This document shows positions 1 through 60,559 of a stretch of DNA of 60,559 nucleotides, in pieces. The notes beneath the pieces were generated by a model, which ran no database searches, was not told where the DNA came from, and worked only from the letters and a program-made list of their open reading frames with translations. A program made the position numbers and the translations under genes. Source of the DNA: Mangrovicoccus sp. HB161399 (GTDB lineage Bacteria; Pseudomonadota; Alphaproteobacteria; Rhodobacterales; Rhodobacteraceae); assembly GCF_013184745.1 (NCBI RefSeq), contig NZ_JAATVU010000035.1, positions 1 through 60,559 on the forward strand. Reading direction: 5' to 3'. How positions within the stretch are numbered: the first letter of the stretch is position 1; every line of letters starts with the position of its first letter.

Positions 1-93
1 CTTGGAATACAGGGACGGCCAGCAGATCCGGCGGCTCGGAAACTTGATGCTGCTGCCCCACGGTCTCAACATCACCTTGAGCAACAACACCCC
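1..93. repeat. Terminal direct repeat, left copy
   Basis: The first 93 bases are identical to the last 93 (60467-60559). A coding frame runs through the overlap without interruption, so this is most simply the redundant end of a linearised circular sequence and not a biological repeat. The circle would be 60,466 bp. Confidence 0.95.
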
Positions 94-565
94 CGAGGTG
101 AAGCAGAAACAGATGGACGATGCCCGGATCACGATGCTGCGCCAGAACGCGACACTGGCGGGTGTCGTGGAAAAGTCCGGACGCTTCGTTGAGCTTATGC
201 AGAACCGAGATGACGAACGGTTTGGCGCGCGCCGCAACCGGTTCAACACGCCGACCATCGAAAAGAACGGCACGCTAGCGCTTGTGAAGACCATTTGCGA
301 CCTGCGGGAAGAGGCAATGATCGCGTTCGCGCTGCGGGAATGGCGCATGCCCGGAGAAGCCGGTACGGGGCGACGCTTTGCCGGAATGTTCTCCTTCACC
401 CATGCGGACGAGACCTTCCTGTCCGACAGGGAAACTGCCGCCAGCAAGACCAGCGAGAACTACGTCATCGTGCCGGACAATGCCAATGCGCCAGAGGACC
501 TCGTGCGGCTTGAAGCCCGCAACGACGTTCTGGGCGGTGGCATGGAGCCCGTGCGCTGGCAGTAG
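1..565 (+). CDS. DUF262/DUF1524 restriction protein, C-terminal part (gene begins at 58983)
   Basis: This is the 3' end of the gene that starts at 58983 and crosses the circle junction; the frame continues with the codon beginning at base 2 and stops at 563-565. It holds the second half of the DUF1524 (GmrD-like, HNH-type) nuclease domain: the NLMLLPHGLN segment is the asparagine-rich part of the HNH motif whose VEHIWPQ part lies before the junction, around 60420. The remaining residues form the C-terminal tail. The joined protein is about 682 residues. A small gene follows 49 bp downstream on the same strand. Confidence 0.9.
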   Translation, partial: LEYRDGQQIRRLGNLMLLPHGLNITLSNNTPEVKQKQMDDARITMLRQNATLAGVVEKSGRFVELMQNRDDERFGARRNRFNTPTIEKNGTLALVKTICDLREEAMIAFALREWRMPGEAGTGRRFAGMFSFTHADETFLSDRETAASKTSENYVIVPDNANAPEDLVRLEARNDVLGGGMEPVRWQ

Positions 566-614
566 GAGGACCGCGGCGCAGGACATGACGCCAGGAAACA
601 AGGAGAAAAATCGC

Positions 615-902
615 ATGGAGCCTATCGAATACCTCCTGCTGCCAGTGGCGGACGATCCTTCGGAGAATGTCCGCGTCTCAGTGACATTTTCCGGGGAGGG
701 AGCCATAGCTTCGCGCGATGTCTGCCTGCGGGATTTCCTGATCCTGATCGCCGAACAGGGGCAGGTAATCCGGTTCGACGATTATCCATGCGTCCTGACC
801 TCGGTAAGGGTCGATTTCGCGAAGCGGCAGCTCCGCCTCGCCGCGCGGCCTTGGCAGGAGAGCGATGGTCCGCAGGGCCTCTTCGATTCAGAGCAAGGCT
901 AG
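615..902 (+). CDS. Small hypothetical protein downstream of the DUF262/DUF1524 gene
   Basis: A 95-residue protein starting MEPIEYLLLPVADD. I chose the ATG at 615 because an AAGGAG Shine-Dalgarno lies about 9 bases upstream; an in-frame ATG at 585 also exists, with AGGAGGA further away. There is no recognisable domain, signal peptide or membrane segment; the protein is mildly acidic with a regular beta/alpha pattern. It lies 49 bp after the restriction gene on the same strand, so it is probably co-transcribed and could be an accessory of that system. Its 3' end overlaps the convergent phosphoesterase gene by 15 bp. Function unknown. Confidence 0.7.
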   Translation: MEPIEYLLLPVADDPSENVRVSVTFSGEGAIASRDVCLRDFLILIAEQGQVIRFDDYPCVLTSVRVDFAKRQLRLAARPWQESDGPQGLFDSEQG

Positions 903-1760
903 CAGCTGTTCCGGGCCAAGCCGGTCCTCTCCGTCCCAGCGATAGAGACAGGGCGCCGCCGGATAGTCGAGACAGGCAGCGCGGTCATGGTCGATCCGGA
1001 GCGGCGGAGCCATCTTGTAGTGGCCGAACAGAACGCAGGGCCCGTCCCCCGGATAGAGGATATCGGCCAGGTTGGCACCGGGATCTCCGGCAGGAAGCGC
1101 ACTAGGATCGGGCACAGAAAGCGCGAGTTCCTTCCAACTCCGGGCGCCTGCCCGCCACCAGGCGACGCGGACGTCTCGGCGCAGGTTGCCCTTGATGTCG
1201 GCAAAGCCGTGGCTACCGGGAAGCCTAACCTCGGGTCCGGAGACCAGAAGCTTCACTGCGCGACTGAATTCCGTGCTTTCCGCGGCAATCTCGGGCAGGT
1301 CCCCATGCTGCAGGAAACCATCCGGACGCCGCGCCCGGATGGTCGCGATCAGCGGATCGGACCAGAAGGCATGGACAAGCCTCAGGCCGGGGCGCTCGTG
1401 CCAGAGGGGCAGGGTCCGCAGGAACCACTCCGTCCAGTCGAGTGCCTCCGGAGTCTCTGTGCCGAAGGCGGAGAGGAAGCTGCGGTGCTGGGCGATATTC
1501 TTTTGCGACCGTTCCCTGAGCGGCTGTCCGTCTGCACCGCGGCGGTGGAACAGGATGGCATTCAGCTCATGATTACCCATCACCCCGATCGCCCGGCCCG
1601 CATCGATCCGCCCGCGTACTTCGCGCAGGACCGCCGCATCGTCCGCGCCGGTGCCACCATCAATGAAGTCTCCCAGAAAGGCGATTTCCGGCCCTGCCTG
1701 GGCGAAGCTCGCGGAGAGGCGGGCGGGATCGGCGTGAAGATCGGGAATGACGGTCAGCAT
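888..1760 (-). CDS. Calcineurin-like metallophosphoesterase (PP1/PP2A-type fold)
   Basis: A 290-residue protein with the metal-binding motifs of the metallophosphoesterase superfamily in order: DLHAD near residue 7 (a variant of DxH), GDFIDGG near 31, GNHELNAI near 62, a later VHAFW histidine, and FGHYKM near 245. The family hydrolyses phosphomonoesters or diesters with two metal ions; members with this layout act on phosphoproteins or on nucleotides such as Ap4A. No signal peptide is seen, so it is probably cytoplasmic. It stands alone on the minus strand and its stop overlaps the convergent small gene. The ATG at 1760 follows a GAGGGC-like ribosome site. The substrate cannot be read from sequence. 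Confidence 0.85.
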   Translation of the reverse strand: MLTVIPDLHADPARLSASFAQAGPEIAFLGDFIDGGTGADDAAVLREVRGRIDAGRAIGVMGNHELNAILFHRRGADGQPLRERSQKNIAQHRSFLSAFGTETPEALDWTEWFLRTLPLWHERPGLRLVHAFWSDPLIATIRARRPDGFLQHGDLPEIAAESTEFSRAVKLLVSGPEVRLPGSHGFADIKGNLRRDVRVAWWRAGARSWKELALSVPDPSALPAGDPGANLADILYPGDGPCVLFGHYKMAPPLRIDHDRAACLDYPAAPCLYRWDGEDRLGPEQLLALL

Positions 1761-2176
1761 GCCCTCGGCCTAGCGCGGCAAGCGGCGGCAGGAAAGCCAG
1801 TTACGGGCAAGTACCGGTCAATCCGTTGGCCGACGCCGATTTGCCGCGGACGCAGTAACTAACCGTTGCATCAGGGCACGCCCTCGACTTCTGGTTCTGG
1901 TGGACGCGCATCTGGCAGATTTGGTCATCCCGTCGGCGTCAGGCTGCAACCTTCATGTCTACAGGCCGCTTGCATTATGGGACACTTTCAGCCTTCTCGC
2001 GCATTTCTCTACCAACTCAAGAATGATCCTGAATGGCGGGCTTCAGTGCCAGCACGGGCAACCGCGCGGAGAAGGATGCGCGCCTTCCGTCGGTGCGCCA
2101 GCGTGACCGGCGCCTCGAAGATTGGATATGCCGCATTTCGACCACGAACCAGCAGTCGGCGGAACAGACCGCCGGA
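1761..2176. other. Gene-poor 0.4-kb junction between defence and catabolic regions
   Basis: No convincing gene. Short open frames occur on both strands but none shows a recognisable domain or ribosome site. The block from 1960 to 2060 is less GC-rich than its surroundings. It lies between the start of the phosphoesterase gene and the stop of the glutathione transferase gene, and must hold the phosphoesterase promoter. It may be the scar of an old insertion. Confidence 0.5.
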
Positions 2177-2797
2177 TCAGCCGCGTGGGAAGCTCGCTTT
2201 CATGGAGGGTCGTTCTGACGCCTCCGCGAACCAGGCAGCCAGCTTCGGGTGACCATTGCGCCAGTCCTTTTCGGGAAAGCGGAAGTCGAGATAGCCCAGA
2301 GCGCAGGCCGCGGCGATCGAGCCTGCGTGGAAGCCGTCCTCCAGGAGAGCGAACCAGCGCGTCTCGAGCGCGTCGAGGCCGCTGTCGATCTTGGCCATCT
2401 GGCCGTCGAACCATTCTTGCCAGCGGAGCGCCTCGGGACGCATCGCCGTTTCGTACCGGCACAGCAGGCAGGCATCGAGAATCGCGTCGCCCAGTGCCTC
2501 GAGCGTCAGGACCCGGAAACGGCTTGCGTCTTGCGGGTAGATCGTGCCCTCCGCCGCCGCGAGAGAGTCGACATAGGCACAGATCACGCGGCTGTCGAAA
2601 ACTGGTTCGTCATCGGCCAAAAGCGCGCAGGGCACCTTGCCCGAAGCATTGTGGCGCACGATCTCCGCGTCGCGCTGAACCGGGCCCGCTGCCGAGGGCA
2701 GCGCCTCGATCTGGTCGGCCACGCCGCGCTCGTGCGCCGCAACCCAAACCTTCCGCACATAGGGCGAGGCTGGCGAATGGAACAGTCTGATGGTCAT
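2177..2797 (-). CDS. Glutathione S-transferase family protein
   Basis: A 206-residue protein, normal length for a soluble GST. The N-terminal thioredoxin-fold domain (residues 1-80) has the SPASPYVRKV start carrying the likely catalytic serine, the GKVP segment with the cis-proline near residue 54, and the DSRVICAYVD segment with the glutathione-binding D/E-S pair near 67. An all-helical C-terminal domain follows (about 90-200). It conjugates or transfers glutathione to electrophiles, or removes it. The ATG overlaps the stop of the upstream GntR gene by 4 bp, so the two are translationally coupled. In this setting it could detoxify or isomerise an intermediate of the adjacent catabolic pathway. 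Confidence 0.9.
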   Translation of the reverse strand: MTIRLFHSPASPYVRKVWVAAHERGVADQIEALPSAAGPVQRDAEIVRHNASGKVPCALLADDEPVFDSRVICAYVDSLAAAEGTIYPQDASRFRVLTLEALGDAILDACLLCRYETAMRPEALRWQEWFDGQMAKIDSGLDALETRWFALLEDGFHAGSIAAACALGYLDFRFPEKDWRNGHPKLAAWFAEASERPSMKASFPRG

Positions 2798-3540
2798 GTC
2801 TTCCTCCGGGAATTGGTGCCGCGTCTGGACCGTCCGGCAGGGACGGTCGCGGCGGGCACGCGCAGAAAATCGTCGGGATAGAGTTCCAGATGCGACAGGA
2901 GATGTTCCAGCGCATAGGTAATGTGTTCATGCATGATCGCGCCCGCGCGGTCCCCCTGGCCGCGGGCCAGAGCACGTGCGATTCGGCGATGGTCATCGTG
3001 CGATCTGCGGATCACGTCATAGTCGCGCCACATGATGATCCGGTCCGACGCCATCGGAACGTCATGCAGCCGCTCGACGAAGTCCCGGATCCAGGGATTG
3101 CCGGCGATGCGGATCACCAGGTCGTGGAAAGCCACGTTCATCTGCCGGTAGGATCCGAGGTTATCTGCCACCAGCTCGCCCGGTGCGAGCAGGGCATCGC
3201 CCTCCTCGACCAGAGCCGCCAGCCGCTCCGCAACTTCGGTGGTCATGTTGGCGGCAGCCTTGCGGCAGGCCATCGCCTCCAGCTCGGCACGCACCTCGAA
3301 CGCCCCGACCATTTCTTCATATGAGAATTCGCGCACGCGAAAGCCGCGGTTGCTTTCGTAGACCACAAGCCCTGACTGGGTCAGCGCCGTCAGCGCCGTG
3401 CGCAGCGGCGTGCGCGAGACGCCCAGCATTTCGGCCAGCTGGTCCTGATGCAGCTTGTCTCCCGGACGCAGCTCGCCACGCAGAATCGTCTCCCGCAGCC
3501 GCGCGACCGCGATCTCTGTACTCGTCGATGCATCTGACAT
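2794..3540 (-). CDS. GntR-family transcriptional regulator (FadR/VanR-type, FCD domain)
   Basis: A winged-helix GntR domain occupies the first 70 residues (GELRPGDKLHQDQLAEMLGV, then SRTPLRTAL, the recognition helix). It is followed by a helical FCD ligand-binding domain whose likely metal ligands are the AFHDLV aspartate/histidine, the DDHRRI histidine and the HEHI histidine. I chose the ATG at 3540, preceded by GGTGGAG about 9 bases upstream; a GTG at 3579 would add 13 residues. It is divergent from the SDR/TRAP operon and coupled to the GST gene, the usual layout of a local repressor that responds to the transported substrate or a catabolite. Confidence 0.88.
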   Translation of the reverse strand: MSDASTSTEIAVARLRETILRGELRPGDKLHQDQLAEMLGVSRTPLRTALTALTQSGLVVYESNRGFRVREFSYEEMVGAFEVRAELEAMACRKAAANMTTEVAERLAALVEEGDALLAPGELVADNLGSYRQMNVAFHDLVIRIAGNPWIRDFVERLHDVPMASDRIIMWRDYDVIRRSHDDHRRIARALARGQGDRAGAIMHEHITYALEHLLSHLELYPDDFLRVPAATVPAGRSRRGTNSRRKT

Positions 3541-3702
3541 GTCCACTTCTCCACCTGCCGGTCCGGTCGCCAGCGGCACGACCCATCAAGTCCTCTCAGG
3601 AAGCATAATTTATCCAAAACGGGCATTCCAGCCAAAAACTTCCTTGCCATTTCCATCGTTTTGTGTCCATTTCAAATGCAACGATCTTGGGAGGATCCAT
3701 AC
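3541..3702. promoter_or_regulatory. Divergent promoter region of the catabolic module
   Basis: A 162-bp divergent intergenic region between the GntR gene and the SDR/TRAP operon, locally AT-richer around 3600-3680. An imperfectly spaced dyad ATCGTT (3655-3660) and AACGAT (3680-3685) lies just upstream of the GGGAGG ribosome site of the SDR gene. It is a candidate GntR operator but matches no consensus I can name. Confidence 0.4.
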
Positions 3703-4461
3703 ATGTCAGGACTTTGCCTGGTCACCGGCGCCGCCGGGGGCATCGGGAAGGCCGTCGCCAACCGCATGGCCGCCGACGGCTTCACCGTGCTCGCCGCAGA
3801 TCTCGACCACGCGCGTGCCGAGGCTGCTCTGGCGGACCTGCAGGGCGAGGGCCATCGTGCCATCGCGCTCGACGTCTCGGACGAAGCCGCGGTTGTATCG
3901 GCTTTCAGGGCGGCCGAGGACCAGGGTCGGCCCATAGCCCATGTGGTCGCGGCGGCGGGTATCCTGCTCTTCGCGCCGGATGGCGACCGCCCGCCCCTGA
4001 CCGAAATCGCGCTGAAGGACTGGGACCTGACGCAGCGGGTCAATTCGACGGGAACGTTCCTGCTCCTGCGGGAATATCTGCGCAGCACCGCCCGCGCGGA
4101 CACGAAAGGCGGCCGCTTTGTCGGCTTCACCTCAGTCGCGGCTCAGCTTGGCGGCTATCGTTCGAGCGCGGCCTACATTGCCTCGAAAAGCGCGGTCCTG
4201 GGCCTGATGAAAGCCGCCGCGCGGGAGGCCGCGCCGCGCGGCATCACCGTCAACAGCGTGGCCCCGGGCCTGATCGACGCGCCGATGCTGCACCAGTCGC
4301 TCTCGCCCGAGAACTACGGCGCGGTCGCAGCCAACATCCCGCTCAACCGCATCGGAACGCCCGAAGATGTGGCGGGAGCCGTGGCATTCCTGATGGGCCC
4401 GGACGCCGCCTATATCACGGGCGCGGTCATCGATGTGAACGGCGGCTACCGGATGCAATGA
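3703..4461 (+). CDS. Short-chain dehydrogenase/reductase (FabG-like)
   Basis: A 252-residue classical SDR. The NAD(P)-binding TGAAGGIG lies at residues 8-15, an acidic AADLDH after beta-2 suggests NAD preference, and the catalytic triad can be placed at Ser144, Tyr158 and Lys162 (YIASK). The C-terminal PEDVAGAVAFLMGPDAAYITG is typical of FabG-like members. The ATG at 3703 is chosen because GGGAGG lies 8-9 bases upstream; the longer frame starting at 3661 has no such site. It is the first gene of the plus-strand operon leading into the TRAP transporter, so it probably oxidises the imported hydroxylated compound or a product of it. Confidence 0.92.
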   Translation: MSGLCLVTGAAGGIGKAVANRMAADGFTVLAADLDHARAEAALADLQGEGHRAIALDVSDEAAVVSAFRAAEDQGRPIAHVVAAAGILLFAPDGDRPPLTEIALKDWDLTQRVNSTGTFLLLREYLRSTARADTKGGRFVGFTSVAAQLGGYRSSAAYIASKSAVLGLMKAAAREAAPRGITVNSVAPGLIDAPMLHQSLSPENYGAVAANIPLNRIGTPEDVAGAVAFLMGPDAAYITGAVIDVNGGYRMQ

Positions 4462-4473
4462 CGGCGGCAGGAG

Positions 4474-4488
4474 CGGGCCTCCGGCCCG
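4474..4488 (+). terminator. Small GC hairpin between SDR and TRAP genes
   Basis: CGGGCC and GGCCCG flank a 3-base TCC loop, 13 bp after the SDR stop codon. There is no U-tract, so it is more likely an mRNA-processing or stability hairpin than a terminator. Confidence 0.35.
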
Positions 4489-4525
4489 TGCCGACGGCAA
4501 CGACAGCGCGCGGGGAGGAGGCGCC

Positions 4526-5041
4526 ATGTTCGCAATACTGAGAAATCTCACCACGGCTCTCGCAGTGCTGGCCGGCATGTCAGTGGCGCTGATGATGCTG
4601 CATGTCATGGCCGACGTGATGGGCAAGTACTTCTTCCATTATCCGGTGCCCAGCACCGCCGAGGTGGTCGCCAACTACTACATGATCGCGGTCGTGTTCC
4701 TGAGCCTCGCCTGGGTCGAGGCCAAGGGCAGCGCGATTTCGGTCGACCTGATCTATGATGCAGCGCCAGCGGGCGCCCAGCGGATCATGCGCAAGATCGG
4801 CGAGGCGGTGACGCTGGCCTTCTACATCGGGCTCGGCTGGTTTTCCTGGGACGTGGCGATCCGCGCCTGGAAGGTCAACGAAAGCGTCGACGGTCTGTGG
4901 CGCGTGACCATCTGGCCAGCCAAGTTCATGCTGCCGATCGGAATCGCGCTGGCTTGCCTGGTGCTGCTGGTCCGCATCTTCGCCGAACCCCGCATCCGCA
5001 TTGACGGCGGCCATCCAGAACACAGCGAAGCGGAGGCCTGA
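4526..5041 (+). CDS. dctQ: TRAP transporter small permease (DctQ family)
   Basis: A 171-residue membrane protein with four predicted transmembrane helices (about residues 8-30, 48-66, 90-108 and 127-150) and the FxxYPVPSTAEV region typical of DctQ after helix 1. With DctM it forms the membrane complex of a tripartite ATP-independent transporter that imports organic anions using a sodium gradient and a periplasmic binding protein. The ATG follows GGGGAGGAGG. The stop TGA (5039-5041) is one base from the dctM ATG, so the two are coupled. Confidence 0.93.
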   Translation: MFAILRNLTTALAVLAGMSVALMMLHVMADVMGKYFFHYPVPSTAEVVANYYMIAVVFLSLAWVEAKGSAISVDLIYDAAPAGAQRIMRKIGEAVTLAFYIGLGWFSWDVAIRAWKVNESVDGLWRVTIWPAKFMLPIGIALACLVLLVRIFAEPRIRIDGGHPEHSEAEA

Positions 5042-5042
5042 C

Positions 5043-6347
5043 ATGGAGCGCATCGAACTTGGATTCGCGGGTCTCGGACTCGTCCTGATGTTGATTGGCG
5101 TGCGCGTGCCGATCGGCGCCGCCATGGGCACCAGCGCCTTCCTCGGCATCTGGGCAATGATGGAATGGAAGCCGGCCATCGGCATTACCAAGGCCGTGCC
5201 CTTCACGCTGATCGGTGACTGGAACTTGTCGGCGATCCCGATGTTCCTGTTCATGGGCTTCATTGCTGTCGAGGCAGGGCTCACGCGCGGACTCTTCGGC
5301 GCAGCCCGCATCCTGCTTGCACGCATTCCCGGAGGCCTCGCTTCCTCGACCGTGGTTGCCTCGGCGCTCTTCGCTTCGGCCTCCGGGTCATCGGTGGCGA
5401 CTGCCGCAGCCTTCTCGCGCATCGCCGTGCCCGAGATGCTGAAGTCGAGCTACAACAGCGGGCTGGCGACCGGCTCGGTGGCGGCGGCTGGCACGCTCGG
5501 CGCGCTGATCCCGCCCTCTGTCCTGATGATCGTCTATGGGCTGCTGCTCGACACGTCGATCAGCACGCTCTTCATCGCCGGCATCCTGCCCGGACTGCTC
5601 ACTGCCATGGCCTTCATCGGGCTCGTCTCGATCCGTTGCAGCCTCAACCCGTCGCTGGCGCCACGGGTGGCAGTAGAAGTGTCGAAGGAAGAGCGGAGCG
5701 CGTTGATCATGGACGCCTGGCCGCTCCCGGTCCTGATCCTGGGCGTGATGGGCGGCATCTTCTCGGGCATGTTCACGGCCACGGAGGCTGGTGCGGCCGG
5801 TGCTTTCCTCGCTTTCACCATCGCCGGTCTGCGCGGACGGCTCAGCCTGCCGGTCCTGCGCCGGGCCCTGGTCGACACCGCGTCGGGCACCTCCGAGATT
5901 TTCATCGTCGTGCTCGGGGCCGCGCTGTTCTCGCGGTTCGTGGCCCTGGCGACGATCCCCGATTTCGTCGTGGGCCTCTTCGACGGCTACTCGACCGTGA
6001 CGGTCCTGATCATGATCTGCGTGCTGTTCCTGGTCATGGGCGCGTTCCTCGAGAGCATCTCGATCATGTTGCTGACGCTGCCGGTCCTCGGCCCGGTGCT
6101 GGCCGCACATGACGTGAACCTGATCTGGTTCGGCGTGCTCGCAATCAAGCTGCTCGAGATCGGCCTGGTAACGCCGCCGATGGGGATGAATGTCTTCGTC
6201 ATCAAGTCGTCGATGGGCGACCGGGTGACGCTGGGCGAGATCTTCCGGGGCGTGTCCTGGTTCATCCTCGCCGACATGTTCGTCCTGGCGCTTCTTGTCC
6301 TGTTCCCCGTGATCAGCCTGTGGCTGCCGGAGATGATGGCCGGCTGA
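5043..6347 (+). CDS. dctM: TRAP transporter large permease (DctM family)
   Basis: A 434-residue, highly hydrophobic protein with about a dozen transmembrane helices and DctM hallmarks: the PIGAAMG start, an inward loop with ASALFASASGSSVATAAAF near residue 110, GTLGALIPPS near 150 and the C-terminal IGLVTPPMGMNVFVIK near 370. This is the ion-coupled translocation subunit. The ATG at 5043 begins one base after the dctQ stop; an in-frame upstream start at 5001 lies inside dctQ and is less likely. Length and motifs are normal, so it looks functional. Confidence 0.94.
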   Translation: MERIELGFAGLGLVLMLIGVRVPIGAAMGTSAFLGIWAMMEWKPAIGITKAVPFTLIGDWNLSAIPMFLFMGFIAVEAGLTRGLFGAARILLARIPGGLASSTVVASALFASASGSSVATAAAFSRIAVPEMLKSSYNSGLATGSVAAAGTLGALIPPSVLMIVYGLLLDTSISTLFIAGILPGLLTAMAFIGLVSIRCSLNPSLAPRVAVEVSKEERSALIMDAWPLPVLILGVMGGIFSGMFTATEAGAAGAFLAFTIAGLRGRLSLPVLRRALVDTASGTSEIFIVVLGAALFSRFVALATIPDFVVGLFDGYSTVTVLIMICVLFLVMGAFLESISIMLLTLPVLGPVLAAHDVNLIWFGVLAIKLLEIGLVTPPMGMNVFVIKSSMGDRVTLGEIFRGVSWFILADMFVLALLVLFPVISLWLPEMMAG

Positions 6348-6385
6348 CTGCCGGCGCAACACCCCTTACTTTGGGAGGAGTAAAA

Positions 6386-7507
6386 ATGACCAAGAACCTG
6401 CTGCTGGCCAGTGCCGCCGCGATTTCCCTTTCGGCGGCAGCGTCCGCCGACACCTACCAGGCGACAAACTGGATGGCACCGTCGCACATCCTCAACGAGA
6501 TCGCCTATGCACCCTTCGTCAAGGCCATCGCCGAAGGTACAAATGGCGACGTCGAATTCGAGGTCTATTCCTCCGGGTCGCTGGTGCCCGCCCCCACGAC
6601 GCTTCAAGCGGTCGGCGACGGGGTGGCGCAGCTGGGGATCGTCGCGGCATCCTACACGCCATCGGAGCTGCCGCTGTCGGGCATGATCAACGACATGGCT
6701 TTCACCGCCACCGACGAATTCGCCAACGCCTTCGCACTGACCGAGATCGCGGTGACCAATCCGCGTCTCGTGCAGGAGTATGGCGATCACAACACCATCT
6801 TCCTCGGCGGCTATTCGACCCCGATCTACAACTTCATGTGCATGAAACCTGTCTCGGACCCGGCCTCCGTAGAGGGCCTGAAGGTGCGCACTGCGGGCAC
6901 GGCTCAGAACCAGTGGATTGCCTCGCTGGGCGCAATCCCGGTCGCGGTGCCGATGACCGACACCTACTCCGGGCTGGAACGCGGCTCGATCGACTGCACG
7001 CTGAGCGATCCGACCAACCTCGAGAAGGGGTACAAGTTCTGGGAAGTGGTGAAGTACATCAACACCCTGCCACAGGGGGCTTCGATGGGAGCGACCTATG
7101 TGCTGAACAAGGACTTCTGGTCCGGCCTGTCGACAGAGGATCGCCGCAAGATCCTCGACCTGACCGGTCCGGCGCTGGCGGCTGCCCAGGTCGCCTACCA
7201 TCAGGGCGTCGAGTCGGCGATGGCCGGAGCAAGGGAGCGCGGAATCGAGATCACCGAGGCCGATCCCGCCATGGCCGCCCGGCTCGGGGAGTTCCAGGCC
7301 AAGATGATCGGCGGGCTCGCGGCCGAGACCGCGAAGGTGCGCGGCATCGACGATCCCTCGGATATCGTGGCCGAATACCAGAAACTGGTCGAGAAATGGC
7401 ACGGGCTTCTGGCCGATGTCGACCGCAACGATGCCGAGACCGTCGGCAAGCTGGTCAATGACGAGATCTACGCCAAGCTCGACGCCGAGACCTTCGGCCT
7501 GAACTGA
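6386..7507 (+). CDS. dctP: TRAP transporter substrate-binding protein (DctP family)
   Basis: A 373-residue periplasmic binding protein. A Sec signal peptide covers about residues 1-20 (MTKNLLLASAAAISLSAAAS, cleavage near A-D). The mature part has the DctP fold with the MKPVSDPASVEGLKVRT segment whose arginine normally binds the ligand carboxylate, and the later DCTLSDPTN region. It captures an organic acid and delivers it to DctQM. The ATG at 6386 follows GGGAGGAG. It is the last gene of the transporter trio and is followed by a strong hairpin (7516-7540). The longer binding-pocket insert suggests a carboxylate bulkier than a C4 acid, but that is inference. Confidence 0.92.
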   Translation: MTKNLLLASAAAISLSAAASADTYQATNWMAPSHILNEIAYAPFVKAIAEGTNGDVEFEVYSSGSLVPAPTTLQAVGDGVAQLGIVAASYTPSELPLSGMINDMAFTATDEFANAFALTEIAVTNPRLVQEYGDHNTIFLGGYSTPIYNFMCMKPVSDPASVEGLKVRTAGTAQNQWIASLGAIPVAVPMTDTYSGLERGSIDCTLSDPTNLEKGYKFWEVVKYINTLPQGASMGATYVLNKDFWSGLSTEDRRKILDLTGPALAAAQVAYHQGVESAMAGARERGIEITEADPAMAARLGEFQAKMIGGLAAETAKVRGIDDPSDIVAEYQKLVEKWHGLLADVDRNDAETVGKLVNDEIYAKLDAETFGLN

Positions 7508-7515
7508 TGCCGTCG

Positions 7516-7540
7516 GCCGGTGCCCGGTCCGGGCACCGGC
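7516..7540 (+). terminator. Perfect 11-bp intra-operon hairpin after dctP
   Basis: GCCGGTGCCCG (7516-7526) and CGGGCACCGGC (7530-7540) flank a 3-base loop 8 bp after the dctP stop. No T-run follows and the downstream SDR is in the same direction. It probably stabilises the abundant binding-protein mRNA or partly attenuates downstream transcription. Confidence 0.6.
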
Positions 7541-7610
7541 TACCCACTCTCTCCATTCGAGCCGCGGCCCGGCCACCGGCGCCTCAATCGGCCAGACCCA
7601 AGGGAATCCC

Positions 7611-8348
7611 ATGTCCGCCCCTACCCTGCCCACCGCCATTGTCACTGGCGCCGGCTCCGGCATTGGCCGGGCCATCGCCCATCGCCTGTCCGAAGACGGC
7701 TACCTCGTGATCGTTGCCGATCGCGCAGCTGATGCCGCAGAGGAAACCGTCTCCCAGATCACGGCCGCAGGCGGCCAGGCCCGAGCCGAAGTGCTGGACA
7801 TCACCGATCCTGCCGCAACCCAGGCGCTGATCGATGCGGCATCCGGGCTGCGGGTGCTGGTCAACAACGCGGGCATCTTCAACGTCATCCCCTTCGATGA
7901 CCTGACCGCCGACGACTTCCGCAGGATGTACGAAGTGAACCTGGTGGCGATGTTCACGCTCTGCCAGCAGGCGGCACGGGTGCTGCCGGAAGGTGGACGG
8001 ATCATCAACCTGGCCTCTCGCGCGGCCTTCGGTGCGCGCAACTATGCCCATTACGTCGCCTCCAAGGCCGGGGTCGCGGGCTTCACCAAGGCCCTTTCGC
8101 TCGAACTCGCGGCGCGCCAGATCACTGTCAACGCGGTCGCGCCAGGCGTGATCGAGACCGACATGCTGAAGGCCCGGCCCGACGGGCTGGAAGAGATGCG
8201 CGCGCAGCAGCCCTCCGGCCACCTCGGCCAGCCCGAACACATTGCCCATGCCGTGGCCTTCTTCGCCGATCCGCGCGCCGAGTATGTCACTGGGCAGGTC
8301 CTCATTGTCGATGGCGGCCGCTCGGTCGGCGGCACGGCTGCATTCTGA
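7611..8348 (+). CDS. Short-chain dehydrogenase/reductase (3-hydroxybutyrate-dehydrogenase-like)
   Basis: A 245-residue classical SDR with TGAGSGIG at residues 12-19, NNAGIF near 85, the SRAAFGARNYAHYVASK active-site stretch containing Ser, Tyr and Lys near 143-156, and AVAPGVIETDM after it. The C-terminal ITGQVLIVDGG-type end is complete. It oxidises a secondary alcohol or reduces a ketone with NAD(P). It is the second of three SDRs in the module; the three differ clearly in sequence, so they probably catalyse different steps and are not recent duplicates. The start follows AAGGGA. Confidence 0.9.
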   Translation: MSAPTLPTAIVTGAGSGIGRAIAHRLSEDGYLVIVADRAADAAEETVSQITAAGGQARAEVLDITDPAATQALIDAASGLRVLVNNAGIFNVIPFDDLTADDFRRMYEVNLVAMFTLCQQAARVLPEGGRIINLASRAAFGARNYAHYVASKAGVAGFTKALSLELAARQITVNAVAPGVIETDMLKARPDGLEEMRAQQPSGHLGQPEHIAHAVAFFADPRAEYVTGQVLIVDGGRSVGGTAAF

Positions 8349-8358
8349 GGATCCGGCC

Positions 8359-9150
8359 ATGACACTCGAACCTAGCAGCCTTTCGGGCCGCAGCGCGATC
8401 GTCACCGGCGCCGGGCAGGGCATCGGCCTGGCCATCGCCGAGGCGCTGATCGCAGCCGGGGCCCACGTCCTGGCCGTGGATCGCGACCCCGAGGGCGTTG
8501 CCGCCCTGGCCGCCCGCTTCCCCGGGGCGGTGGCGCCGGTCATCGGCGACGTGACCGATCCCGGCCTCACCGCAAAGCTCGATGCGGCGCTCGCCGACCG
8601 CGGCAGTACGCTGCACATCCTGTGCAACAATGCCGGAGTGGCCCGCGGCGCCCACGCGCTCGAAACCAGCGATGCCGATTTCGAACGCTATTTCCAGATC
8701 AATGTTCTGGGACTCTTCCGGCTGTCGCGTTGGGCGGTACCGCTGATGGTGCGGTCCGGCGGAGGCTCGATCGTCAACACCGCCTCGATCTTCGGCGAAA
8801 TCGGAGCCCAGAGCTCCTGCGGCTACTCTACCTCCAAAGCGGCGGTGATCGGGCTTACGCGGCAGATGGCCACCGATTTCGGACCGAACGGCATCCGGGT
8901 GAACGCCGTTGCGCCAGGCCTGATAGAGACGCCGCTGACGGCCGAGCGCATCCAGACCGAGTCCTGGCGGCGCATGGTGATGATCGACGGCGCGCCGCTG
9001 CGCCGGGTGGGCACGCCCGCAGATGTCGCGCGCGCCGTGCGCTTCCTTGCATCGGACGAAGCCGGCTTCGTCACGGGCCAGGTGCTGGCCGTCGACGGCG
9101 GCTGGGCGGCGGGCCGCTATCCGCGCGAGGTGCCGATCGATGTTGCCTGA
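8359..9150 (+). CDS. Short-chain dehydrogenase/reductase (third in module)
   Basis: A 263-residue classical SDR with TGAGQGIG near residue 18, VDRDPEG after beta-2 (NAD-type aspartate), NNAGVARG near 95, catalytic NTASIFGE serine near 145 and YSTSK near 158, and a VNAVAPGLIETPLT segment. The ATG at 8359 lies 10 bp after the previous SDR stop, preceded by GAGGA. Its last 11 bases overlap the start of the flavoprotein gene, indicating translational coupling, so the two enzymes are likely to act in sequence: alcohol to ketone, then alpha,beta-desaturation. Confidence 0.9.
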   Translation: MTLEPSSLSGRSAIVTGAGQGIGLAIAEALIAAGAHVLAVDRDPEGVAALAARFPGAVAPVIGDVTDPGLTAKLDAALADRGSTLHILCNNAGVARGAHALETSDADFERYFQINVLGLFRLSRWAVPLMVRSGGGSIVNTASIFGEIGAQSSCGYSTSKAAVIGLTRQMATDFGPNGIRVNAVAPGLIETPLTAERIQTESWRRMVMIDGAPLRRVGTPADVARAVRFLASDEAGFVTGQVLAVDGGWAAGRYPREVPIDVA

Positions 9151-10873
9151 GGCTTTCCCCGATCCCGACGCGCCCCTGCCCGAACGCTGCGAGCTCCTGG
9201 TGGTGGGCACCGGTGCGGCCGGCATGGCCGCCGCGCTTCGGGCAGAGGCATGCGGTCTCCACCCCATTCTCGTCGACAAGGCTCCCGTCTGGGGGGGCTC
9301 GACCGCGGTCTCGGGCGGTGCAATCTGGGTGCCGGACAATCCCCTCATGCGCCGCGCGGGCATGGCCGACGACCGCGCCGCCGCCAGAGCCTATCTGCAA
9401 TCAGAGGCCGGCAACCTCTTCAATGCCGAGTTGGTCGATGCCTTCCTGTCCCAGGGCCCCGAAGCCATCGCCTTCTTCAACGACGAGACCGAGCTGACAC
9501 TGTCCCACCGGCCGGTCTCGCCCGACTACCATTCCGACCGCTACGGCGCTGCCGAAGGCGGGAGGGCGCTCGACGCACATGATTTCGACGGCCGCAAGCT
9601 CGGGCCGATGCTGGCGCGGATGAAGCCGCCGATCGAGGATTTCACGATCCTCGGCGGGCTCACGCTCGGGCGGCCGGACATCTACCATTTCCTGAGGATG
9701 ACCCGCTCTGCCGTTTCGGCCCGGTATGCGGCTGGCCGGATCCTGCGCTATGGGATCGACCGGCTTGGCCATGGTCGCAATACCCGTCTGGTAATGGGCG
9801 CGGCGGTGGCTGCGCGGCTGGCGTCCAGCGCTTTCGCCCGCGGCATCCCGATGCATCTGGGACAGGAGCTCGTGGCCCTCGAACGCAACGCCTCCGGCCG
9901 TGTGACCGGGGCTCAGCTGCGCTGTGGCGGAGTCATCCGGCGCATCACAGCGAGCCACGGCGTGGTGCTGGCCGCAGGCGGCTTCCCGCACGACGCCGCT
10001 CGCCGTGCGCGGACCTTCGACCACGTTCGCCGCGGCCTGCCGCATTACTCGATGTCGCCTGCGTCCGGCACCGGCGGTGCGATTGCCGCTGCCGAGGCAA
10101 TCGGTGCAGCCTTCGTCGAGAGCAATTCCAACGCCGCCTTCTGGACACCGGTCTCGCTTCTGAAGAACCGCGATGGCAGCACCCGCCCCTTCCCGCATCT
10201 GTTCCTCGACCGCGCCAAGCCTGGCGTGATCGCGGTCGGCCATGACGGGCAGCGCTTCGTCAACGAGGCGGTGAGCTATCACGACTTCGTTCAGGCGCTG
10301 ATAGGCAAGCTTCTTGACGGGGGACAGCGTTCGGCATGGCTCGTCTGCGATCATCGGGCGCTCAGGCGCTACGGGCTAGGTGCGGTGCCGGCCTTTCCGG
10401 GGCGCATCGCTCCCCACCTGGCCAGCGGCTATCTGAAGCGCGGTGCGACTCTGGCCGAGCTTGCTGGCAATTGCGGCATCGACCCTGCAGCTCTCAGCCA
10501 GACGATCGAGAGGTTCAACCGGGACGCTGCCTCCGGCACCGATAGCGAATTCGGCAAGGGCACGACTAGCTACCAGCGCTATCTCGGCGATCCCGAGTGC
10601 AAGCCGAATCCCTGCCTGCGGCCGCTCGTGGGCCCGCTTTATGCAGTCGAGATCTTTCCCGGCGACATCGGCACTTCGATGGGTTTGGAGATTGACGCGC
10701 AGGGCCGTGTCAAGGACCGCGAGGGCCAGCCGATCGAGGGGCTCTTCGCCTGCGGCAACGATATCAACTCGATCATGTCAGGGGCCTATCCAGGCGCCGG
10801 AATCACCCTCGGCCCGGCATTGACCTTCGGCTATATCGTCGGCAACAGCGCCGCTGAACTACCGGCGGCCTAG
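9140..10873 (+). CDS. FAD-binding dehydrogenase (3-ketosteroid delta-1-dehydrogenase / fumarate reductase flavoprotein family)
   Basis: A 577-residue flavoprotein. The N-terminal dinucleotide-binding motif VVGTGAAGMAAALRA is at about residues 20-34, followed by GGSTAVSGGAIWVPDN near 55, which is typical of the KstD branch. A substrate domain follows, and a C-terminal FAD-contact segment FACGNDINSIMSGAYPGAG with LGPALTFGYIVG. Family members introduce a double bond next to a ketone on cyclic substrates or reduce enoyl groups. It is the last gene of the operon and overlaps the upstream SDR by 11 bp, which fixes the ATG at 9140. A steroid or hydroaromatic substrate is possible; the sequence does not decide. 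Confidence 0.88.
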   Translation: MLPEAFPDPDAPLPERCELLVVGTGAAGMAAALRAEACGLHPILVDKAPVWGGSTAVSGGAIWVPDNPLMRRAGMADDRAAARAYLQSEAGNLFNAELVDAFLSQGPEAIAFFNDETELTLSHRPVSPDYHSDRYGAAEGGRALDAHDFDGRKLGPMLARMKPPIEDFTILGGLTLGRPDIYHFLRMTRSAVSARYAAGRILRYGIDRLGHGRNTRLVMGAAVAARLASSAFARGIPMHLGQELVALERNASGRVTGAQLRCGGVIRRITASHGVVLAAGGFPHDAARRARTFDHVRRGLPHYSMSPASGTGGAIAAAEAIGAAFVESNSNAAFWTPVSLLKNRDGSTRPFPHLFLDRAKPGVIAVGHDGQRFVNEAVSYHDFVQALIGKLLDGGQRSAWLVCDHRALRRYGLGAVPAFPGRIAPHLASGYLKRGATLAELAGNCGIDPAALSQTIERFNRDAASGTDSEFGKGTTSYQRYLGDPECKPNPCLRPLVGPLYAVEIFPGDIGTSMGLEIDAQGRVKDREGQPIEGLFACGNDINSIMSGAYPGAGITLGPALTFGYIVGNSAAELPAA

Positions 10874-11064
10874 GCGCCGCCGGGCACGGACCGCCACGCG
10901 GCCGAGTTCGACCGGCAGTTGCTTGCTGCCGCGAGCCATGACAAGGCAGCGGTCTTGCTGATGACGATCCCGGGCATCGGACCGGTGACTGCCCTGTCAT
11001 TTTCCGCCGCAGTGGAAGACCCGGGCAATTTCCGGCGGTCGCGTTCCGTTGGGGCGTGGCTCGG
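10874..11064 (+). pseudogene. IS110-type transposase C-terminal fragment
   Basis: Directly after the flavoprotein stop, one frame reads MTIPGIGPVTAL, then DDP-like EDPGNFRRSRSVGAWLGL. This is the conserved helix-hairpin-helix and serine region of the IS110/IS116 transposase C-terminal domain. Only about 60 residues remain; there is no start codon and no N-terminal DEDD domain. The homology stops abruptly at about 11064, where a fragment of fic begins in the opposite orientation. It is a dead relic. Confidence 0.8.
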
Positions 11065-11217
11065 GCTGGCTTCGGAGCGGGCGAGCGCCATGTCGGCGAT
11101 CGCGCGGGCAATGCGGCCGTTGCCATCCTCGAAAGGATGGATGGTCACGAACCACAGATGCGCCAGCGCGGCGCGCAGGACCGGATCTGTCTTGTCGGGC
11201 CGCTCGAACCAGTCCAG
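11064..11217 (-). pseudogene. Fragment of a Fic gene (active-site region)
   Basis: About 153 bp match 58037-58189, inside the intact fic gene, with roughly nine mismatches (about 94% identity by eye). It encodes LDWFERPDKTDPVLRAALA and the Fic motif HPFEDGNGRIARA. Both sides end abruptly: an IS110 relic on one side, unrelated GC-rich DNA on the other. It is not functional, but it shows that a fic homologue was once here or was copied here. Confidence 0.85.
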
Positions 11218-14009
11218 CCGGACGCAGCCATTTGCGAAGGTCGCAGAGAGCGGCCTCACTGTCGGCATTTTACCGGAAAGGCTGGCGGGCGGACGTGCCG
11301 GGGCGGCCGGAAATCTGCGGGTCCCAGCCCTTGGCGGCACTGCCGCATGGAGCCGCGGCCCTGCCTGGGCCATTGAGGCCGCCAGTGCCTTCGGCCGTGC
11401 CATGCTGCCCGCGGAGTCTCCCCTAATCCTCCCTTTTTGTTACGTGCTCCCCGAAATCCGGAAAACGCAATGAAAACAATGCACGGATTGGAACCCCAGG
11501 CAGCGATCAGCGGTGCAAAAGTTACGTTTTATTACGTATGCCCATCGAGGGCACCCGCGCGCCGGATGGATTTCAGGCCGCCATGCCGCCGTCATGCCCA
11601 TGTCCCCGGAGGCGCCGGGGGCACCCCTGGGCTGCATGCTCCGTGCCGCCATGGCTGCGTCCATGGGGGTCCCCGCCGGGTCGGGTGGCGACGGCAGACA
11701 ATGCCCGGATGGGGCCCCTCCCGCTTGCCCGACATGCAGCAGCGCGGCCGCGGCCAGCGTCCCGATGGCGTCGCAGGGGGCGGCAAGCCGCCGGAGCGCG
11801 GCCCCCTGCCAGCCGCCTCTTCGATGGGAAGCAGCCGCGGTCCGGACCATGGCGCCCGGCCAGGGCCATCGGCACCGGCTTGTCTCCCGGTCGGCGGACC
11901 GGCTGCCCCGGCTGCAGCGAAGGGATGGACGGCCAACTCCGCGCAATCCCTGCGGCGGCGGCCCTCCTGCGGCATGGGGGTCCGGAGCGGCGCCCGGAAC
12001 GGGACTGCGGAAACCCGAAGACGCTGGGCGTCGCGCCGAAGGGCCGTCAGAGCGCCTGTAGCGCCTCCTGAGCGGGGGAGTTTCATTTCCGGCTGGCTAG
12101 CACCGTCCAAATGAAGTCCGCATTCTGGGAGCCGCCTGGGAGAGTTTGCAAGCTTTCCGGGACGGCCGGAGATGTTCCCGGAGGTGCCGCCGCAGAGATG
12201 GACTTGGCGGGCAGCGCCCAGCGCGTTTCCGGGCAAGACACCATTCGGCCCGCGGCATGAGCCGCGCCGGGACGCTCCGTGGCACCGGGTTCAGGGGGAA
12301 GACCCCGGCAACACAGTTCCGGAGATTGGGAGGCAGGAAAGCACCGTGCCTTCGCCCAGCGCGTTCCCGGGTGCGACAGCGTCAGCGGCAGCGGGACCGG
12401 GAGAAGGCCCCTCCGGCAGCAGATGGAACCGATGGCCCATATCCGCAGCTCTCCGCAACCGGCCTGTCCGCGCGGGCGGTCCCCGGGAAGGCCCCATGCC
12501 AGGAATGCTGGCTTGATGGCCTGGCTGGCCGATGCCGGGTCCTGCGCCGGTTTCCGGCCGCCGCTGTCATCCTGCGCGTGCAGTGCCCGTCCGCTGTGGT
12601 TTTCTGTCCCGGGGGTTCGGGAGCCAGGCCCTTCGCGGGAAGGCCGTCCCCGGGCAGAGGCTTGCCTTTTGCCGGTCAGCTTGTCCTGGAGGCCGTTCCG
12701 CTTCCGCACGCCAATGCCCGGCGGGACCGCGATCCATCCCGGGATGTCAGGCAGGTCTCTCCCCTGCCCGCCTGCACGGAAGGCAAGCCGGAACCGGACG
12801 TGAGGACGCCGTCCGCATCGAAACCCGGTCCGGCGAGGGAGCCGGGGCAAGGCGCCGGACATCGTTCCCTGTCCAGGATGGAGGCCGCTGTTGCAAGGGG
12901 CTGTCCGGGCGCTTCGGTCCTCACGGCAAGGCAGCCGGGGCAAACCCTTCACCGTGGCCTGCTGCCTCCGCGGACTGGCCCGGCAATGGCGGACGCGCCG
13001 GAGATGCAGAGCGCCCACCAATGCCGCCCCCTCTCGGCCCCCCGGGCCCAATCCGAACGGTCCAGACCTATCCCCGGTGCGCCCAGCGCGTTCGCCGGGC
13101 CTCCGGGCAGAGCGGGTGCAACTGGTGCAAGCGCCGGTTCCGGTGCCGCCATGGGCAGGCGCTTCCCGGTCCGGACAGGCGGGACCAGCCGGCCGCCATC
13201 TTCGTCATTCCGCCGACGCCTGCCCTTTCCCTGGCTCCGCAGGCCCTTCCCTTCCCCTTGCCCGGAAGGGGGAGCCGCCCTGCCGCAGACGGTGACCGGG
13301 ACGGGGAGCAGGCATCGTCCCGGTCACGGCGGAACTGCCCGTGGCAAGCTTTCCCGTCCCGCCCAGCGCGCCGTCAGGCTCCGCGGCCGGAGGCTGCTCC
13401 ATCCATGGATCAGGGCGTCGCGCCGAGCGGCCGGGACCCTTGCATGCCGGGCCGCGGCCAGCGGGGCAGCTGCCGGTCCTCATCATCGCCGCATCTGTCT
13501 GGCCGTCCGGCGGCGGTCCGGGACATGAGCGCTTCGATGTCGCCCTGCAAATGCCCGTCGCGACTTTCCCCCGGGATTGCCGCAGTGCAGGTCACCCGAT
13601 CGGCACCGTTCTGATGGCGTCGCCGGTCAGCGAGGCAAGGCTGGCCTTGGCTGCGCCACGCTCTGCCCCGTCAAGGAGCGCAATCCTCCCGGCGAGGGGA
13701 ACCGGAAGAAACGCAACCTCCACCCCGTTCGTGTCCCTCCCGCGAGGGCCGCATTCCGGAAATGCGTGCCGGACCTTGCCGCGCAGCTCCCCGCAATGAC
13801 GGCGCACAGCACAGCCCGGACCAATGGTCTTCCCTCGCGGTCCTGGCGGTTCATCTCCTGTCCGCCTGGCCACATGCGGGAAACGGCCGGATCGCGGGGC
13901 CCGGCCGCAAAGCTGCGGCACGTCCGGCAGAAAATCCCAAATCCGTTGGCACCCGACATGGGGTGTCCTAGACCGGAGCCATGACGCTCCACTTCAGGCA
14001 GGCATTCCA
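11218..14009. other. 2.8-kb very GC-rich stretch without a credible gene
   Basis: Long frames are open on both strands in most phases, but none shows a domain, coherent amino-acid composition or ribosome site; their translations are rich in Arg, Pro, Gly and Ala, as expected from random GC-rich DNA. A short AT-richer patch lies at 11428-11540. A motif close to CGCCCAGCGCGTTNCCGGG recurs at 12215-12233, 12353-12371 and 13080-13099, with a shorter version at 13360-13370. The right end must contain the promoter of the RTX gene. I see no RNA gene. It could be eroded coding DNA or spacer. Confidence 0.6.
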
Positions 14010-15449
14010 ATGAAAACCTATTCCTTCCGCGGCTACACCCTCATCGACGGCAGCTTGTCCGGTCTCGCGACGCTGGATGTGGTGCTCCCGGACCTGCAGG
14101 AATTCTTCGACTATTCGGTCTCGCAGAATTTCTTCGGCCTTCCTGTCGCGGATATGAGAATCCTCGACAGCTCGGGCATTGCAGCAGATGTCCGCCTCAA
14201 TGGGGCCTCCGTCCCGCAGGACCATTTCGGCGGCCGCTACACGGTGCTGGTTCTGGAGGTTGCCACCGGTGTCCATGCCGGAGCGATCCTGCTCGATCTC
14301 TACGATCTCGACGCCAACACCGACATGATCTTCCATCTCGGCGGCACCGCTGCCGATCTATCGGATCTCGATGGCGTGCTGGAATTCATCGGGAGCTTCG
14401 ATCCCGGCGTGCCGGGCGCCCTGCAGGTGCCGGAGGGCAGCTTCGCCCCGGGAACACCGATCAGCATTCCGGACCTGTCCGGGCTTGCCGAGATGCCAGA
14501 CGACCTTTCGGGCATCTCCGAGGACGACATGGTCACGGGAACCCGGGAAAGCGAGAGGATCGCCACCGGGCCCGGCAACGACACCGTGTTCGCGAGCGGC
14601 GGGCAGGACCGTGTGGAGGGGGGCGACGGGGCCGACGTGCTCTACGGCCAGGATGGCAATGACACCCTGATCGGCGGCTTCGGCCGGGACACGCTGGACG
14701 GCGGAACTGGCAACGACATCCTGGAAGGCCGTTTCGGCGATGACAGGATCTACGGAGGCGACGGGAACGACACGGCCGAGGGAGGCCTCGGGAACGACCG
14801 TATCGAAGGCGGCGAAGGTTACGACCTGCTCTTCGGCCAGGGCGGCGACGACATGCTGGCCGGTGGCGCCGAAAGGGACCGGCTTGTGGGAGGCTTCGGG
14901 GACGACACGCTGGATGGCGGCAGCGACGACGACTTCCTCTGGGGCGGCTTCGGCAATGACCTGCTCTCGGGCGGAGACGGAGCCGACACCCTCGATGGCC
15001 GTGGCGGGGACGACACGCTGGATGGCGGGGCGGGCGACGACTCCCTGGAAGGCCGCTCCGGCAACGACGTGATCTCGGGGGGCGACGGCCAGGACACCTT
15101 GAATGGCAGCAGCGGCAATGACCGGCTGGACGGGGGCGAGGGCGACGACCATCTGGGAGGCAGCAGCGGCCAAGATATCATGACCGGAGGCGAGGGAGCG
15201 GACAGCTTCCATTTCTATTTCAGCTCGTGGTCCGTGAACAGCGCAATCACCGATTTCGAACTCGGCGAGGACGTGCTGCTGCTGAACCGGTCCATCATGA
15301 ACGGCGCTGCGGACACGGCGGCCTTGCTGGACCAGGTTGCGGCCGATGCGGAAACCGGCCTGCTGCTCGATTTCGGCGGAGACAGGACGTTGCTGCTCGA
15401 GGGAATCGCCGACAGGATGCTGCTTGCCGACGACATCTCGTTCTTTTGA
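14010..15449 (+). CDS. RTX-type calcium-binding protein (hemolysin-type repeats)
   Basis: A 479-residue acidic protein. Residues 1-170 form an unidentified N-terminal domain without catalytic motifs. Residues about 190-400 hold around eleven GGxGxDxLx nonapeptide blocks (for example GGDGADVLYGQDGNDTLIGG), which fold into a calcium-loaded beta-roll. The last 65 residues, ending LLADDISFF, resemble the uncleaved C-terminal signal of type I secreted proteins. It should therefore be exported to the cell surface or medium. No ABC exporter, membrane-fusion protein or TolC gene lies nearby, so secretion would need chromosomal genes. The start follows a weak AGGCAGG site. Possible roles are adhesin or matrix protein; no toxin or protease domain is seen. 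Confidence 0.88.
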   Translation: MKTYSFRGYTLIDGSLSGLATLDVVLPDLQEFFDYSVSQNFFGLPVADMRILDSSGIAADVRLNGASVPQDHFGGRYTVLVLEVATGVHAGAILLDLYDLDANTDMIFHLGGTAADLSDLDGVLEFIGSFDPGVPGALQVPEGSFAPGTPISIPDLSGLAEMPDDLSGISEDDMVTGTRESERIATGPGNDTVFASGGQDRVEGGDGADVLYGQDGNDTLIGGFGRDTLDGGTGNDILEGRFGDDRIYGGDGNDTAEGGLGNDRIEGGEGYDLLFGQGGDDMLAGGAERDRLVGGFGDDTLDGGSDDDFLWGGFGNDLLSGGDGADTLDGRGGDDTLDGGAGDDSLEGRSGNDVISGGDGQDTLNGSSGNDRLDGGEGDDHLGGSSGQDIMTGGEGADSFHFYFSSWSVNSAITDFELGEDVLLLNRSIMNGAADTAALLDQVAADAETGLLLDFGGDRTLLLEGIADRMLLADDISFF

Positions 15450-15470
15450 CCCTCTCCCGGCAGGCGCGGC

Positions 15471-15686
15471 TCATTTCCCGCCTCCCCGCTTCCGCACGGG
15501 TTTCGCTGTCCTTGCGGCGGCAACCCTGCCGCGCTCATAGGCGTCCAGATCGGAAAGGCGCCACCGCGTCGTTCCGGCGGCGATCCGGACCGGCTCCGGA
15601 AAGCCGTCCTGGCCCCCTGCCCAGCGCCGGACGGCAGGGCGGGCAACGGAATGGCGCGCGGCGACCTCCCTGTCGGACAGGTACAT
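15471..15686 (-). CDS. AlpA-family helix-turn-helix regulator (MerR-like excisionase fold)
   Basis: A 71-residue protein matching the AlpA pattern: YLSDREVAARHSV (helix 1-2), ARPAVRRW (recognition helix), FPEPVRIAAGTTRWRLSDLDAYERGR (wing and helix). AlpA proteins activate or regulate integrase/excisionase genes of prophages and genomic islands. I place the start at the ATG at 15686; the frame is open up to an ATG at 15959 with AGGGG upstream, but that extension is low-complexity Pro/Arg/Gly and unlike any domain. No intact integrase is next to it, only the broken one at 16501, so it may be an orphan relic. Confidence 0.7.
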   Translation of the reverse strand: MYLSDREVAARHSVARPAVRRWAGGQDGFPEPVRIAAGTTRWRLSDLDAYERGRVAAARTAKPVRKRGGGK

Positions 15687-16179
15687 GTCCCGTCCGGGGC
15701 CGGAAGGATTGCCCGGCCGCCCGGAAGCTGCGGCGAGGCTTTCCGCCCGGCGGGCGCCTTCCGTTCCGCTGCCCCGCCCTCCGGGCCTGCAACGGCTGCA
15801 CGTCCGGTGCGGTCGGCTTCCGGAAAGGTCCCGGTTCCGTCCGGGGAAAGAGCCCCGTGTTCGAACAGGGCTGGCTGGCGATTGGGGAGCACTGACATGT
15901 GTCCACCCTCTTGTTGGGCAGCCCGGCACATCATGTGTATATCGGCCGGAATTTTCCATGGACCCCTAGCCGATCTGGCGATCGCGCTGCGGTTGGATAC
16001 AAGATGCTGCGAGGTGCAGCGGCTGTAAAGCACGAATTCAGGGTCGCCGATGCGGCCCGGCATGCGGGTTTCCGGCAGCCTCCGCCGGGACCGTGCCGGA
16101 ACGGGCCGTGCCCCTGCCCTCCCCTGCCGCATCCGGCAGCGCCGCGCAGCATCCGGTAACTCTGGCTACGGAAGAACCC
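15687..16179. other. 0.5-kb spacer between AlpA-like gene and tail-collar relic
   Basis: GC-rich to about 15890, then mixed composition to 16040. No domain was recognised on either strand. It should contain the upstream region of the AlpA-like gene. Nothing else can be supported. Confidence 0.4.
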
Positions 16180-16479
16180 GAAATCTTCGCGGGACGAACA
16201 GTGCTCGCCGCAGGGGGGCCAGAGGGCCGCTACGAGTATCGAAAGCGCGGCGGGGAAGAAACACACAAACTTACACCGGATGAGATGCCAAGACATGATC
16301 ACGAACCGGACGGAAGGCTTGAAGGCTACTGGGCAAATGTCCGGGGCGACTCCGCCACAAACGGCTTTCAAGGTGGAAGCTATCGGGTGACATCCCGGAA
16401 ACCGGTCGCCGCTGGAGGCAGCGAAGCCCACAACAACATGCCGCCCTATATTGCGCTCTACTTCTGCAAGAAGAGCTGA
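16180..16479 (+). pseudogene. Phage tail-collar domain protein, C-terminal remnant
   Basis: The frame ending at 16479 carries the C-terminus of a phage tail-collar (tail fibre tip) protein: GGEETHKLTPDEMPRHDHE, a variable loop, then GGSEAHNNMPPYIALYFCKK, the nearly invariant collar ending. The upstream part expected of the family is missing; before about 16180 the frame becomes low-complexity and the only start is a GTG at 16093. It is most likely a truncated leftover of a prophage, although a short expressed protein cannot be excluded. The base composition is lower in GC than the flanks. Confidence 0.75.
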
Positions 16480-16500
16480 TGGGCGGGCTGGGGACCGGTC

Positions 16501-16794
16501 ATGCTGCCTGATGGCGATGCCGCCGTGTCCGGCGGCCTGCTCGCCCTAGTCGCCGCCTCGGGCGAGCGGGCCACGGAGCGCACGCGGGAGTTCTTTGGCG
16601 CCCGGATCCGCAACCCGAACACCCGCCGCACCTATCTGCGCGCCGTGACGGAATTCTGCGCCTTCCTCGACGACTTGGGCGACATGCAGCCTCCAGGAGA
16701 TCCGGCCGCTGCATGTCGCCGCCCATGTTGAGTGCCTGCTGCAGGCCCGCGCGTGCGCCACCGCGAAGCAGCGCCTTGCCGCCATCCGCAGCGG
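16501..16794 (+). pseudogene. Tyrosine recombinase (phage/transposon integrase), frameshifted N-terminal fragment
   Basis: The first frame (from the ATG at 16501) encodes a core-binding, SAM-like integrase N-terminus: ERTREFFGARIRNPNTRRTY, then LRAVTEFCAFLDDLGDMQP. Near 16690 the homology jumps by one base to another frame reading LQEIRPLHVAAHVECLLQAR, then ATAKQRLAAIR, and stops matching at about 16794. The catalytic domain with the R-H-R-Y residues is absent. The gene is therefore disrupted twice: a frameshift and a truncation at the edge of the replication origin. Confidence 0.85.
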
Positions 16795-16881
16795 GAATGA
16801 GCGTTGGCAAGCGTTTGTGCTCTTTGCTCTTGATACCCGTGACTATCATCTTGCGGGTACATTTTGGTCTGCTTTGGCTCT

Positions 16882-16914
16882 GAGTTAGTAAGTTAAATAA
16901 GAGTTAAAGAGTTA
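16882..16914. other. AT-rich patch with GAGTTA repeats (candidate DNA-unwinding element)
   Basis: GAGTTA occurs at 16882, 16901 and 16909 with a related AGTTAA at 16891, in the most AT-rich part of the region upstream of repA. Such AT-rich direct repeats beside iterons are typical of the strand-opening element of iteron plasmids. A partial DnaA-box match (ATGGATAA) lies at about 16952. Confidence 0.5.
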
Positions 16915-16958
16915 CGGTCTGTCGATAACTTGAATCGTCATTGTAAAACAAATGGATA

Positions 16959-16990
16959 AACTTCGTGACTCGGCGTCGAGTCACGAAGTT
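16959..16990. promoter_or_regulatory. Perfect 14-bp inverted repeat with iteron core (probable RepA operator)
   Basis: AACTTCGTGACTCG (16959-16972) and its exact complement CGAGTCACGAAGTT (16977-16990) flank 4 bases. The arms contain CACGAAG, the core of the downstream iterons, in inverted orientation; a further GAGTCACGAAG lies at about 17010-17020. Inverted iterons near the rep promoter commonly bind Rep dimers to repress rep transcription. Confidence 0.75.
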
Positions 16991-17072
16991 GTTGCAGCAA
17001 GTTGGCCCCGAGTCACGAAGCCGATGCATCAACACCAAGAATTCGCCCGACTCGGCACTCGTCGGTTGACGT

Positions 17073-17148
17073 GGCCTGAAAACACGAAGTAGGCTTGAAA
17101 GCACGAAGCGGGCCTGAAGGCACGAAGACCGCGTGAACCCACGAAGTA
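17073..17148 (+). repeat. Four 19-bp iterons (replication origin, oriV)
   Basis: Four tandem direct repeats with exact 19-bp spacing; the CACGAAG core begins at 17083, 17102, 17121 and 17140. The fuller unit resembles GGCCTGAAAACACGAAGTA. They end just before the repA start codon. The spacing of slightly under two helical turns, the match to the upstream inverted repeat, and the adjacent Rep gene identify the plasmid origin. Confidence 0.9.
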
Positions 17149-17155
17149 TTTGCAG

Positions 17156-18169
17156 ATGAACCAGCAGCTGATCCCTAGCCCTGCACAGCCAGATTTTTTC
17201 GTGGCGGATATTCTCGATGCAGCGCCTAGGGGTGATCTGGCCTCGATGGAGCATCCGATCTTCTCGATTTCAACACGTCCTGACATGGTTGCCCGGACTT
17301 ACAATCTTGGCAAGACCTGCATGGAGGTCATTCCGTCGGGCCGTGGGCTTGCAACCGTGCATGACCGGGATGTTCTCATTTTTGCTGTTTCGCAGCTGGT
17401 CGCGGCGGCGGATGCAGGCCGGGAACCTACGGCATATCTCCGTATCAACGCTCATCAGCTACTCCTCGCGACAAACCGTGGAACGGATGGAAGGGCCTAC
17501 CGGGCGCTGACGGCGGCGCTCGAGCGACTGAGAGGAACGACCATCAAGGCGAACTTCGTCATTGGGGGAAAGGAAATCACCGAGGGGGTCGGCCTGATTG
17601 ATGGCTTCCGGGTGGTCCGCGAGACGACCGACGGGCGCATGTCGGAGCTCGAGCTCAAGCTGGCCGACTGGACGCTCGATGCAGTCCGGTCGCGGGAGGT
17701 CCTGCGCATCTCGCCGGATTACTTCCGTCTTCGCAGTCCGCTTGCGCGGCGCCTCTACGAGATTGGCCGCAAGCATTGCGGCCAGCAGGTGCGCTGGACG
17801 ATCGGCTGGGACAAGCTCTCGCGTAAAGTTGGAAGCCGCGCCCCGGCGTCGAGGTTCAAGAGGTCGGTCCGGGAACTCCTTGCCGAAAATGGCCAGGATA
17901 GATTCATTCCCGATTACCTGATCGAGGAAGAAGGACCGAACGTGATCTTTCGCCGTATTGGCGCGCAGGAGCCCGGCCTTATCCCGACGATGCTTCTGCA
18001 GCCGGAAGACTACGAAGAGGCAAGGGCGGCTGCGGCCGGCTGGGATGTCCATGCGCTGGAACGGGAGTGGAGAGAATGGATCGAGGAACTCGAGGATTCA
18101 CCGCGAAATCCCGGCAAGCACTTCGTCGCGTTTTGCCGGGCGCACGCCAAGCGCAATCGGCTCGACTGA
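17156..18169 (+). CDS. repA: Plasmid replication initiator RepA (RPA family)
   Basis: A 337-residue initiator of the RPA family (replication initiator protein A) common on alphaproteobacterial plasmids. Family features seen: HPIFSISTRPDMVARTY near residue 33, EVIPSGRGLATVHDRDVLIF near 58, the winged-helix region with RLYEIGRKHCG near 200, and the second winged helix following. It binds the iterons immediately upstream and opens the origin. The ATG at 17156 is used; a TTG at 17150 is in frame. There is no clear Shine-Dalgarno, which suits a tightly limited initiator. parB and parA follow on the same strand. Confidence 0.92.
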   Translation: MNQQLIPSPAQPDFFVADILDAAPRGDLASMEHPIFSISTRPDMVARTYNLGKTCMEVIPSGRGLATVHDRDVLIFAVSQLVAAADAGREPTAYLRINAHQLLLATNRGTDGRAYRALTAALERLRGTTIKANFVIGGKEITEGVGLIDGFRVVRETTDGRMSELELKLADWTLDAVRSREVLRISPDYFRLRSPLARRLYEIGRKHCGQQVRWTIGWDKLSRKVGSRAPASRFKRSVRELLAENGQDRFIPDYLIEEEGPNVIFRRIGAQEPGLIPTMLLQPEDYEEARAAAAGWDVHALEREWREWIEELEDSPRNPGKHFVAFCRAHAKRNRLD

Positions 18170-18234
18170 TGTTTTGGGGCAGGGACTTGATGTCTTGCCT
18201 GGCGGCTTTGTGGCCGGGAAAAGAGGAATAGCCC

Positions 18235-19212
18235 ATGGCTGCGCGCAAGAGTTCGTTGCGGGATTTGGCCGCGAAATCCAGGAAAGGTGGGTTGGCAGCT
18301 GCCAACATTGGGCCGGTCGCGGGACGAATTGCCGAACTGGATCCGGAACTCGTCCATGCCGGTGGACTTGAGGATCGCATCGAGGTTGATCAGGCTGAAA
18401 TCGTCACTTTGGCCGAAAGCATTCGGGTTGCCGGACAGAAAGTCCCGATCCTCGTTCGGCCACATCCCGCAAAACCTGGAGAATACGAGATCGTGGCTGG
18501 CCGCCGCAGGCTGGCAGCGTGTAAGCAGGCCGGTCTGACCGTCCGGGCAGAGATTCAGGACCTCGACGCCAAGGAACTGGTCATGGGGCAGGCGATCGAG
18601 AACATCGCTCGGGAAGACCTCAGCTACATCGAGCGGGCGAGACTTGCCGTCCGCATGGTCGACGAGGCTGGCTTGACGCCAGCCGACATCGACGCTGCCT
18701 TCTCCTGCGGAAAGACCGATAGATCGAGGTACCTCAAGATTGGACGGGGCATTCCTGAGGATATCCTTGCCTTCATCGGGAAAGCGCCTGGTGCCGGTAG
18801 GCCGCGCTGGGAAAAGCTTGTCGCGCAGCTCGAAAGCGACGGTACCGCTGAAGGACGGATGCGCGAGGTGTTGGCAGCTGCCAACATTTCGGATGCTGCA
18901 GTTGCGTCTTCCGATGCCAGGTTCTCCAGCATCTTCGATGCGGCATTCAGGGTTGAGAAGTCAGATGGGAAGATTGGCATCACAAAGGCCGCGCAGGTAG
19001 AGCTCTGGGTGTCTTCTCATGACAGGCCTGTTGGCAGCCTCCGGCGTACAGCCTCCGGCGTCCACATTACCCTCAAGGATGCTCCAAAGGCAGGCTTCCT
19101 CGAGTGGTTGTCGTTGAACGGCGGTGTCGTCGTCGAACAGATGTTGCGAGAGTACGAGACATACTTGGAGAGCGATGGCGCGACACCGGACACCGATGAA
19201 GGTGGTGCATGA
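18235..19212 (+). CDS. parB: ParB/RepB-family partition protein
   Basis: A 325-residue ParB. The ParB/Sulfiredoxin-like CTPase domain lies at about residues 45-135, with PILVRPHPAKPGEYEIVAGR (including the GxRR-like AGRRRLAA) and the ENIAREDLSYIERA segment. The helix-turn-helix follows (ADIDAAFSCGKTDRSRYLKI) and the C-terminal third is for dimerisation. It loads onto parS and works with ParA to segregate plasmid copies. It stands 65 bp after repA and overlaps parA by 4 bp (ATGA). The order parB-parA is the reverse of the usual parAB. Two identical palindromes, the likely parS sites, lie inside its coding sequence. Confidence 0.93.
   Translation: MAARKSSLRDLAAKSRKGGLAAANIGPVAGRIAELDPELVHAGGLEDRIEVDQAEIVTLAESIRVAGQKVPILVRPHPAKPGEYEIVAGRRRLAACKQAGLTVRAEIQDLDAKELVMGQAIENIAREDLSYIERARLAVRMVDEAGLTPADIDAAFSCGKTDRSRYLKIGRGIPEDILAFIGKAPGAGRPRWEKLVAQLESDGTAEGRMREVLAAANISDAAVASSDARFSSIFDAAFRVEKSDGKIGITKAAQVELWVSSHDRPVGSLRRTASGVHITLKDAPKAGFLEWLSLNGGVVVEQMLREYETYLESDGATPDTDEGGA
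18291..18306. promoter_or_regulatory. Candidate parS site 1 (perfect 16-bp palindrome)
   Basis: GTTGGCAGCTGCCAAC is a perfect palindrome matching the repABC-plasmid parS pattern GTTNNNNGCNNNNAAC. It lies within codons 19-24 of parB. An identical copy is at 18870-18885. Confidence 0.75.
18870..18885. promoter_or_regulatory. Candidate parS site 2 (identical palindrome)
   Basis: A second exact GTTGGCAGCTGCCAAC, 579 bp from the first, also within parB and again followed by ATT. A half-site with the same GTTGGCAGC start occurs at about 19030. Confidence 0.75.
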
Positions 19213-19850
19213 ATAGGAATACGAAGGTCATAGCCGTCGCCACGCAGAAGGGCGGCGCGGGTAAGAGCACCATTTCAATTCACCTCGCGGTGCAAGCCAT
19301 GCAGAGCCGCAAGAACACTCAGGTCGTCCTTCTCGACCTTGACCCCCAAGGGTCTGTCTCTGATTGGGCGAAACTACGGGATCTGGAAGACCCGATTGTG
19401 CTGCAGGCCATGCCTGGCAACCTTACGGCTTATCTGAGACAGGCCGAGGAAGACGGCGCCGACTATGTGGTGATCGACACGCCGCCGCACGCGGGCGGTA
19501 CCATCGACGTCGCAGTTCGTGCCGCTGATTTGGTGGTTGTTCCCATCCGTCCAGGCCCGTTTGATATCAATGCGGCCGCCGGAACGGTTGAGATCATGAG
19601 GCAGGCCGGTCGTCCGGGCGTCTTCGTCCTGAGCCAAGTCGCAGCTGTCGGTCCGGAAGGGGACGACACGGAAGCAGTATTGCAGGAACTCTACCCTGAA
19701 GTGCCGGTTGCAAAGGCGCGTTTGGGGCAGCGCAAAGCCTTTATGCAGGCCTTGATTTCCGGTCGCGCTATTACGGAATTCGATAAACCAAGCTCGAAGG
19801 CAGTCGGCGAGATCAAGGCGTTGTTCCGAGAGGTGAAGGGAAGCCTGTAG
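19209..19850 (+). CDS. parA: ParA-family partition ATPase (small type)
   Basis: A 213-residue Walker-type ATPase: deviant Walker A KGGAGKST near residue 14, LLDLDPQGS (Walker A') near 43, and VVIDTPPH (Walker B) near 88. It lacks the N-terminal helix-turn-helix of type Ia ParA, so it belongs to the short type and probably does not itself repress the operon. It forms nucleoid-bound gradients that move ParB-parS complexes. The start codon overlaps the parB stop (ATGA), so the two proteins are made together. Confidence 0.93.
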   Translation: MNRNTKVIAVATQKGGAGKSTISIHLAVQAMQSRKNTQVVLLDLDPQGSVSDWAKLRDLEDPIVLQAMPGNLTAYLRQAEEDGADYVVIDTPPHAGGTIDVAVRAADLVVVPIRPGPFDINAAAGTVEIMRQAGRPGVFVLSQVAAVGPEGDDTEAVLQELYPEVPVAKARLGQRKAFMQALISGRAITEFDKPSSKAVGEIKALFREVKGSL

Positions 19851-20023
19851 CCAAGCGGATTTGGATGCAAATAGATGGAATCTAAAAAGATTATCTCAGT
19901 TTTCCAGAGCATTGACGATTCGTCATCTGCCAATTCACCCAATCCTACACCGTCCTGTATTGCTCTCCCGTGCTCTCCAGAGAATACAGAAATGAAAGCC
20001 ACAAGATTTCACGAGGCCGGTTG
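19851..20023 (+). promoter_or_regulatory. Upstream region of the restriction/Druantia operon
   Basis: 173 AT-richer bases between parA and the first defence gene. Two short dyads are visible: AATCT/AGATT around 4 A bases (19879-19892), and TGACG/CGTCA around ATT (19913-19925), the latter overlapping a TTGACG -35-like hexamer. I cannot place a convincing -10 box. One or both dyads may be operators controlling the 18.5-kb operon. Confidence 0.4.
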
Positions 20024-23000
20024 ATGAGCTTTTTCGAGAAACCGATTTTGAACTCGCCATACTCCGAGCCCGACCGGCATTGGGAACTGGATAAGGATGG
20101 CCTGCCGACAGATGTAATCGCGGCAACTCGGCGGCGATCCGATCTGGTTGCGGCCATGCCTCAAGTGCGAAGCCGGAAAGAGGTTCGACAGGATTCCTTC
20201 GATCTCGGGCACGAAGCGTTGAGCGGTTCTGGCGTCGAATACAACGTAACAGAGTTCGTCAACGAAATTCGACGCGAAGTCGAGGTGTGGCGCCGACTGC
20301 CGAACCCGGCGCAATGGCAGGTCACTCCGGTGACCCAGAGGCTGCTGCAGCATTGGCGCGCCCTACAGGCCGACGAGATGCAAGCGATCCGGCCCTTCTT
20401 CTGCCAGCTCGAGGCTGTTGAAACTGCCATATGGCTGGCCGAAGTGGCTCCGAAGGAGAAGAAGCGTGGCAGCCGGTTTCGGGCCCGTCTCGAGGCGGCG
20501 AATGCGGCGGCCAATCCGGACCTTTTCCGGATTGCGCTGAAGCTGGCGACCGGTGCGGGAAAGACGACCGTCATGGCGATGCTGATCGCTTGGCAGACGC
20601 TGAACGCGGCGCGCAGCCAGAACTCGAAATCCTTCGGGAAGGGGTTCCTTATCGTGACCCCGGGCATCACGATCCGCGACCGCTTGCGCGTGCTCCTGCC
20701 GAATGATGCCGAGAGCTACTACCACAAGCGCGATCTTGTGCCGGTCGATATGCTCCGCGAGATGAACGAGGCGAAGATTGTCCTGACCAACTACCACGCC
20801 TTCAAGCTGCGGGAACGTATCCAACTCGCGAAGGGCACGCGCGAGGCGCTGGCTGGCCATGGCGAGGGGCTGGCGACGCTTGAGACAGAAGGCCAGATGC
20901 TCCAGCGGGTGATGCCCGAGCTGATGGGGGCCGGTCCCATCACGGTCATCAACGACGAGGCGCATCACTGCTACCGGGAACGGGAAGACAAGACTGACGA
21001 ACCGAAGCTCACGGGAGACGAGAAAAAGGAAGCTGACGAGAACCGCGAGGCGGCGCGTCTTTGGATTTCCGGGCTGGAAGCCGCGAAGCGCAAACTTGGG
21101 GTCCGCGCCGTCTATGATCTCTCGGCGACACCTTTCTTCCTGTCCGGGTCCGGCTGGGTCGAAGGCACGCTGTTTCCTTGGGTGGTTTCCGACTTCTCGC
21201 TCATGGATGCGATCGAATGCGGCATCGTCAAGCTGCCCCGGGTCCCGGTGGCGGACAACCTGCCGGGGCAGCCGCAGCCGCTCTACCGGAACCTCTGGAA
21301 GACCATCGGTAAGAAGATGCCGAAGAAGACACGCGGCAGTACACGTCTTGATCCAGACAAGCTGCCGCTTGAGCTGAAGACCGCCATAGACGCGCTCTAC
21401 GGGCACTATGCGCAGACATTCAAGCTCTGGCGCGAGGACGGGGTCGGCGTGCCCCCGGTCTTCATCATCGTCTGCAACAACACGACGAACTCGGAACTCT
21501 TGCGCGACTACGTGGCCGGGTGGGAACGCGAGAATGCCGACGGCACGATCGAGGTGATGCCCGGGAAATGCGAGCTGTTCTCGAACTTCTCCAGCGATGG
21601 CGAACGGCTTGAGAGGCCGCGGACGGTGCTGATCGACAGCGCGACCCTCGAGGCGGGCGGTGACATCGACAAGGCCTTCCGGGATGCCCATGCCGAGGAG
21701 ATCGAAGCCTTCCGGCGCGAGCAGGCTGTCCGCGATCCAAGCGGGGCTCCCCTGACCGATGCCGATATCCTGCGCGAGGTCATGAACACCGTCGGCCGCA
21801 AGGGCAAGCTCGGCGAGCAGGTCCGCTGCGTCGTCTCGGTGTCCATGCTGACCGAGGGCTGGGACGCGAACAACGTCACCCACATCCTCGGGCTGCGCGC
21901 CTTCGGGACCCAGCTGATCTGCGAGCAGGTCATCGGCCGCGCACTCCGCCGCCTCTCCTACGATCTCGACGACACGCCTGACCCGGATACCGGCCGCCGC
22001 CACTTCCGCACGGAATACGCCGACATCATGGGGATCGACGGTCTGAACTTCTCCGCCCAGCCGAACATCGCCCCGCCGCAGAAGCCCCGCGATGTCGTTG
22101 CCGTCCGTGCCGTCAGCCCCGAGCGCGACCATCTGGAGATCACCTTTCCGCGCGTCCAGGGCTACGTTGCCGAGATCCCGCCGGACCGGCTGGAGGCCGA
22201 CTTCTCGGGCCTGGAGCCCTACATCCTGACCCCGGACAAGGTTGGCGCCTGCGAGATCACCATGCAGGGGATCGTCGGCGAGGATGTCGTCCTGACGCTC
22301 GACTATCTGAAGGCCCAGCGGCGCTCCTCCATCGCGACGCACCTGGCCAAGCACCTGATCTTCGAGAAGCTCCGCGATGCCAACGAGCAGCCGCGGATGC
22401 ATCTCTTCCCGGCGGCCAAGCGGCTGGCCAACCAGTGGCTGGGCGAGGGCCATCTCGTCTGCAAGGGCGGCACCATGGAGGCGCAGCTGCTCTACCGCCA
22501 GCTGGCCGACGAGGTCTGCGACATCATCCTGGGCGCGCTCCTCGACAAGCCCCGCGGAGACAGCCTGCTGCGCGCCGTGCTCGATCCCTACACGCCCACC
22601 GGCTCGACCCTCGACGTCGCATTCACCACTTCGAAGGCCACCCGCTTCGCGCCGGATCCGCGGCGGTCGCACATCAACTGGGTCATCACCGACAGCAGCT
22701 GGGAGGCGGACCTCTGCACGGTCATCGAGGGCAATTCCCGCGTCCTCTGCTACGCCAAGAACCACAACCTCGGCTTCGAGGTGCCCTACCTGGTTGAGGG
22801 CGAAAGCCGCATGTACCGACCCGACTTCCTGCTCCGCCTCGACACGCCCGAACCGGTGACGCTGGTCGTCGAGGTGAAGGGCGAGCGCGACGACACCGAC
22901 CGGATCAAGGCCGGAACGATGCGCGGAAAGTGGATCCCGGGCGTCAACCGGCTGGGCAAGTATGGCCGCTGGGGCTTCGTGGAACTGCGCGACCCCTTCA

Positions 23001-23059
23001 TGTTCGGGCCGGAGCTCGATCGTGCCATCGACGAGCTTCTCGGTGTGGTACCGGCATGA
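20024..23059 (+). CDS. res: Type III restriction enzyme Res subunit (SF2 helicase with PD-(D/E)XK nuclease)
   Basis: A 1011-residue protein. The SF2 helicase motifs are in order: TGAGKTT at about residue 175, DEAHH near 309, SATPFF near 364, and QVIGRALRR near 634. A C-terminal nuclease domain shows YRPDFLL near 930 and VVEVKG near 948, the D and ExK of the PD-(D/E)XK fold. It translocates and cleaves DNA with the Mod subunit when target sites are unmodified. The ATG at 20024 follows ACGAGG; an upstream in-frame start at 19970 is less likely. The next gene starts inside its stop codon (ATGA). All key motifs are intact. Confidence 0.92.
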   Translation: MSFFEKPILNSPYSEPDRHWELDKDGLPTDVIAATRRRSDLVAAMPQVRSRKEVRQDSFDLGHEALSGSGVEYNVTEFVNEIRREVEVWRRLPNPAQWQVTPVTQRLLQHWRALQADEMQAIRPFFCQLEAVETAIWLAEVAPKEKKRGSRFRARLEAANAAANPDLFRIALKLATGAGKTTVMAMLIAWQTLNAARSQNSKSFGKGFLIVTPGITIRDRLRVLLPNDAESYYHKRDLVPVDMLREMNEAKIVLTNYHAFKLRERIQLAKGTREALAGHGEGLATLETEGQMLQRVMPELMGAGPITVINDEAHHCYREREDKTDEPKLTGDEKKEADENREAARLWISGLEAAKRKLGVRAVYDLSATPFFLSGSGWVEGTLFPWVVSDFSLMDAIECGIVKLPRVPVADNLPGQPQPLYRNLWKTIGKKMPKKTRGSTRLDPDKLPLELKTAIDALYGHYAQTFKLWREDGVGVPPVFIIVCNNTTNSELLRDYVAGWERENADGTIEVMPGKCELFSNFSSDGERLERPRTVLIDSATLEAGGDIDKAFRDAHAEEIEAFRREQAVRDPSGAPLTDADILREVMNTVGRKGKLGEQVRCVVSVSMLTEGWDANNVTHILGLRAFGTQLICEQVIGRALRRLSYDLDDTPDPDTGRRHFRTEYADIMGIDGLNFSAQPNIAPPQKPRDVVAVRAVSPERDHLEITFPRVQGYVAEIPPDRLEADFSGLEPYILTPDKVGACEITMQGIVGEDVVLTLDYLKAQRRSSIATHLAKHLIFEKLRDANEQPRMHLFPAAKRLANQWLGEGHLVCKGGTMEAQLLYRQLADEVCDIILGALLDKPRGDSLLRAVLDPYTPTGSTLDVAFTTSKATRFAPDPRRSHINWVITDSSWEADLCTVIEGNSRVLCYAKNHNLGFEVPYLVEGESRMYRPDFLLRLDTPEPVTLVVEVKGERDDTDRIKAGTMRGKWIPGVNRLGKYGRWGFVELRDPFMFGPELDRAIDELLGVVPA

Positions 23060-23985
23060 CTGACATCGCCTTTGGCAGCCTTCGGGAGGTCCCTCTGCGC
23101 GACGCCTGGGCCCATGAGGCCCACGCCTTTACGCCTTGGCTCGCCCAAAACATTGACCACTTGGCCGAGGCTGTTGGCATCCCACTGGAACTGACCGGTA
23201 CAGAGGTCGCCGTCGACACCTTCGCGGCGGACATCCTTGCCCGCAATCCGCTCGACGACAGCGTCGTTTTGATCGAGAACCAATTGGAGACCACTGACCA
23301 CGCTCATCTCGGCCAGATCATGACATACCTTGCCGGACTGGATGCCCGCACCGTCGTCTGGATCGCTCCGAAGTTCCGCGTACCGCATCTCTCGGCTATC
23401 CGTTGGCTCAACGAAAATACTTCGGATGGTTTCTCGTTCTTTGCGGTCAAAGTCCGTGTTGTCCGCATCGGGGACAGCCCCTTTGCGCCGATCTTCGAGG
23501 TGGTGGAGAAGCCCGATGGATGGTCCCGCGCCCTAGTTGAAACGCGGCGACAAGCGACGTCTTCGAGCGACCTGCACACAGAGACACGAACTGCTTTCTG
23601 GACCCGATATCTCGAACTTCACCCGGACTCAGCCGAACAAGGTATCAAGGCACAGAAGGGATGGAACGGATACACTGCTCTCGCCGGTGGCACTGTGCGC
23701 ATCTCGGTTTGGATTGGAGAAAAGTCCGCTGGCATCTACGTCAGAGGTGGCCGTGGCGACGACAAGTTGTCCGCAGCAAGCCTTCTGATGCCGCACACCA
23801 AACTGTTTGCGAGAGACCTCGGGATCGAGATCTACAACCCGGAACCAAATGGTCACGTCTTTGGCGAACGGCTGGAGAAATCTTACATTGATCCGGGCAA
23901 TTGGCCGGAGATCATCGACTGGATGGAGAGCCGTAGGAAAGCCTACGTGGCAGCAATCTCCGACGTGCTGGAACAAAGCCAATGA
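23056..23985 (+). CDS. DUF4268-like protein with PD-(D/E)XK-type nuclease fold
   Basis: A 309-residue protein inserted between res and mod. Residues about 55-125 contain DILARNP, VVLIENQLETTDHAHLGQ, MTYLAG and VVWIAPKFR, the signature of a family whose N-terminal half resembles an endonuclease core with ExQ in place of ExK. The C-terminal half (about 170-300, with FWTRYLELHP and GIYVRG) matches the DUF4268 layout. It overlaps res and mod by 4 bp each, so its production is coupled to both. It may be an accessory nuclease or a specificity factor of the restriction system. Family recognition is good; function is unknown. Confidence 0.8.
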   Translation: MTDIAFGSLREVPLRDAWAHEAHAFTPWLAQNIDHLAEAVGIPLELTGTEVAVDTFAADILARNPLDDSVVLIENQLETTDHAHLGQIMTYLAGLDARTVVWIAPKFRVPHLSAIRWLNENTSDGFSFFAVKVRVVRIGDSPFAPIFEVVEKPDGWSRALVETRRQATSSSDLHTETRTAFWTRYLELHPDSAEQGIKAQKGWNGYTALAGGTVRISVWIGEKSAGIYVRGGRGDDKLSAASLLMPHTKLFARDLGIEIYNPEPNGHVFGERLEKSYIDPGNWPEIIDWMESRRKAYVAAISDVLEQSQ

Positions 23986-26840
23986 CCGACAAGACCACCC
24001 CCATCGACCCGATCACCCATTCCGACGAGCGGCTGAACATCCCGACGCCGGAGCTGGCGCCGATGATGGATCCGGACGATGCGGCGCCGATCAAGGTGGC
24101 CTACCGGACGCGGAACCCCGATCTCGATCCGCAGCTGATCTGGCGCGGCAAGGATGTCGACCAGGCCGCGCTGACCCTCGACGCGCCGCCGATCTACCTG
24201 CAGGAGCAGGTGCACCCGAAGGCAATCATCGAGGACCTGCGCGCGGGCGGGAAACGCAACGGCGAGGGCGGCGGGGTCGACCTCTTCGACCATTTCGGGG
24301 TCAGCGATGACGACCGCGAGGCGGAGATCGAATTCTACCGCCACCACCGCAAATGGTCGAACCGGATGATCCTGGGCGACGGGCTGCAGGTCATGGCCAG
24401 CCTTGCCGAGCGCGAGGGGCTGAAGGGGCAGGTGCAGGCGATCTATCTCGATCCGCCCTATGGCATCAAGTTCAACTCCAACTTCCAGTGGTCCACCACG
24501 TCCCGTGACGTGAAGGATGGCAACCTCGCGCACCTGACCCGCGAACCCGAGCAGGTGAAGGCCTTCCGCGACACCTGGCGCGACGGCATCCATTCCTACC
24601 TGCAATACCTGCGCGACCGTCTGGTGGTGGCGCACGAATTGTTGACCGAGAGCGGATCCTGCTTCGTCCAGATCGGGGATGAAAACGTCCACCGGGTGCG
24701 GGCGCTGATGGATGAGGTGTTTGGGGAGGAGAATTTCCTCTCGATGCTAACAGTTCAGAAAACTGGTGGATTGGTCTCAAAGGGCATCGTTCATACGCTC
24801 GACTATTTGCTTTGGTTCGCGAAAGACGCGGACAAGGTAAAGGTAAGACAGCTGTTCGATGAACGAAAGGCCGGTCATACTTCACTGGAACGGTATGACC
24901 AGGGCACCGACCGGATGGGCCAACTCGTACGATGGAACAAGCTTTCTGAGAAAGCTCGGTTTTCTGGGGAGTGGTTTAGGGCGAGAACTGTCGCACTTGA
25001 ATCCGCTAATCCTCGTTTCGAGTTCGCTCATGAAGGGTTGATGTTTAACCAGCGGTGGAAAACCAATCTCACCGGTCTACGAAAGTTGCAACAAAGTCTG
25101 AGGATACAGAGTACCGGAAAACGGCTGAACTCGATACGACTCGTCGACGATTTTCGTATCATTCCCATCACTGATCGTTGGGAATCTATGCAGATCGGCA
25201 AGGAACTGACGTACGTCGTACAGACACCAGAAACCGCAATTGCTCGCTGCCTCCTCATGACCACCGATCCCGGTGACCTCGTGCTCGATCCCACTTGCGG
25301 CTCCGGCACCGCGGCTTACGTCGCCGAGCAATGGGGGCGGCGCTGGATCACCATCGACACCTCTCGTGTGGCGCTGGCGCTGGCCCGCGCGCGGATCATG
25401 GGGGCGAAATACCCCTGGTACCTCCTCGCCGACAGTGCCGAAGGCCAGCGGAAAGAGGCCGAGGTCACCCGCTCCGCCCCCGCCACGGCCGCGACCTACA
25501 ACGACATCCGCCACGGATTTGTTTACCAGCGCGTCCCGCACATCACCCTGAAGAGTATCGCCAACAACACCGAGATCGACGAGATCTGGGCCCAGCGGCA
25601 ACCGGCCGTCGAAGACTCGCTCGCGGCGCTCAACGTCGTGCTCCGCGGCCACACCACGCCTTTCCCGGTGGAAACCGGCGGCCGCAAGGGGAAGAAGATC
25701 GACTTCACCGCGACCGGCGACACCACGCTCCCCTCCGGCGAACGCGCGCCCGCAGGCGGGCTGATGGAGTGGGAGGTCCCGCGCCAGGCGCCGAAGGACT
25801 GGCCCGCCGCCGCCAAGCCGGCGCTCGACGCCTTCTGGTCCGCGCGCATCGCCCGGCAGCAGGAGATCGACGCCTCCATCGCCGCCAAGGCAGAGTTCGA
25901 ATACCTCTACGACAAGCCCTACGAAGACAAAAAGCGCGTCCGCGTCGCCGGTCCCTTCACTGTGGAAAGCCTGTCGCCGCACCGCACCCAGGCGGTGAAC
26001 GAGCATGGCGAGCTGATCGACGAGGCCGAGGCGGCTGCGGGCGGCCGTGGCCGGGATGCGCAGGAGGCAGAGAACTACCTGGCGGCGATCCTTGAGAACC
26101 TGCGGAAGGCCGGGGTGCAGCAGTCGGACCGCGCCGACAAGATCGAGTTCACCTCGCTGACCCCCGGTTGGGGCGGCGAGTGGATCGTGGCCGAGGGCCG
26201 CTACATGGAAGGCGAGACCGAGCGGCGCGCGGCGATCTTCGTCGGCCCCGAATACGGCACGGTGCAGCGCGCCGACCTGGTGGCTGCGGCGCGCGAGACG
26301 GCCGATGGCGGCTTCGACATCCTGATCGCCTGCGCCTTCAACTTCGACGCCCACACGGCGGAGTTCCGCAAGCTCGGCCGCGTGCCGGTGCTGCACGCGC
26401 GGATGAACCCGGACCTGCACATGGCGGGCGACCTGAAGGCCGGGGGCGGCAACCTGTTCGTGGTTTTCGGCGAGCCCGACATCGCCGTGGTGCCGGAGGG
26501 CGACCGGTTCCGGGTCGAGCTGAAGGGCGTCGACATCTTCAAGCCCGCGACCGGCGAGGTGGTGAGCTCGGAGCCGGACGACATCGCCTGCTGGTTCATC
26601 GACACGGATTACAACATGGAGTCCTTCTTCGTCCGGCACGCGTATTTCCCGGGGGCGGACGTGCCCTACAAGCAGCTGAAGACGACGCTGAAGGGCGAGA
26701 TCGACGAGGACGCCTGGGAGAGCCTGAAGCGGACGGTCTCGCGGCCCTTCGCGCGGCCGAAATCGGGGCGGATCGCGGTGAAGGTGATCAACCACCTCGG
26801 GGATGAGGTGATGAAGGTGATGAAGGTGATGGGGGTGTGA
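23982..26840 (+). CDS. mod: Type III DNA methyltransferase Mod subunit (N6-adenine, beta class)
   Basis: A 952-residue protein. Catalytic motif IV DPPYG is at about residue 157 and the AdoMet-binding motif I DPTCGSGTAA at about 436, the beta-class order. The target-recognition domain lies between them (about 253-423). A long C-terminal part (about 550-940) extends beyond a typical Mod of 600-700 residues and has no catalytic motif I recognise. It methylates an adenine in the target and guides Res. The recognition-domain DNA (about 24740-25260) is clearly less GC-rich than its flanks, a sign of domain exchange. The gene ends in a repeated GATGAAGGT codon block. Confidence 0.93.
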   Translation: MTDKTTPIDPITHSDERLNIPTPELAPMMDPDDAAPIKVAYRTRNPDLDPQLIWRGKDVDQAALTLDAPPIYLQEQVHPKAIIEDLRAGGKRNGEGGGVDLFDHFGVSDDDREAEIEFYRHHRKWSNRMILGDGLQVMASLAEREGLKGQVQAIYLDPPYGIKFNSNFQWSTTSRDVKDGNLAHLTREPEQVKAFRDTWRDGIHSYLQYLRDRLVVAHELLTESGSCFVQIGDENVHRVRALMDEVFGEENFLSMLTVQKTGGLVSKGIVHTLDYLLWFAKDADKVKVRQLFDERKAGHTSLERYDQGTDRMGQLVRWNKLSEKARFSGEWFRARTVALESANPRFEFAHEGLMFNQRWKTNLTGLRKLQQSLRIQSTGKRLNSIRLVDDFRIIPITDRWESMQIGKELTYVVQTPETAIARCLLMTTDPGDLVLDPTCGSGTAAYVAEQWGRRWITIDTSRVALALARARIMGAKYPWYLLADSAEGQRKEAEVTRSAPATAATYNDIRHGFVYQRVPHITLKSIANNTEIDEIWAQRQPAVEDSLAALNVVLRGHTTPFPVETGGRKGKKIDFTATGDTTLPSGERAPAGGLMEWEVPRQAPKDWPAAAKPALDAFWSARIARQQEIDASIAAKAEFEYLYDKPYEDKKRVRVAGPFTVESLSPHRTQAVNEHGELIDEAEAAAGGRGRDAQEAENYLAAILENLRKAGVQQSDRADKIEFTSLTPGWGGEWIVAEGRYMEGETERRAAIFVGPEYGTVQRADLVAAARETADGGFDILIACAFNFDAHTAEFRKLGRVPVLHARMNPDLHMAGDLKAGGGNLFVVFGEPDIAVVPEGDRFRVELKGVDIFKPATGEVVSSEPDDIACWFIDTDYNMESFFVRHAYFPGADVPYKQLKTTLKGEIDEDAWESLKRTVSRPFARPKSGRIAVKVINHLGDEVMKVMKVMGV

Positions 26841-26842
26841 GA

Positions 26843-27214
26843 ATGGAAGCCAGTCAAGATTTGATGGCCGGATTGAAATCTGCTGCTCGGATCAGTTTCG
26901 AACAGCTCTGGAAGAAACACTCCCATAATGTCGAAATTTCTGATTTGGAGGAATACGAGGGCGGCCTGCATTGCAAGGCCTCATTCGATTGTCCCTTTGA
27001 TGGCACCACGAATGGCGAGTACTCGTTCGAATGGTCCGCAGTGCTCTTGATGATCGAAGATCCGAACGAGATTGAAGGCGTCGAAGACAGCGTCACGGAA
27101 TGGCTATCGGAGAACTTTGAATCTGACGGTCATTCCGAATTGTGTATTGATGAAGATGGTCGAGTACACGCAGCTTCCACAATGCGGTGGTTGTCTGAAT
27201 TCCGAGACGGATAA
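26843..27214 (+). CDS. Small acidic hypothetical protein in the restriction/Druantia operon
   Basis: A 123-residue, strongly acidic protein starting MEASQDLMAG. It has a predicted beta-rich centre (LHCKASFDCPFDG, YSFEWSAVLL) and a helical acidic tail. No domain is recognised. It starts 2 bp after mod and ends right at the start of the helicase gene, so it is translated as part of the operon. GC content is lower than its neighbours, suggesting separate origin. Acidic small proteins in defence operons can be inhibitors or DNA mimics, but nothing here proves that. Confidence 0.75.
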   Translation: MEASQDLMAGLKSAARISFEQLWKKHSHNVEISDLEEYEGGLHCKASFDCPFDGTTNGEYSFEWSAVLLMIEDPNEIEGVEDSVTEWLSENFESDGHSELCIDEDGRVHAASTMRWLSEFRDG

Positions 27215-29224
27215 ATGACTTTCCGCATCGCCGACACCTTTTCCGACAGCCTCGCGAAGCTCTCCGCGCAAGAGCAGAAGGCGGTGAAGACTGCGGCCTT
27301 CGACCTGCAGATGAACCCGGACACGCCCGGATTGTCGCTGCACCGCGTTGATCGTGCCCGCGATCCCGGCTTCTGGACCGCGCGGGTGAACCTCGACATC
27401 CGGCTGGTGCTGCACAAGCACGGTGGCGACACGCTGCTGGCCTATGTCGCCCATCATGACGATGCCTATCGCTGGGCCGAGACCCGGCGGATCGACACCC
27501 ATCCCAAGACTGGCGCAGCGCAGATCGTCGAGATCCGCGAGACTGTCGAGGAAGTGGTGATCCAGCGCTATGTCGAGGAGGCGGTGCGGCTGCCGCGGAT
27601 CTTCGCGGAGGAGAGCGATGACACGCTGCTCGGCTGGGGCGTGCCCGAGGACTGGCTCGGCACCGTGCGGGACGCGACCGAGGACACGGTGCTCGACATC
27701 GCAAGCCACCTGCCCGGCGAGGCGGGCGAGGCCATTCTCCAGGCAGCCACTGGCAACCGTCCGAAGGCGCTGTTCTCGGCATCCGCCGATGGCGATCCCT
27801 ATGCCCATCCGGATGCGAGCCGCCGGTTCCGTACCATGGAGAACCTGGAGGAGTTGCGCGCGGCGCTGGACGCGCCATGGGAGCGGTGGGCAGTCTTCCT
27901 TCATCCGGCGCAGCGGGAGTTCGTGGACCGGGACTTCAACGGTCCCGCACGGGTGATCGGCTCGGCCGGAACCGGCAAGACCGTGGTGGCCCTGCACCGC
28001 GCGGTCCGCATGGCCCAGGAACCCGCCGCGCGCGTGCTGCTGACGACCTTCAACGCGCGTCTCGCCGAGCGGCTTGCCGAAAAGCTGCCACTGCTGGCCG
28101 GAGAGGACGTGCGGAGCCGGATCGAGGTGCTGTCGCTCGATGCCTGTATCACGGAGCTGCACGAGCAGGCCTTCGGGCCGACGCGGGTGGCTACGGATGA
28201 CGAAATCGCGGGGTTACTGAATACGGCAGCGGAGACCGTCGGACTGTCTGTCGATCCGGATTTCCTGATGGACGAATGGACGCTGATCGTCGATGCGTGG
28301 GATGTGCCGGATGCCGACACCTATCGCGATCTGCCGCGTCTCGGACGCAAGGTGCGCATGGCGGCATCCCGGCGTGATCAGCTCTGGGCAGCGTTCGAGA
28401 GTGTACGTGCTGCGTTGGCCGACCGCGGCTGGACCACCATGGCTGCGAAAGCGCACGACCTGCGGAAAGCCGGGCGCTTCCCCTACAGCCACGCGATCAT
28501 CGATGAAGCCCAGGACATCGCGGTGGCGGAGCTGATGTTGCTTGGTGCCCTCCTGGGCGAGGTGCCGAACGGGCTCTTCTTCGCAGGAGATATCGGTCAG
28601 CGCATCTTCCGGGCGCCATTCCCGTGGAAAGCCGCTGGCGTGGACCTTCGCGGCCGCTCGCGCAGCCTGAAGGTGAACTACCGCACCTCGCACCAGATCC
28701 GCCGCCGGAGCGAGGGGCTTTTGCCCGAGACGCTCGTCGAAGCGGATGGCTCGGAGGATCAGCGCCACGGCGTAACCTCTGTCTTCGACGGACCGGCTCC
28801 ACTGATCAAGGTGTTCGATTCCAGAGAAGAAGAACTGGAAGCTCTCATCGGGTGGCTTGGCGAAATTGCCTTGGATGGGATCGGAGCTTCCGAAACGGCA
28901 ATCCTTGTCAGGAACAAAGACCTCTCCGGGCTTCTGTCCGAAGCCGTTAGTTCAGAAGTTCAAGTTTTGCCCATGCATGATGCCAAGGGAGCGGAGTTCC
29001 GGGCGGTTGCGGTCGTAGCACTAGACCATGACGTGGTTCCTGACGAAGCCCGTCTTCTCGCAGCCCGGGACGAAGCGCAGCTCGACGAGGTCATGGCGAC
29101 AGAACGGCACTTGCTATACGTCGCAGCGACGAGAGCGCGCGACAGATTGTGGATGTCGGGGGTGAACCCAGTCTCCGAATTCGTAACCGATCTTCTGGCC
29201 GCAAAATCAGAATTTCCGACCTAA
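27215..29224 (+). CDS. RelE-like domain fused to a UvrD/Rep-type SF1 helicase
   Basis: A 669-residue protein in two parts. Residues 1-95 resemble the RelE/ParE toxin fold (FSDSLAKLSAQEQKAVKTAA, LHRVDRARDPGFWTARVNLD, then IRLVLHKHG). Residues about 225-660 are an SF1A helicase: GSAGTGKT near 249, IIDEAQD near 428, GDIGQRIF near 455, VNYRTSHQIRRRSE near 487, LPMHDAKGAEF near 590 and YVAATRARDRLW near 634. Such helicases process DNA ends or displace proteins. It begins one base after the previous stop. RelE-like domains fused to helicases are known but rare enough to note; whether the domain has RNase activity or only binds RNA or DNA is unknown. Confidence 0.87.
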   Translation: MTFRIADTFSDSLAKLSAQEQKAVKTAAFDLQMNPDTPGLSLHRVDRARDPGFWTARVNLDIRLVLHKHGGDTLLAYVAHHDDAYRWAETRRIDTHPKTGAAQIVEIRETVEEVVIQRYVEEAVRLPRIFAEESDDTLLGWGVPEDWLGTVRDATEDTVLDIASHLPGEAGEAILQAATGNRPKALFSASADGDPYAHPDASRRFRTMENLEELRAALDAPWERWAVFLHPAQREFVDRDFNGPARVIGSAGTGKTVVALHRAVRMAQEPAARVLLTTFNARLAERLAEKLPLLAGEDVRSRIEVLSLDACITELHEQAFGPTRVATDDEIAGLLNTAAETVGLSVDPDFLMDEWTLIVDAWDVPDADTYRDLPRLGRKVRMAASRRDQLWAAFESVRAALADRGWTTMAAKAHDLRKAGRFPYSHAIIDEAQDIAVAELMLLGALLGEVPNGLFFAGDIGQRIFRAPFPWKAAGVDLRGRSRSLKVNYRTSHQIRRRSEGLLPETLVEADGSEDQRHGVTSVFDGPAPLIKVFDSREEELEALIGWLGEIALDGIGASETAILVRNKDLSGLLSEAVSSEVQVLPMHDAKGAEFRAVAVVALDHDVVPDEARLLAARDEAQLDEVMATERHLLYVAATRARDRLWMSGVNPVSEFVTDLLAAKSEFPT

Positions 29225-29243
29225 GAATTGAACTGGACTCCCT

Positions 29244-32200
29244 ATGCCGGACGCATGTGATACGCATTTTCCGACGGGCACGCCTGCCCCATGCCAACAT
29301 CTCTTTGACAAGATCGGCCTTGCATATCGATCCGGGCAGCCCCTGCACGCATATCGGCTTCGGGACGATGCGGTCGACCTTCTTCAGACGCACCTGGTGG
29401 AGGCAATCAAGAGACGTCGGCTGAACGAATACGCTGCGGTCTTCGTGCTGTGGAGCGCGGAGACATTTCGTCGCGAGTTCGACGGTGGGCAATACACTTG
29501 GGCGTTTCTGACGGACCGGCTGAATTCAACGCCGGAAGCGCTTGATCTGCAGCACATCGTGCAGCGCGGCCTCACATGGTTTGGCCGTAAGCTAACCCGC
29601 ACCGAGCATGGCACCACGTACTATCTCAAGACGCTCGCAGCCGAGGGAGGCCTTCCCGAAGCGCTGCTGGCCGATACCGAAGGCAATACCCGCAGGCTAG
29701 TGCGTGGCCTTCTTGCCGAAATCGACAAGGTTGGACCGGGCGCGCCCGAGGAGGTTCTCGACGCGCTCACCGCGCAAAGGGCGCAGGCGCTTCCAATGGG
29801 GTTCCGAACCCCCGAGTTCCAAACACTCCTGCGCGAATTCTGCCTTCTGCTTCTGGCACGAAAATCCGAGATCCCGCCGGGAATTCCGCCAGGCGCCCGG
29901 CAGAGTTGGCTCGATGCGAACCGGCCGGGCTGGAAGGATGCCCTGCCGCTGCGGATCGACTCCACCGCGGCGCAGAGCCTACTCTACGAGGCGGTCCGCA
30001 CCGAGAACAGTGCCGGGCGCGACACCATCGCGACCCGGCACCTGGTTCGGGTCGAGGACCGCTGGGTGCCGAAGCTGCGCATCGCCCAGTTTGCGGAATT
30101 GCCAGATTGGATGATGGGCCTCGACGAGCCCGGACGCCTGCGCTCAGTCAGGTTCCTGCCGGATACCGACCTTGCACAGCAGGCGCCCGGGCTTGTTCTG
30201 TCGGCCTACAGAGAAGCGGACAGTCGGAGCTGGGAAGTACGCCGCGACGGCTCCTTGCGACGTGCGGAGATCGCGATGCCGCTTGATGCCCCGGTTGCGT
30301 TCCGGCTGGTGGCGGAAGGACAGCTGATGGGCACACATGTGCCCCCAGGCTGCGAGGTACAAGGGGATGACGATATCCCCACTATCTGGGCTGCCGAAGA
30401 GAAGGACCCGGATGGCAAGGTGCAGAGCCTGCGCAAACTGGGCGCGAGTGCGCAGAGAACCAAGGCTCCGCACCTCTGGGTGCTGGCGCAGGACGGCACT
30501 GCCCGGTTCGAGGACCTTGAGGCAACGGTAGACAGCAGGATCGGCACCGCGACACTGTGGCGGGTGACCGGCAAGGGTGTGGTGATCAATTCCGCAGGGC
30601 GCATACCGATCGCCACCGCCGCTGAGGACGAGGCGACCGACAGCCTGATGGCCAGGGCTGCCTCGGTACCTGGCTTGCGTGACAAGAACCGATCCGAGTT
30701 CCTGCGCGGGCTGCCCACCTTCCAAGTATTGACCGTGGACGGTACCGGCCGTCGGCTGACCCGGAAGCAAATGTGCTGGCGGGCGGCTGGCCAGAAGAAC
30801 TGGAAGAAAGGCCTGCCAGATGCTGCAACTTGTCTTGGCACCTATCAGTTCTGCTGGATGGAGGAACATGGAGGCCTGCGCGCATTCACTACCGTCCGGC
30901 TGATCCCGGACCAGGCACAGATCGTCCTGATCGATTGTCACGATGGATTTTACGAATGCCGTACGACAGGCCTGCCTGCGGGGACAGTAGTCAGCCTCGG
31001 GCAAGGCGTTTCCGGCATGGTCCCGGCAAATGGTGTCATGACCTTGCGCATGGGCGATGCCGCCTCTGTATTGGGACGCATTCCGTTGCACATCCGCCCA
31101 CCTGAAGATGGAGCCCGCGCTTTCGATGCGACCCTGCCTCGCCCCGGTGACCGGGGCCATTTCATCGATGCCGAGGATCGCATACTTCAAAGCGATATCG
31201 AGCTCGACCTTGGCAGCCTTCGCGGCTGGCGGATCGACGCGCCGACCGACCGGAAGGCCGAACTCCGGCTCCGCCTCCAAGGAGAACACAATCCGCGCAA
31301 ACCGATCCTTCTGAGCGTTACCAACGAGACATCGCTCAGTGCATTGTTGCCCCGGTTGCGCGGACTGATGGCCATCGGCGGGCCGGACAGCGAGCTTCGG
31401 ATGCGCATCATGGTTGGATCGACGCAAAGCCACCGCATCACGCTCCGGCGCCATCTGCGCAGCGGCGAATGGAACTCTGAAGCCTTCAGGCTAGGGCTGG
31501 ATAACGAGGCCGTCTCTCCTGGAGGGCTAGAAGTCGAGGCCGTAAATATCTCGGCGCCCTCGCTTAGCACCACGATCCCCGCGCTGCACCCCGGTGAGAG
31601 TCCGATGCCGCTTCTGCCGGAGCACCCCGGCCCTTGGATGATCTTTGCACGCGACGCCGAGGGCCTGGTCCGTCCGCCACGGCCACTGGAAAAGACCCTT
31701 TCAGGCGAAGCCATCCCGGCGCCACGGTTCTCGGACGAGATGCTGTCCTGCGGACAGTACAGACACCGGAACGAACGGATCGCCGCCTTCGGCAAGGCGT
31801 TGCGCGGTCTGCTTTCCATCCAGGGCATGGGTGACCTAGGCCTTTACGAGGAGCAACTCGACGTGCTTGGCGAAGGCGAGGCACTGTCCAGCCTCGACTC
31901 CGTCGTAGCATTGTCCGATGCACCGGAACTTGCCTGTCTGCTCCTGCTGCGCGCAAGGCCAGAGGCGCTCGGCGCAAGGCTGGAATTGGAAAGCGTCAGC
32001 CCGTTCTCCTGGACTACGCTGCCTTTGAATGCCTGGTGCAAGGCGCTATCCGCACAAGAGGCTGCGCTCTTCTCCCAGCTGCTTCATAGCGGCCTGCCGG
32101 AAGGCGACGCACGCAACTACTCACGGAAGGCCGTCGCGGATCGTCTACGGCAGATCCTGGATCGCCGCCCCGAGATCGCCGGACAGATTTTCCTTGCAGC

Positions 32201-32561
32201 GATGGAAACAGGCATTTTCTTGGCCTTGAAAGATATCTGCCATCCGCCCCCAGCCCTGAACAATCCTGAGGCGGCGCTCTCCAATTTCGCGCAGGAAGCT
32301 GTCAAAAAGCACGAGGCTGAAAGGCAGCCATTCGATCTTCGCTCACAGTATACGCCTGCTTCGTTCGAGAAATTCTTCGACGGTATCCGTGGGTTGCTAG
32401 ACGCGCCACTTGTGGCGGCAGAGCATGTCCTTGGGCTGCTGCCGCATCCGCCAGATACCGAGACCGCCGTCGCGCTACTGCATTATCGGCTGCACGACCC
32501 CGACTATTTCGAGACGGCAATGCCCGCCGCCATCGCCCTGATCATTGCCAAGACGAAGTGA
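29244..32561 (+). CDS. druH: Druantia type III protein DruH (STY4851/YjiT-like)
   Basis: A 1105-residue protein with no enzyme motif that I can identify. The call rests on its length, its position directly before a DruE-type helicase with a 4-bp overlap, and a general similarity to the large YjiT/STY4851-type proteins that pair with such helicases. Two-gene DruH-DruE units define Druantia type III anti-phage systems. The C-terminal third is helical; the middle is beta-rich. The ATG at 29244 is used, without a clear ribosome site, 19 bp after the helicase gene. It ends at TGA 32559-32561. Confidence 0.78.
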   Translation: MPDACDTHFPTGTPAPCQHLFDKIGLAYRSGQPLHAYRLRDDAVDLLQTHLVEAIKRRRLNEYAAVFVLWSAETFRREFDGGQYTWAFLTDRLNSTPEALDLQHIVQRGLTWFGRKLTRTEHGTTYYLKTLAAEGGLPEALLADTEGNTRRLVRGLLAEIDKVGPGAPEEVLDALTAQRAQALPMGFRTPEFQTLLREFCLLLLARKSEIPPGIPPGARQSWLDANRPGWKDALPLRIDSTAAQSLLYEAVRTENSAGRDTIATRHLVRVEDRWVPKLRIAQFAELPDWMMGLDEPGRLRSVRFLPDTDLAQQAPGLVLSAYREADSRSWEVRRDGSLRRAEIAMPLDAPVAFRLVAEGQLMGTHVPPGCEVQGDDDIPTIWAAEEKDPDGKVQSLRKLGASAQRTKAPHLWVLAQDGTARFEDLEATVDSRIGTATLWRVTGKGVVINSAGRIPIATAAEDEATDSLMARAASVPGLRDKNRSEFLRGLPTFQVLTVDGTGRRLTRKQMCWRAAGQKNWKKGLPDAATCLGTYQFCWMEEHGGLRAFTTVRLIPDQAQIVLIDCHDGFYECRTTGLPAGTVVSLGQGVSGMVPANGVMTLRMGDAASVLGRIPLHIRPPEDGARAFDATLPRPGDRGHFIDAEDRILQSDIELDLGSLRGWRIDAPTDRKAELRLRLQGEHNPRKPILLSVTNETSLSALLPRLRGLMAIGGPDSELRMRIMVGSTQSHRITLRRHLRSGEWNSEAFRLGLDNEAVSPGGLEVEAVNISAPSLSTTIPALHPGESPMPLLPEHPGPWMIFARDAEGLVRPPRPLEKTLSGEAIPAPRFSDEMLSCGQYRHRNERIAAFGKALRGLLSIQGMGDLGLYEEQLDVLGEGEALSSLDSVVALSDAPELACLLLLRARPEALGARLELESVSPFSWTTLPLNAWCKALSAQEAALFSQLLHSGLPEGDARNYSRKAVADRLRQILDRRPEIAGQIFLAAMETGIFLALKDICHPPPALNNPEAALSNFAQEAVKKHEAERQPFDLRSQYTPASFEKFFDGIRGLLDAPLVAAEHVLGLLPHPPDTETAVALLHYRLHDPDYFETAMPAAIALIIAKTK

Positions 32562-32566
32562 CGACC

Positions 32567-35500
32567 ATGAAAAGCTCAGGCTACGGCGCCACCCTTTCCA
32601 GCATCGCAGCCCGCGCGGCCTCCGCCATTGTCGCGCGCGGCAACATCCGGTCGGATGCGGCCCGCGCGATGTTGCTGCGCCGCCTCTCCGCCGCTCCCGG
32701 GCAGGACGACAGCCTGATCGCGCCGCCCGTCTACGAGGCAGCCCGCATTTGGCAAGCAGCCGAGCCAGACATGGCGCAGCTTTCCGGGGCACTGCTCCGG
32801 CCTGATCTCGTCAATGCGCTGGACGAAGCAGGCGCCGAGGCAATCCCGAAGGACCGCCACCCCTACTGGCACCAGCACGAGGCATGGAAATCCGCTGCCG
32901 CCCGGCGCAGCTACATGGTCACCAGCGGCACCGGTTCGGGCAAGACGGAATGCTTCATGGTCCCGATGCTGAACGATTTGCTGAACTGCGCCGAAACTGG
33001 TGCGCGGCACGGCGTGCGCGGGCTCATCCTCTATCCTCTGAACGCGCTGATCGACTCGCAGCGGGAGCGGCTCGGTGCCTGGATCGCCCCTTTCCACGGG
33101 CGGATTTCGTATGCGCTGTACAACGGCGACACTCCGGAGACGCGAAATCCGAACAAGCGTCCTGCTCCTTCTGAAATTGCCGATCGCAAGAGCTTGCGCA
33201 AGACACCCGCGAACCTGCTGGTGACCAACGTCACCATGCTGGAATACATGCTTACTCGGGCGCAGGACCGGGGCATCCTTGAACAATCGCAGGGCCAGCT
33301 GCGGTGGATCGTCCTCGACGAGGCGCACAGCTACGTCGGAGCCCAGGCCGCCGAAATGGCCCTGCTGCTGCGGCGTGTCCGGCAAGCTTTCGGCGTCAAG
33401 CCCGAGGACGTTCGGCTGGTCGCTACCTCCGCCACAATTGGCGAAGGTCCCGATACCACAAAAGCGTTGAAACGCTTCGTCGCAAGCCTCGGCGGCGTCG
33501 ATCCGGAACAGGTCGACATCATCATGGGGCGCGAAGAACCTCTTTCCCTTCCGACAACTATTGCTGACGGACCAATCGAGGCAATCGGCGACACGCCAGA
33601 GGCGCTCTGGTCGGCCCTTGCACCGCATCCCCGTGCGCAGAGGGCCCGCGCCATGCTGCGCGCGGGCGGCGCGCGCCTAGACCGCCTGGCGCAAGTTCTC
33701 GTGCCCGAGACATGCAGCGCTTCGGAAGCCGAAATCATTCTCGACGCAATGGCACAGGCTCAGCAGGCGCCAAACCTTCCACCCCTGTCGCCATGGCGGC
33801 TCAATGCTTTCGAGCGCTCGCAGGCCGGACTCTGGGCTTGCGTCGACCCAGCTTGCACACAGCGCGCGCCCGAGCTTTGCGCAGAGGGCAGCGACTGGCC
33901 CTATGGCCAGATCCACCTGTTCCAACGCGAACATTGCAGCTGCGGCGCCCCGGTGTTCGAGATCGGCTCCTGCTCCGATTGCGGTACGCCTTGGCTTCTG
34001 GCCCACGAGGAAATCGGCAAGCAGCGGATTTTGCGCCAGTCAGTCACGGACACCGAGGAGGACGATTTCCGTCTCGACGTTGAACCGGGCGAAGATGGCG
34101 AAGGTGCCGTGGTCGGTGAAGCCTGCCTTATCGGTCCCGCAGACGAGGCGCATCCGATGCATCAGTTGCGCCACACCGATGCAGTCGTACGGGATGTCGA
34201 GACCAGTGAGCCGGGGCACAGCACCATCCGCATTTGTTCGCACGAGGACAGGGGCTGCTGCTCGAATGCTCATCATGCCCGCAGCCGAGTTGCGGTGCAG
34301 CGGTTCGGCTCTCCTTTCTTACTGGGCAGTGCAATCCCACAACTTCTCGAGGCGATGCCGCGCCCCGAGGGCATCGACGGTCCCGCTCCGATGGGAGGAA
34401 GACGGCTTCTGTCCTTCACCGACAGCCGCCAGGGCACGGCTCGGTTTGCCGCAAAGCTACAGCAGGAGGCCGAGCGCGGCCTGACCCGTGCCGCCATCTG
34501 GCACGCGGTGCAGGGCAAAGCCGCGGGCGATCCAACCAAGGCCGCCGATCTGCGGTTGAAGATCGCCCAGCTTGAGGCCATCCCGGGAATGGAAAGCATC
34601 GTCGCCGAACAACGCGAGAAGCTCGCCGAAGCCGAAGGCGGCTTTGCTCCGATCCCCTGGAGCGAGATGCTCAACATCCTGGCAGATGTTCCCGACCTGC
34701 GCAGCTTCGGCGGGGAAGTTTGGCAGGGGCGGTCGGCCAGCCACCCGTTCGGCGGCCTGACGCTCGCGAAGGAGCCGGTCGAACTGGCAAAACTTCTCTT
34801 GCTGCGCGAGATCTTCCGTCGCCCGAAACTGCAGAATAACGTCGAGACGATGGGCTTCGCCCGCCTCTGCTGGCCGGAACTCGAACGTCAGATGTCCGAT
34901 GCAGATGTCCCCGCTCCGCTGCGTGAAGCTGGGCATGACGCCACGGTTTGGGTGGCGCTGGGACAGGCAGCAATTGATTTGGCCTTCCGAAACCGGCTCG
35001 CTGTCCAGATGGAGCGCAATCCTGTCGATCTCGCGCACTGGATCTCGCCACGCCAAGCTGTAACACAGGTTGTCGAGCCTGGTCTTGAATTCGATAACGG
35101 CAGTACGAAACGGACATCGCATAGATGGTGGACGGCGACTTCCAAAGCCGGACTTGTTCAGATCATCTATCGACTTATCGGCGGCAGCATTGAATCTTCC
35201 ATTGATCGGGATCGCAGCCAATCCGTGCTGGACGCACTCTGGACAGCGCTTGTCCGTTCGAAGGTGTTGACTCGCGCCGACCCCGCCTGCTGGCAGCTCG
35301 ACTTCACGCGTTCCGCACTGATCGGAATGGAACACGCCTGGCAATGCCCCGTGACCGGCAAGATTCTGCCCTACTCCGTTGCAGGAACAACTCTGAACGA
35401 GCCGTCGGTCGACAAGGCCATGGCCAAGATAGCGCTGCCGCGCCTCCCTATCGCCAGTCCCGCCGGTCTGACTGAGACCGAAAGGTTGGAGGTCGAAAAC

Positions 35501-38500
35501 TGGCTTGCCAATGACGAGACCGTCGCCACCCTGCGCAACAAGGGCCTCTGGACCGACCTGCAAGACCGCGCTGCCGCCTTCGCGCCCTTCCTGCGCGCGC
35601 AGGAGCATTCGGCGCAGATTGATCGCGCAAGCCTCAAGGACTACGAGGAAGCCTTCCGAAAGGGCAGGATCAACATCCTCAACTGCTCGACCACCATGGA
35701 AATGGGCGTCGACATTCCCAACGTCGGCACTGTGGTGAACACCAACGTTCCGCCTGCTCCGTCGAACTATCGCCAGCGCATCGGCCGGGCTGGACGGCGC
35801 GGCGAGCCATGGGCCATGTCTTTCACCTTCTGCAAGGACAAGCCGCTCGACTGGCAGGTATTCCGCAATCCCGAGACATTGCTGCGTGCCGAGATCCCCG
35901 CTCCAGCGGTACGGCTCGACAGCCCGGTGATGACATCACGCCACGTCAATGCTCTGCTGCTCGGCATGTTCCTGCGCCGGGAAGGCGGGTTGAGCATCCA
36001 GACCGCCATAGGCTCTTTCTTCGGTGCGCAAAATTTTCGGCTCGATGACGATCTTCCGCAGACCTGGGTGGAAGGCGCAATGGCCGACCAGTTCCTGTCC
36101 GAGCTCGATAGCGGCTGGGCACGGGAACCGCAGATCGCCGAGGCCATCGCGCTGCTGGTGCGTGGCACCGCGCTGGAGGGCAAGACCAGCCTGCCCGCAG
36201 CCACTGCGACTGCCTTCGCCGATCTCGCGAAGCGCTGGCGCCTGGAATACGAACGGCTCGTGGATGGCTGGCGCGCGGCGTCGCCACGCAGTCCGGAAAA
36301 GGCGTTCTATGCCAACCGCGCAAAACGGATGCGCAGAGAGTTCCTGATGACGGAACTGGCCCGGCGCGGCTTCACCCCCGCCTATGGCTTCCCGGTCGAT
36401 GTGGTCACTTTCGACCATATCGGTGGCGACGGCGGCAAGGGCCCCTCGCGACAGCTCGACATCGCGATACGCGACTACGCCCCGGGCTCGGAAATCGTCA
36501 TCGACGGGCTAGTGCATCGCTCCGACGGCATCCTGCCGGCGTGGAGCAATACCGCTGATGCCGACAGCCTCGACGACCTGCGCAGCCACTGGCGCTGCAA
36601 GACCTGCGCAGCCTTCGGGTTGTCTCGTGAAAACGTGCATGTCTGCCCGCAATGTGGCGATCCCGCAATCAACGGCGAGCTGCTGCGCCCCTCCGGGTTT
36701 CTTGGGCGCCGCAAGCCTCATGCGGGCTACGAGCAGGTGAGCTTCGTCGCGCCGGACCGGCCGCGCGTGTCGAGCGGCGACACGCCCTGGCTCAGCCTTG
36801 CCGACCCTTCTGTCGGTCGGCTTCGGGCATCGCGGCAAGGACATGTCCTGTTCACTGCCCCGGGCCAGCATGGCCACGGCTACGCCATCTGTCTCGCCTG
36901 CGGGCAGGCCGAGCCAGAGACTGGCTCGGCGCAGGACACGCCTCTGTCGCGCAGCATGGCGACGCACTGGCCGTTGCAACCGATCCGCAACAACCCGCGC
37001 CATGACGGCAAATGTCCGGGCGGCGACGAAAGCTCTCGCAAGATACGCCGCAACGTGGTGCTCGGAAACGAGATCACCACAGATGTCTTCGAATGGCAGT
37101 TACGAGATCTCGGCAGCGCCGCCTCGGACCGCTCGCGCGCCATGGCCATAGCAGCTGCACTGCGCGAAGCGCTGGCAAAGTCGCTGGGGATCGAAGCCGA
37201 GGACATGGGCATCGCCTCCGCGCCGAGCCTACTCGAGGACGGCAATCGCGCGATGTCAGTGTTTCTCTTCGACAGGGCCTCCGGCGGTGCGGGCTTTGCG
37301 CCGCTGGCTCAGGATTCGCTGCCAGACATCGTCGACAGAGCCAGCCGCATCCTCGATTGCCCGGCGCATTGCGCCTCAGGTTGCCCCGAGTGCATCCTGC
37401 GCGGCGACCTCCAGTACGACATGGCGCTGATGGACCGCCCCGGCGCCCTTGAAACATTGAACGGCATCCGCGATCGGCTGAAGCTACCCGCTGCGCTCAA
37501 GCTTTTCGGCGAATCTACCCGGGCGCTGCCACAAGCTTTGCCGGACTGGCTCGCACCGCGAATGCGCAGTGGCCACGTAAGCGAGCTTGCTCTCTTCATG
37601 CATGGTGAACCCTCGACGTGGGATTTGCGAGACCTAGCCGCACGGCTCCCTCGCCGGGACGAGGCAAGAGTGGCGCAGATCGTGCTCCAGCACGATGTCT
37701 TCATGCGGCTGGAGATGCCAGAGAAGGTTGACCTGGTGCGCTTCCTTGCCGAATGCGGCGCAAGACTGCACGGTCTGAAGACCTTGCCCAAGCAAGGCAA
37801 AAATCCGGTCCTGTGTCAGTTCCTCTATGAAGGACAGCCACAGGCAGTCGCCGCCCAAGCCGAGGCAAGCGCGGTGCCCGATGGCGGATGGGGGCAACCG
37901 GAGGAGGGGCCGATGCTTCTCGGCACCCGCGAGCCGGAAGATCTTGGGCAACGGTTGTCGGCGGAGAAGCTGGTCCAGTTTAACGAGGGAAATTCCATCC
38001 ACCGCGATGCAGGAACCCAATTCGACCGCAGCGTGGGACATTTCGGACATGCGTTCTGGAAGTTGATCCGCGAGATGCGCCCGCAGCTCGCCCGCGATAT
38101 TCCTCTGGCTGCGGTTACCTACTCTGACCGCTACTTGCGCGCGCCGCTGCCCCTGCGGCTGCTATTCGAGGTGCTGCGTACCATGCCAGATCGGAAGGAA
38201 GGAACTGTGATCACCGTGAACACCGCGGAACAGGACAGGGACAATCGCTTTCTGAGCCGCACCATTGAGGACAACTGGACCGAGGATCGCGTGCGTCTTC
38301 AGACCATGAGGGCGCTCCTGCACGGCGCAGACGTGCGCATCCTGCCCAGGAAACTCTGTCCGCACCCACGCAGTTTCGAGCTGATTTGGCAGGACGGACG
38401 AAGCGCACGCATCCATCTAGACCAAGGCCTCGGAAGCTGGACTGTCCCGAACCGCATGGCACCGCGCTTTGACGTAGAAGACGATCCCCTTAGGCAAGCA

Positions 38501-38581
38501 GCCACGCTGGCGAAGATGTCCTTCGAGGTACGCAACCGCCAGCAAGGTGGCGTCGAAACACCAATCTGGGTGTCATGGTGA
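32567..38581 (+). CDS. druE: Druantia helicase DruE (SF2 helicase with DUF1998)
   Basis: A 2004-residue protein. SF2 motifs: SGTGSGKTE near residue 120, LYPLNAL near 155, VLDEAHSY near 250, VATSATIG near 285, CSTTMEMGVDIPNVG near 1043 and RIGRAGRRGEP near 1071. Cysteine clusters likely to bind zinc lie near 425-475, 1343-1365 (CKTC, CPQCG) and in the DUF1998 region near 1597-1612 (CPAHCASGCPEC). The size and DUF1998 architecture are those of DruE. It is the presumed motor of the Druantia defence complex. I use the ATG at 32567; a GTG at 32558 overlaps the druH stop. All motifs look intact. Confidence 0.88.
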   Translation: MKSSGYGATLSSIAARAASAIVARGNIRSDAARAMLLRRLSAAPGQDDSLIAPPVYEAARIWQAAEPDMAQLSGALLRPDLVNALDEAGAEAIPKDRHPYWHQHEAWKSAAARRSYMVTSGTGSGKTECFMVPMLNDLLNCAETGARHGVRGLILYPLNALIDSQRERLGAWIAPFHGRISYALYNGDTPETRNPNKRPAPSEIADRKSLRKTPANLLVTNVTMLEYMLTRAQDRGILEQSQGQLRWIVLDEAHSYVGAQAAEMALLLRRVRQAFGVKPEDVRLVATSATIGEGPDTTKALKRFVASLGGVDPEQVDIIMGREEPLSLPTTIADGPIEAIGDTPEALWSALAPHPRAQRARAMLRAGGARLDRLAQVLVPETCSASEAEIILDAMAQAQQAPNLPPLSPWRLNAFERSQAGLWACVDPACTQRAPELCAEGSDWPYGQIHLFQREHCSCGAPVFEIGSCSDCGTPWLLAHEEIGKQRILRQSVTDTEEDDFRLDVEPGEDGEGAVVGEACLIGPADEAHPMHQLRHTDAVVRDVETSEPGHSTIRICSHEDRGCCSNAHHARSRVAVQRFGSPFLLGSAIPQLLEAMPRPEGIDGPAPMGGRRLLSFTDSRQGTARFAAKLQQEAERGLTRAAIWHAVQGKAAGDPTKAADLRLKIAQLEAIPGMESIVAEQREKLAEAEGGFAPIPWSEMLNILADVPDLRSFGGEVWQGRSASHPFGGLTLAKEPVELAKLLLLREIFRRPKLQNNVETMGFARLCWPELERQMSDADVPAPLREAGHDATVWVALGQAAIDLAFRNRLAVQMERNPVDLAHWISPRQAVTQVVEPGLEFDNGSTKRTSHRWWTATSKAGLVQIIYRLIGGSIESSIDRDRSQSVLDALWTALVRSKVLTRADPACWQLDFTRSALIGMEHAWQCPVTGKILPYSVAGTTLNEPSVDKAMAKIALPRLPIASPAGLTETERLEVENWLANDETVATLRNKGLWTDLQDRAAAFAPFLRAQEHSAQIDRASLKDYEEAFRKGRINILNCSTTMEMGVDIPNVGTVVNTNVPPAPSNYRQRIGRAGRRGEPWAMSFTFCKDKPLDWQVFRNPETLLRAEIPAPAVRLDSPVMTSRHVNALLLGMFLRREGGLSIQTAIGSFFGAQNFRLDDDLPQTWVEGAMADQFLSELDSGWAREPQIAEAIALLVRGTALEGKTSLPAATATAFADLAKRWRLEYERLVDGWRAASPRSPEKAFYANRAKRMRREFLMTELARRGFTPAYGFPVDVVTFDHIGGDGGKGPSRQLDIAIRDYAPGSEIVIDGLVHRSDGILPAWSNTADADSLDDLRSHWRCKTCAAFGLSRENVHVCPQCGDPAINGELLRPSGFLGRRKPHAGYEQVSFVAPDRPRVSSGDTPWLSLADPSVGRLRASRQGHVLFTAPGQHGHGYAICLACGQAEPETGSAQDTPLSRSMATHWPLQPIRNNPRHDGKCPGGDESSRKIRRNVVLGNEITTDVFEWQLRDLGSAASDRSRAMAIAAALREALAKSLGIEAEDMGIASAPSLLEDGNRAMSVFLFDRASGGAGFAPLAQDSLPDIVDRASRILDCPAHCASGCPECILRGDLQYDMALMDRPGALETLNGIRDRLKLPAALKLFGESTRALPQALPDWLAPRMRSGHVSELALFMHGEPSTWDLRDLAARLPRRDEARVAQIVLQHDVFMRLEMPEKVDLVRFLAECGARLHGLKTLPKQGKNPVLCQFLYEGQPQAVAAQAEASAVPDGGWGQPEEGPMLLGTREPEDLGQRLSAEKLVQFNEGNSIHRDAGTQFDRSVGHFGHAFWKLIREMRPQLARDIPLAAVTYSDRYLRAPLPLRLLFEVLRTMPDRKEGTVITVNTAEQDRDNRFLSRTIEDNWTEDRVRLQTMRALLHGADVRILPRKLCPHPRSFELIWQDGRSARIHLDQGLGSWTVPNRMAPRFDVEDDPLRQAATLAKMSFEVRNRQQGGVETPIWVSW

Positions 38582-38585
38582 AATT

Positions 38586-38614
38586 GCAGGCCGCGCGAAG
38601 CTGGCGCGGCCTGC
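38586..38614 (+). terminator. Hairpin terminator after druE
   Basis: GCAGGCCGCGC (38586-38596) and GCGCGGCCTGC (38604-38614) form a perfect 11-bp stem with a 7-base loop, starting 4 bp after the druE stop. No U-run follows, so termination may be weak or Rho-assisted. It marks the end of the long operon and faces a convergent gene. Confidence 0.7.
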
Positions 38615-38777
38615 TCCACCAATGCGTAGAATTAATGGCATTGATGGCAGAACAAACGTTCTGCCAGTTTAGACTTTTAAAACTGGCGATACCGCCGCCC
38701 CTTTCCGCCCCTTATATGTCCGGTAAGGTTGCATTATCGGGCGTTATGGTGCTCTATCAGTACTGAACGAAACTGGC

Positions 38778-39743
38778 TCAAACCAGGGAGGTTGCGGACG
38801 GTTCCAAGAGCCGGAGAATTGATGCATAGTCCGCCCGGGAATTGATCGGCACCAATGTCGGTCCCTTGGCGCTCTTCACCTGCGCAAATTTCTGCAGCCC
38901 GTCTGGTCCTGTTGCCAGCAGTGCATTCGCGCCGAACACCGGATCGGACGCCTCTGCCGTTGGCGGAACGAGGTAGGCGATCACCCTTGGCTGATCGCAT
39001 GCCTCGGCAACCGTGAAGCGCGAGCCGCCATCAACCGGGCTCTGGACTAGCAGCAGGGCATGAGAGAGACCAGCCTGGAGGCCGCAGGAGGCAATGACCG
39101 CATACTGATCCTCGCGAGCGCCGGGGGCAGCATCCGTAACTAGCAGGCCTCCGGCCTCCAGCACGCGCGTCGCCCGCGTGACAATCCGCTCCGGTGCAAG
39201 CTTCTCCTCGATCAGATCGAGACCCGCCGCCATCACAGCCACCGCCCCAGGAACAATCTCTCCTTCTGGCTTCATGCTGCAGATATCGATGCCGTCCGCG
39301 AGCCCATTGCAGATGGAAACGCCATGAGACGAGAAATGTGCTCCGATCCGGGCAGCCGCGACCTCGCCGATCCGCGTAGGCTTGCGGGTACCGATGACCC
39401 CGAGGGTCGGTCGCTCGAGCAGCTCCGCCCGGCCCCGGCAATACAGCACGGCCGGAGGCTTGCGCATTTCCAGCAACCGAGCAGGATAGGCTGGATCAAG
39501 CATCGACAGCGCCACGATGCCGACCTCTTCGCATCGTGCCATGACACGGTCAGCCTCACCCAGCCCAGCTACCCACTCTGCCTCACCTGCCTTCTTGCCG
39601 ATGACGGGAGCCAGCGCCTGGAAGATGTCCGGCTCTGACATGGCCGCGCGGATCTTTCCCAGGCTCTTCTTCATGGTCGCCGGACCAATGCCCCGCAAAC
39701 TGCTCAAAGCCAGCACAATGCGGAGGGTGTCGTCTTTGCTCAT
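38778..39743 (-). CDS. DprA/Smf-like Rossmann-fold protein (SLOG superfamily)
   Basis: A 321-residue protein. Residues about 1-80 form a helix-hairpin-helix N-terminus (LRGIGPATMKKSLG), followed by the PPAVLYCRG and GVIGTRKPTRIGEVAAARIG strands and the CNGLADGID nucleotide-binding loop seen in DprA. Later segments (VAVMAAGLDLI, SHALLLVQSPVDGGSRFT) fit the DprA Rossmann core but deviate from the RecA-loading family. Classical DprA protects incoming ssDNA; SLOG relatives in defence islands sense or process nucleotides. Its ATG overlaps the stop of the upstream HAD-ComF gene (ATGA), so the two proteins are coupled. Confidence 0.82.
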   Translation of the reverse strand: MSKDDTLRIVLALSSLRGIGPATMKKSLGKIRAAMSEPDIFQALAPVIGKKAGEAEWVAGLGEADRVMARCEEVGIVALSMLDPAYPARLLEMRKPPAVLYCRGRAELLERPTLGVIGTRKPTRIGEVAAARIGAHFSSHGVSICNGLADGIDICSMKPEGEIVPGAVAVMAAGLDLIEEKLAPERIVTRATRVLEAGGLLVTDAAPGAREDQYAVIASCGLQAGLSHALLLVQSPVDGGSRFTVAEACDQPRVIAYLVPPTAEASDPVFGANALLATGPDGLQKFAQVKSAKGPTLVPINSRADYASILRLLEPSATSLV

Positions 39744-41017
39744 CCGATGTTTCCCACCCAGCCGCATCCCTTGCCTCTATATTCAGGAGGTACACAACTG
39801 TAGAAGGCACCGCCATCCTTCTTGCGGTACCTGATCCGGACTGTCCCGGCCTTGCCGCATCTCGGACAGGAGCGTTCGATCGGAACGTCGTTCACAAGAA
39901 AAAATAGGGCCACGAACAACACGTTGCGCGCACCAGCTTCCAGAAGCATGTCGGCGTGTGCCACGGCCGTCGCTCCGGTCGTGTATTGGTCGTCGAAGAC
40001 AATCACGCTCTTGCCATGCAAGTTAGCCGCCGGATCCAGACGGACGAACTGTCGAACGAACTTGGTTCGGTCGTCCCTTTTGGGCTGGTGACGTATGCTC
40101 CCCTGCACATCAGGGAGCCATGAGAACAGTTCGGCCTTGGGCACGTCGACATCGAGAGCCTGGAGGAAATTTGCCATCTTCCGCGGCGGCTTGGTCGTAG
40201 TCTTGTCCGCAACGCAAGTCGCGAGATCCCAGGAAAACTTGCCTTCGGTCAGGACCTCCTCCCGCAGGTAAAGGCTGACATCCCGCGAGATCCGGCGAAG
40301 AAAATCATCCGTCCGATCCTCGCTCTGGAACTGGCGGGACCTCATGCGCGCGCCGTAGGCATCACAGGGCCCCTGTTGCTCGCGAGCCAGCGCTCGGATC
40401 ACCGTGACGCCATCGCGCCAGTTTTCGTCTGTGCGCAGCCGAGCCGATGACCGGCCTTTCGGGTCCTCGAGGACGTATCTTTTCTCCGCAGGGTTATCAA
40501 GGATGCCCAAGACCTCGTCGAAGGAGCGGCAGTAATAGGTAGCCCCCTCCTGAATTCGTTTTGCGCGGTCACTGGAAGGATCTGGCTGATCCCGGTTGGG
40601 CGCTCCATAATGCCACAGGTCGAGCATAACCGACGGTATCCAGAGCCCGCGCGCCAGCTGCACATCCAGTTTTGTATCACCGACGAACAGGAACTCTTCC
40701 GGCACATGCTGTAGCGGAAAGCCCATGCGCTCGGCGAGAAAGCTGCGTAGATTCGCGATGTTCGGCTTATCCGCCAAAGCAAGCCAGGGCAGGCCGAAAC
40801 GCTCCTCGGCAACGCGGCCGACATAGGCACCATGTGAATCCGAGACGATCAGGATGCTGTCGCAGCGCTCGCGAAGCGTCTCCACGAACTCTTCGGCGCC
40901 CGGGATGGACGGGATGTCGGCCAAGGAAAACTGACGATCCCGACCGTGCTTGATGTCGTGGAATTTGCAGGAGTTCGTGTCGACAAGCGTACCGTCGAGA
41001 TCCAATAGCAGATGCAA
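39740..41017 (-). CDS. HAD phosphatase fused to ComF-like phosphoribosyltransferase and zinc ribbon
   Basis: A 425-residue multidomain protein. Residues 1-150 are a HAD hydrolase (DLDGTLVDT near residue 6, IVSDSHG near 56, GDTKLDVQLA near 112). Residues about 240-380 resemble a type I PRTase of the ComF kind, with the PRPP loop VIVFDDQYTTGATA near 337. The C-terminus is a zinc ribbon (CPRCGK, then YSC and GCGW). The only start that keeps the HAD motif is a TTG at 41017, with AGGG upstream. It is first in a two-gene unit with the DprA-like gene. Likely chemistry: nucleotide or phosphoribosyl metabolism; the substrate is unknown. Confidence 0.82.
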   Translation of the reverse strand: MHLLLDLDGTLVDTNSCKFHDIKHGRDRQFSLADIPSIPGAEEFVETLRERCDSILIVSDSHGAYVGRVAEERFGLPWLALADKPNIANLRSFLAERMGFPLQHVPEEFLFVGDTKLDVQLARGLWIPSVMLDLWHYGAPNRDQPDPSSDRAKRIQEGATYYCRSFDEVLGILDNPAEKRYVLEDPKGRSSARLRTDENWRDGVTVIRALAREQQGPCDAYGARMRSRQFQSEDRTDDFLRRISRDVSLYLREEVLTEGKFSWDLATCVADKTTTKPPRKMANFLQALDVDVPKAELFSWLPDVQGSIRHQPKRDDRTKFVRQFVRLDPAANLHGKSVIVFDDQYTTGATAVAHADMLLEAGARNVLFVALFFLVNDVPIERSCPRCGKAGTVRIRYRKKDGGAFYSCVPPEYRGKGCGWVGNIG

Positions 41018-41147
41018 AGAAGACCCTGGAACAATTGAAACCAGACCGAACCCTCAGGGTTCGGGAAGTCGGCCGGGCGCGTGACGCGTGCCGGCACATT
41101 CTGTCCGCGGCGCGGCTGCAGAGAGCCGCCGCCTAAGTCAATGCAGA

Positions 41148-43226
41148 TCAGCTTTCTTCTGGCATGCCAGGCGCCTGCGCTTCAGTGTCGAGCGATGCGA
41201 TCAGCGCAGCGAGTTCTTCTTCTTCAAGGAAGCCGGACATCCTGAGCCAGCGGGCCGCCTCGTCCGGATCCGGCCCAATGCCGTCACCCTTCCAATAAGC
41301 ACAACCCAAAGAAAATTGAGCGACCTTGCTGCCCTGCTCCGCAGCCTTGCGGAACCAGAGCGCCGCCTCTGCCAGATCGATTTCTGCTCCCTCTCCCTTT
41401 TCATAAGCGCGAGCAAGAAGTAACTGTGCAGCCAAATATCCCTGCTCCGCTGACAAGCGGAACCAATGCACGGCCTCATCCGCATCTTGATTGAGGCCGT
41501 CTCCTTTTTGATAGGCGAGTCCAATGCGGAACTGGGCAAGAGCATATCCCTGCTCGGCCGCAAGCCGGAACCAGCGAGCGGCCTCCGCAGCATCCTGATC
41601 GACGCCGGAACCCTCCTGATAGGCACAGCCCAGGAACCACTGAGCCAGCATCTCCCCTTGTTCTCCGGCAAGGCGGAACCAGCGGGCGGCCTCCGCGGCG
41701 TCCTGATCGACGCCGGAGCCCTCCTGATAGGCTAGGCCCAGAGACATTTGGGCGTGAGAATGCCCCTGCTCAGCGGCAAGTCGGAACCAGCGCGCAGCTT
41801 CCGCAGCATCCTGATCGACGCCGGAACCTTCCTCGCAAGCGAGACCCAGATACCACTGGGCAATTGCATTCCCCTGCTCGGCGGCAAGTCGGAACCAATT
41901 CGCAGCCTCCTCCGCGTCCGGACTGACGCCATCGCCCTTGTCATAGGCGAAACCCAGATCAAGCTGGGCCGGGATATGCCCCTGCTCTGCAGCCAAACGG
42001 AACCAGCGCACAGCCTCGGCTGCGTCCGCCTCGACACCGTTTCCGTGCATGAGGCAAATGCCGGAATAATGCTGGGCAGAGGCGTCCCCCTCTGCGGCCA
42101 GTTCCAGAGCCTCGCGCCGGAAGTCCAGACTGCCGTCTGCAAGCGTCCCGCTAGCAATCCCTCTCGCGAACACCTTGGCCAGAAGGTCTGCTGTTCCGTC
42201 GAGGCAAACCTGAAGATCCGGGGAACCGGCGAGACCTGCCAACTTTGAGAAGGCTTCCATCCGCTGCCCGGCCATTTCGAAAAGACGGCCTGCTTTCGCC
42301 ATATCCCGCTCGACACCTCTACCCATCACATGCATGAGGCCGAGGAGGCCCTGTGCCAAGGGCTGGCCCTGAGCCGACGCCTGATCCAGCCATCTCGCCG
42401 CTTCGGCATCATCCTCCGGCCCATTGTCATTGGCGAATGCCGCAAATCCCGCCGCTACAGCTGCCAAGCCGTGGCCTGCTGCTGCCGCTTTCCGGCACCA
42501 GATCAGAGCCCCAGCCCGATCACCATCGGAGAGAAGCTTGGCACTCAGGAAAAGGCAGGCATCCGCATCGCCTTGGTCTGCAAGAACAATGAGGGCCCGT
42601 TGGAAATGCACATCATCTGCATTGTCAGGTAGACCCGCAGCAATCACCGCCGTGACGCGCACTGTACCAAGAAGGAAAGCCGCCACCTCTGGTAGAAGTC
42701 CCGTCTGCTGACCCGTGGAGCGGCATTTCTTCGCGAAGTCCTCGCCCTGTTCCTCCGCCAGCGCGAGGAGCCTCTCCGCCTCGGTCAGGTCCCTGTCGAC
42801 ACCAACCCCTGCAGCCAGCATCATCCCGAACAGGGATTGAGCTTCTTTCTCCCCTTTCTCAGCAGCCACCGCCAGCCAATGCGCCGCCTCGACAGGGTCT
42901 GCAGTGCCTCCGAGGCCAATGAGGGCAATGACACCCAGCCTAGCCTGGGCAGGCGCGTAGCCCTTTGCAGCCGCCTCGAGCAAAAGCGGCCTCGCCTCGC
43001 CCAGCCCTTCGCCATTGCGGCTTGCCCCAAGATGCAGCCCGGCCAGAGACGTCAGCGCGACCTCACTCCCAGCCGCGACTGCATTCGACAGCCAGTCAGG
43101 TGCCACGACCTCGCGGCCCCGTCCCATTTCCAGCGTCATGTCCCCGAGCAGGGAAAAAAGGTCGCCGATAGCCTCTTGGCGTTTCGAGCTTCCGTCCTGG
43201 TCCCCAGATTTCCTGTAGCGCAGCAT
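41148..43226 (-). CDS. Sel1-like repeat protein
   Basis: A 692-residue protein made almost entirely of Sel1-type (TPR-like) repeats of about 36 residues, for example AAEQGHSHAQMSLGLAYQEG followed by SGVDQDAAEAARWFR. At least twelve repeats can be counted; those at about 41560-41890 are near-identical at DNA level. Sel1 solenoids are protein-interaction scaffolds. No signal peptide is seen, so it is probably cytoplasmic. I use the ATG at 43226; the open frame extends a further 14 codons to a TTG. It follows four small genes on the same strand and may be their final cistron. In defence islands such scaffolds often partner with effectors, but the role here is not shown. Confidence 0.88.
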   Translation of the reverse strand: MLRYRKSGDQDGSSKRQEAIGDLFSLLGDMTLEMGRGREVVAPDWLSNAVAAGSEVALTSLAGLHLGASRNGEGLGEARPLLLEAAAKGYAPAQARLGVIALIGLGGTADPVEAAHWLAVAAEKGEKEAQSLFGMMLAAGVGVDRDLTEAERLLALAEEQGEDFAKKCRSTGQQTGLLPEVAAFLLGTVRVTAVIAAGLPDNADDVHFQRALIVLADQGDADACLFLSAKLLSDGDRAGALIWCRKAAAAGHGLAAVAAGFAAFANDNGPEDDAEAARWLDQASAQGQPLAQGLLGLMHVMGRGVERDMAKAGRLFEMAGQRMEAFSKLAGLAGSPDLQVCLDGTADLLAKVFARGIASGTLADGSLDFRREALELAAEGDASAQHYSGICLMHGNGVEADAAEAVRWFRLAAEQGHIPAQLDLGFAYDKGDGVSPDAEEAANWFRLAAEQGNAIAQWYLGLACEEGSGVDQDAAEAARWFRLAAEQGHSHAQMSLGLAYQEGSGVDQDAAEAARWFRLAGEQGEMLAQWFLGCAYQEGSGVDQDAAEAARWFRLAAEQGYALAQFRIGLAYQKGDGLNQDADEAVHWFRLSAEQGYLAAQLLLARAYEKGEGAEIDLAEAALWFRKAAEQGSKVAQFSLGCAYWKGDGIGPDPDEAARWLRMSGFLEEEELAALIASLDTEAQAPGMPEES

Positions 43227-43294
43227 GGGCGTACATCCGTCCAAACGATTGTTACTTTTATATTTCAATCCGCCAGAGCCAGTTGCTCCGGAGA

Positions 43295-43636
43295 TCAGTC
43301 CTTGATTTCGATAACGCCCCGCTCGACCAGAAGGTCGAGCGCGCTGCCTCTCTGGAGCTGGCCGCCTTCCGCGAGGATCTTCCTGATCTGCTCCGCCGCA
43401 AGATCGAGCGCCCTGTCCGACGACACGAGGTAGAGGAACAGGCTCTCCGACAAGCCGTCGCTGGCATATTCTGCGGGGCTCTTGGATGTCAGCCTTGAGA
43501 CCAGATCCAGCAAAGCAGAAATCTTGTCGCCGGGACGGATGCTGAGCAGCATGCTCGGGTCGTCATCCGCCCCCGACTTGCCGACGGCGTTTGCCATGAT
43601 CCCGGAGATCAGGTCCCCTTTTTTCCGTCGTGCCAT
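43295..43636 (-). CDS. Hypothetical protein (113 aa) of the small-gene operon
   Basis: A 113-residue protein starting MARRKKGDLISGIM. It has a basic N-terminus, then an amphipathic helical body with a hydrophobic core (KISALLDLVSRLTSKS, SLFLYLVSSDRALD) and a C-terminal GSALDLLVERGVIEIKD that resembles a small winged-helix end. No known family was recognised. The start lies 1 bp after the stop of the upstream 167-residue gene, so translation is coupled. It could be a small regulator. Confidence 0.7.
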   Translation of the reverse strand: MARRKKGDLISGIMANAVGKSGADDDPSMLLSIRPGDKISALLDLVSRLTSKSPAEYASDGLSESLFLYLVSSDRALDLAAEQIRKILAEGGQLQRGSALDLLVERGVIEIKD

Positions 43637-43637
43637 G

Positions 43638-44141
43638 TCAGGACCCGATCATGAGCTTTACCACCTGGTGGAGGTGGCTGTTGCCCTTCTTGTACTTCTC
43701 GACCATCTGCAGAACCGGCTCGAGGTCGGCCTCCCGGGTACCGGCCACTTGCGCGACGATCTCGTCGATCTCGTCTGCCATCAGATCGTATATCCAGGGC
43801 GTGGACATGATGTCGTACTCTGTGGAGGAGTCTGCCGTCGCGGCGATCAGGAGAAGCGCATCGGCACTGTCCCCGACCATCTGTTCCAGCTCCCGGAAGA
43901 TGTGGTCATAGATCAGGAAGGAAACGAAGTACGAAGCCGACCTCCCTTCCATGTCCGCGGCCAGCTTGATCACGTCGTAATCCTGCCGGAGCAGCTTGAT
44001 GTTGTACTTGCGCTCAGGGCCGCGCCGCGATCCCAGAGCGACAGCACTGCTGTACCGCTTCGCCCGGGCGCGATTGACCACGACGACCGGCTTGGCCGCC
44101 GCGCCTGAATTCCCGGGGCCAGCTCCGGCTGCATCAGCCAT
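43638..44141 (-). CDS. Hypothetical protein (167 aa) of the small-gene operon
   Basis: A 167-residue protein. Residues 1-45 are basic and low-complexity with an AKRYSSAVALGSRRGPERK segment; the rest is helical and acidic (LLRQDYDVIKLAADMEGRSA, DHIFRELEQMV, YDLMADEIDEIVAQVAG). No known domain was recognised. Its start overlaps the end of the upstream 51-residue gene by 8 bp, and the 113-residue gene follows 1 bp after its stop. The tight coupling argues that these products work together. Confidence 0.7.
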   Translation of the reverse strand: MADAAGAGPGNSGAAAKPVVVVNRARAKRYSSAVALGSRRGPERKYNIKLLRQDYDVIKLAADMEGRSASYFVSFLIYDHIFRELEQMVGDSADALLLIAATADSSTEYDIMSTPWIYDLMADEIDEIVAQVAGTREADLEPVLQMVEKYKKGNSHLHQVVKLMIGS

Positions 44142-44289
44142 GGCGGATCCGGCAATCCCGCAGGGGAGCAGTGTTGTAATAGGTCGTGATTTTCACTTCG
44201 CCGCCCTGCTTGACGACCAGCGTCGCCCCGCCGCGCCTCAGCAGCCGCTCGAGGAGCTTCTTCTCGTTCTGGTCAATGGAAATGCTCAT
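44134..44289 (-). CDS. Short protein of 51 residues
   Basis: A small frame starting at the ATG at 44289 (MSISIDQNEKKLLERLLRRG), with a charged helix followed by a hydrophobic strand (ATLVVKQGGEVKITTYY). GGACGAG lies just upstream as a possible ribosome site. The 8-bp overlap with the following gene and the close spacing in the operon support it being real. No family was recognised. Confidence 0.6.
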   Translation of the reverse strand: MSISIDQNEKKLLERLLRRGGATLVVKQGGEVKITTYYNTAPLRDCRIRHG

Positions 44290-44336
44290 GCGTCTCGTCC
44301 TTTAAAGTTCGAAGGGAGGTTCAGGCCCAGTTCCGC

Positions 44337-44507
44337 CTAGGCGGACTTGGTCCGCGCGTCTTCCTTGAAAAGGTTCAGGATCATCTTCCTGGAAAGGATG
44401 ATCCGGTCTCCGCGGGCATTGAACTCGCCAAACCTCTCCACCAGCTCGACCATGTCATCGCTTATGCCTCGCTGCGACATCCGGAGTTCCATGTGTTTCG
44501 TTTTCAT
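44337..44507 (-). CDS. Short protein of 56 residues, possibly DUF4258/RelE-like
   Basis: Starts at the ATG at 44507: MKTKHMELRMSQRGISDDMV, then EFNARGDRIILSRKMIL. The pattern 'H-x-x-x-RMSQRGIS-x-x-x-V' resembles the first helix of DUF4258-type, RelE-fold proteins, followed by one or two strands; the chain is short for that family. It is first in the minus-strand small-gene operon, 47 bp before the next gene, and directly downstream of an AT-rich promoter region with a dyad. It could be a small toxin-like or regulatory protein. Confidence 0.55.
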   Translation of the reverse strand: MKTKHMELRMSQRGISDDMVELVERFGEFNARGDRIILSRKMILNLFKEDARTKSA

Positions 44508-44572
44508 ATCTTTGCCAAAGGGTCAAAGTCATCATCTGGTATTACTTATTCCTATTTTGGACTCTATAGTAA

Positions 44573-44587
44573 AGTCATATTTTGACT
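44573..44587 (-). promoter_or_regulatory. Operator-like dyad upstream of the small-gene operon
   Basis: AGTCA and TGACT flank TATTT within a 120-bp AT-rich block (44510-44630) immediately upstream of the first small gene. The contrast with the GC-rich plasmid and the dyad suggest a regulated promoter reading leftward. I cannot assign -35 and -10 boxes with confidence. Confidence 0.45.
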
Positions 44588-44854
44588 ATCGTGTAATGCA
44601 CTGTTTTAAATCATATTTATAGGATTCGACGACGGCAAATCGTGCCTGAAAGCACTATCCAGCCACGAATCAACATTCAGAACGGCTGCATGCGCAACAT
44701 GGATCAGGTTGCCGGAGAATTTTGGGAGGCATGGGCTTTCTGATCGCACCCGGGAGATGGCACAGGAGGCAGCACGCGGAACCTTTGGCGTAGCGCGCCG
44801 CAGCCGGAAGTGACGCTGTTGCTCACCTTGGACTTCGCAAAGGGAACCGCGACC
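44588..44854. other. 0.27-kb spacer, no gene recognised
   Basis: AT-rich at its left end, GC-rich towards 44854. It contains only short overlapping open frames on the minus strand without domain content. It separates the small-gene operon from a doubtful minus-strand frame. Confidence 0.4.
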
Positions 44855-45223
44855 TCATACACCGAGCTTGCGCGCAGCTGGACGCAGGCTGATCTGCAAG
44901 GCGGCGAGTTTCTCTGGGGGCATGGCCTGCGGATCCAGATATTGCAGCCAGGCCAGTAGGTCGTCCTGCCGTGGCCGCCCGAAAGCGAGCCAGTACACCG
45001 CCACTGATCGGCGCAGCCAAGCCAGACGTCCAACTTCCCGGCTGAACGGAGGCAGGGGAACTACGCTCTGCATCCGGGCATCCCCTTCGAGAATCCACCA
45101 GGGCGGTCGGGCGACTGCATCAGGTCGATCCACACGGTGGAGGCGGGTCCGGCCTTGCGCCCCGCCACCAGCGTGAAAGTTCCCTTGTGTCTTCCCGCTT
45201 GCCATTACGTCGCAGAAAGCCAT
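44855..45223 (-). CDS. Doubtful hypothetical protein (122 aa), possibly a remnant
   Basis: The last 65 residues read like real protein (LAWLRRSVAVYWLAFGRPRQ, DDLLAWLQYLDPQAMPPEKL), with a helical leucine-rich pattern; the first half is low-complexity and may be spurious. No ribosome site and no family recognised. It lies alone upstream of the divergent membrane-protein gene. It may be the degraded end of a longer gene. Confidence 0.35.
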   Translation of the reverse strand: MAFCDVMASGKTQGNFHAGGGAQGRTRLHRVDRPDAVARPPWWILEGDARMQSVVPLPPFSREVGRLAWLRRSVAVYWLAFGRPRQDDLLAWLQYLDPQAMPPEKLAALQISLRPAARKLGV

Positions 45224-45287
45224 AGCCTCTTGAAGACAAGGTCGGGGCCAATTGGTCAGGCCGACGAACTGGGTAAATTAGAAAAGC

Positions 45288-46913
45288 ATGCAGATATCTA
45301 GTTATACCGCCCTCACCAGTAAAATTGACCGGCTTCATGGCAATCTTATGTTACTGGCTCCGGTAGGAATTGTTTCTCTAATATACATTCTGACTAGGGA
45401 AATAAATGGCGATTCTGTCCCTATTTACGTTTCTCTAATATCTGGCACCTCATGGTTGTACGTATTACGAACATGGCTAAAATATAAATTCCTCTCCAAA
45501 AGGAATATCGACTACAAATCTTGTCAACGGATACTCCAACGAGCAAATAATGACGACGATATTTTCTTCCTGCGCCGAGCAATAAAAGACTTGGACACTG
45601 GCCGTGGGAAGGACGTTTTGGTAGAGGAAATGGTGAAGAATGACCTTCCCGCACTCCGAAGAAAGTTGGATCTTTTGGAAGATGAAGAAACGCGCAAGGA
45701 ACGGGAAGAGGATTTAAAAGCCTGCTTTTCATCAGCGAGAGGCAGAGTCAAAACGCAGATGGAAGGCCTAAGAAGCTCCTCAAGAATAATTCGCGCAAGA
45801 AATCAAGTTATTGCCGCGGTTGAAAATGCAAAAAGGCAACGACAGCAACTCGGGCGCGACGTCGACGCGCATGTGGCGAAACTGTCTTGGTGGAACCAGC
45901 TTACCTTTGATTACCCAGACTATAGGGAAATGGATCGGCAAATTGATAAGCTGCAGACAGAGGGGAACAGCTTCCTCTGGAGAAATAGGTCTGAAATATC
46001 GAAGGCAGATAACGCCTTCCAAGAAATGGAAGTGCGAGCACTCCAGAGAATTGACATCGCAGAAAAAGCGTCGATTTCCGCCATACCGCACCGTCGCTCT
46101 ATTAGCTTTGAGGAGCGCAAAATGGCGAGCAGCGCCTTGTTGCTTGGAGCCCTGTCGGTTCCCGTTTCAGCGTGGAATGACATTTCACGTTCCGGACAGG
46201 TATATGACGCCCTCAGATCAGTGAACGGCAACTATGCAGGCATGAGTGACACTGAAATTTGGATGCAGTGCCTGCTTCTGCCTCCGGATAGCCTGCTTGG
46301 GCTGGCATCCCTGACCAAAGGCGCCCTGTTTGAAGGTCATGTCGCCGGTACAACCGGTGGAAATCTGCACACCAACTTTAATTTCCCAGAAACGGATATC
46401 GTGATCGATGGTACTGCCTACCAGATCAAGGCTACTGACAGCGAAAGCTACATCGCCACAGTTGACCCCGACATTCCGGTGATCGCCACAAGTGAAGTAG
46501 CGGAAAGGACCGATGCCATCGACGGAGGACTCTCCAACGCGGAGCTCGAATCCTGGACCGAGCTCGCCTTGGGAGGTACGGTCATTGACCTTGGAGATAC
46601 GGCGATCGACGCGGTCATGGCCGGACTGGGGGGGCTAAGCGTCCTCGCAACCATTCGCGGCATCAACCATGCAGCTGCGCGGCATAGGGCCGGGATTGAC
46701 GGCATTGATGCGATTGCGGAGGGTGTTGGAGTGGCCGTGACCGGCACAATGAAGGCTACGGTGGATCTCGCGGAAACGGGCTACAAGATCGCGAAGTCCC
46801 GCCCTAGCCGCTTTGTGGGGCGGCAGGTAATGCGTGGCCTAGGTGCCGTGGGGCGTGCCATTGATGGGCCTTCCGAAGACGAGGGTAAGGTTGACGACAG
46901 CCGCAAGCGTTGA
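45288..46913 (+). CDS. Membrane-anchored coiled-coil protein with putative PD-(D/E)XK-like motif
   Basis: A 541-residue protein. Two transmembrane helices lie near residues 18-36 and 45-62 (LMLLAPVGIVSLIYIL; VPIYVSLISGTSWLYVL). A charged, mostly helical coiled-coil region follows (about 75-290). Residues about 345-395 contain LTKGALFEGHVAG, FPETDIVIDG and YQIKATDS: a glutamate, an aspartate and a QxK spaced as in restriction-endonuclease-like folds. A C-terminal part rich in Gly/Ala helices (430-510) could insert in membranes. The first 800 bases are AT-rich, unlike the rest of the plasmid, which suggests recent acquisition. No family name can be given; a membrane-tethered effector is inferred. 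Confidence 0.75.
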   Translation: MQISSYTALTSKIDRLHGNLMLLAPVGIVSLIYILTREINGDSVPIYVSLISGTSWLYVLRTWLKYKFLSKRNIDYKSCQRILQRANNDDDIFFLRRAIKDLDTGRGKDVLVEEMVKNDLPALRRKLDLLEDEETRKEREEDLKACFSSARGRVKTQMEGLRSSSRIIRARNQVIAAVENAKRQRQQLGRDVDAHVAKLSWWNQLTFDYPDYREMDRQIDKLQTEGNSFLWRNRSEISKADNAFQEMEVRALQRIDIAEKASISAIPHRRSISFEERKMASSALLLGALSVPVSAWNDISRSGQVYDALRSVNGNYAGMSDTEIWMQCLLLPPDSLLGLASLTKGALFEGHVAGTTGGNLHTNFNFPETDIVIDGTAYQIKATDSESYIATVDPDIPVIATSEVAERTDAIDGGLSNAELESWTELALGGTVIDLGDTAIDAVMAGLGGLSVLATIRGINHAAARHRAGIDGIDAIAEGVGVAVTGTMKATVDLAETGYKIAKSRPSRFVGRQVMRGLGAVGRAIDGPSEDEGKVDDSRKR

Positions 46914-47079
46914 CTTGGCTCTGGTCTCACGAAAAACGCGAGCAGCTCAGGGAAGGCTTGCAACGCCATTCACTCCAATTGTGAGCCTAGCTACGGCCCA
47001 AGGTGAGGTTTTGTTGATTATAGCGGCTATTATGGAATGTTAATGGCAAGCTTCTGCTCGGAATGCATGCGTGGCCGGT

Positions 47080-47748
47080 CTATCCCGGCAGCCTCATCTC
47101 GGCGCAGTGCACCTGGCCCTGCTGCGGCACCACGAGCCGGAAATGCCTGCATTGCAGCACATCCAGCACGCCGCTCGGACGGTAGGATACCCAGTTCGTT
47201 CCCCCGGCATGGCGCACGCTGTCATAGACGATGCCTGCATGGGGCCCGGCACGGACCGTGCGGGAAAACCCCTGGGTCGAGGGGTAGCTGGCCGGATCGG
47301 GGTCGTGAAGCTCCGGGTGCGTGCCCCGGATATCGACGAAATCGCCTGCCAGATTGGCCGTGTATTCCCGCATCTCCTCGGTCTTCTGCTGCAGGGCGCT
47401 CAGCGCGATCTCCCCACGGATGCCGTTGGCAACCTCTACCACCGCCGTCTCGAGAGAGCTGGCAGCGTACCACGCCCCGAGCGCAGCATCGGCAAAGCGC
47501 GTTCCCTGCGGCGCGCCATGCAGGAAGGCGGCCATCACCACGCTTGCATTGGGACGGCCGTAGACCCATTCGGCCTGCGGGAGCCGCCTCAGCCGTGTCG
47601 CCACGAGGCGGTCATTTGTCCAGCCTTCGAGTTCCATCACGGCCTCCAGATCTTCGGGCCGCGTCACGGCCTCGAAGGCGTTGACCGGCGGGAACCGGGA
47701 CGGGATCAGCCGGTGGGTCCGGTCCGGCGCCGCAGCAAGGCGCGTCAC
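47080..47748 (-). CDS. RES-domain toxin
   Basis: A 222-residue RES-domain protein (for example RLIPSRFPPVNAFEA, ASVVMAAFLHGAPQGTRFAD, SSLETAVVEVANGIRGE and the C-terminal GVLDVLQCRHFRLVVP). Characterised RES toxins either degrade NAD or ADP-ribosylate a host enzyme, and are neutralised by an Xre/MbcA-type partner. The start is the GTG at 47748, which overlaps the antitoxin stop (GTGA). The same frame remains open to 48660, but the upstream part is antisense to nothing known and overlaps the antitoxin, so I reject that longer version. Confidence 0.88.
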   Translation of the reverse strand: MTRLAAAPDRTHRLIPSRFPPVNAFEAVTRPEDLEAVMELEGWTNDRLVATRLRRLPQAEWVYGRPNASVVMAAFLHGAPQGTRFADAALGAWYAASSLETAVVEVANGIRGEIALSALQQKTEEMREYTANLAGDFVDIRGTHPELHDPDPASYPSTQGFSRTVRAGPHAGIVYDSVRHAGGTNWVSYRPSGVLDVLQCRHFRLVVPQQGQVHCAEMRLPG

Positions 47749-48242
47749 GAGAAGACGACATCCTGCGCGCGGACCGGCTCGAAACCGGCGCCGCCGCGCA
47801 GCCCCCCGCGCCATGCATCGAGATAGCGCCGCACCGTGAGGATGCCGTCGAGACCTCCCCCGATCATCACCTCGACCGGGGCCTGGCCGCCGAACACCTC
47901 GCCATGGTGCGGCCCCTTGAGCCAGGTCATCCCCTCGGCCTCGATCGGGAACAGGATGCCCAACGCCTTGTGCACCCCGAGGACCCCGGAGATCCGCGTC
48001 AGGGTGTCCAGAGGCAGCATGAGCGGCGCCTCCTCCCGCGCCTTCCTGACCCACTCGAAATAGGTCGACCGGGAGGGTTCGCCCAGAAGCTCGATCTGGT
48101 CCTGGGTCGCAATGCCGTACCGCTCGGCAATCGCGAGGAAAGTCCGCAGGCCCGGTCCGCTGACGCGGCGGCGCGCGGCCTGATCGATGGTCTGCGGCAC
48201 CGGCTCTGCGCCCGGCTGTGCCGGAAGCTGAAGAATTTGCAT
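47745..48242 (-). CDS. Xre/MbcA/ParS-type antitoxin
   Basis: A 165-residue partner of the RES toxin. It has an N-terminal Xre-like helix-turn-helix (about 35-95, FLAIAERYGIATQDQIELLG) and the C-terminal toxin-binding region of the DUF2384 type (TLTRISGVLGVHKALGILFP, then MTWLKGPH). It binds and blocks the toxin and, with it, represses the operon. I use the ATG at 48242, preceded by GGAGA 5-9 bases away; an upstream in-frame start at 48290 would overlap the promoter. It is coupled to the toxin by a 4-bp overlap. Confidence 0.88.
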   Translation of the reverse strand: MQILQLPAQPGAEPVPQTIDQAARRRVSGPGLRTFLAIAERYGIATQDQIELLGEPSRSTYFEWVRKAREEAPLMLPLDTLTRISGVLGVHKALGILFPIEAEGMTWLKGPHHGEVFGGQAPVEVMIGGGLDGILTVRRYLDAWRGGLRGGAGFEPVRAQDVVFS

Positions 48243-48254
48243 GGGCTGTCTCCG

Positions 48255-48272
48255 TATGTATCTGGATACATA
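48255..48272 (-). promoter_or_regulatory. Operator dyad of the RES/Xre operon
   Basis: TATGTATC and GATACATA flank two bases, a perfect 8-bp dyad 13 bp upstream of the antitoxin ATG and covering the predicted -10 box. A second dyad AGTCC/GGACT lies at 48272-48287. This fits autorepression by the toxin-antitoxin complex. Confidence 0.75.
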
Positions 48273-48295
48273 GTCCAAATCCGGACTCAATGCAA
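48267..48295 (-). promoter_or_regulatory. Predicted sigma-70-like promoter of the RES/Xre operon
   Basis: On the minus strand, TTGCAT (48295-48290) and TATGTA (48272-48267) are separated by 17 bases, close to the TTGACA/TATAAT consensus. The -10 lies inside the operator dyad. Confidence 0.6.
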
Positions 48296-48669
48296 GATGT
48301 CACCGACGCTCCTCCCTCGTCTTCAGCCTGGAAGTCAACAGAACCCGCCGCGCCCCGCAGGGCAAAGTTGCCGTCCCGGCCCCGCAGACGGGGGGCGGGC
48401 GATGCTCTGCCGTCGGCCCTGCAGCCACACCCCAGCCCAGCACGCAGGACCGCACCCTGAACAATGGCCCGTCCAGCACTGGCCTTCGAGCGAAAGCGGC
48501 CTTGCCCCCGGATGTGCCCTGTCCGGGGCCTTCCTTCGCGGGGCAGCCTGGGGCCGCTCAGAGGAAAAGTTGCACCCGGCGATATATCCTGCCAGTCTCC
48601 CCAACCCCCAACGCAAAACGCCCTCGGAAGCCGGTCTGGTCGGGAAACCGGGCCGGTCATACTTCGTTA
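48296..48669. other. 0.37-kb GC-rich spacer
   Basis: No gene recognised; several frames are open on both strands through GC-richness alone. Composition resembles the gene-free stretch at 11.2-14.0 kb. It must hold the upstream region of the small gene at 48670. Confidence 0.45.
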
Positions 48670-49143
48670 ATGGATACCCCCTCAGAGCCGCGGAGCGGCC
48701 CTCCGAGATGGGGCCGTTCGTCCGCCCCAAGTCAGCTTGAGAATGCTGCGCAGGAAGGCTTCGTCCTCGGCTTCGCCCGCCTCGCCCTCGCCTATCCCCC
48801 GGCGTTCTGGGGCGCAAAGAACGGCCAGATGGAGCGCATCGTCCCCGAAGGGGCCGTCACCTTCGAGGATCTGACCCGCACCGGTCTCGGGCGCGAACAG
48901 GCCGAAGCTGCAATGGCGCGGCTCTCCGGAGTGGCCAACCAGTGCATCCTGACGCGCGAGGAACAGCAGCAACGGGCGGAAGTAGCGAAGCGTGCCTGGC
49001 TGGACACGCGGTCCGAAGAGTTCCGCGAACGGCATCTGCTGACGGATTGGCCCGGTCTTGCCGACCCTGCGCAGCTCGCGCTCTTCCACGGCCGCCGCGA
49101 AGAGGCCCTGCTCGAACGGATGGCGCTGCAGCCTGCCGCCTGA
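48670..49143 (+). CDS. Hypothetical protein (157 aa)
   Basis: A 157-residue, mainly helical protein. The first 20 residues are low-complexity; then come LENAAQEGFVLGFARLALAY, a PEGAVTFEDLTRTGLGREQA segment and a charged helix with REEQQQRAEVAKRAWLDTRS. No family recognised. The ATG at 48670 has no clear ribosome site, so the true start may be a few codons later. It stands alone between the RES/Xre module and the ASCH gene, convergent with the latter. Confidence 0.6.
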   Translation: MDTPSEPRSGPPRWGRSSAPSQLENAAQEGFVLGFARLALAYPPAFWGAKNGQMERIVPEGAVTFEDLTRTGLGREQAEAAMARLSGVANQCILTREEQQQRAEVAKRAWLDTRSEEFRERHLLTDWPGLADPAQLALFHGRREEALLERMALQPAA

Positions 49144-49212
49144 CCGGAATGCCGCCCGCCGCCGCCCAGCCGGGCGGCGGCGCTACCGCCATCTCGCCAC
49201 CATGCGGCCCTG

Positions 49213-50064
49213 TCAGCGCAGGACGCGGACGCGGTATGCGTAGGGGCCGGTTTCCTCTACCGCGACCGTGTCCCCTTCTCTTGCATCGGCCGCGGCGAAG
49301 AACTTCCCGATCCAGCCGCGGGCCCGGAAGATGGACTTCGTCCCGTCGATATCGGTCAGCACGGCTTGCGGTCCGCCCCAATCAATCAAGATTTCTCGTT
49401 GCGCCTTCGAATCCTTGTTGCGACCGCCGATGGCATCGGCCGGAAATTTGCCGAGAATGGGCCTCAGGTTGATGTGACTGTTCCTGATGTTGCCGCCGCT
49501 CAGGACGCATTCCCCCAGTCTCTTTCCGCCCGGCCCCCGCAGGTTTGCGACCGGCGCGCTCCGGTCTGCATCGGGCCGCGCGCCGGAAGCTTCCGCCGCC
49601 TCCCCGAGCGCAGTCAGTTTTTTCGCCTCGAGCGGCGTGCCCGGCTCTGCCTCCGGGACATCGGACGAGGCCGCGAGATCCAGCGCAGCCAGCTGCTCCC
49701 GGGCGGCCTCATCGAGCTTGACCCAGAGCGTCGCCCCCGATGCATGCCGATAGGGGACCGGCCGGTCGAGCGCGCGGACATCAGCGAGCTTCCAGGGGGT
49801 GGTCCATTTCGCGACCTCTCCCGAACGGATCATCCGCTCCGGAATTCTGTGCCGGTCCCGAGCGGCGATCATCTCGTCCACTGTCAGCGGCTCGCCGCAA
49901 CCGACCAGTCGCGCCACGCCGACCACCGTCCCGGTGCCCTGCCGGACGAGAGCGAACCAGCCGCGATGCGCGGTCTTCGCCGAGCGCATTTCCCAGGTCT
50001 TTACCCCGTCGAGGATCAGATCGATCCACGGTTCGCGAATGACAAGACCAACCTCGATTTCCAT
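49213..50064 (-). CDS. ASCH-domain protein with a second C-terminal domain
   Basis: A 283-residue protein. Residues 1-110 match an ASCH (PUA-like) domain: GLVIREPWIDLILDGVKTWE, EMRS, GWFALVRQGTGTVVGVARLV. ASCH domains bind RNA or modified nucleotides. A linker rich in Ala/Glu follows (125-180), then a distinct C-terminal domain (190-283) with NSHINLRPILGKFPADAIGG and FRARGWIGKFFAAADAREGD. I use the ATG at 50064; a GTG at 50079 is also in frame. It starts 23 bp after zorD on the same strand and probably ends the fic-zor operon. It may sense modified bases or RNA during infection. Confidence 0.75.
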   Translation of the reverse strand: MEIEVGLVIREPWIDLILDGVKTWEMRSAKTAHRGWFALVRQGTGTVVGVARLVGCGEPLTVDEMIAARDRHRIPERMIRSGEVAKWTTPWKLADVRALDRPVPYRHASGATLWVKLDEAAREQLAALDLAASSDVPEAEPGTPLEAKKLTALGEAAEASGARPDADRSAPVANLRGPGGKRLGECVLSGGNIRNSHINLRPILGKFPADAIGGRNKDSKAQREILIDWGGPQAVLTDIDGTKSIFRARGWIGKFFAAADAREGDTVAVEETGPYAYRVRVLR

Positions 50065-50087
50065 ATGTATTTCTTTCACTTATCTTC

Positions 50088-53000
50088 TCACGGCAGACGG
50101 TAGGCACCGTTCGCATCGGGCTGCAATCCGGGCATGCTGTCGCGCCGGAACAATTCTGCCATGCTCCCCTCCAGTGAGCCGTCCCGGGGAGCCATCTCGG
50201 CGCCAAGGGATGCCTGAAGGGCCGCAACCTCGGCGCCGGTGTCGCCCATGGGCCAGAGCGCCTTCTGCGCAAGGCGGCGCTTGCGCTGCATCAGGCTCTG
50301 CAGGAGACCGTCGAAGGACGACGCGCCGTAGCGGGGATGGATCGCCATCGGGACATGGACCTCGACCGGCCTGGCCTGACCGATCCGGTGGACCCGGTCG
50401 TTGCATTGCTCCTCCACGGCCGGGTTCCACCAGCGCGACAGGTGGATAACATGCGTGGCCGCGGTCAGGGTCAGGCCGGTTCCTGCTGCACGGGGTCCGA
50501 GAACGAGAACGTCGAACCCCTGATCGCCCTGCAGATGCCGCTGGAACCGGGTCACGATCTCCTGCCGCCGCGGGATCGGCGTGTCGCCATTGATGATGTC
50601 CACCCGTTCCAGGCCGAAGAAATGCCTCAGGAGCTCGGCAAAACGGAACTGCATGTCCCGGTGCTCGATGAAGACGAGCGCCCGTTCGCCTTTTCCGGCG
50701 ATGCGGCGGAGGATGGCGATCGTCGCATCGAGCCTGGCGCTCAGCTTGACGAAATCGTCCGGCAGCAGGTCCTGCCCGATGCCCGGATGGACCGAAACCG
50801 AGCGGATGTGATGGAGCATCTTGAGCTGCGCGCCCATGCCGCCTTCGGCCAGCTTCCGCCGCGCCTCCTCGTAGGCGTCCGCTTGGATCTGCGGCATCAG
50901 CTGCGGATGCAGGAACCGAGACTTCTGCGGCAGATCCTTCGCCACCTCGTCCTTCAGCCGCCGCAGCCCGAGCGGCGGACAGGAACCGGCGGGCCGGAAC
51001 ACCCTGGCATGAAGCTCGTCCATGTTGCCTTCGTCCGGGGTGCCGTAGCGCGACCGGAACTCGGCCCCGGAGCCGAGAGAGCCCGGCGCGATCCGGTCCA
51101 TGATGGTCCACAGATCGATGGTCGCATTTTCGATCGGCGTCCCGGTGAGTCCGATGCGGAAATCGGCATTCATCGCCTCCGCGGCCTTCGAGGCGATCGT
51201 CGCGCGGTTCTTGATGTTCTGGATCTCGTCCATCACCATCGCGGCGAAGGGGATGCGGCCGAGCGAATGCTGGTAATTGGCCAGCGTGGTGTAGGTTGTC
51301 AGGATCCAGTAGCGGTGCGCCCTGCCCTCGCCGACCGCCTCCTCGAGCCAGTCCAGGTCGAGATGCGGCAGACCGCTGGCGGTCTCGGTCCCGCGCGTGC
51401 CGCGCCGCTTGTGCGAAGACAGCGAAGACCCGTAGAGTCGGACCAGCGTGCCGAATTTGCGCGGGGCAACGTGGGTCTCGACCTCCTGCTCCCAGTTCCG
51501 GAGCAGAGACGTCGGCGCCACCACCAGGATCGGCCCCTTCGGCGCCGCCCCGGCCACCTGCATGTGCGACTGGAGCCAGGCCAGGAAGGCGATGGTCTGC
51601 AGCGTCTTGCCGAGTCCCTGCTCGTCGGCATTGAGAATGCCCGGAAGGCCCTTCTGCCAGGCGTCGAGAGCCCAGCGGAAACTCTCGAGCTGGTGCTCGC
51701 GCAGCGGAGTCGCGATCACCGAAGGCAGCGCCGTTTCGACGGCCGGAACACGCGGGCGCAGCTCCTGATGCCAGGTCAGCTCCTCGAAATTGTCGAGAGT
51801 TTCCAGGATCACCGGACCGGCCCGCTCTTCGTCGCCCTCGTCCGGGCTAACGGGCGTTTCATCCTCCGCTTCCCGGGACCGCCGCAGTGTCTCGGCTTCC
51901 ACCGCCGCCACGGTCTCCGGGGTCACCGGAACCTCTTCGCCCGCGATGGCGACGCTGGCCGCCGCACCGTCGCCGAGAGCCGCCTTCATCCTGGCCTGCA
52001 GATCATCCAGCTCCGCATCCGGCATGGCCTTCAGCGCCCCGGCCACAAGCTCGCCGAAGACTTCCGGCAGCCATGTCGTGCCGCTGCCTTCGTAGTCCTG
52101 CGCTGGCTTTCGATATTCGACCGTGCCGGTCACGCGCTCGGAATACTCGCGGCTTTCGATCAGCGCAGGTCCCGCCACGGACGCGGTCAGTTCCTCCTGC
52201 GCCGCATCGTCGAGACCCTCGAAAGCGCCGGAAGCTTCCAGATGCCGGGAGACGGCATCCGTGATGAAAGCTCGCGGATTGGAAATGAACTCCTTGCGCT
52301 CGTCGCGATCGGCCTTCTGCGCCCGGACGATTTCCTGCAAGACCGGAGCCGCGCCGGGATCTACGACCAGATAGGAATTTCCGCCGAGGCTGTAGGCCGG
52401 TTTCGCGCCTCCGCGCCGGAGACCATATTGAAACGCGGCCAGCGCCTCGCCCGAAAGCTCCGCATCGCCCTCGGCAACCTCCGCCTCGCCAACACCTTTT
52501 CCGTCCAAGCTCCGCCCCGAATAGGGCACGACCTCGAACTGGCTCAGCCCTTCGACGGGAGAGATCGAAAAGCGGTCGGCCAGCCGGACCTCGAGCCCGC
52601 GCAGGAAGGGAGTCATCGCAAGCGCGGCGACATCCCGGTTCTCCGGCATCTCGCCGGTCTCGTCCGGATCGATGGCCCGGCGGAATTCGGCAAGCGCGCG
52701 CCAGTGGTCCTCCAGCGGCGCAGCGGCGTCGAAATTGTCCGCAAGATCAAGCGCCCGCTTCATCCAGAGCGGCACCCGCCGCGCGCCGTGCCTCGTATGG
52801 AGGAAAGCGCCCTGGCGACGCGGCGTCTCGCGGCGACCGTTCCGTTTCCATTCGTAGTCAAGCCGGAAGTCCGGACGGCCGAGGCTCCCCGTCGCGTCGG
52901 TCCGGAGAACCAGATCGACATCGCCGGGCAGTCCGAGCGCCGCGGCAGAGCGTGCCGAGAGGCTCGCCGCCGCATCATGGCTGAGGCTCATATGACCATC

Positions 53001-53213
53001 GGCAATCTCCACTTCGCTGGGATGCGCGTCCTGCCAGTTGCGCAAATCCCCCATCGCGAACAGCAAGTCTTTCTCGCTGGATTCGAGCTCGGCGATGGAA
53101 CGCGGCTTCGTCCCCTTCCCAGCCAGGCGCCGAAAAAAACCGCGCTTGCCGTCGGTAAGTCGGATAGTGACTCCATGGTCGCCGATCTCGTGGACAAGGC
53201 TGGCATCAGACAT
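50088..53213 (-). CDS. zorD: Zorya type I protein ZorD (SNF2-type helicase/nuclease)
   Basis: A 1041-residue protein. The N-terminal 500 residues lack recognisable motifs. A SNF2 helicase core follows: NADEQGLGKTLQT near residue 525, TTYTTL near 635, VMDEIQNIKN near 658, LTGTPIEN near 685, and the C-terminal lobe with RALVFIEHRDMQF near 855 and QCNDRVHRIGQ near 938. This is the architecture of ZorD, the effector that acts on phage DNA in Zorya. The ATG at 53213 overlaps the end of zorC by 8 bp. A longer open frame to 53327 overlaps zorC further and is less likely. Confidence 0.92.
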   Translation of the reverse strand: MSDASLVHEIGDHGVTIRLTDGKRGFFRRLAGKGTKPRSIAELESSEKDLLFAMGDLRNWQDAHPSEVEIADGHMSLSHDAAASLSARSAAALGLPGDVDLVLRTDATGSLGRPDFRLDYEWKRNGRRETPRRQGAFLHTRHGARRVPLWMKRALDLADNFDAAAPLEDHWRALAEFRRAIDPDETGEMPENRDVAALAMTPFLRGLEVRLADRFSISPVEGLSQFEVVPYSGRSLDGKGVGEAEVAEGDAELSGEALAAFQYGLRRGGAKPAYSLGGNSYLVVDPGAAPVLQEIVRAQKADRDERKEFISNPRAFITDAVSRHLEASGAFEGLDDAAQEELTASVAGPALIESREYSERVTGTVEYRKPAQDYEGSGTTWLPEVFGELVAGALKAMPDAELDDLQARMKAALGDGAAASVAIAGEEVPVTPETVAAVEAETLRRSREAEDETPVSPDEGDEERAGPVILETLDNFEELTWHQELRPRVPAVETALPSVIATPLREHQLESFRWALDAWQKGLPGILNADEQGLGKTLQTIAFLAWLQSHMQVAGAAPKGPILVVAPTSLLRNWEQEVETHVAPRKFGTLVRLYGSSLSSHKRRGTRGTETASGLPHLDLDWLEEAVGEGRAHRYWILTTYTTLANYQHSLGRIPFAAMVMDEIQNIKNRATIASKAAEAMNADFRIGLTGTPIENATIDLWTIMDRIAPGSLGSGAEFRSRYGTPDEGNMDELHARVFRPAGSCPPLGLRRLKDEVAKDLPQKSRFLHPQLMPQIQADAYEEARRKLAEGGMGAQLKMLHHIRSVSVHPGIGQDLLPDDFVKLSARLDATIAILRRIAGKGERALVFIEHRDMQFRFAELLRHFFGLERVDIINGDTPIPRRQEIVTRFQRHLQGDQGFDVLVLGPRAAGTGLTLTAATHVIHLSRWWNPAVEEQCNDRVHRIGQARPVEVHVPMAIHPRYGASSFDGLLQSLMQRKRRLAQKALWPMGDTGAEVAALQASLGAEMAPRDGSLEGSMAELFRRDSMPGLQPDANGAYRLP

Positions 53214-54519
53214 TTTGCAGAACCCATTGAGACCAAACAGGAATTGAATTGTGCGGCTTTGACCGGGGCGAGCGGCGCATGATCTGATCGCAACGGTACT
53301 CGGACTGGTAGAGTTTCGGCGCATCAATGGAATTTGCGTCGAAAATGTGTGTCCGGTAGCTGTGGCACCCGTCCACGACGATCTTGCCGCCGATGCGCAT
53401 CACGAGCAGCGACGTGCTCCCGCCCCGGTCGAGCTGTCGGCCGAAGCGACGGCTCAGGATTGCATCGTTGGAACCCGCCAGAAGTTCGCGGGCATAGCGC
53501 CTGGCCGCCCCGCCGAAGGCGACCCACGCCTCGTCGATGCGGCCCTCCTCGTAGAGGTCCAGCCAGAAATCCCGCCGCGGCGGCCACATGTGGCTGTCCT
53601 GGGTGGCATCCACCATGTCGCAGAAGAACTTCATGTCCTGCTTGGTCAGCCAGCGCAGCAATATCGACCGCAGCTCGGGATCGAACCCTGACCAGATGCC
53701 GCCGCGGTGCAGCCGCGGATCGTTGTAGGCGCGGATGATGCGCTCGCTCAGATCGTGCCGCACGTCGTCCGGCGGCATCTCGGTCCGCCAGGCCGCAAGG
53801 AGCGCTTCGACCGCCCTCGCCGCGCCGGTTTCCAGCGCGTTGCCATGCTCCGGGATCAGCCAGCGCAGAAGCTGCTCGCGCGCATCGGCACGCCTGAGCG
53901 ACGGGGCAAGCTCCTTGACGAAAATGTCGTGTGCGGCGCAACACAGGCCGGAGGCATGCGGCGTCCTCAGACCGAGCTCCTTCAGCGCCTCGTAGGGATC
54001 CGGGCTCTGCCGCATCAGCTCCGCCAGCTCCTTCGGGGCGAGCTGCGGCGAGAAGATCCGCGGCAGCCTGATGACAAGCTCGCGGATCCGCGCGCCGAGG
54101 GCGGAGGCGCGTTTCGCCAGCATTTCCGCCAGGCGGTGCGTATGCACGGCCCCTGCGCGGAACGTGTCCGCATAGACCCGGACCATCGCATCCAGGAACG
54201 TCGTCGATGTCGATGCCGCGATCTCGTCGAGGTAGAACTCGCGGACCTTGGCGAGGTCGTCCCTTTCGCACCTCTCGGCATCGAAAACGGCGAACGCCGC
54301 GGCCGTGATGCGGGAGGTCTTGACGCTGCTCCAGTCCCAGCGAAGCACGCGGCGCAACATTTCCTTGGCGAGCTTTTCGCGGTCGCGCTCCTCCGGCTGC
54401 GAAACGACATCGGGCCAGCGGTCGAGCACGCGCTTCACGCCGCGGTCCAGCAGCTCCAGGGACGGCAGCACGCGCACATTGAGGCTCGGAGGCCGCCCCA
54501 ATGCGTCGCGGGCCTTCAT
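53206..54519 (-). CDS. zorC: Zorya type I protein ZorC
   Basis: A 437-residue protein with the EH-signature-like C-terminal half seen in ZorC (RWLTKQDMKFFCDMVDATQD, WPPRRDFWLDLYEEGRIDEA, GSTSLLVMRIGGKIVVDGC). No catalytic motif is visible; ZorC binds DNA and is needed to pass the alarm from the ZorAB motor to ZorD. The ATG at 54519 overlaps the zorB stop (ATGA). The upstream extension of this frame to 54906 lies inside zorB and is rejected. Identification rests on position between zorB and zorD plus these segments. Confidence 0.9.
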   Translation of the reverse strand: MKARDALGRPPSLNVRVLPSLELLDRGVKRVLDRWPDVVSQPEERDREKLAKEMLRRVLRWDWSSVKTSRITAAAFAVFDAERCERDDLAKVREFYLDEIAASTSTTFLDAMVRVYADTFRAGAVHTHRLAEMLAKRASALGARIRELVIRLPRIFSPQLAPKELAELMRQSPDPYEALKELGLRTPHASGLCCAAHDIFVKELAPSLRRADAREQLLRWLIPEHGNALETGAARAVEALLAAWRTEMPPDDVRHDLSERIIRAYNDPRLHRGGIWSGFDPELRSILLRWLTKQDMKFFCDMVDATQDSHMWPPRRDFWLDLYEEGRIDEAWVAFGGAARRYARELLAGSNDAILSRRFGRQLDRGGSTSLLVMRIGGKIVVDGCHSYRTHIFDANSIDAPKLYQSEYRCDQIMRRSPRSKPHNSIPVWSQWVLQNV

Positions 54520-55511
54520 TCGGCGGTCCCCAGCGATGTTTCCAGCGCAGCCCGGATCGCGGCGATGCCGTCGGTGTCCTGCGGGGTGACCATGATGAAC
54601 CGCAAGTCGATCCGCCGGTTCGTCGCGCGCCCCTCCTCCGTTCCGTTCGCCGCCACCGGCCGGTCCGGCCCGTAGGCTGCAACTGAGAGAACCGGCTGCA
54701 GCTTGAGATTGAGCTGCTCCATCAGCAACGGCGCCGCTCCGGTCATTGCAAAGAAGGTGCTGTTGGCCCGGGCCGTCGACAGGTTTCGGTTGAGCCTGTC
54801 CGTCCCGACATTGTCCGTGTGGCCCTCGATCTGCACGGCTTCGATCATGACGAAGCCCGGATTGCAGTCCTCGGCGAATTTCGATCTCGGTCCCAGGGTG
54901 AAACACGGCAGAACCTCGTCGAGACGCTGCGCCAGCCGCGCCACGATGTCCTCCTTGGCGGGCGTCAGGTTGGAGCGCCCCGACGCGAAGAGCCCCTCCC
55001 CCTGGAACCGGAGCGCATCGCTCTCTTCGCTGAGCTCGACCTGGAGATCGGGGAAATCCTTGCGTATCGCGTCGCGCAGCCGGACCAGAACCTCCCTGCG
55101 CGTCTGCGTCACACGGGAGAGATAGGCCTCGAGAGGATCGACCTTGCGAAGCTCCGCCAGCTCCGCCTTCAGCTCCCGGATCTGTTTCTCCAGTTCCTCG
55201 ATCCGAACCTTCGCCGCCTGCAGACTGGTCCGGGCCTGCTCGAGATCGTTCTCGGTCTGCTGCAGCTGCAGCTGCAGTTGCGCGAGAAGCACCTCCAGTA
55301 CGGCAACCCGCTTGAACGCGACATCGCGGTCACGCACAACCCGTTCATGCGTTTCGAGAGGCACGGTCTCTGTCTGATCCAGGGCTTGGCTGACGAAGAA
55401 GGCCAAGAGGATCATGATGATAAAGAGGAAACCGACGGTCATGTCGGTCATCGAGACGAAGGCGCTCTCCTCGTCCTCGTCCTGCAACCTCCGCCGGAGC
55501 TGGCCCCGCAT
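54516..55511 (-). CDS. zorB: Zorya protein ZorB (MotB-like, OmpA/peptidoglycan-binding)
   Basis: A 331-residue protein. One transmembrane helix near residues 19-42 (SMTDMTVGFLFIIMILLAFF) contains Asp23, the ion-binding aspartate expected of MotB-type proteins. A glutamine-rich coiled coil follows (about 65-125). The OmpA-like peptidoglycan-binding domain is at about 165-315, with EGHTDNVGTDRLNRNLSTAR and EEGRATNRRID. It forms the ion-driven membrane motor with ZorA. The ATG overlaps the zorA stop by one base (TGATG). Confidence 0.93.
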   Translation of the reverse strand: MRGQLRRRLQDEDEESAFVSMTDMTVGFLFIIMILLAFFVSQALDQTETVPLETHERVVRDRDVAFKRVAVLEVLLAQLQLQLQQTENDLEQARTSLQAAKVRIEELEKQIRELKAELAELRKVDPLEAYLSRVTQTRREVLVRLRDAIRKDFPDLQVELSEESDALRFQGEGLFASGRSNLTPAKEDIVARLAQRLDEVLPCFTLGPRSKFAEDCNPGFVMIEAVQIEGHTDNVGTDRLNRNLSTARANSTFFAMTGAAPLLMEQLNLKLQPVLSVAAYGPDRPVAANGTEEGRATNRRIDLRFIMVTPQDTDGIAAIRAALETSLGTAE

Positions 55512-57574
55512 CAGAGCCTCCGCTGCGACGGGATGAAGTTTTCAGCCTGCTCGACGACGCCTTTCAGCGTGTCGATGCCCGGCGCCAGCGTGTCGCGCAT
55601 GCGCGTGACATGGTCCTGAGCCGTGCCGAGCGCGGAATCGAGCTGGGCATTGTAGTCGCGCAGCGCTCGTCCGAGCATCTCGTCGATCCGGTCCAGCTGT
55701 TCCGCCTGCCCGGTCAGTGTCGAGAGAGCGGCCCGGATGGATCCGAGCGCCGCCTGGATGCCTTCCCGCTCGGTGCCGAGCGCCGATTGCGCCGTCTCGA
55801 GCACATGCTGCGCGTTCTCGGCGATCATCGCGGAGTTCTGCGTTAGCGTCGCAGACACCGTCTCGACATTGGCCTCCAGACGGCGGAGGCTCGTTTCGAT
55901 CCGCTCGTGCGACGCCCGGAGGGGCTCGCTCGCCGCACGCATGTCGCGGCTGGCCGCGCCGAAGGCCGTGCTCGCCCCCGTGATGGCATTCGCGCCGTCC
56001 TTCATGCCCGTCGCAGCCGATTTCGCGCTCTCCGCCCCGTCCGCCAGGGCCAGCGCGATATCCTGCAGGCCCGTGCCGACAGACTGGATCCGGCCCATCA
56101 GATCGTCGCCGATCGCGCCGCCCATTTCGGCCCCGAGCCGCGCAATATTCGTTCCGACGGCTTCGAAGGAGTCGAGAAGAGACTTGCCCGCACCCTCGAT
56201 CGCGCTGCCGGCTTCCTGCGTGCTGGCCGCCATCCTGGCCTGAAGCGCCGCCGCCCCTTCCGCTCCGGCGGCATCAAGCTGCTCGCGGAAGCCTTCCGCC
56301 GCTTGCCGCAAGTCGGCGGCCGCCGTTCCCATGGCCTCGGCCCCGCGCGCCGTGTTCTCGCGTATGCCGCCCAGCGTCTCGTTCATCACGGCGAGCATCT
56401 GCTCGGCGCCGGCCGTCATGCTGTCGGCCGCCGCCCGGCCGCTGGACGCAATTTCGGTGCGCATTTCCGCCAGCGACCCGGCAAGCTGCGACAGCGCCGT
56501 CTGAAGGCCTTCCCCGGCTTGTGCATTCGACGCATTCATGCGATCGACCATCAGGCCGATCCGGTCGGTCGCCTCGCCCAGCGACACGCTGGCCTGCGTC
56601 AGGGCATTCCCGACCGAATGGCTGAGCTGCGAGGACAGATCGCCCACAAGGCCCTCCATGTTCGACGATCCCATGGCGCCGACCTTGTCGAAGATCGGTT
56701 CCATGCGCTCGGTGATCGCCGTCGTGATGCGATCCGGCATCACCTCGAGCGGCTGCCGGAGTTCAGCCACCATTTCCAGCCCGATCTGACGCAGATGTTC
56801 GCGCTGCTCGTCCGCGGCCCGCAGCTGTCGGAATGCGAGATCCTCGAGGCTGACAAAGCTCAGGCGGCGCTCGATCGCCACGCAGAGCCCCTGGAGGTCG
56901 TGTGCGACCCGATCCGAACGCACGCGCAGGAAGATGTTGAACAGGATGGAGCAGACGAGCCCGGCCAGCGACATGATGAATTTGGCCGAGGCGATCTGCA
57001 TGAAGTCCTGCATCGCCAGATCCATCGAACCCCCTCCGGGACCGGAAATCTGGCCGGAAAATCCATGAAGCGCCGCCACCAGCCCGAGGAAGGTCATCAG
57101 CAGGCCGAGCGACACGAAGAGGTTCGGCAGGATCCGGAACCAGCCGGGGCCGTAGCCAAGGTCCTCGACATTCATGAAGACGGCGGGGCGGATGGAATTG
57201 CGCAGGGAGACATTGCCGTCCAGATCGTCGGCAACGACCGTTTCCGAAAACTCCTGCCAGGCATCGCGGAGCGACGCACGGGCCCGAGACGCGTCCGGGA
57301 TTTCCCCGACCTTGGCCTGGAACACCTCGTAGTTCTCGCTGAACGCTTCCTCGTCTCGGTATTCGGCCAGGAGCTTGCGCATCTGGCGGATCGCCCGGCG
57401 CTGTCTGCCCGTCTTCCAGAAAAACCAGACGCTGAAGACCAGCAGCATGAAGCCGAGACCCGCGGCCACCACGCCCGGGGCGCTTTGCGTCTTGGTCAGG
57501 GTCTCGGCGATGGCGATGATGCCGTCGACAATGGAAGAACCTGCAGAGCCGAGAATTTCGAGCAGCTCGTTCAT
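55511..57574 (-). CDS. zorA: Zorya protein ZorA (MotA-like motor subunit with long tail)
   Basis: A 687-residue protein. Three hydrophobic segments are visible: near residues 33-53 (VVAAGLGFMLLVFSVWFFW), near 148-172 (ILPNLFVSLGLLMTFLGLVA) and near 195-220. The MotA-like core between them matches ZorA. Residues 250-680 form a very long coiled-coil tail rich in Ala and Gln, the intracellular tail that signals phage injection. The start codon overlaps the stop of the fic gene (ATGA, 57571-57574), so fic and zorA are translationally coupled, which is not part of the standard description of Zorya. Confidence 0.92.
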   Translation of the reverse strand: MNELLEILGSAGSSIVDGIIAIAETLTKTQSAPGVVAAGLGFMLLVFSVWFFWKTGRQRRAIRQMRKLLAEYRDEEAFSENYEVFQAKVGEIPDASRARASLRDAWQEFSETVVADDLDGNVSLRNSIRPAVFMNVEDLGYGPGWFRILPNLFVSLGLLMTFLGLVAALHGFSGQISGPGGGSMDLAMQDFMQIASAKFIMSLAGLVCSILFNIFLRVRSDRVAHDLQGLCVAIERRLSFVSLEDLAFRQLRAADEQREHLRQIGLEMVAELRQPLEVMPDRITTAITERMEPIFDKVGAMGSSNMEGLVGDLSSQLSHSVGNALTQASVSLGEATDRIGLMVDRMNASNAQAGEGLQTALSQLAGSLAEMRTEIASSGRAAADSMTAGAEQMLAVMNETLGGIRENTARGAEAMGTAAADLRQAAEGFREQLDAAGAEGAAALQARMAASTQEAGSAIEGAGKSLLDSFEAVGTNIARLGAEMGGAIGDDLMGRIQSVGTGLQDIALALADGAESAKSAATGMKDGANAITGASTAFGAASRDMRAASEPLRASHERIETSLRRLEANVETVSATLTQNSAMIAENAQHVLETAQSALGTEREGIQAALGSIRAALSTLTGQAEQLDRIDEMLGRALRDYNAQLDSALGTAQDHVTRMRDTLAPGIDTLKGVVEQAENFIPSQRRL

Positions 57575-58734
57575 TGGAAACTCGTTTTTTCAAACAGCAA
57601 CTTGAAACCCTTCCTGGTCTTCCCGCCCCGCCCGGGCACCGCGAGGCTGTAGCCCGTGCTGCGCCCGCCGCCCTCGTCCCTGCGCAGCACGCCGAGTTTG
57701 ACCAGCTCGGTGATGTCCCTCAGCGCCGTGTCGGTGGAGACCTTCGTCAGCTTCGCCCATTTTCCGGAGGTCAGCTTGCCCTCGAACCCGTCGAGCAGCC
57801 GGTTGATGACCGCGCGCTGGCGGTCGTTCAGCGGATGCTGCCGCAGATGGTCCCAGACCCTGGCCTTGGCCAGCACCTGGCCCAGCATGTCCTCGGCGCC
57901 GAGGATCGCCCGGTCGAGGCAGCCGAGAAACCAGGCGAGCCAGCCGGTGACGTCGAGGCCGCCCTTCTGCGTGAGTTCGAGCATGCCGTAATAGTCCTCC
58001 CGCTCCAGGCGGATCTGGGCGGACATGCTGTAGAAGCGCTGCGGGCTTGCTTCGGAGCGGGCGAGCGCCATGTCGGCGATCGCGCGGGCAATGCGGCCAT
58101 TGCCGTCCTCGAAAGGGTGGATGGTCACGAACCACAGATGCGCCTGCGCCGCGCGCAGGACCGGATCGGTCTGGTCGGGCCGCTCGAACCAGTCGAGGAA
58201 CGCCGCCATCTCGGCGGGAACGCGGGACGCATCCGGCGCTTCGAAATGCACCCTCTCGCGGCCGTAGGAGCCGGAAACGACCTGCATCGGCCCGGCGCTT
58301 CCATCGCGCCATGCACCGGTGACGATCCGGGCCAAGCCGCTGCGGCCAGTCGGGAAAAGCGCGGCCTGCCAGCCGAACAGCCTCTCCTCTGTCAGCGGTG
58401 CCGCCGCGTTGCGGGTGGCATCGAGCATCATCTCGACCACGCCATCGACATGCCGATCCGAGGGGGCCAGCGCGCCGATTTCCAGCCCGAGCCGCCTGGC
58501 GATGGAGGAGCGCACGGCATCTCGGCCGAGAATTTCGCCCTCGATCTCGCTCGACTTGACGACATCCTCAGTCAAGGTGCGCAGCAGCGCCTCGCCCTGC
58601 AGTTCGAAACCGAGGGTTTCCATGCGGCCGAACAGGCGCCCCTGCCGGTGCCGGACCTGGGCGAGCTGGCCGGAGATCTCTTCCGCCGACCAGATAAACC
58701 GGGGCCAGTCTTCGCGCTGATGGATGTAGATCAT
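57571..58734 (-). CDS. fic: Fic-family AMP-transferase with DUF4172 and winged-helix domains
   Basis: A 387-residue protein. Residues 1-75 are the DUF4172/Fic_N region (YIHQREDWPRFIW) with the inhibitory helix motif SSEIEGE near residue 61. The catalytic Fic motif HPFEDGNGRIAR is near 205. A C-terminal winged helix (about 300-380, GKWAKLTKVSTDTALRDITE) follows. It would AMPylate target proteins and is held in check by its own inhibitory helix. I use the ATG at 58734; 33 further in-frame codons upstream overlap operator-like dyads. It leads the fic-zorABCD operon and may autoregulate through its winged helix. Confidence 0.9.
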   Translation of the reverse strand: MIYIHQREDWPRFIWSAEEISGQLAQVRHRQGRLFGRMETLGFELQGEALLRTLTEDVVKSSEIEGEILGRDAVRSSIARRLGLEIGALAPSDRHVDGVVEMMLDATRNAAAPLTEERLFGWQAALFPTGRSGLARIVTGAWRDGSAGPMQVVSGSYGRERVHFEAPDASRVPAEMAAFLDWFERPDQTDPVLRAAQAHLWFVTIHPFEDGNGRIARAIADMALARSEASPQRFYSMSAQIRLEREDYYGMLELTQKGGLDVTGWLAWFLGCLDRAILGAEDMLGQVLAKARVWDHLRQHPLNDRQRAVINRLLDGFEGKLTSGKWAKLTKVSTDTALRDITELVKLGVLRRDEGGGRSTGYSLAVPGRGGKTRKGFKLLFEKTSFQ

Positions 58735-58738
58735 GAAT

Positions 58739-58811
58739 GCCGCACCATTTGCGGCGAATATGCTCGCCATTGCCGCGCAGATCAAGGCAATCGCCGCATA
58801 ACATGCGGCGA
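58739..58811 (-). promoter_or_regulatory. Two TGCGGC-centred dyads upstream of fic
   Basis: TCGCCGCAT/ATGCGGCGA around AAC (58791-58811) is a perfect 9-bp dyad. GCCGCA/TGCGGC around five bases (58739-58755) shares the TGCGGCGA half-site. Both lie directly upstream of the fic start, as expected for an autoregulated operon. Confidence 0.65.
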
Positions 58812-58982
58812 AAAATGGTTCCATTCCCCGCATTCGATGCCCCGCCGCTATCTCCGGCTATTCTCTATCGGATATGGAAGAGTTCGGTGCGCGTAGCGCC
58901 CGTTAGTTCTGCCGCACTTGCATCTCGCCTCGCCCCAACGCATTCCGTTCACATTGAAAGCGGAAATGGCTTTGGGGCAGGC

Positions 58983-60559
58983 ATGACAGTTGAAAGTCTA
59001 CGCAGCGAAATACCGGACGCCAAACTGGCAACCTTTCCCGAACTCTTCGGGAAGTCCCGGCGGCTGTTCATTCCCGACTACCAGCGGCCCTACGACTGGG
59101 GCGAAGGGCAGCGGGCCGACCTTCTCGGCGACATCGACAAGCTGGAGCGCCTGACCGACGGCAATCCGGACGCCGTACATTTCTGCGGCACCGTCATCTG
59201 CACGCCTGACGCCCGGCGGCAGGATGCATTTGCCGTCGTGGATGGCCAGCAACGCCTCACAACGCTGGCGCTTCTGCATGCGGAACTGTCCCGCAAATCT
59301 GGGCGAAGCACGTTCCTCAGCAGGCCCGGTTCCGTCCGGTTCAGGCCCCAGTCCCAAGATGAAGACACGTTTTCCGCCATTCTCGGCGGCAGCCCCCCCG
59401 GCGAGATCAAGACCTTGGCCCAAGCCAATTACATGGCAGCGGAAAAGCAGATCCAAGGATGGATTGACCGCAACGCATCCAGTCCCGAGCATCTGCTCGC
59501 GCTCCTGGAAGAGCGCCTCAAATTCATCCTTTTCGTCCTTCGCGACGAGAACGAGGTCGCCAAGGTCTTCGAGACCATCAACAACCGCGGCAAGCCGCTG
59601 ACGCAGATGGATCTGGTCAAGAACCACCTGATCTATGTCGCGGCAGTCAACCACTGGGACACGCCGAACGTCAACGAGGTCTGGCGCGAGATCCAGCAAC
59701 TGGCAGCCGGCACTCGGTTCTCCGACACGGATGCAGACACGGTTCTGCGAGCAACCGTAGCGGCCCAGTTCAAACCCGGCCGCCGACAGGCGGGCGAGAC
59801 GGATTTCAGGATCGTTGCACGCGAGTTGCCCGACGATGGCACCGACTACGAGACGTTCCGGACTTTCGTCGACTTCCTGAAAGCCAATTTCAGGACCTAC
59901 CAGACCTTGCGCAACGCGCGCAGTACGGACCCAGCAAATCCGACCTTGCGGGCAATGACGCATCTCAATCACCATGACAGCATCACCGGGGTCCTGCCGC
60001 TGATCTTTGCCCGCCAGTTCCGCCGGCAGGACGACCGCTCGGATGCCCCTGTGCTGGCCGCGATCGAAAAAGCCAATTTCCGGCTCTACGGGCTGCCCAA
60101 TCTGGCGACGCGGTCGGACAGCTACAATGTCAGGCTCCACAACCTTGCCCATAACTATTTCAAGGGAGCTAAATGCGAGGAGACCTTGGTAGAGGATCTG
60201 ACGGAGCTCGTCTCGAAGGAACAGATGGACGGGCTGAGCGCCATCGTGAAGTCCCTCACGCTGAACGACGATGAAAATTACGATTTCTACACCTGGCCAT
60301 GGCGGCGCTATTTCCTAGCGCGCTTCGAAGAGTCCCTGCTCGACCGCCAGAGCTTCGATTTCGGCAAGCTGCTGACACAATACGGGAAGTCCGGCCGCAC
60401 CAACGACTATCTTTCGGTGGAGCACATCTGGCCGCAGAAGCCGAAGGATACGAAAGACCGCATTGTCTTGGAATACAGGGACGGCCAGCAGATCCGGCGG
60501 CTCGGAAACTTGATGCTGCTGCCCCACGGTCTCAACATCACCTTGAGCAACAACACCCC
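58983..60559 (+). CDS. DUF262/DUF1524 (GmrS-GmrD-like) type IV restriction protein; continues at 1-565
   Basis: A 682-residue protein when joined across the circle junction. The DUF262 part (about 1-230) has IPDYQRPYDW near residue 30, VVDGQQRLTTL near 88 (the DGQQR motif of the GmrS NTP-binding site) and FETINNRGKPLTQMDLVKNH near 198. The DUF1524 part has VEHIWPQKP near 479 and continues with NLMLLPHGLN after the junction; together these make the HNH nuclease. Such fusions cut DNA with modified, typically glucosylated, cytosines. The ATG follows GGGGCAGGC. It is divergent from the fic-zor operon across a 248-bp region. Confidence 0.92.
   Translation, partial: MTVESLRSEIPDAKLATFPELFGKSRRLFIPDYQRPYDWGEGQRADLLGDIDKLERLTDGNPDAVHFCGTVICTPDARRQDAFAVVDGQQRLTTLALLHAELSRKSGRSTFLSRPGSVRFRPQSQDEDTFSAILGGSPPGEIKTLAQANYMAAEKQIQGWIDRNASSPEHLLALLEERLKFILFVLRDENEVAKVFETINNRGKPLTQMDLVKNHLIYVAAVNHWDTPNVNEVWREIQQLAAGTRFSDTDADTVLRATVAAQFKPGRRQAGETDFRIVARELPDDGTDYETFRTFVDFLKANFRTYQTLRNARSTDPANPTLRAMTHLNHHDSITGVLPLIFARQFRRQDDRSDAPVLAAIEKANFRLYGLPNLATRSDSYNVRLHNLAHNYFKGAKCEETLVEDLTELVSKEQMDGLSAIVKSLTLNDDENYDFYTWPWRRYFLARFEESLLDRQSFDFGKLLTQYGKSGRTNDYLSVEHIWPQKPKDTKDRIVLEYRDGQQIRRLGNLMLLPHGLNITLSNNT
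60467..60559. repeat. Terminal direct repeat, right copy
   Basis: Identical to bases 1-93; shows that the window is a complete circle opened inside the DUF262/DUF1524 gene. Confidence 0.95.

What the first reader, a model, noticed from the sequence alone, without database searches (positions are those of the whole stretch)
38778..41017. HAD/ComF-like PRTase fusion coupled to a DprA-like protein: candidate undescribed nucleotide-based defence pair
A HAD phosphatase, a ComF-type phosphoribosyltransferase and a zinc ribbon in one chain are coupled by ATGA overlap to a DprA/SLOG protein. ComF and DprA are both known from natural transformation, yet here they sit in a defence island, divergent in sequence and convergent to Druantia. 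HAD plus PRTase plus SLOG suggests making, sensing or destroying a nucleotide.
Basis: partly seen in the sequence, partly recalled or inferred. Interest (0 to 1): 0.82.

Follow-up and report, generated by a model that had tools for sequence, protein, structure and literature searches.

The report
Divergent ShosTA phage-defence toxin–antitoxin pair
The two genes look like a distant version of ShosTA, an already described bacterial toxin–antitoxin pair that protects cells from phages, with the twist that the toxin's phosphatase domain still looks active, whereas the version with solved structures has lost that active site.

Summary
Two overlapping minus-strand genes encode (i) a HAD phosphatase–phosphoribosyltransferase–C4 zinc-ribbon protein (39740–41017) and (ii) a DprA-like SLOG protein (38778–39743/39767). 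They are convergent to Druantia III on a plasmid-like contig that also carries type III R-M and Zorya I genes. "Undescribed defence pair" does not hold: the partner matches PADLOC ShosA (4e-37) and the toxin's PRTase matches ShosT (2e-8). ShosT of the P2-phage type, whose structures are solved (PDB 8zvb–d; ShosA 8zva, 9vzo), is itself a HAD-like–PRTase fusion beside a DprA-like gene, and a P2-like phage DprA/PRTase pair was reported to block T7 and lambda. A Pseudomonas filamentous-phage pair with the window's domain order is deposited as ShosT/ShosA. A DprA-like neighbour was found in 20 of 22 HAD(-like)–PRTase loci examined; the closest complete pair (59%/47% identity) lies beside BREX genes. 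Of interest: the window clade keeps HAD motifs that the 11 P2-type toxins examined lack, and its antitoxin lacks a His and an Arg kept in the 16 other DprA-like rows compared. New variant of a known kind: probably a nucleotide-pool/DNA-damage toxin held by a DprA-like antitoxin. Toxicity and defence untested.

The parts
39740..41017 (-). ShosT-like toxin, 425 aa: HAD phosphatase domain (~1–140; motif I DLDGT, motif IV GDTKLD), linker, PRTase domain (~260–380; PRPP motif DDQYTTG at 342–348), C4 zinc ribbon (~384–420). TTG start at 41017.
38778..39767 (-). ShosA-like (DprA/SLOG) antitoxin, 321–329 aa; N-terminal helical region and Rossmann SLOG domain, without the C-terminal extension of canonical DprA; ATG at 39743 overlaps the toxin stop (ATGA), ATG at 39767 is the alternative start.
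41046..41064 (-). Short inverted repeat (8-bp stem, 3-nt loop) just upstream of the toxin start; terminator-like for the upstream Sel1 gene or a regulatory site. Not above chance: 3 terminator-like sites found in the stretch, shuffles mean 2.4.

Best explanation
The pair is a divergent ShosTA system: a two-gene toxin–antitoxin module used for phage defence. The toxin (ShosT-like) would use PRPP through its PRTase site and disturb purine nucleotide pools, leading to DNA damage and growth arrest; in this clade an apparently active HAD phosphatase and a zinc ribbon sit on the same chain. The DprA-like partner (ShosA-like) would hold the toxin in check, through contact or through DNA binding and repair, until infection upsets the balance. 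Shown here: the genes, domains, motifs, homology to ShosT/ShosA, conserved pairing and defence-island setting. Inferred from the prototype: toxicity, neutralisation, phage defence, purine-pool effect. Inferred from motifs only: HAD activity in this clade.
For: PADLOC ShosA PDLC03961 4.3e-37 for the partner; ShosT PDLC03962 1.6e-8 over 52 residues of the toxin's PRTase. The P2_4C9 toxin matches PADLOC ShosT PDLC03012 end to end (3.4e-294), carries HAD-like and PRTase matches and follows a DprA-like gene. A DprA+PRTase pair of P2-like phages protects against T7 and lambda (PMC9122126 passage; that the tested pair is this very protein was not checked). PDB ShosT (8zvb, 8zvc with PRPP-Mg, 8zvd with phosphate) matches the P2_4C9 toxin over all 424 residues, and ShosA (9vzo, 8zva) its partner over residues 22–349 and 22–335 of 349. 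PfAC02a HAD–PRTase–zinc ribbon + DprA is deposited as ShosT/ShosA. Window-clade profile against the PfAC02a/Psychrobacter/IMG-VR profile: 98.3%, E 2.3e-14 over HAD, PRTase and zinc ribbon. DprA-like neighbour in 20 of 22 HAD(-like)–PRTase loci against 0 of 11 ComF-sized PRTase loci. The 14 partner DprA-like proteins lie apart from 4 canonical DprA with 100/99 support. Toxin under purifying selection between L032 and L007, dN/dS 0.11. First-ranked PDB entry by E-value is ShosA for one model and ShosT for the other.
Against: The direct link to the structurally solved toxin is thin: window clade against P2-type ShosT aligned only 49 PRTase columns at 58.7% probability, so the tie runs through the PfAC02a/Psychrobacter group. 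The toxin model is poor (mean pLDDT 53.4), and both models were built from alignments that held P2-type ShosTA rows, which favours ShosTA hits. By TM-score the antitoxin model fits canonical DprA 3maj (0.73) better than ShosA 8zva (0.64, rmsd 6.8). The G026 relative has an altered tail and no DprA-like neighbour; G298 keeps only a fragment. The antitoxin lacks residues kept in the other 16 rows. In RqlHI the PRTase domain is necessary but not sufficient alone for toxicity. No activity data.
Confidence: 0.8

Rival explanations
1. PsyrTA/RqlHI-type system: a RecQ-like helicase–PRTase toxin with a DprA-like antitoxin; the window pair would be a helicase-less member of that family rather than ShosTA.
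For: PsyrA PDLC03927 matches the partner at 9.8e-21 and PsyrT PDLC03928 the toxin PRTase at 0.0093. An E. coli plasmid gene next to a DprA-like gene fuses HAD, DUF559-type and helicase domains. RqlH toxicity needs its PRTase domain and RqlI restrains it (PMC4670107 passages).
Against: No helicase match in the 425-aa toxin; ShosA scores higher than PsyrA (126 against 72.3 bits) and ShosT higher than PsyrT (32.7 against 12.3 bits). ShosTA and PsyrTA may be branches of one superfamily, so the line is partly a naming matter; PsyrA was not in the tree.
Confidence: 0.08
2. A signalling module: HAD and PRTase make a nucleoside-like messenger (as proposed for Ter systems) that the SLOG protein senses or destroys.
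For: HAD and PRTase in one chain with a SLOG partner; Ter systems are described as using PRTases and HAD enzymes for signal biosynthesis (PMC7824862 passages); HAD motifs are intact in the window clade.
Against: TerD not found in the host genome at E<=0.001; related PRTase/DprA-like pairs are described as toxin–antitoxin systems; the gene upstream of the pair differs between window and L032, so no third gene is seen to be conserved next to it in these two.
Confidence: 0.07
3. Competence or DNA-uptake genes (ComF/DprA) displaced into an island.
For: ComF- and DprA-type matches.
Against: Both score below the curated comF and dprA cut-offs; the host has a separate DprA over the cut-off and a separate ComF-like gene (itself below the strict comF cut-off) elsewhere; partner DprA-like proteins group apart from canonical DprA and the window one lacks the C-terminal extension seen in those rows.
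Confidence: 0.02

Closest known systems
ShosTA of the P2-phage type (P2_4C9; PADLOC PDLC03012/PDLC02997; PDB 8zvb–d, 8zva, 9vzo)
   Same: HAD-fold N-terminus fused to a PRTase, adjacent DprA-like gene without the canonical C-terminal extension; phage defence reported for a P2-like phage pair
   Different: Gene order antitoxin→toxin there, toxin→antitoxin here; P2-type HAD lacks DxDxT and GDxxxD motifs and has no CxxC zinc ribbon; antitoxin sequence signature differs
ShosTA of Pseudomonas phage PfAC02a (OR790968), and the Psychrobacter plasmid pA3H5 pair
   Same: HAD with intact motifs + PRTase + zinc ribbon, toxin→antitoxin order; PfAC02a is deposited as ShosT/ShosA
   Different: About 19–22% toxin and 25–26% antitoxin identity to the window; two CxxC ribbons instead of one; antitoxin keeps the His and Arg-x-Arg signatures
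Halocynthiibacter pair (L032)
   Same: Closest complete pair found: toxin 59% over nearly full length, antitoxin 47%, same order and overlap, convergent with BREX brxL/pglZ
   Different: Different defence neighbours; the upstream gene is a PDC-M72B-like protein, not Sel1
PsyrTA / RqlHI
   Same: PRTase toxin with DprA-like antitoxin
   Different: RecQ-like helicase in the toxin, not found here

Membership tests
ShosTA | DprA-like antitoxin of the ShosA family | tested here: met
   PDLC03961 4.3e-37, 126 bits, against PsyrA 72.3 bits and the canonical dprA model 99.5 bits, cut-off 191.15
ShosTA | PRTase toxin of the ShosT family with a PRPP motif | tested here: met
   PDLC03962 1.6e-8 over 52 residues only; full-length profile match to the PfAC02a/Psychrobacter/IMG-VR group, whose PfAC02a and Psychrobacter members match PDLC03962 at 1e-17 and 8.9e-12; direct match to P2-type ShosT weak
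ShosTA | Two genes adjacent and co-oriented | tested here: met
   Overlapping minus-strand genes; pair kept in 20 of 22 loci
ShosTA | Toxicity neutralised by the antitoxin; phage defence | not testable with these tools
   Needs expression and phage challenge
PsyrTA/RqlHI | RecQ-like helicase domain in the toxin | tested here: not met
   No helicase match in the 425-aa toxin
Canonical DprA (competence) | Score over the TIGR00732 cut-off | tested here: not met
   99.5 bits against 191.15; the host has another copy over the cut-off
Canonical DprA (competence) | C-terminal extension present in the canonical rows | tested here: not met
   Absent from the window protein in the alignment of 18 rows, 4 of them canonical; that the extension is a winged helix is recalled
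ComF | Stand-alone ComF over the TIGR00201 cut-off | tested here: not met
   26.8 bits against 233.55, matching residues 309–370 only, and fused to HAD; the cut-off is strict, 2 of 14 control genomes pass it
Ter system | TerD in the same genome | tested here: not met
   No match in the own genome at E<=0.001; the control rings in 2 of 14 genomes

The most novel reading that the evidence does not exclude
In the window clade ShosT is a two-enzyme toxin: the PRTase makes (or breaks) a nucleotide with PRPP and the intact HAD phosphatase removes the phosphate at once, making an irreversible drain of PRPP and purines, an arrangement that the P2-type ShosT has lost from its HAD domain. Its ShosA, without a His and an Arg that the other DprA-like rows keep, would restrain the toxin by protein contact rather than by DNA binding.
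Probability: 0.2. Interest if true: 0.55.

Novelty: new variant of a known kind. Interest (0 to 1): 0.36.

Why it matters
It extends ShosTA to a divergent alphaproteobacterial branch that PADLOC's toxin model barely sees, and it shows that the toxins examined split into members with an intact HAD active site (11 of 22) and members without (the 11 P2-type ones, the type with solved structures). That makes the role of the HAD domain directly testable: compare HAD-dead and PRTase-dead mutants of an intact-HAD ShosT. The antitoxin's missing DprA residues likewise allow a test of whether DNA binding is needed for neutralisation.

Tried and rejected
Viral-collection searches with the window toxin, the PfAC02a toxin, the Psychrobacter toxin and the L032 antitoxin found no relatives; searches with the A3 profile and the P2 toxin found 2 and 10 loci. 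Plasmid and phage searches with the window toxin found 0 and 1 records. Genome samples with the window toxin alone: a match in 12 of 61 relatives at E<=0.001, nearly all PRTase-only, and in 3 of 390 of the order at E<=1e-12 (G000, G026, G298). With the toxin profile (398 genomes of the phylum, list cut; 394 of the family) most rows were lone HAD or lone PRTase matches; in the family sample I see both domains in one frame in 3 of 394 (G000, G026, G959), a lower bound because at most 4 candidates per genome were scored. The toxin fold model is too weak to argue from (mean pLDDT 53.4). Promoter and terminator scans gave nothing clearly above shuffles. Window–L032 dN/dS for the toxin could not be computed because synonymous sites are saturated. 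The Sel1 gene upstream (41148–43268) was considered as a third component and rejected: it is not upstream of the pair in L032. Ter-type signalling and competence were considered and rejected (see rivals). I make no claim that the intact/lost HAD split is unpublished: Pu et al. 2025 could not be read.

Full report
What is there. The window holds two overlapping minus-strand genes: 39740–41017 (425 aa, TTG start) and 38778–39767 (329 aa, with an internal ATG at 39743 that gives an ATGA overlap). The first has a HAD hydrolase domain (PF00702 4.3e-6), PRTase-type matches around 324–372 and a Top1-like zinc ribbon around 382–408, the latter two below their cut-offs; the second is DprA-like (PF02481 3e-33). 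Motifs DLDGT, GDTKLD, DDQYTTG and CPRC are present. The pair is convergent with DruE (32558–38581, +); DruH and DruE match Druantia III models.

Setting. The window is contig C253 of the host genome, bases 1–60559. It carries a replication initiator, ParB and ParA, so it looks like a plasmid-type replicon. Defence-type genes on it: a type III methyltransferase and a restriction-like gene, a UvrD-type helicase, Druantia III, a PDC-M72B-like protein, Zorya I ZorA/ZorB/ZorD and a Fic protein. The host has its own DprA over the curated cut-off on another contig and a separate ComF-like gene, below the strict comF cut-off.

What it is. PADLOC models give ShosA (4.3e-37) for the partner and ShosT (1.6e-8, 52 residues of the PRTase) for the toxin. 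A DprA+PRTase pair of P2-like phages protects against T7 and lambda (PMC9122126, passage). The PDB holds ShosT alone, with PRPP-Mg and with phosphate (8zvb, 8zvc, 8zvd; also 9w2p, 9w2q), matching the P2_4C9 toxin over all 424 residues, and ShosA (9vzo, 8zva) matching its partner from residue 22 on. Phage PfAC02a carries HAD–PRTase–zinc ribbon plus DprA, deposited as ShosT/ShosA (PMC11878078 passages). A review (PMC12593503, passages) summarises Pu et al. 2025: ShosT as phosphoribosyltransferase and pyrophosphatase disturbing purine pools, with DNA duplications, filamentation and death; ShosA binding DNA and probably promoting recombination; T7 Gp0.7 as trigger. I could not read Pu et al. itself.

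Pairing. I examined 22 loci encoding HAD(-like)–PRTase toxins: window, L032, L007/L021, L019, L044, L045, L023, L025, L026, L024, L114, L027, L046–L055. A DprA-like gene is adjacent in 20 of 22 (window; the rest). The two misses are G026 (L021, 16 kb searched, no DprA-like gene; its tail also differs; the genome's only match is a DprA elsewhere) and L050, whose contig begins at the toxin. The loci were found by similarity, not drawn at random, and several are close copies (L027, L046 and L054; L044 and L045, 6483 of 7317 positions alike). Of 28 plasmid records I fetched 5; four are among the 22, and the fifth (L115), a HAD–helicase fusion with an adjacent DprA-like gene, is not counted. As a control, 11 ComF-sized PRTase loci from the same genome scan have no DprA-like neighbour (0 of 11; some flanks are short). 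Besides the 22, G298 holds only an N-terminal fragment. The nearest complete pair, in Halocynthiibacter (L032), has 59% / 47% identity, the same order and overlap, and sits convergent to BREX brxL and pglZ.

Kinship. A tree of 18 DprA-like proteins puts the 14 partners on one side of a branch from 4 canonical DprA (100/99) and window with L032 (100/100); the forks joining the partner groups are weak. Only 4 canonical rows and no PsyrA were included. Toxin profiles: window clade against PfAC02a/Psychrobacter/IMG-VR 98.3%, E 2.3e-14, full length; that group against P2-type 97.2%, E 3.4e-11, HAD part; window clade against P2-type directly only 49 PRTase columns, 58.7%. So the link to the structurally solved toxin is transitive.

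Two features set the window clade apart from that toxin. First, HAD motifs I and IV are intact in 11 of 22 toxins (window, L032, L007, PfAC02a, L044, L045, L023, L025, L026, L024, L114) and not found in the 11 P2-type ones, whose N-termini read IFS(I/L)xDV in place of the DxDxT motif and whose consensus has GRS in place of GD; CxxC ribbons occur in 9 of the former 11 and in none of the latter. The HAD part is under purifying selection between L032 and L007 (dN/dS 0.07 for HAD, 0.07 for PRTase). Second, the antitoxin: the His after GxD and the first Arg of R-[DN]-R are kept in 16 of 18 rows and absent from window and L032; the second Arg is Gly in the window but kept in L032. That both members share the losses suggests a changed function rather than decay; dN/dS of the antitoxin pair is 0.21, with nearly saturated synonymous sites.

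Structure. The antitoxin model is good (mean pLDDT 88.0); its best PDB match by E-value is ShosA 8zva (1.4e-17, TM 0.64), with canonical-type DprA 3maj next and higher by TM (0.73). The toxin model is poor outside the HAD part (mean 53.4); its first PDB match is nevertheless ShosT 8zvb (4.1e-6, spanning 446 columns, TM only 0.24). Both models were built from alignments that contained P2-type ShosTA rows, so these ranks are supportive only.

How it probably works. By homology: a PRTase toxin acting with PRPP on purine pools, causing DNA damage and arrest; a DprA-like partner restrains it; phage infection releases it. [quoted passage not shown] The part special to this clade compared with the P2 type, an active HAD on the toxin, is inferred from motifs. 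Toxicity, neutralisation and defence were not tested.

Verdict. Observation confirmed; 'undescribed' rejected; filed as a divergent ShosTA, new variant of a known kind. Kimelman et al. 2012 and Sberro et al. 2013 were not read; I know them from citations in PMC9122126 and PMC4670107 and from recall.

Noticed in passing
window 45288–46913 (+); L032 4144–5835 (+): A 541–563 aa protein matching PDC-M72B lies in both islands (241 of 505 aligned columns identical), directly upstream of the toxin in L032 and 4.3 kb away in the window. It has a stretch that looks to me like a PD-(D/E)XK nuclease core and no Pfam match at 0.01. It was found in no other of the 117 sequences held.
   Followed up: partly
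window 50088–57574 (−): Zorya type I genes: ZorA (55511–57574), ZorB (54516–55511) and ZorD (50088–53327); 53324–54682 lies where ZorC would be but has no PADLOC match at 1e-4.
   Followed up: no
window 57571–58833 (−) and 47080–48660 (−): A Fic protein (SoFic 3.3e-39) next to ZorA, and a RES-domain protein (PF08808 1.2e-22): further toxin-like genes in the island.
   Followed up: no
window 17150–19850 (+): Replication initiator (RPA), ParB/RepB and ParA in a row: the contig is probably a plasmid or secondary replicon.
   Followed up: no
L021 7073–8374 (G026): An orphan relative (58% to the window, 84% to L032) with intact HAD and PRTase motifs but an altered zinc-ribbon tail and no DprA-like neighbour: a ShosT-like toxin without its antitoxin, perhaps disarmed.
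   Followed up: partly
L115 3018–8432 (E. coli plasmid pLAO18); L024 4075–6707 (Klebsiella plasmid): DprA-like gene followed by HAD fusions: in L115 HAD + DUF559-type + DEAD helicase (about 1,560 aa annotated, cut in the locus), in L024 HAD + weak PRTase + a PvuRts1I/DUF559-like tail. These may bridge ShosTA and PsyrTA.
   Followed up: partly
NC_021784.1 / AB823818.1 (phage phiOH2), about 21023–22883: A PRTase match (21023–21376) and a DprA-like match (22353–22883) lie about 1 kb apart on the same strand: another possible pair of this kind. Not fetched.
   Followed up: no
window 44855–45223 (−): A 122-aa ORF matches only positions 942–1017 of a 1019-position ZacC model (3.2e-17): a possible remnant.
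   Followed up: no
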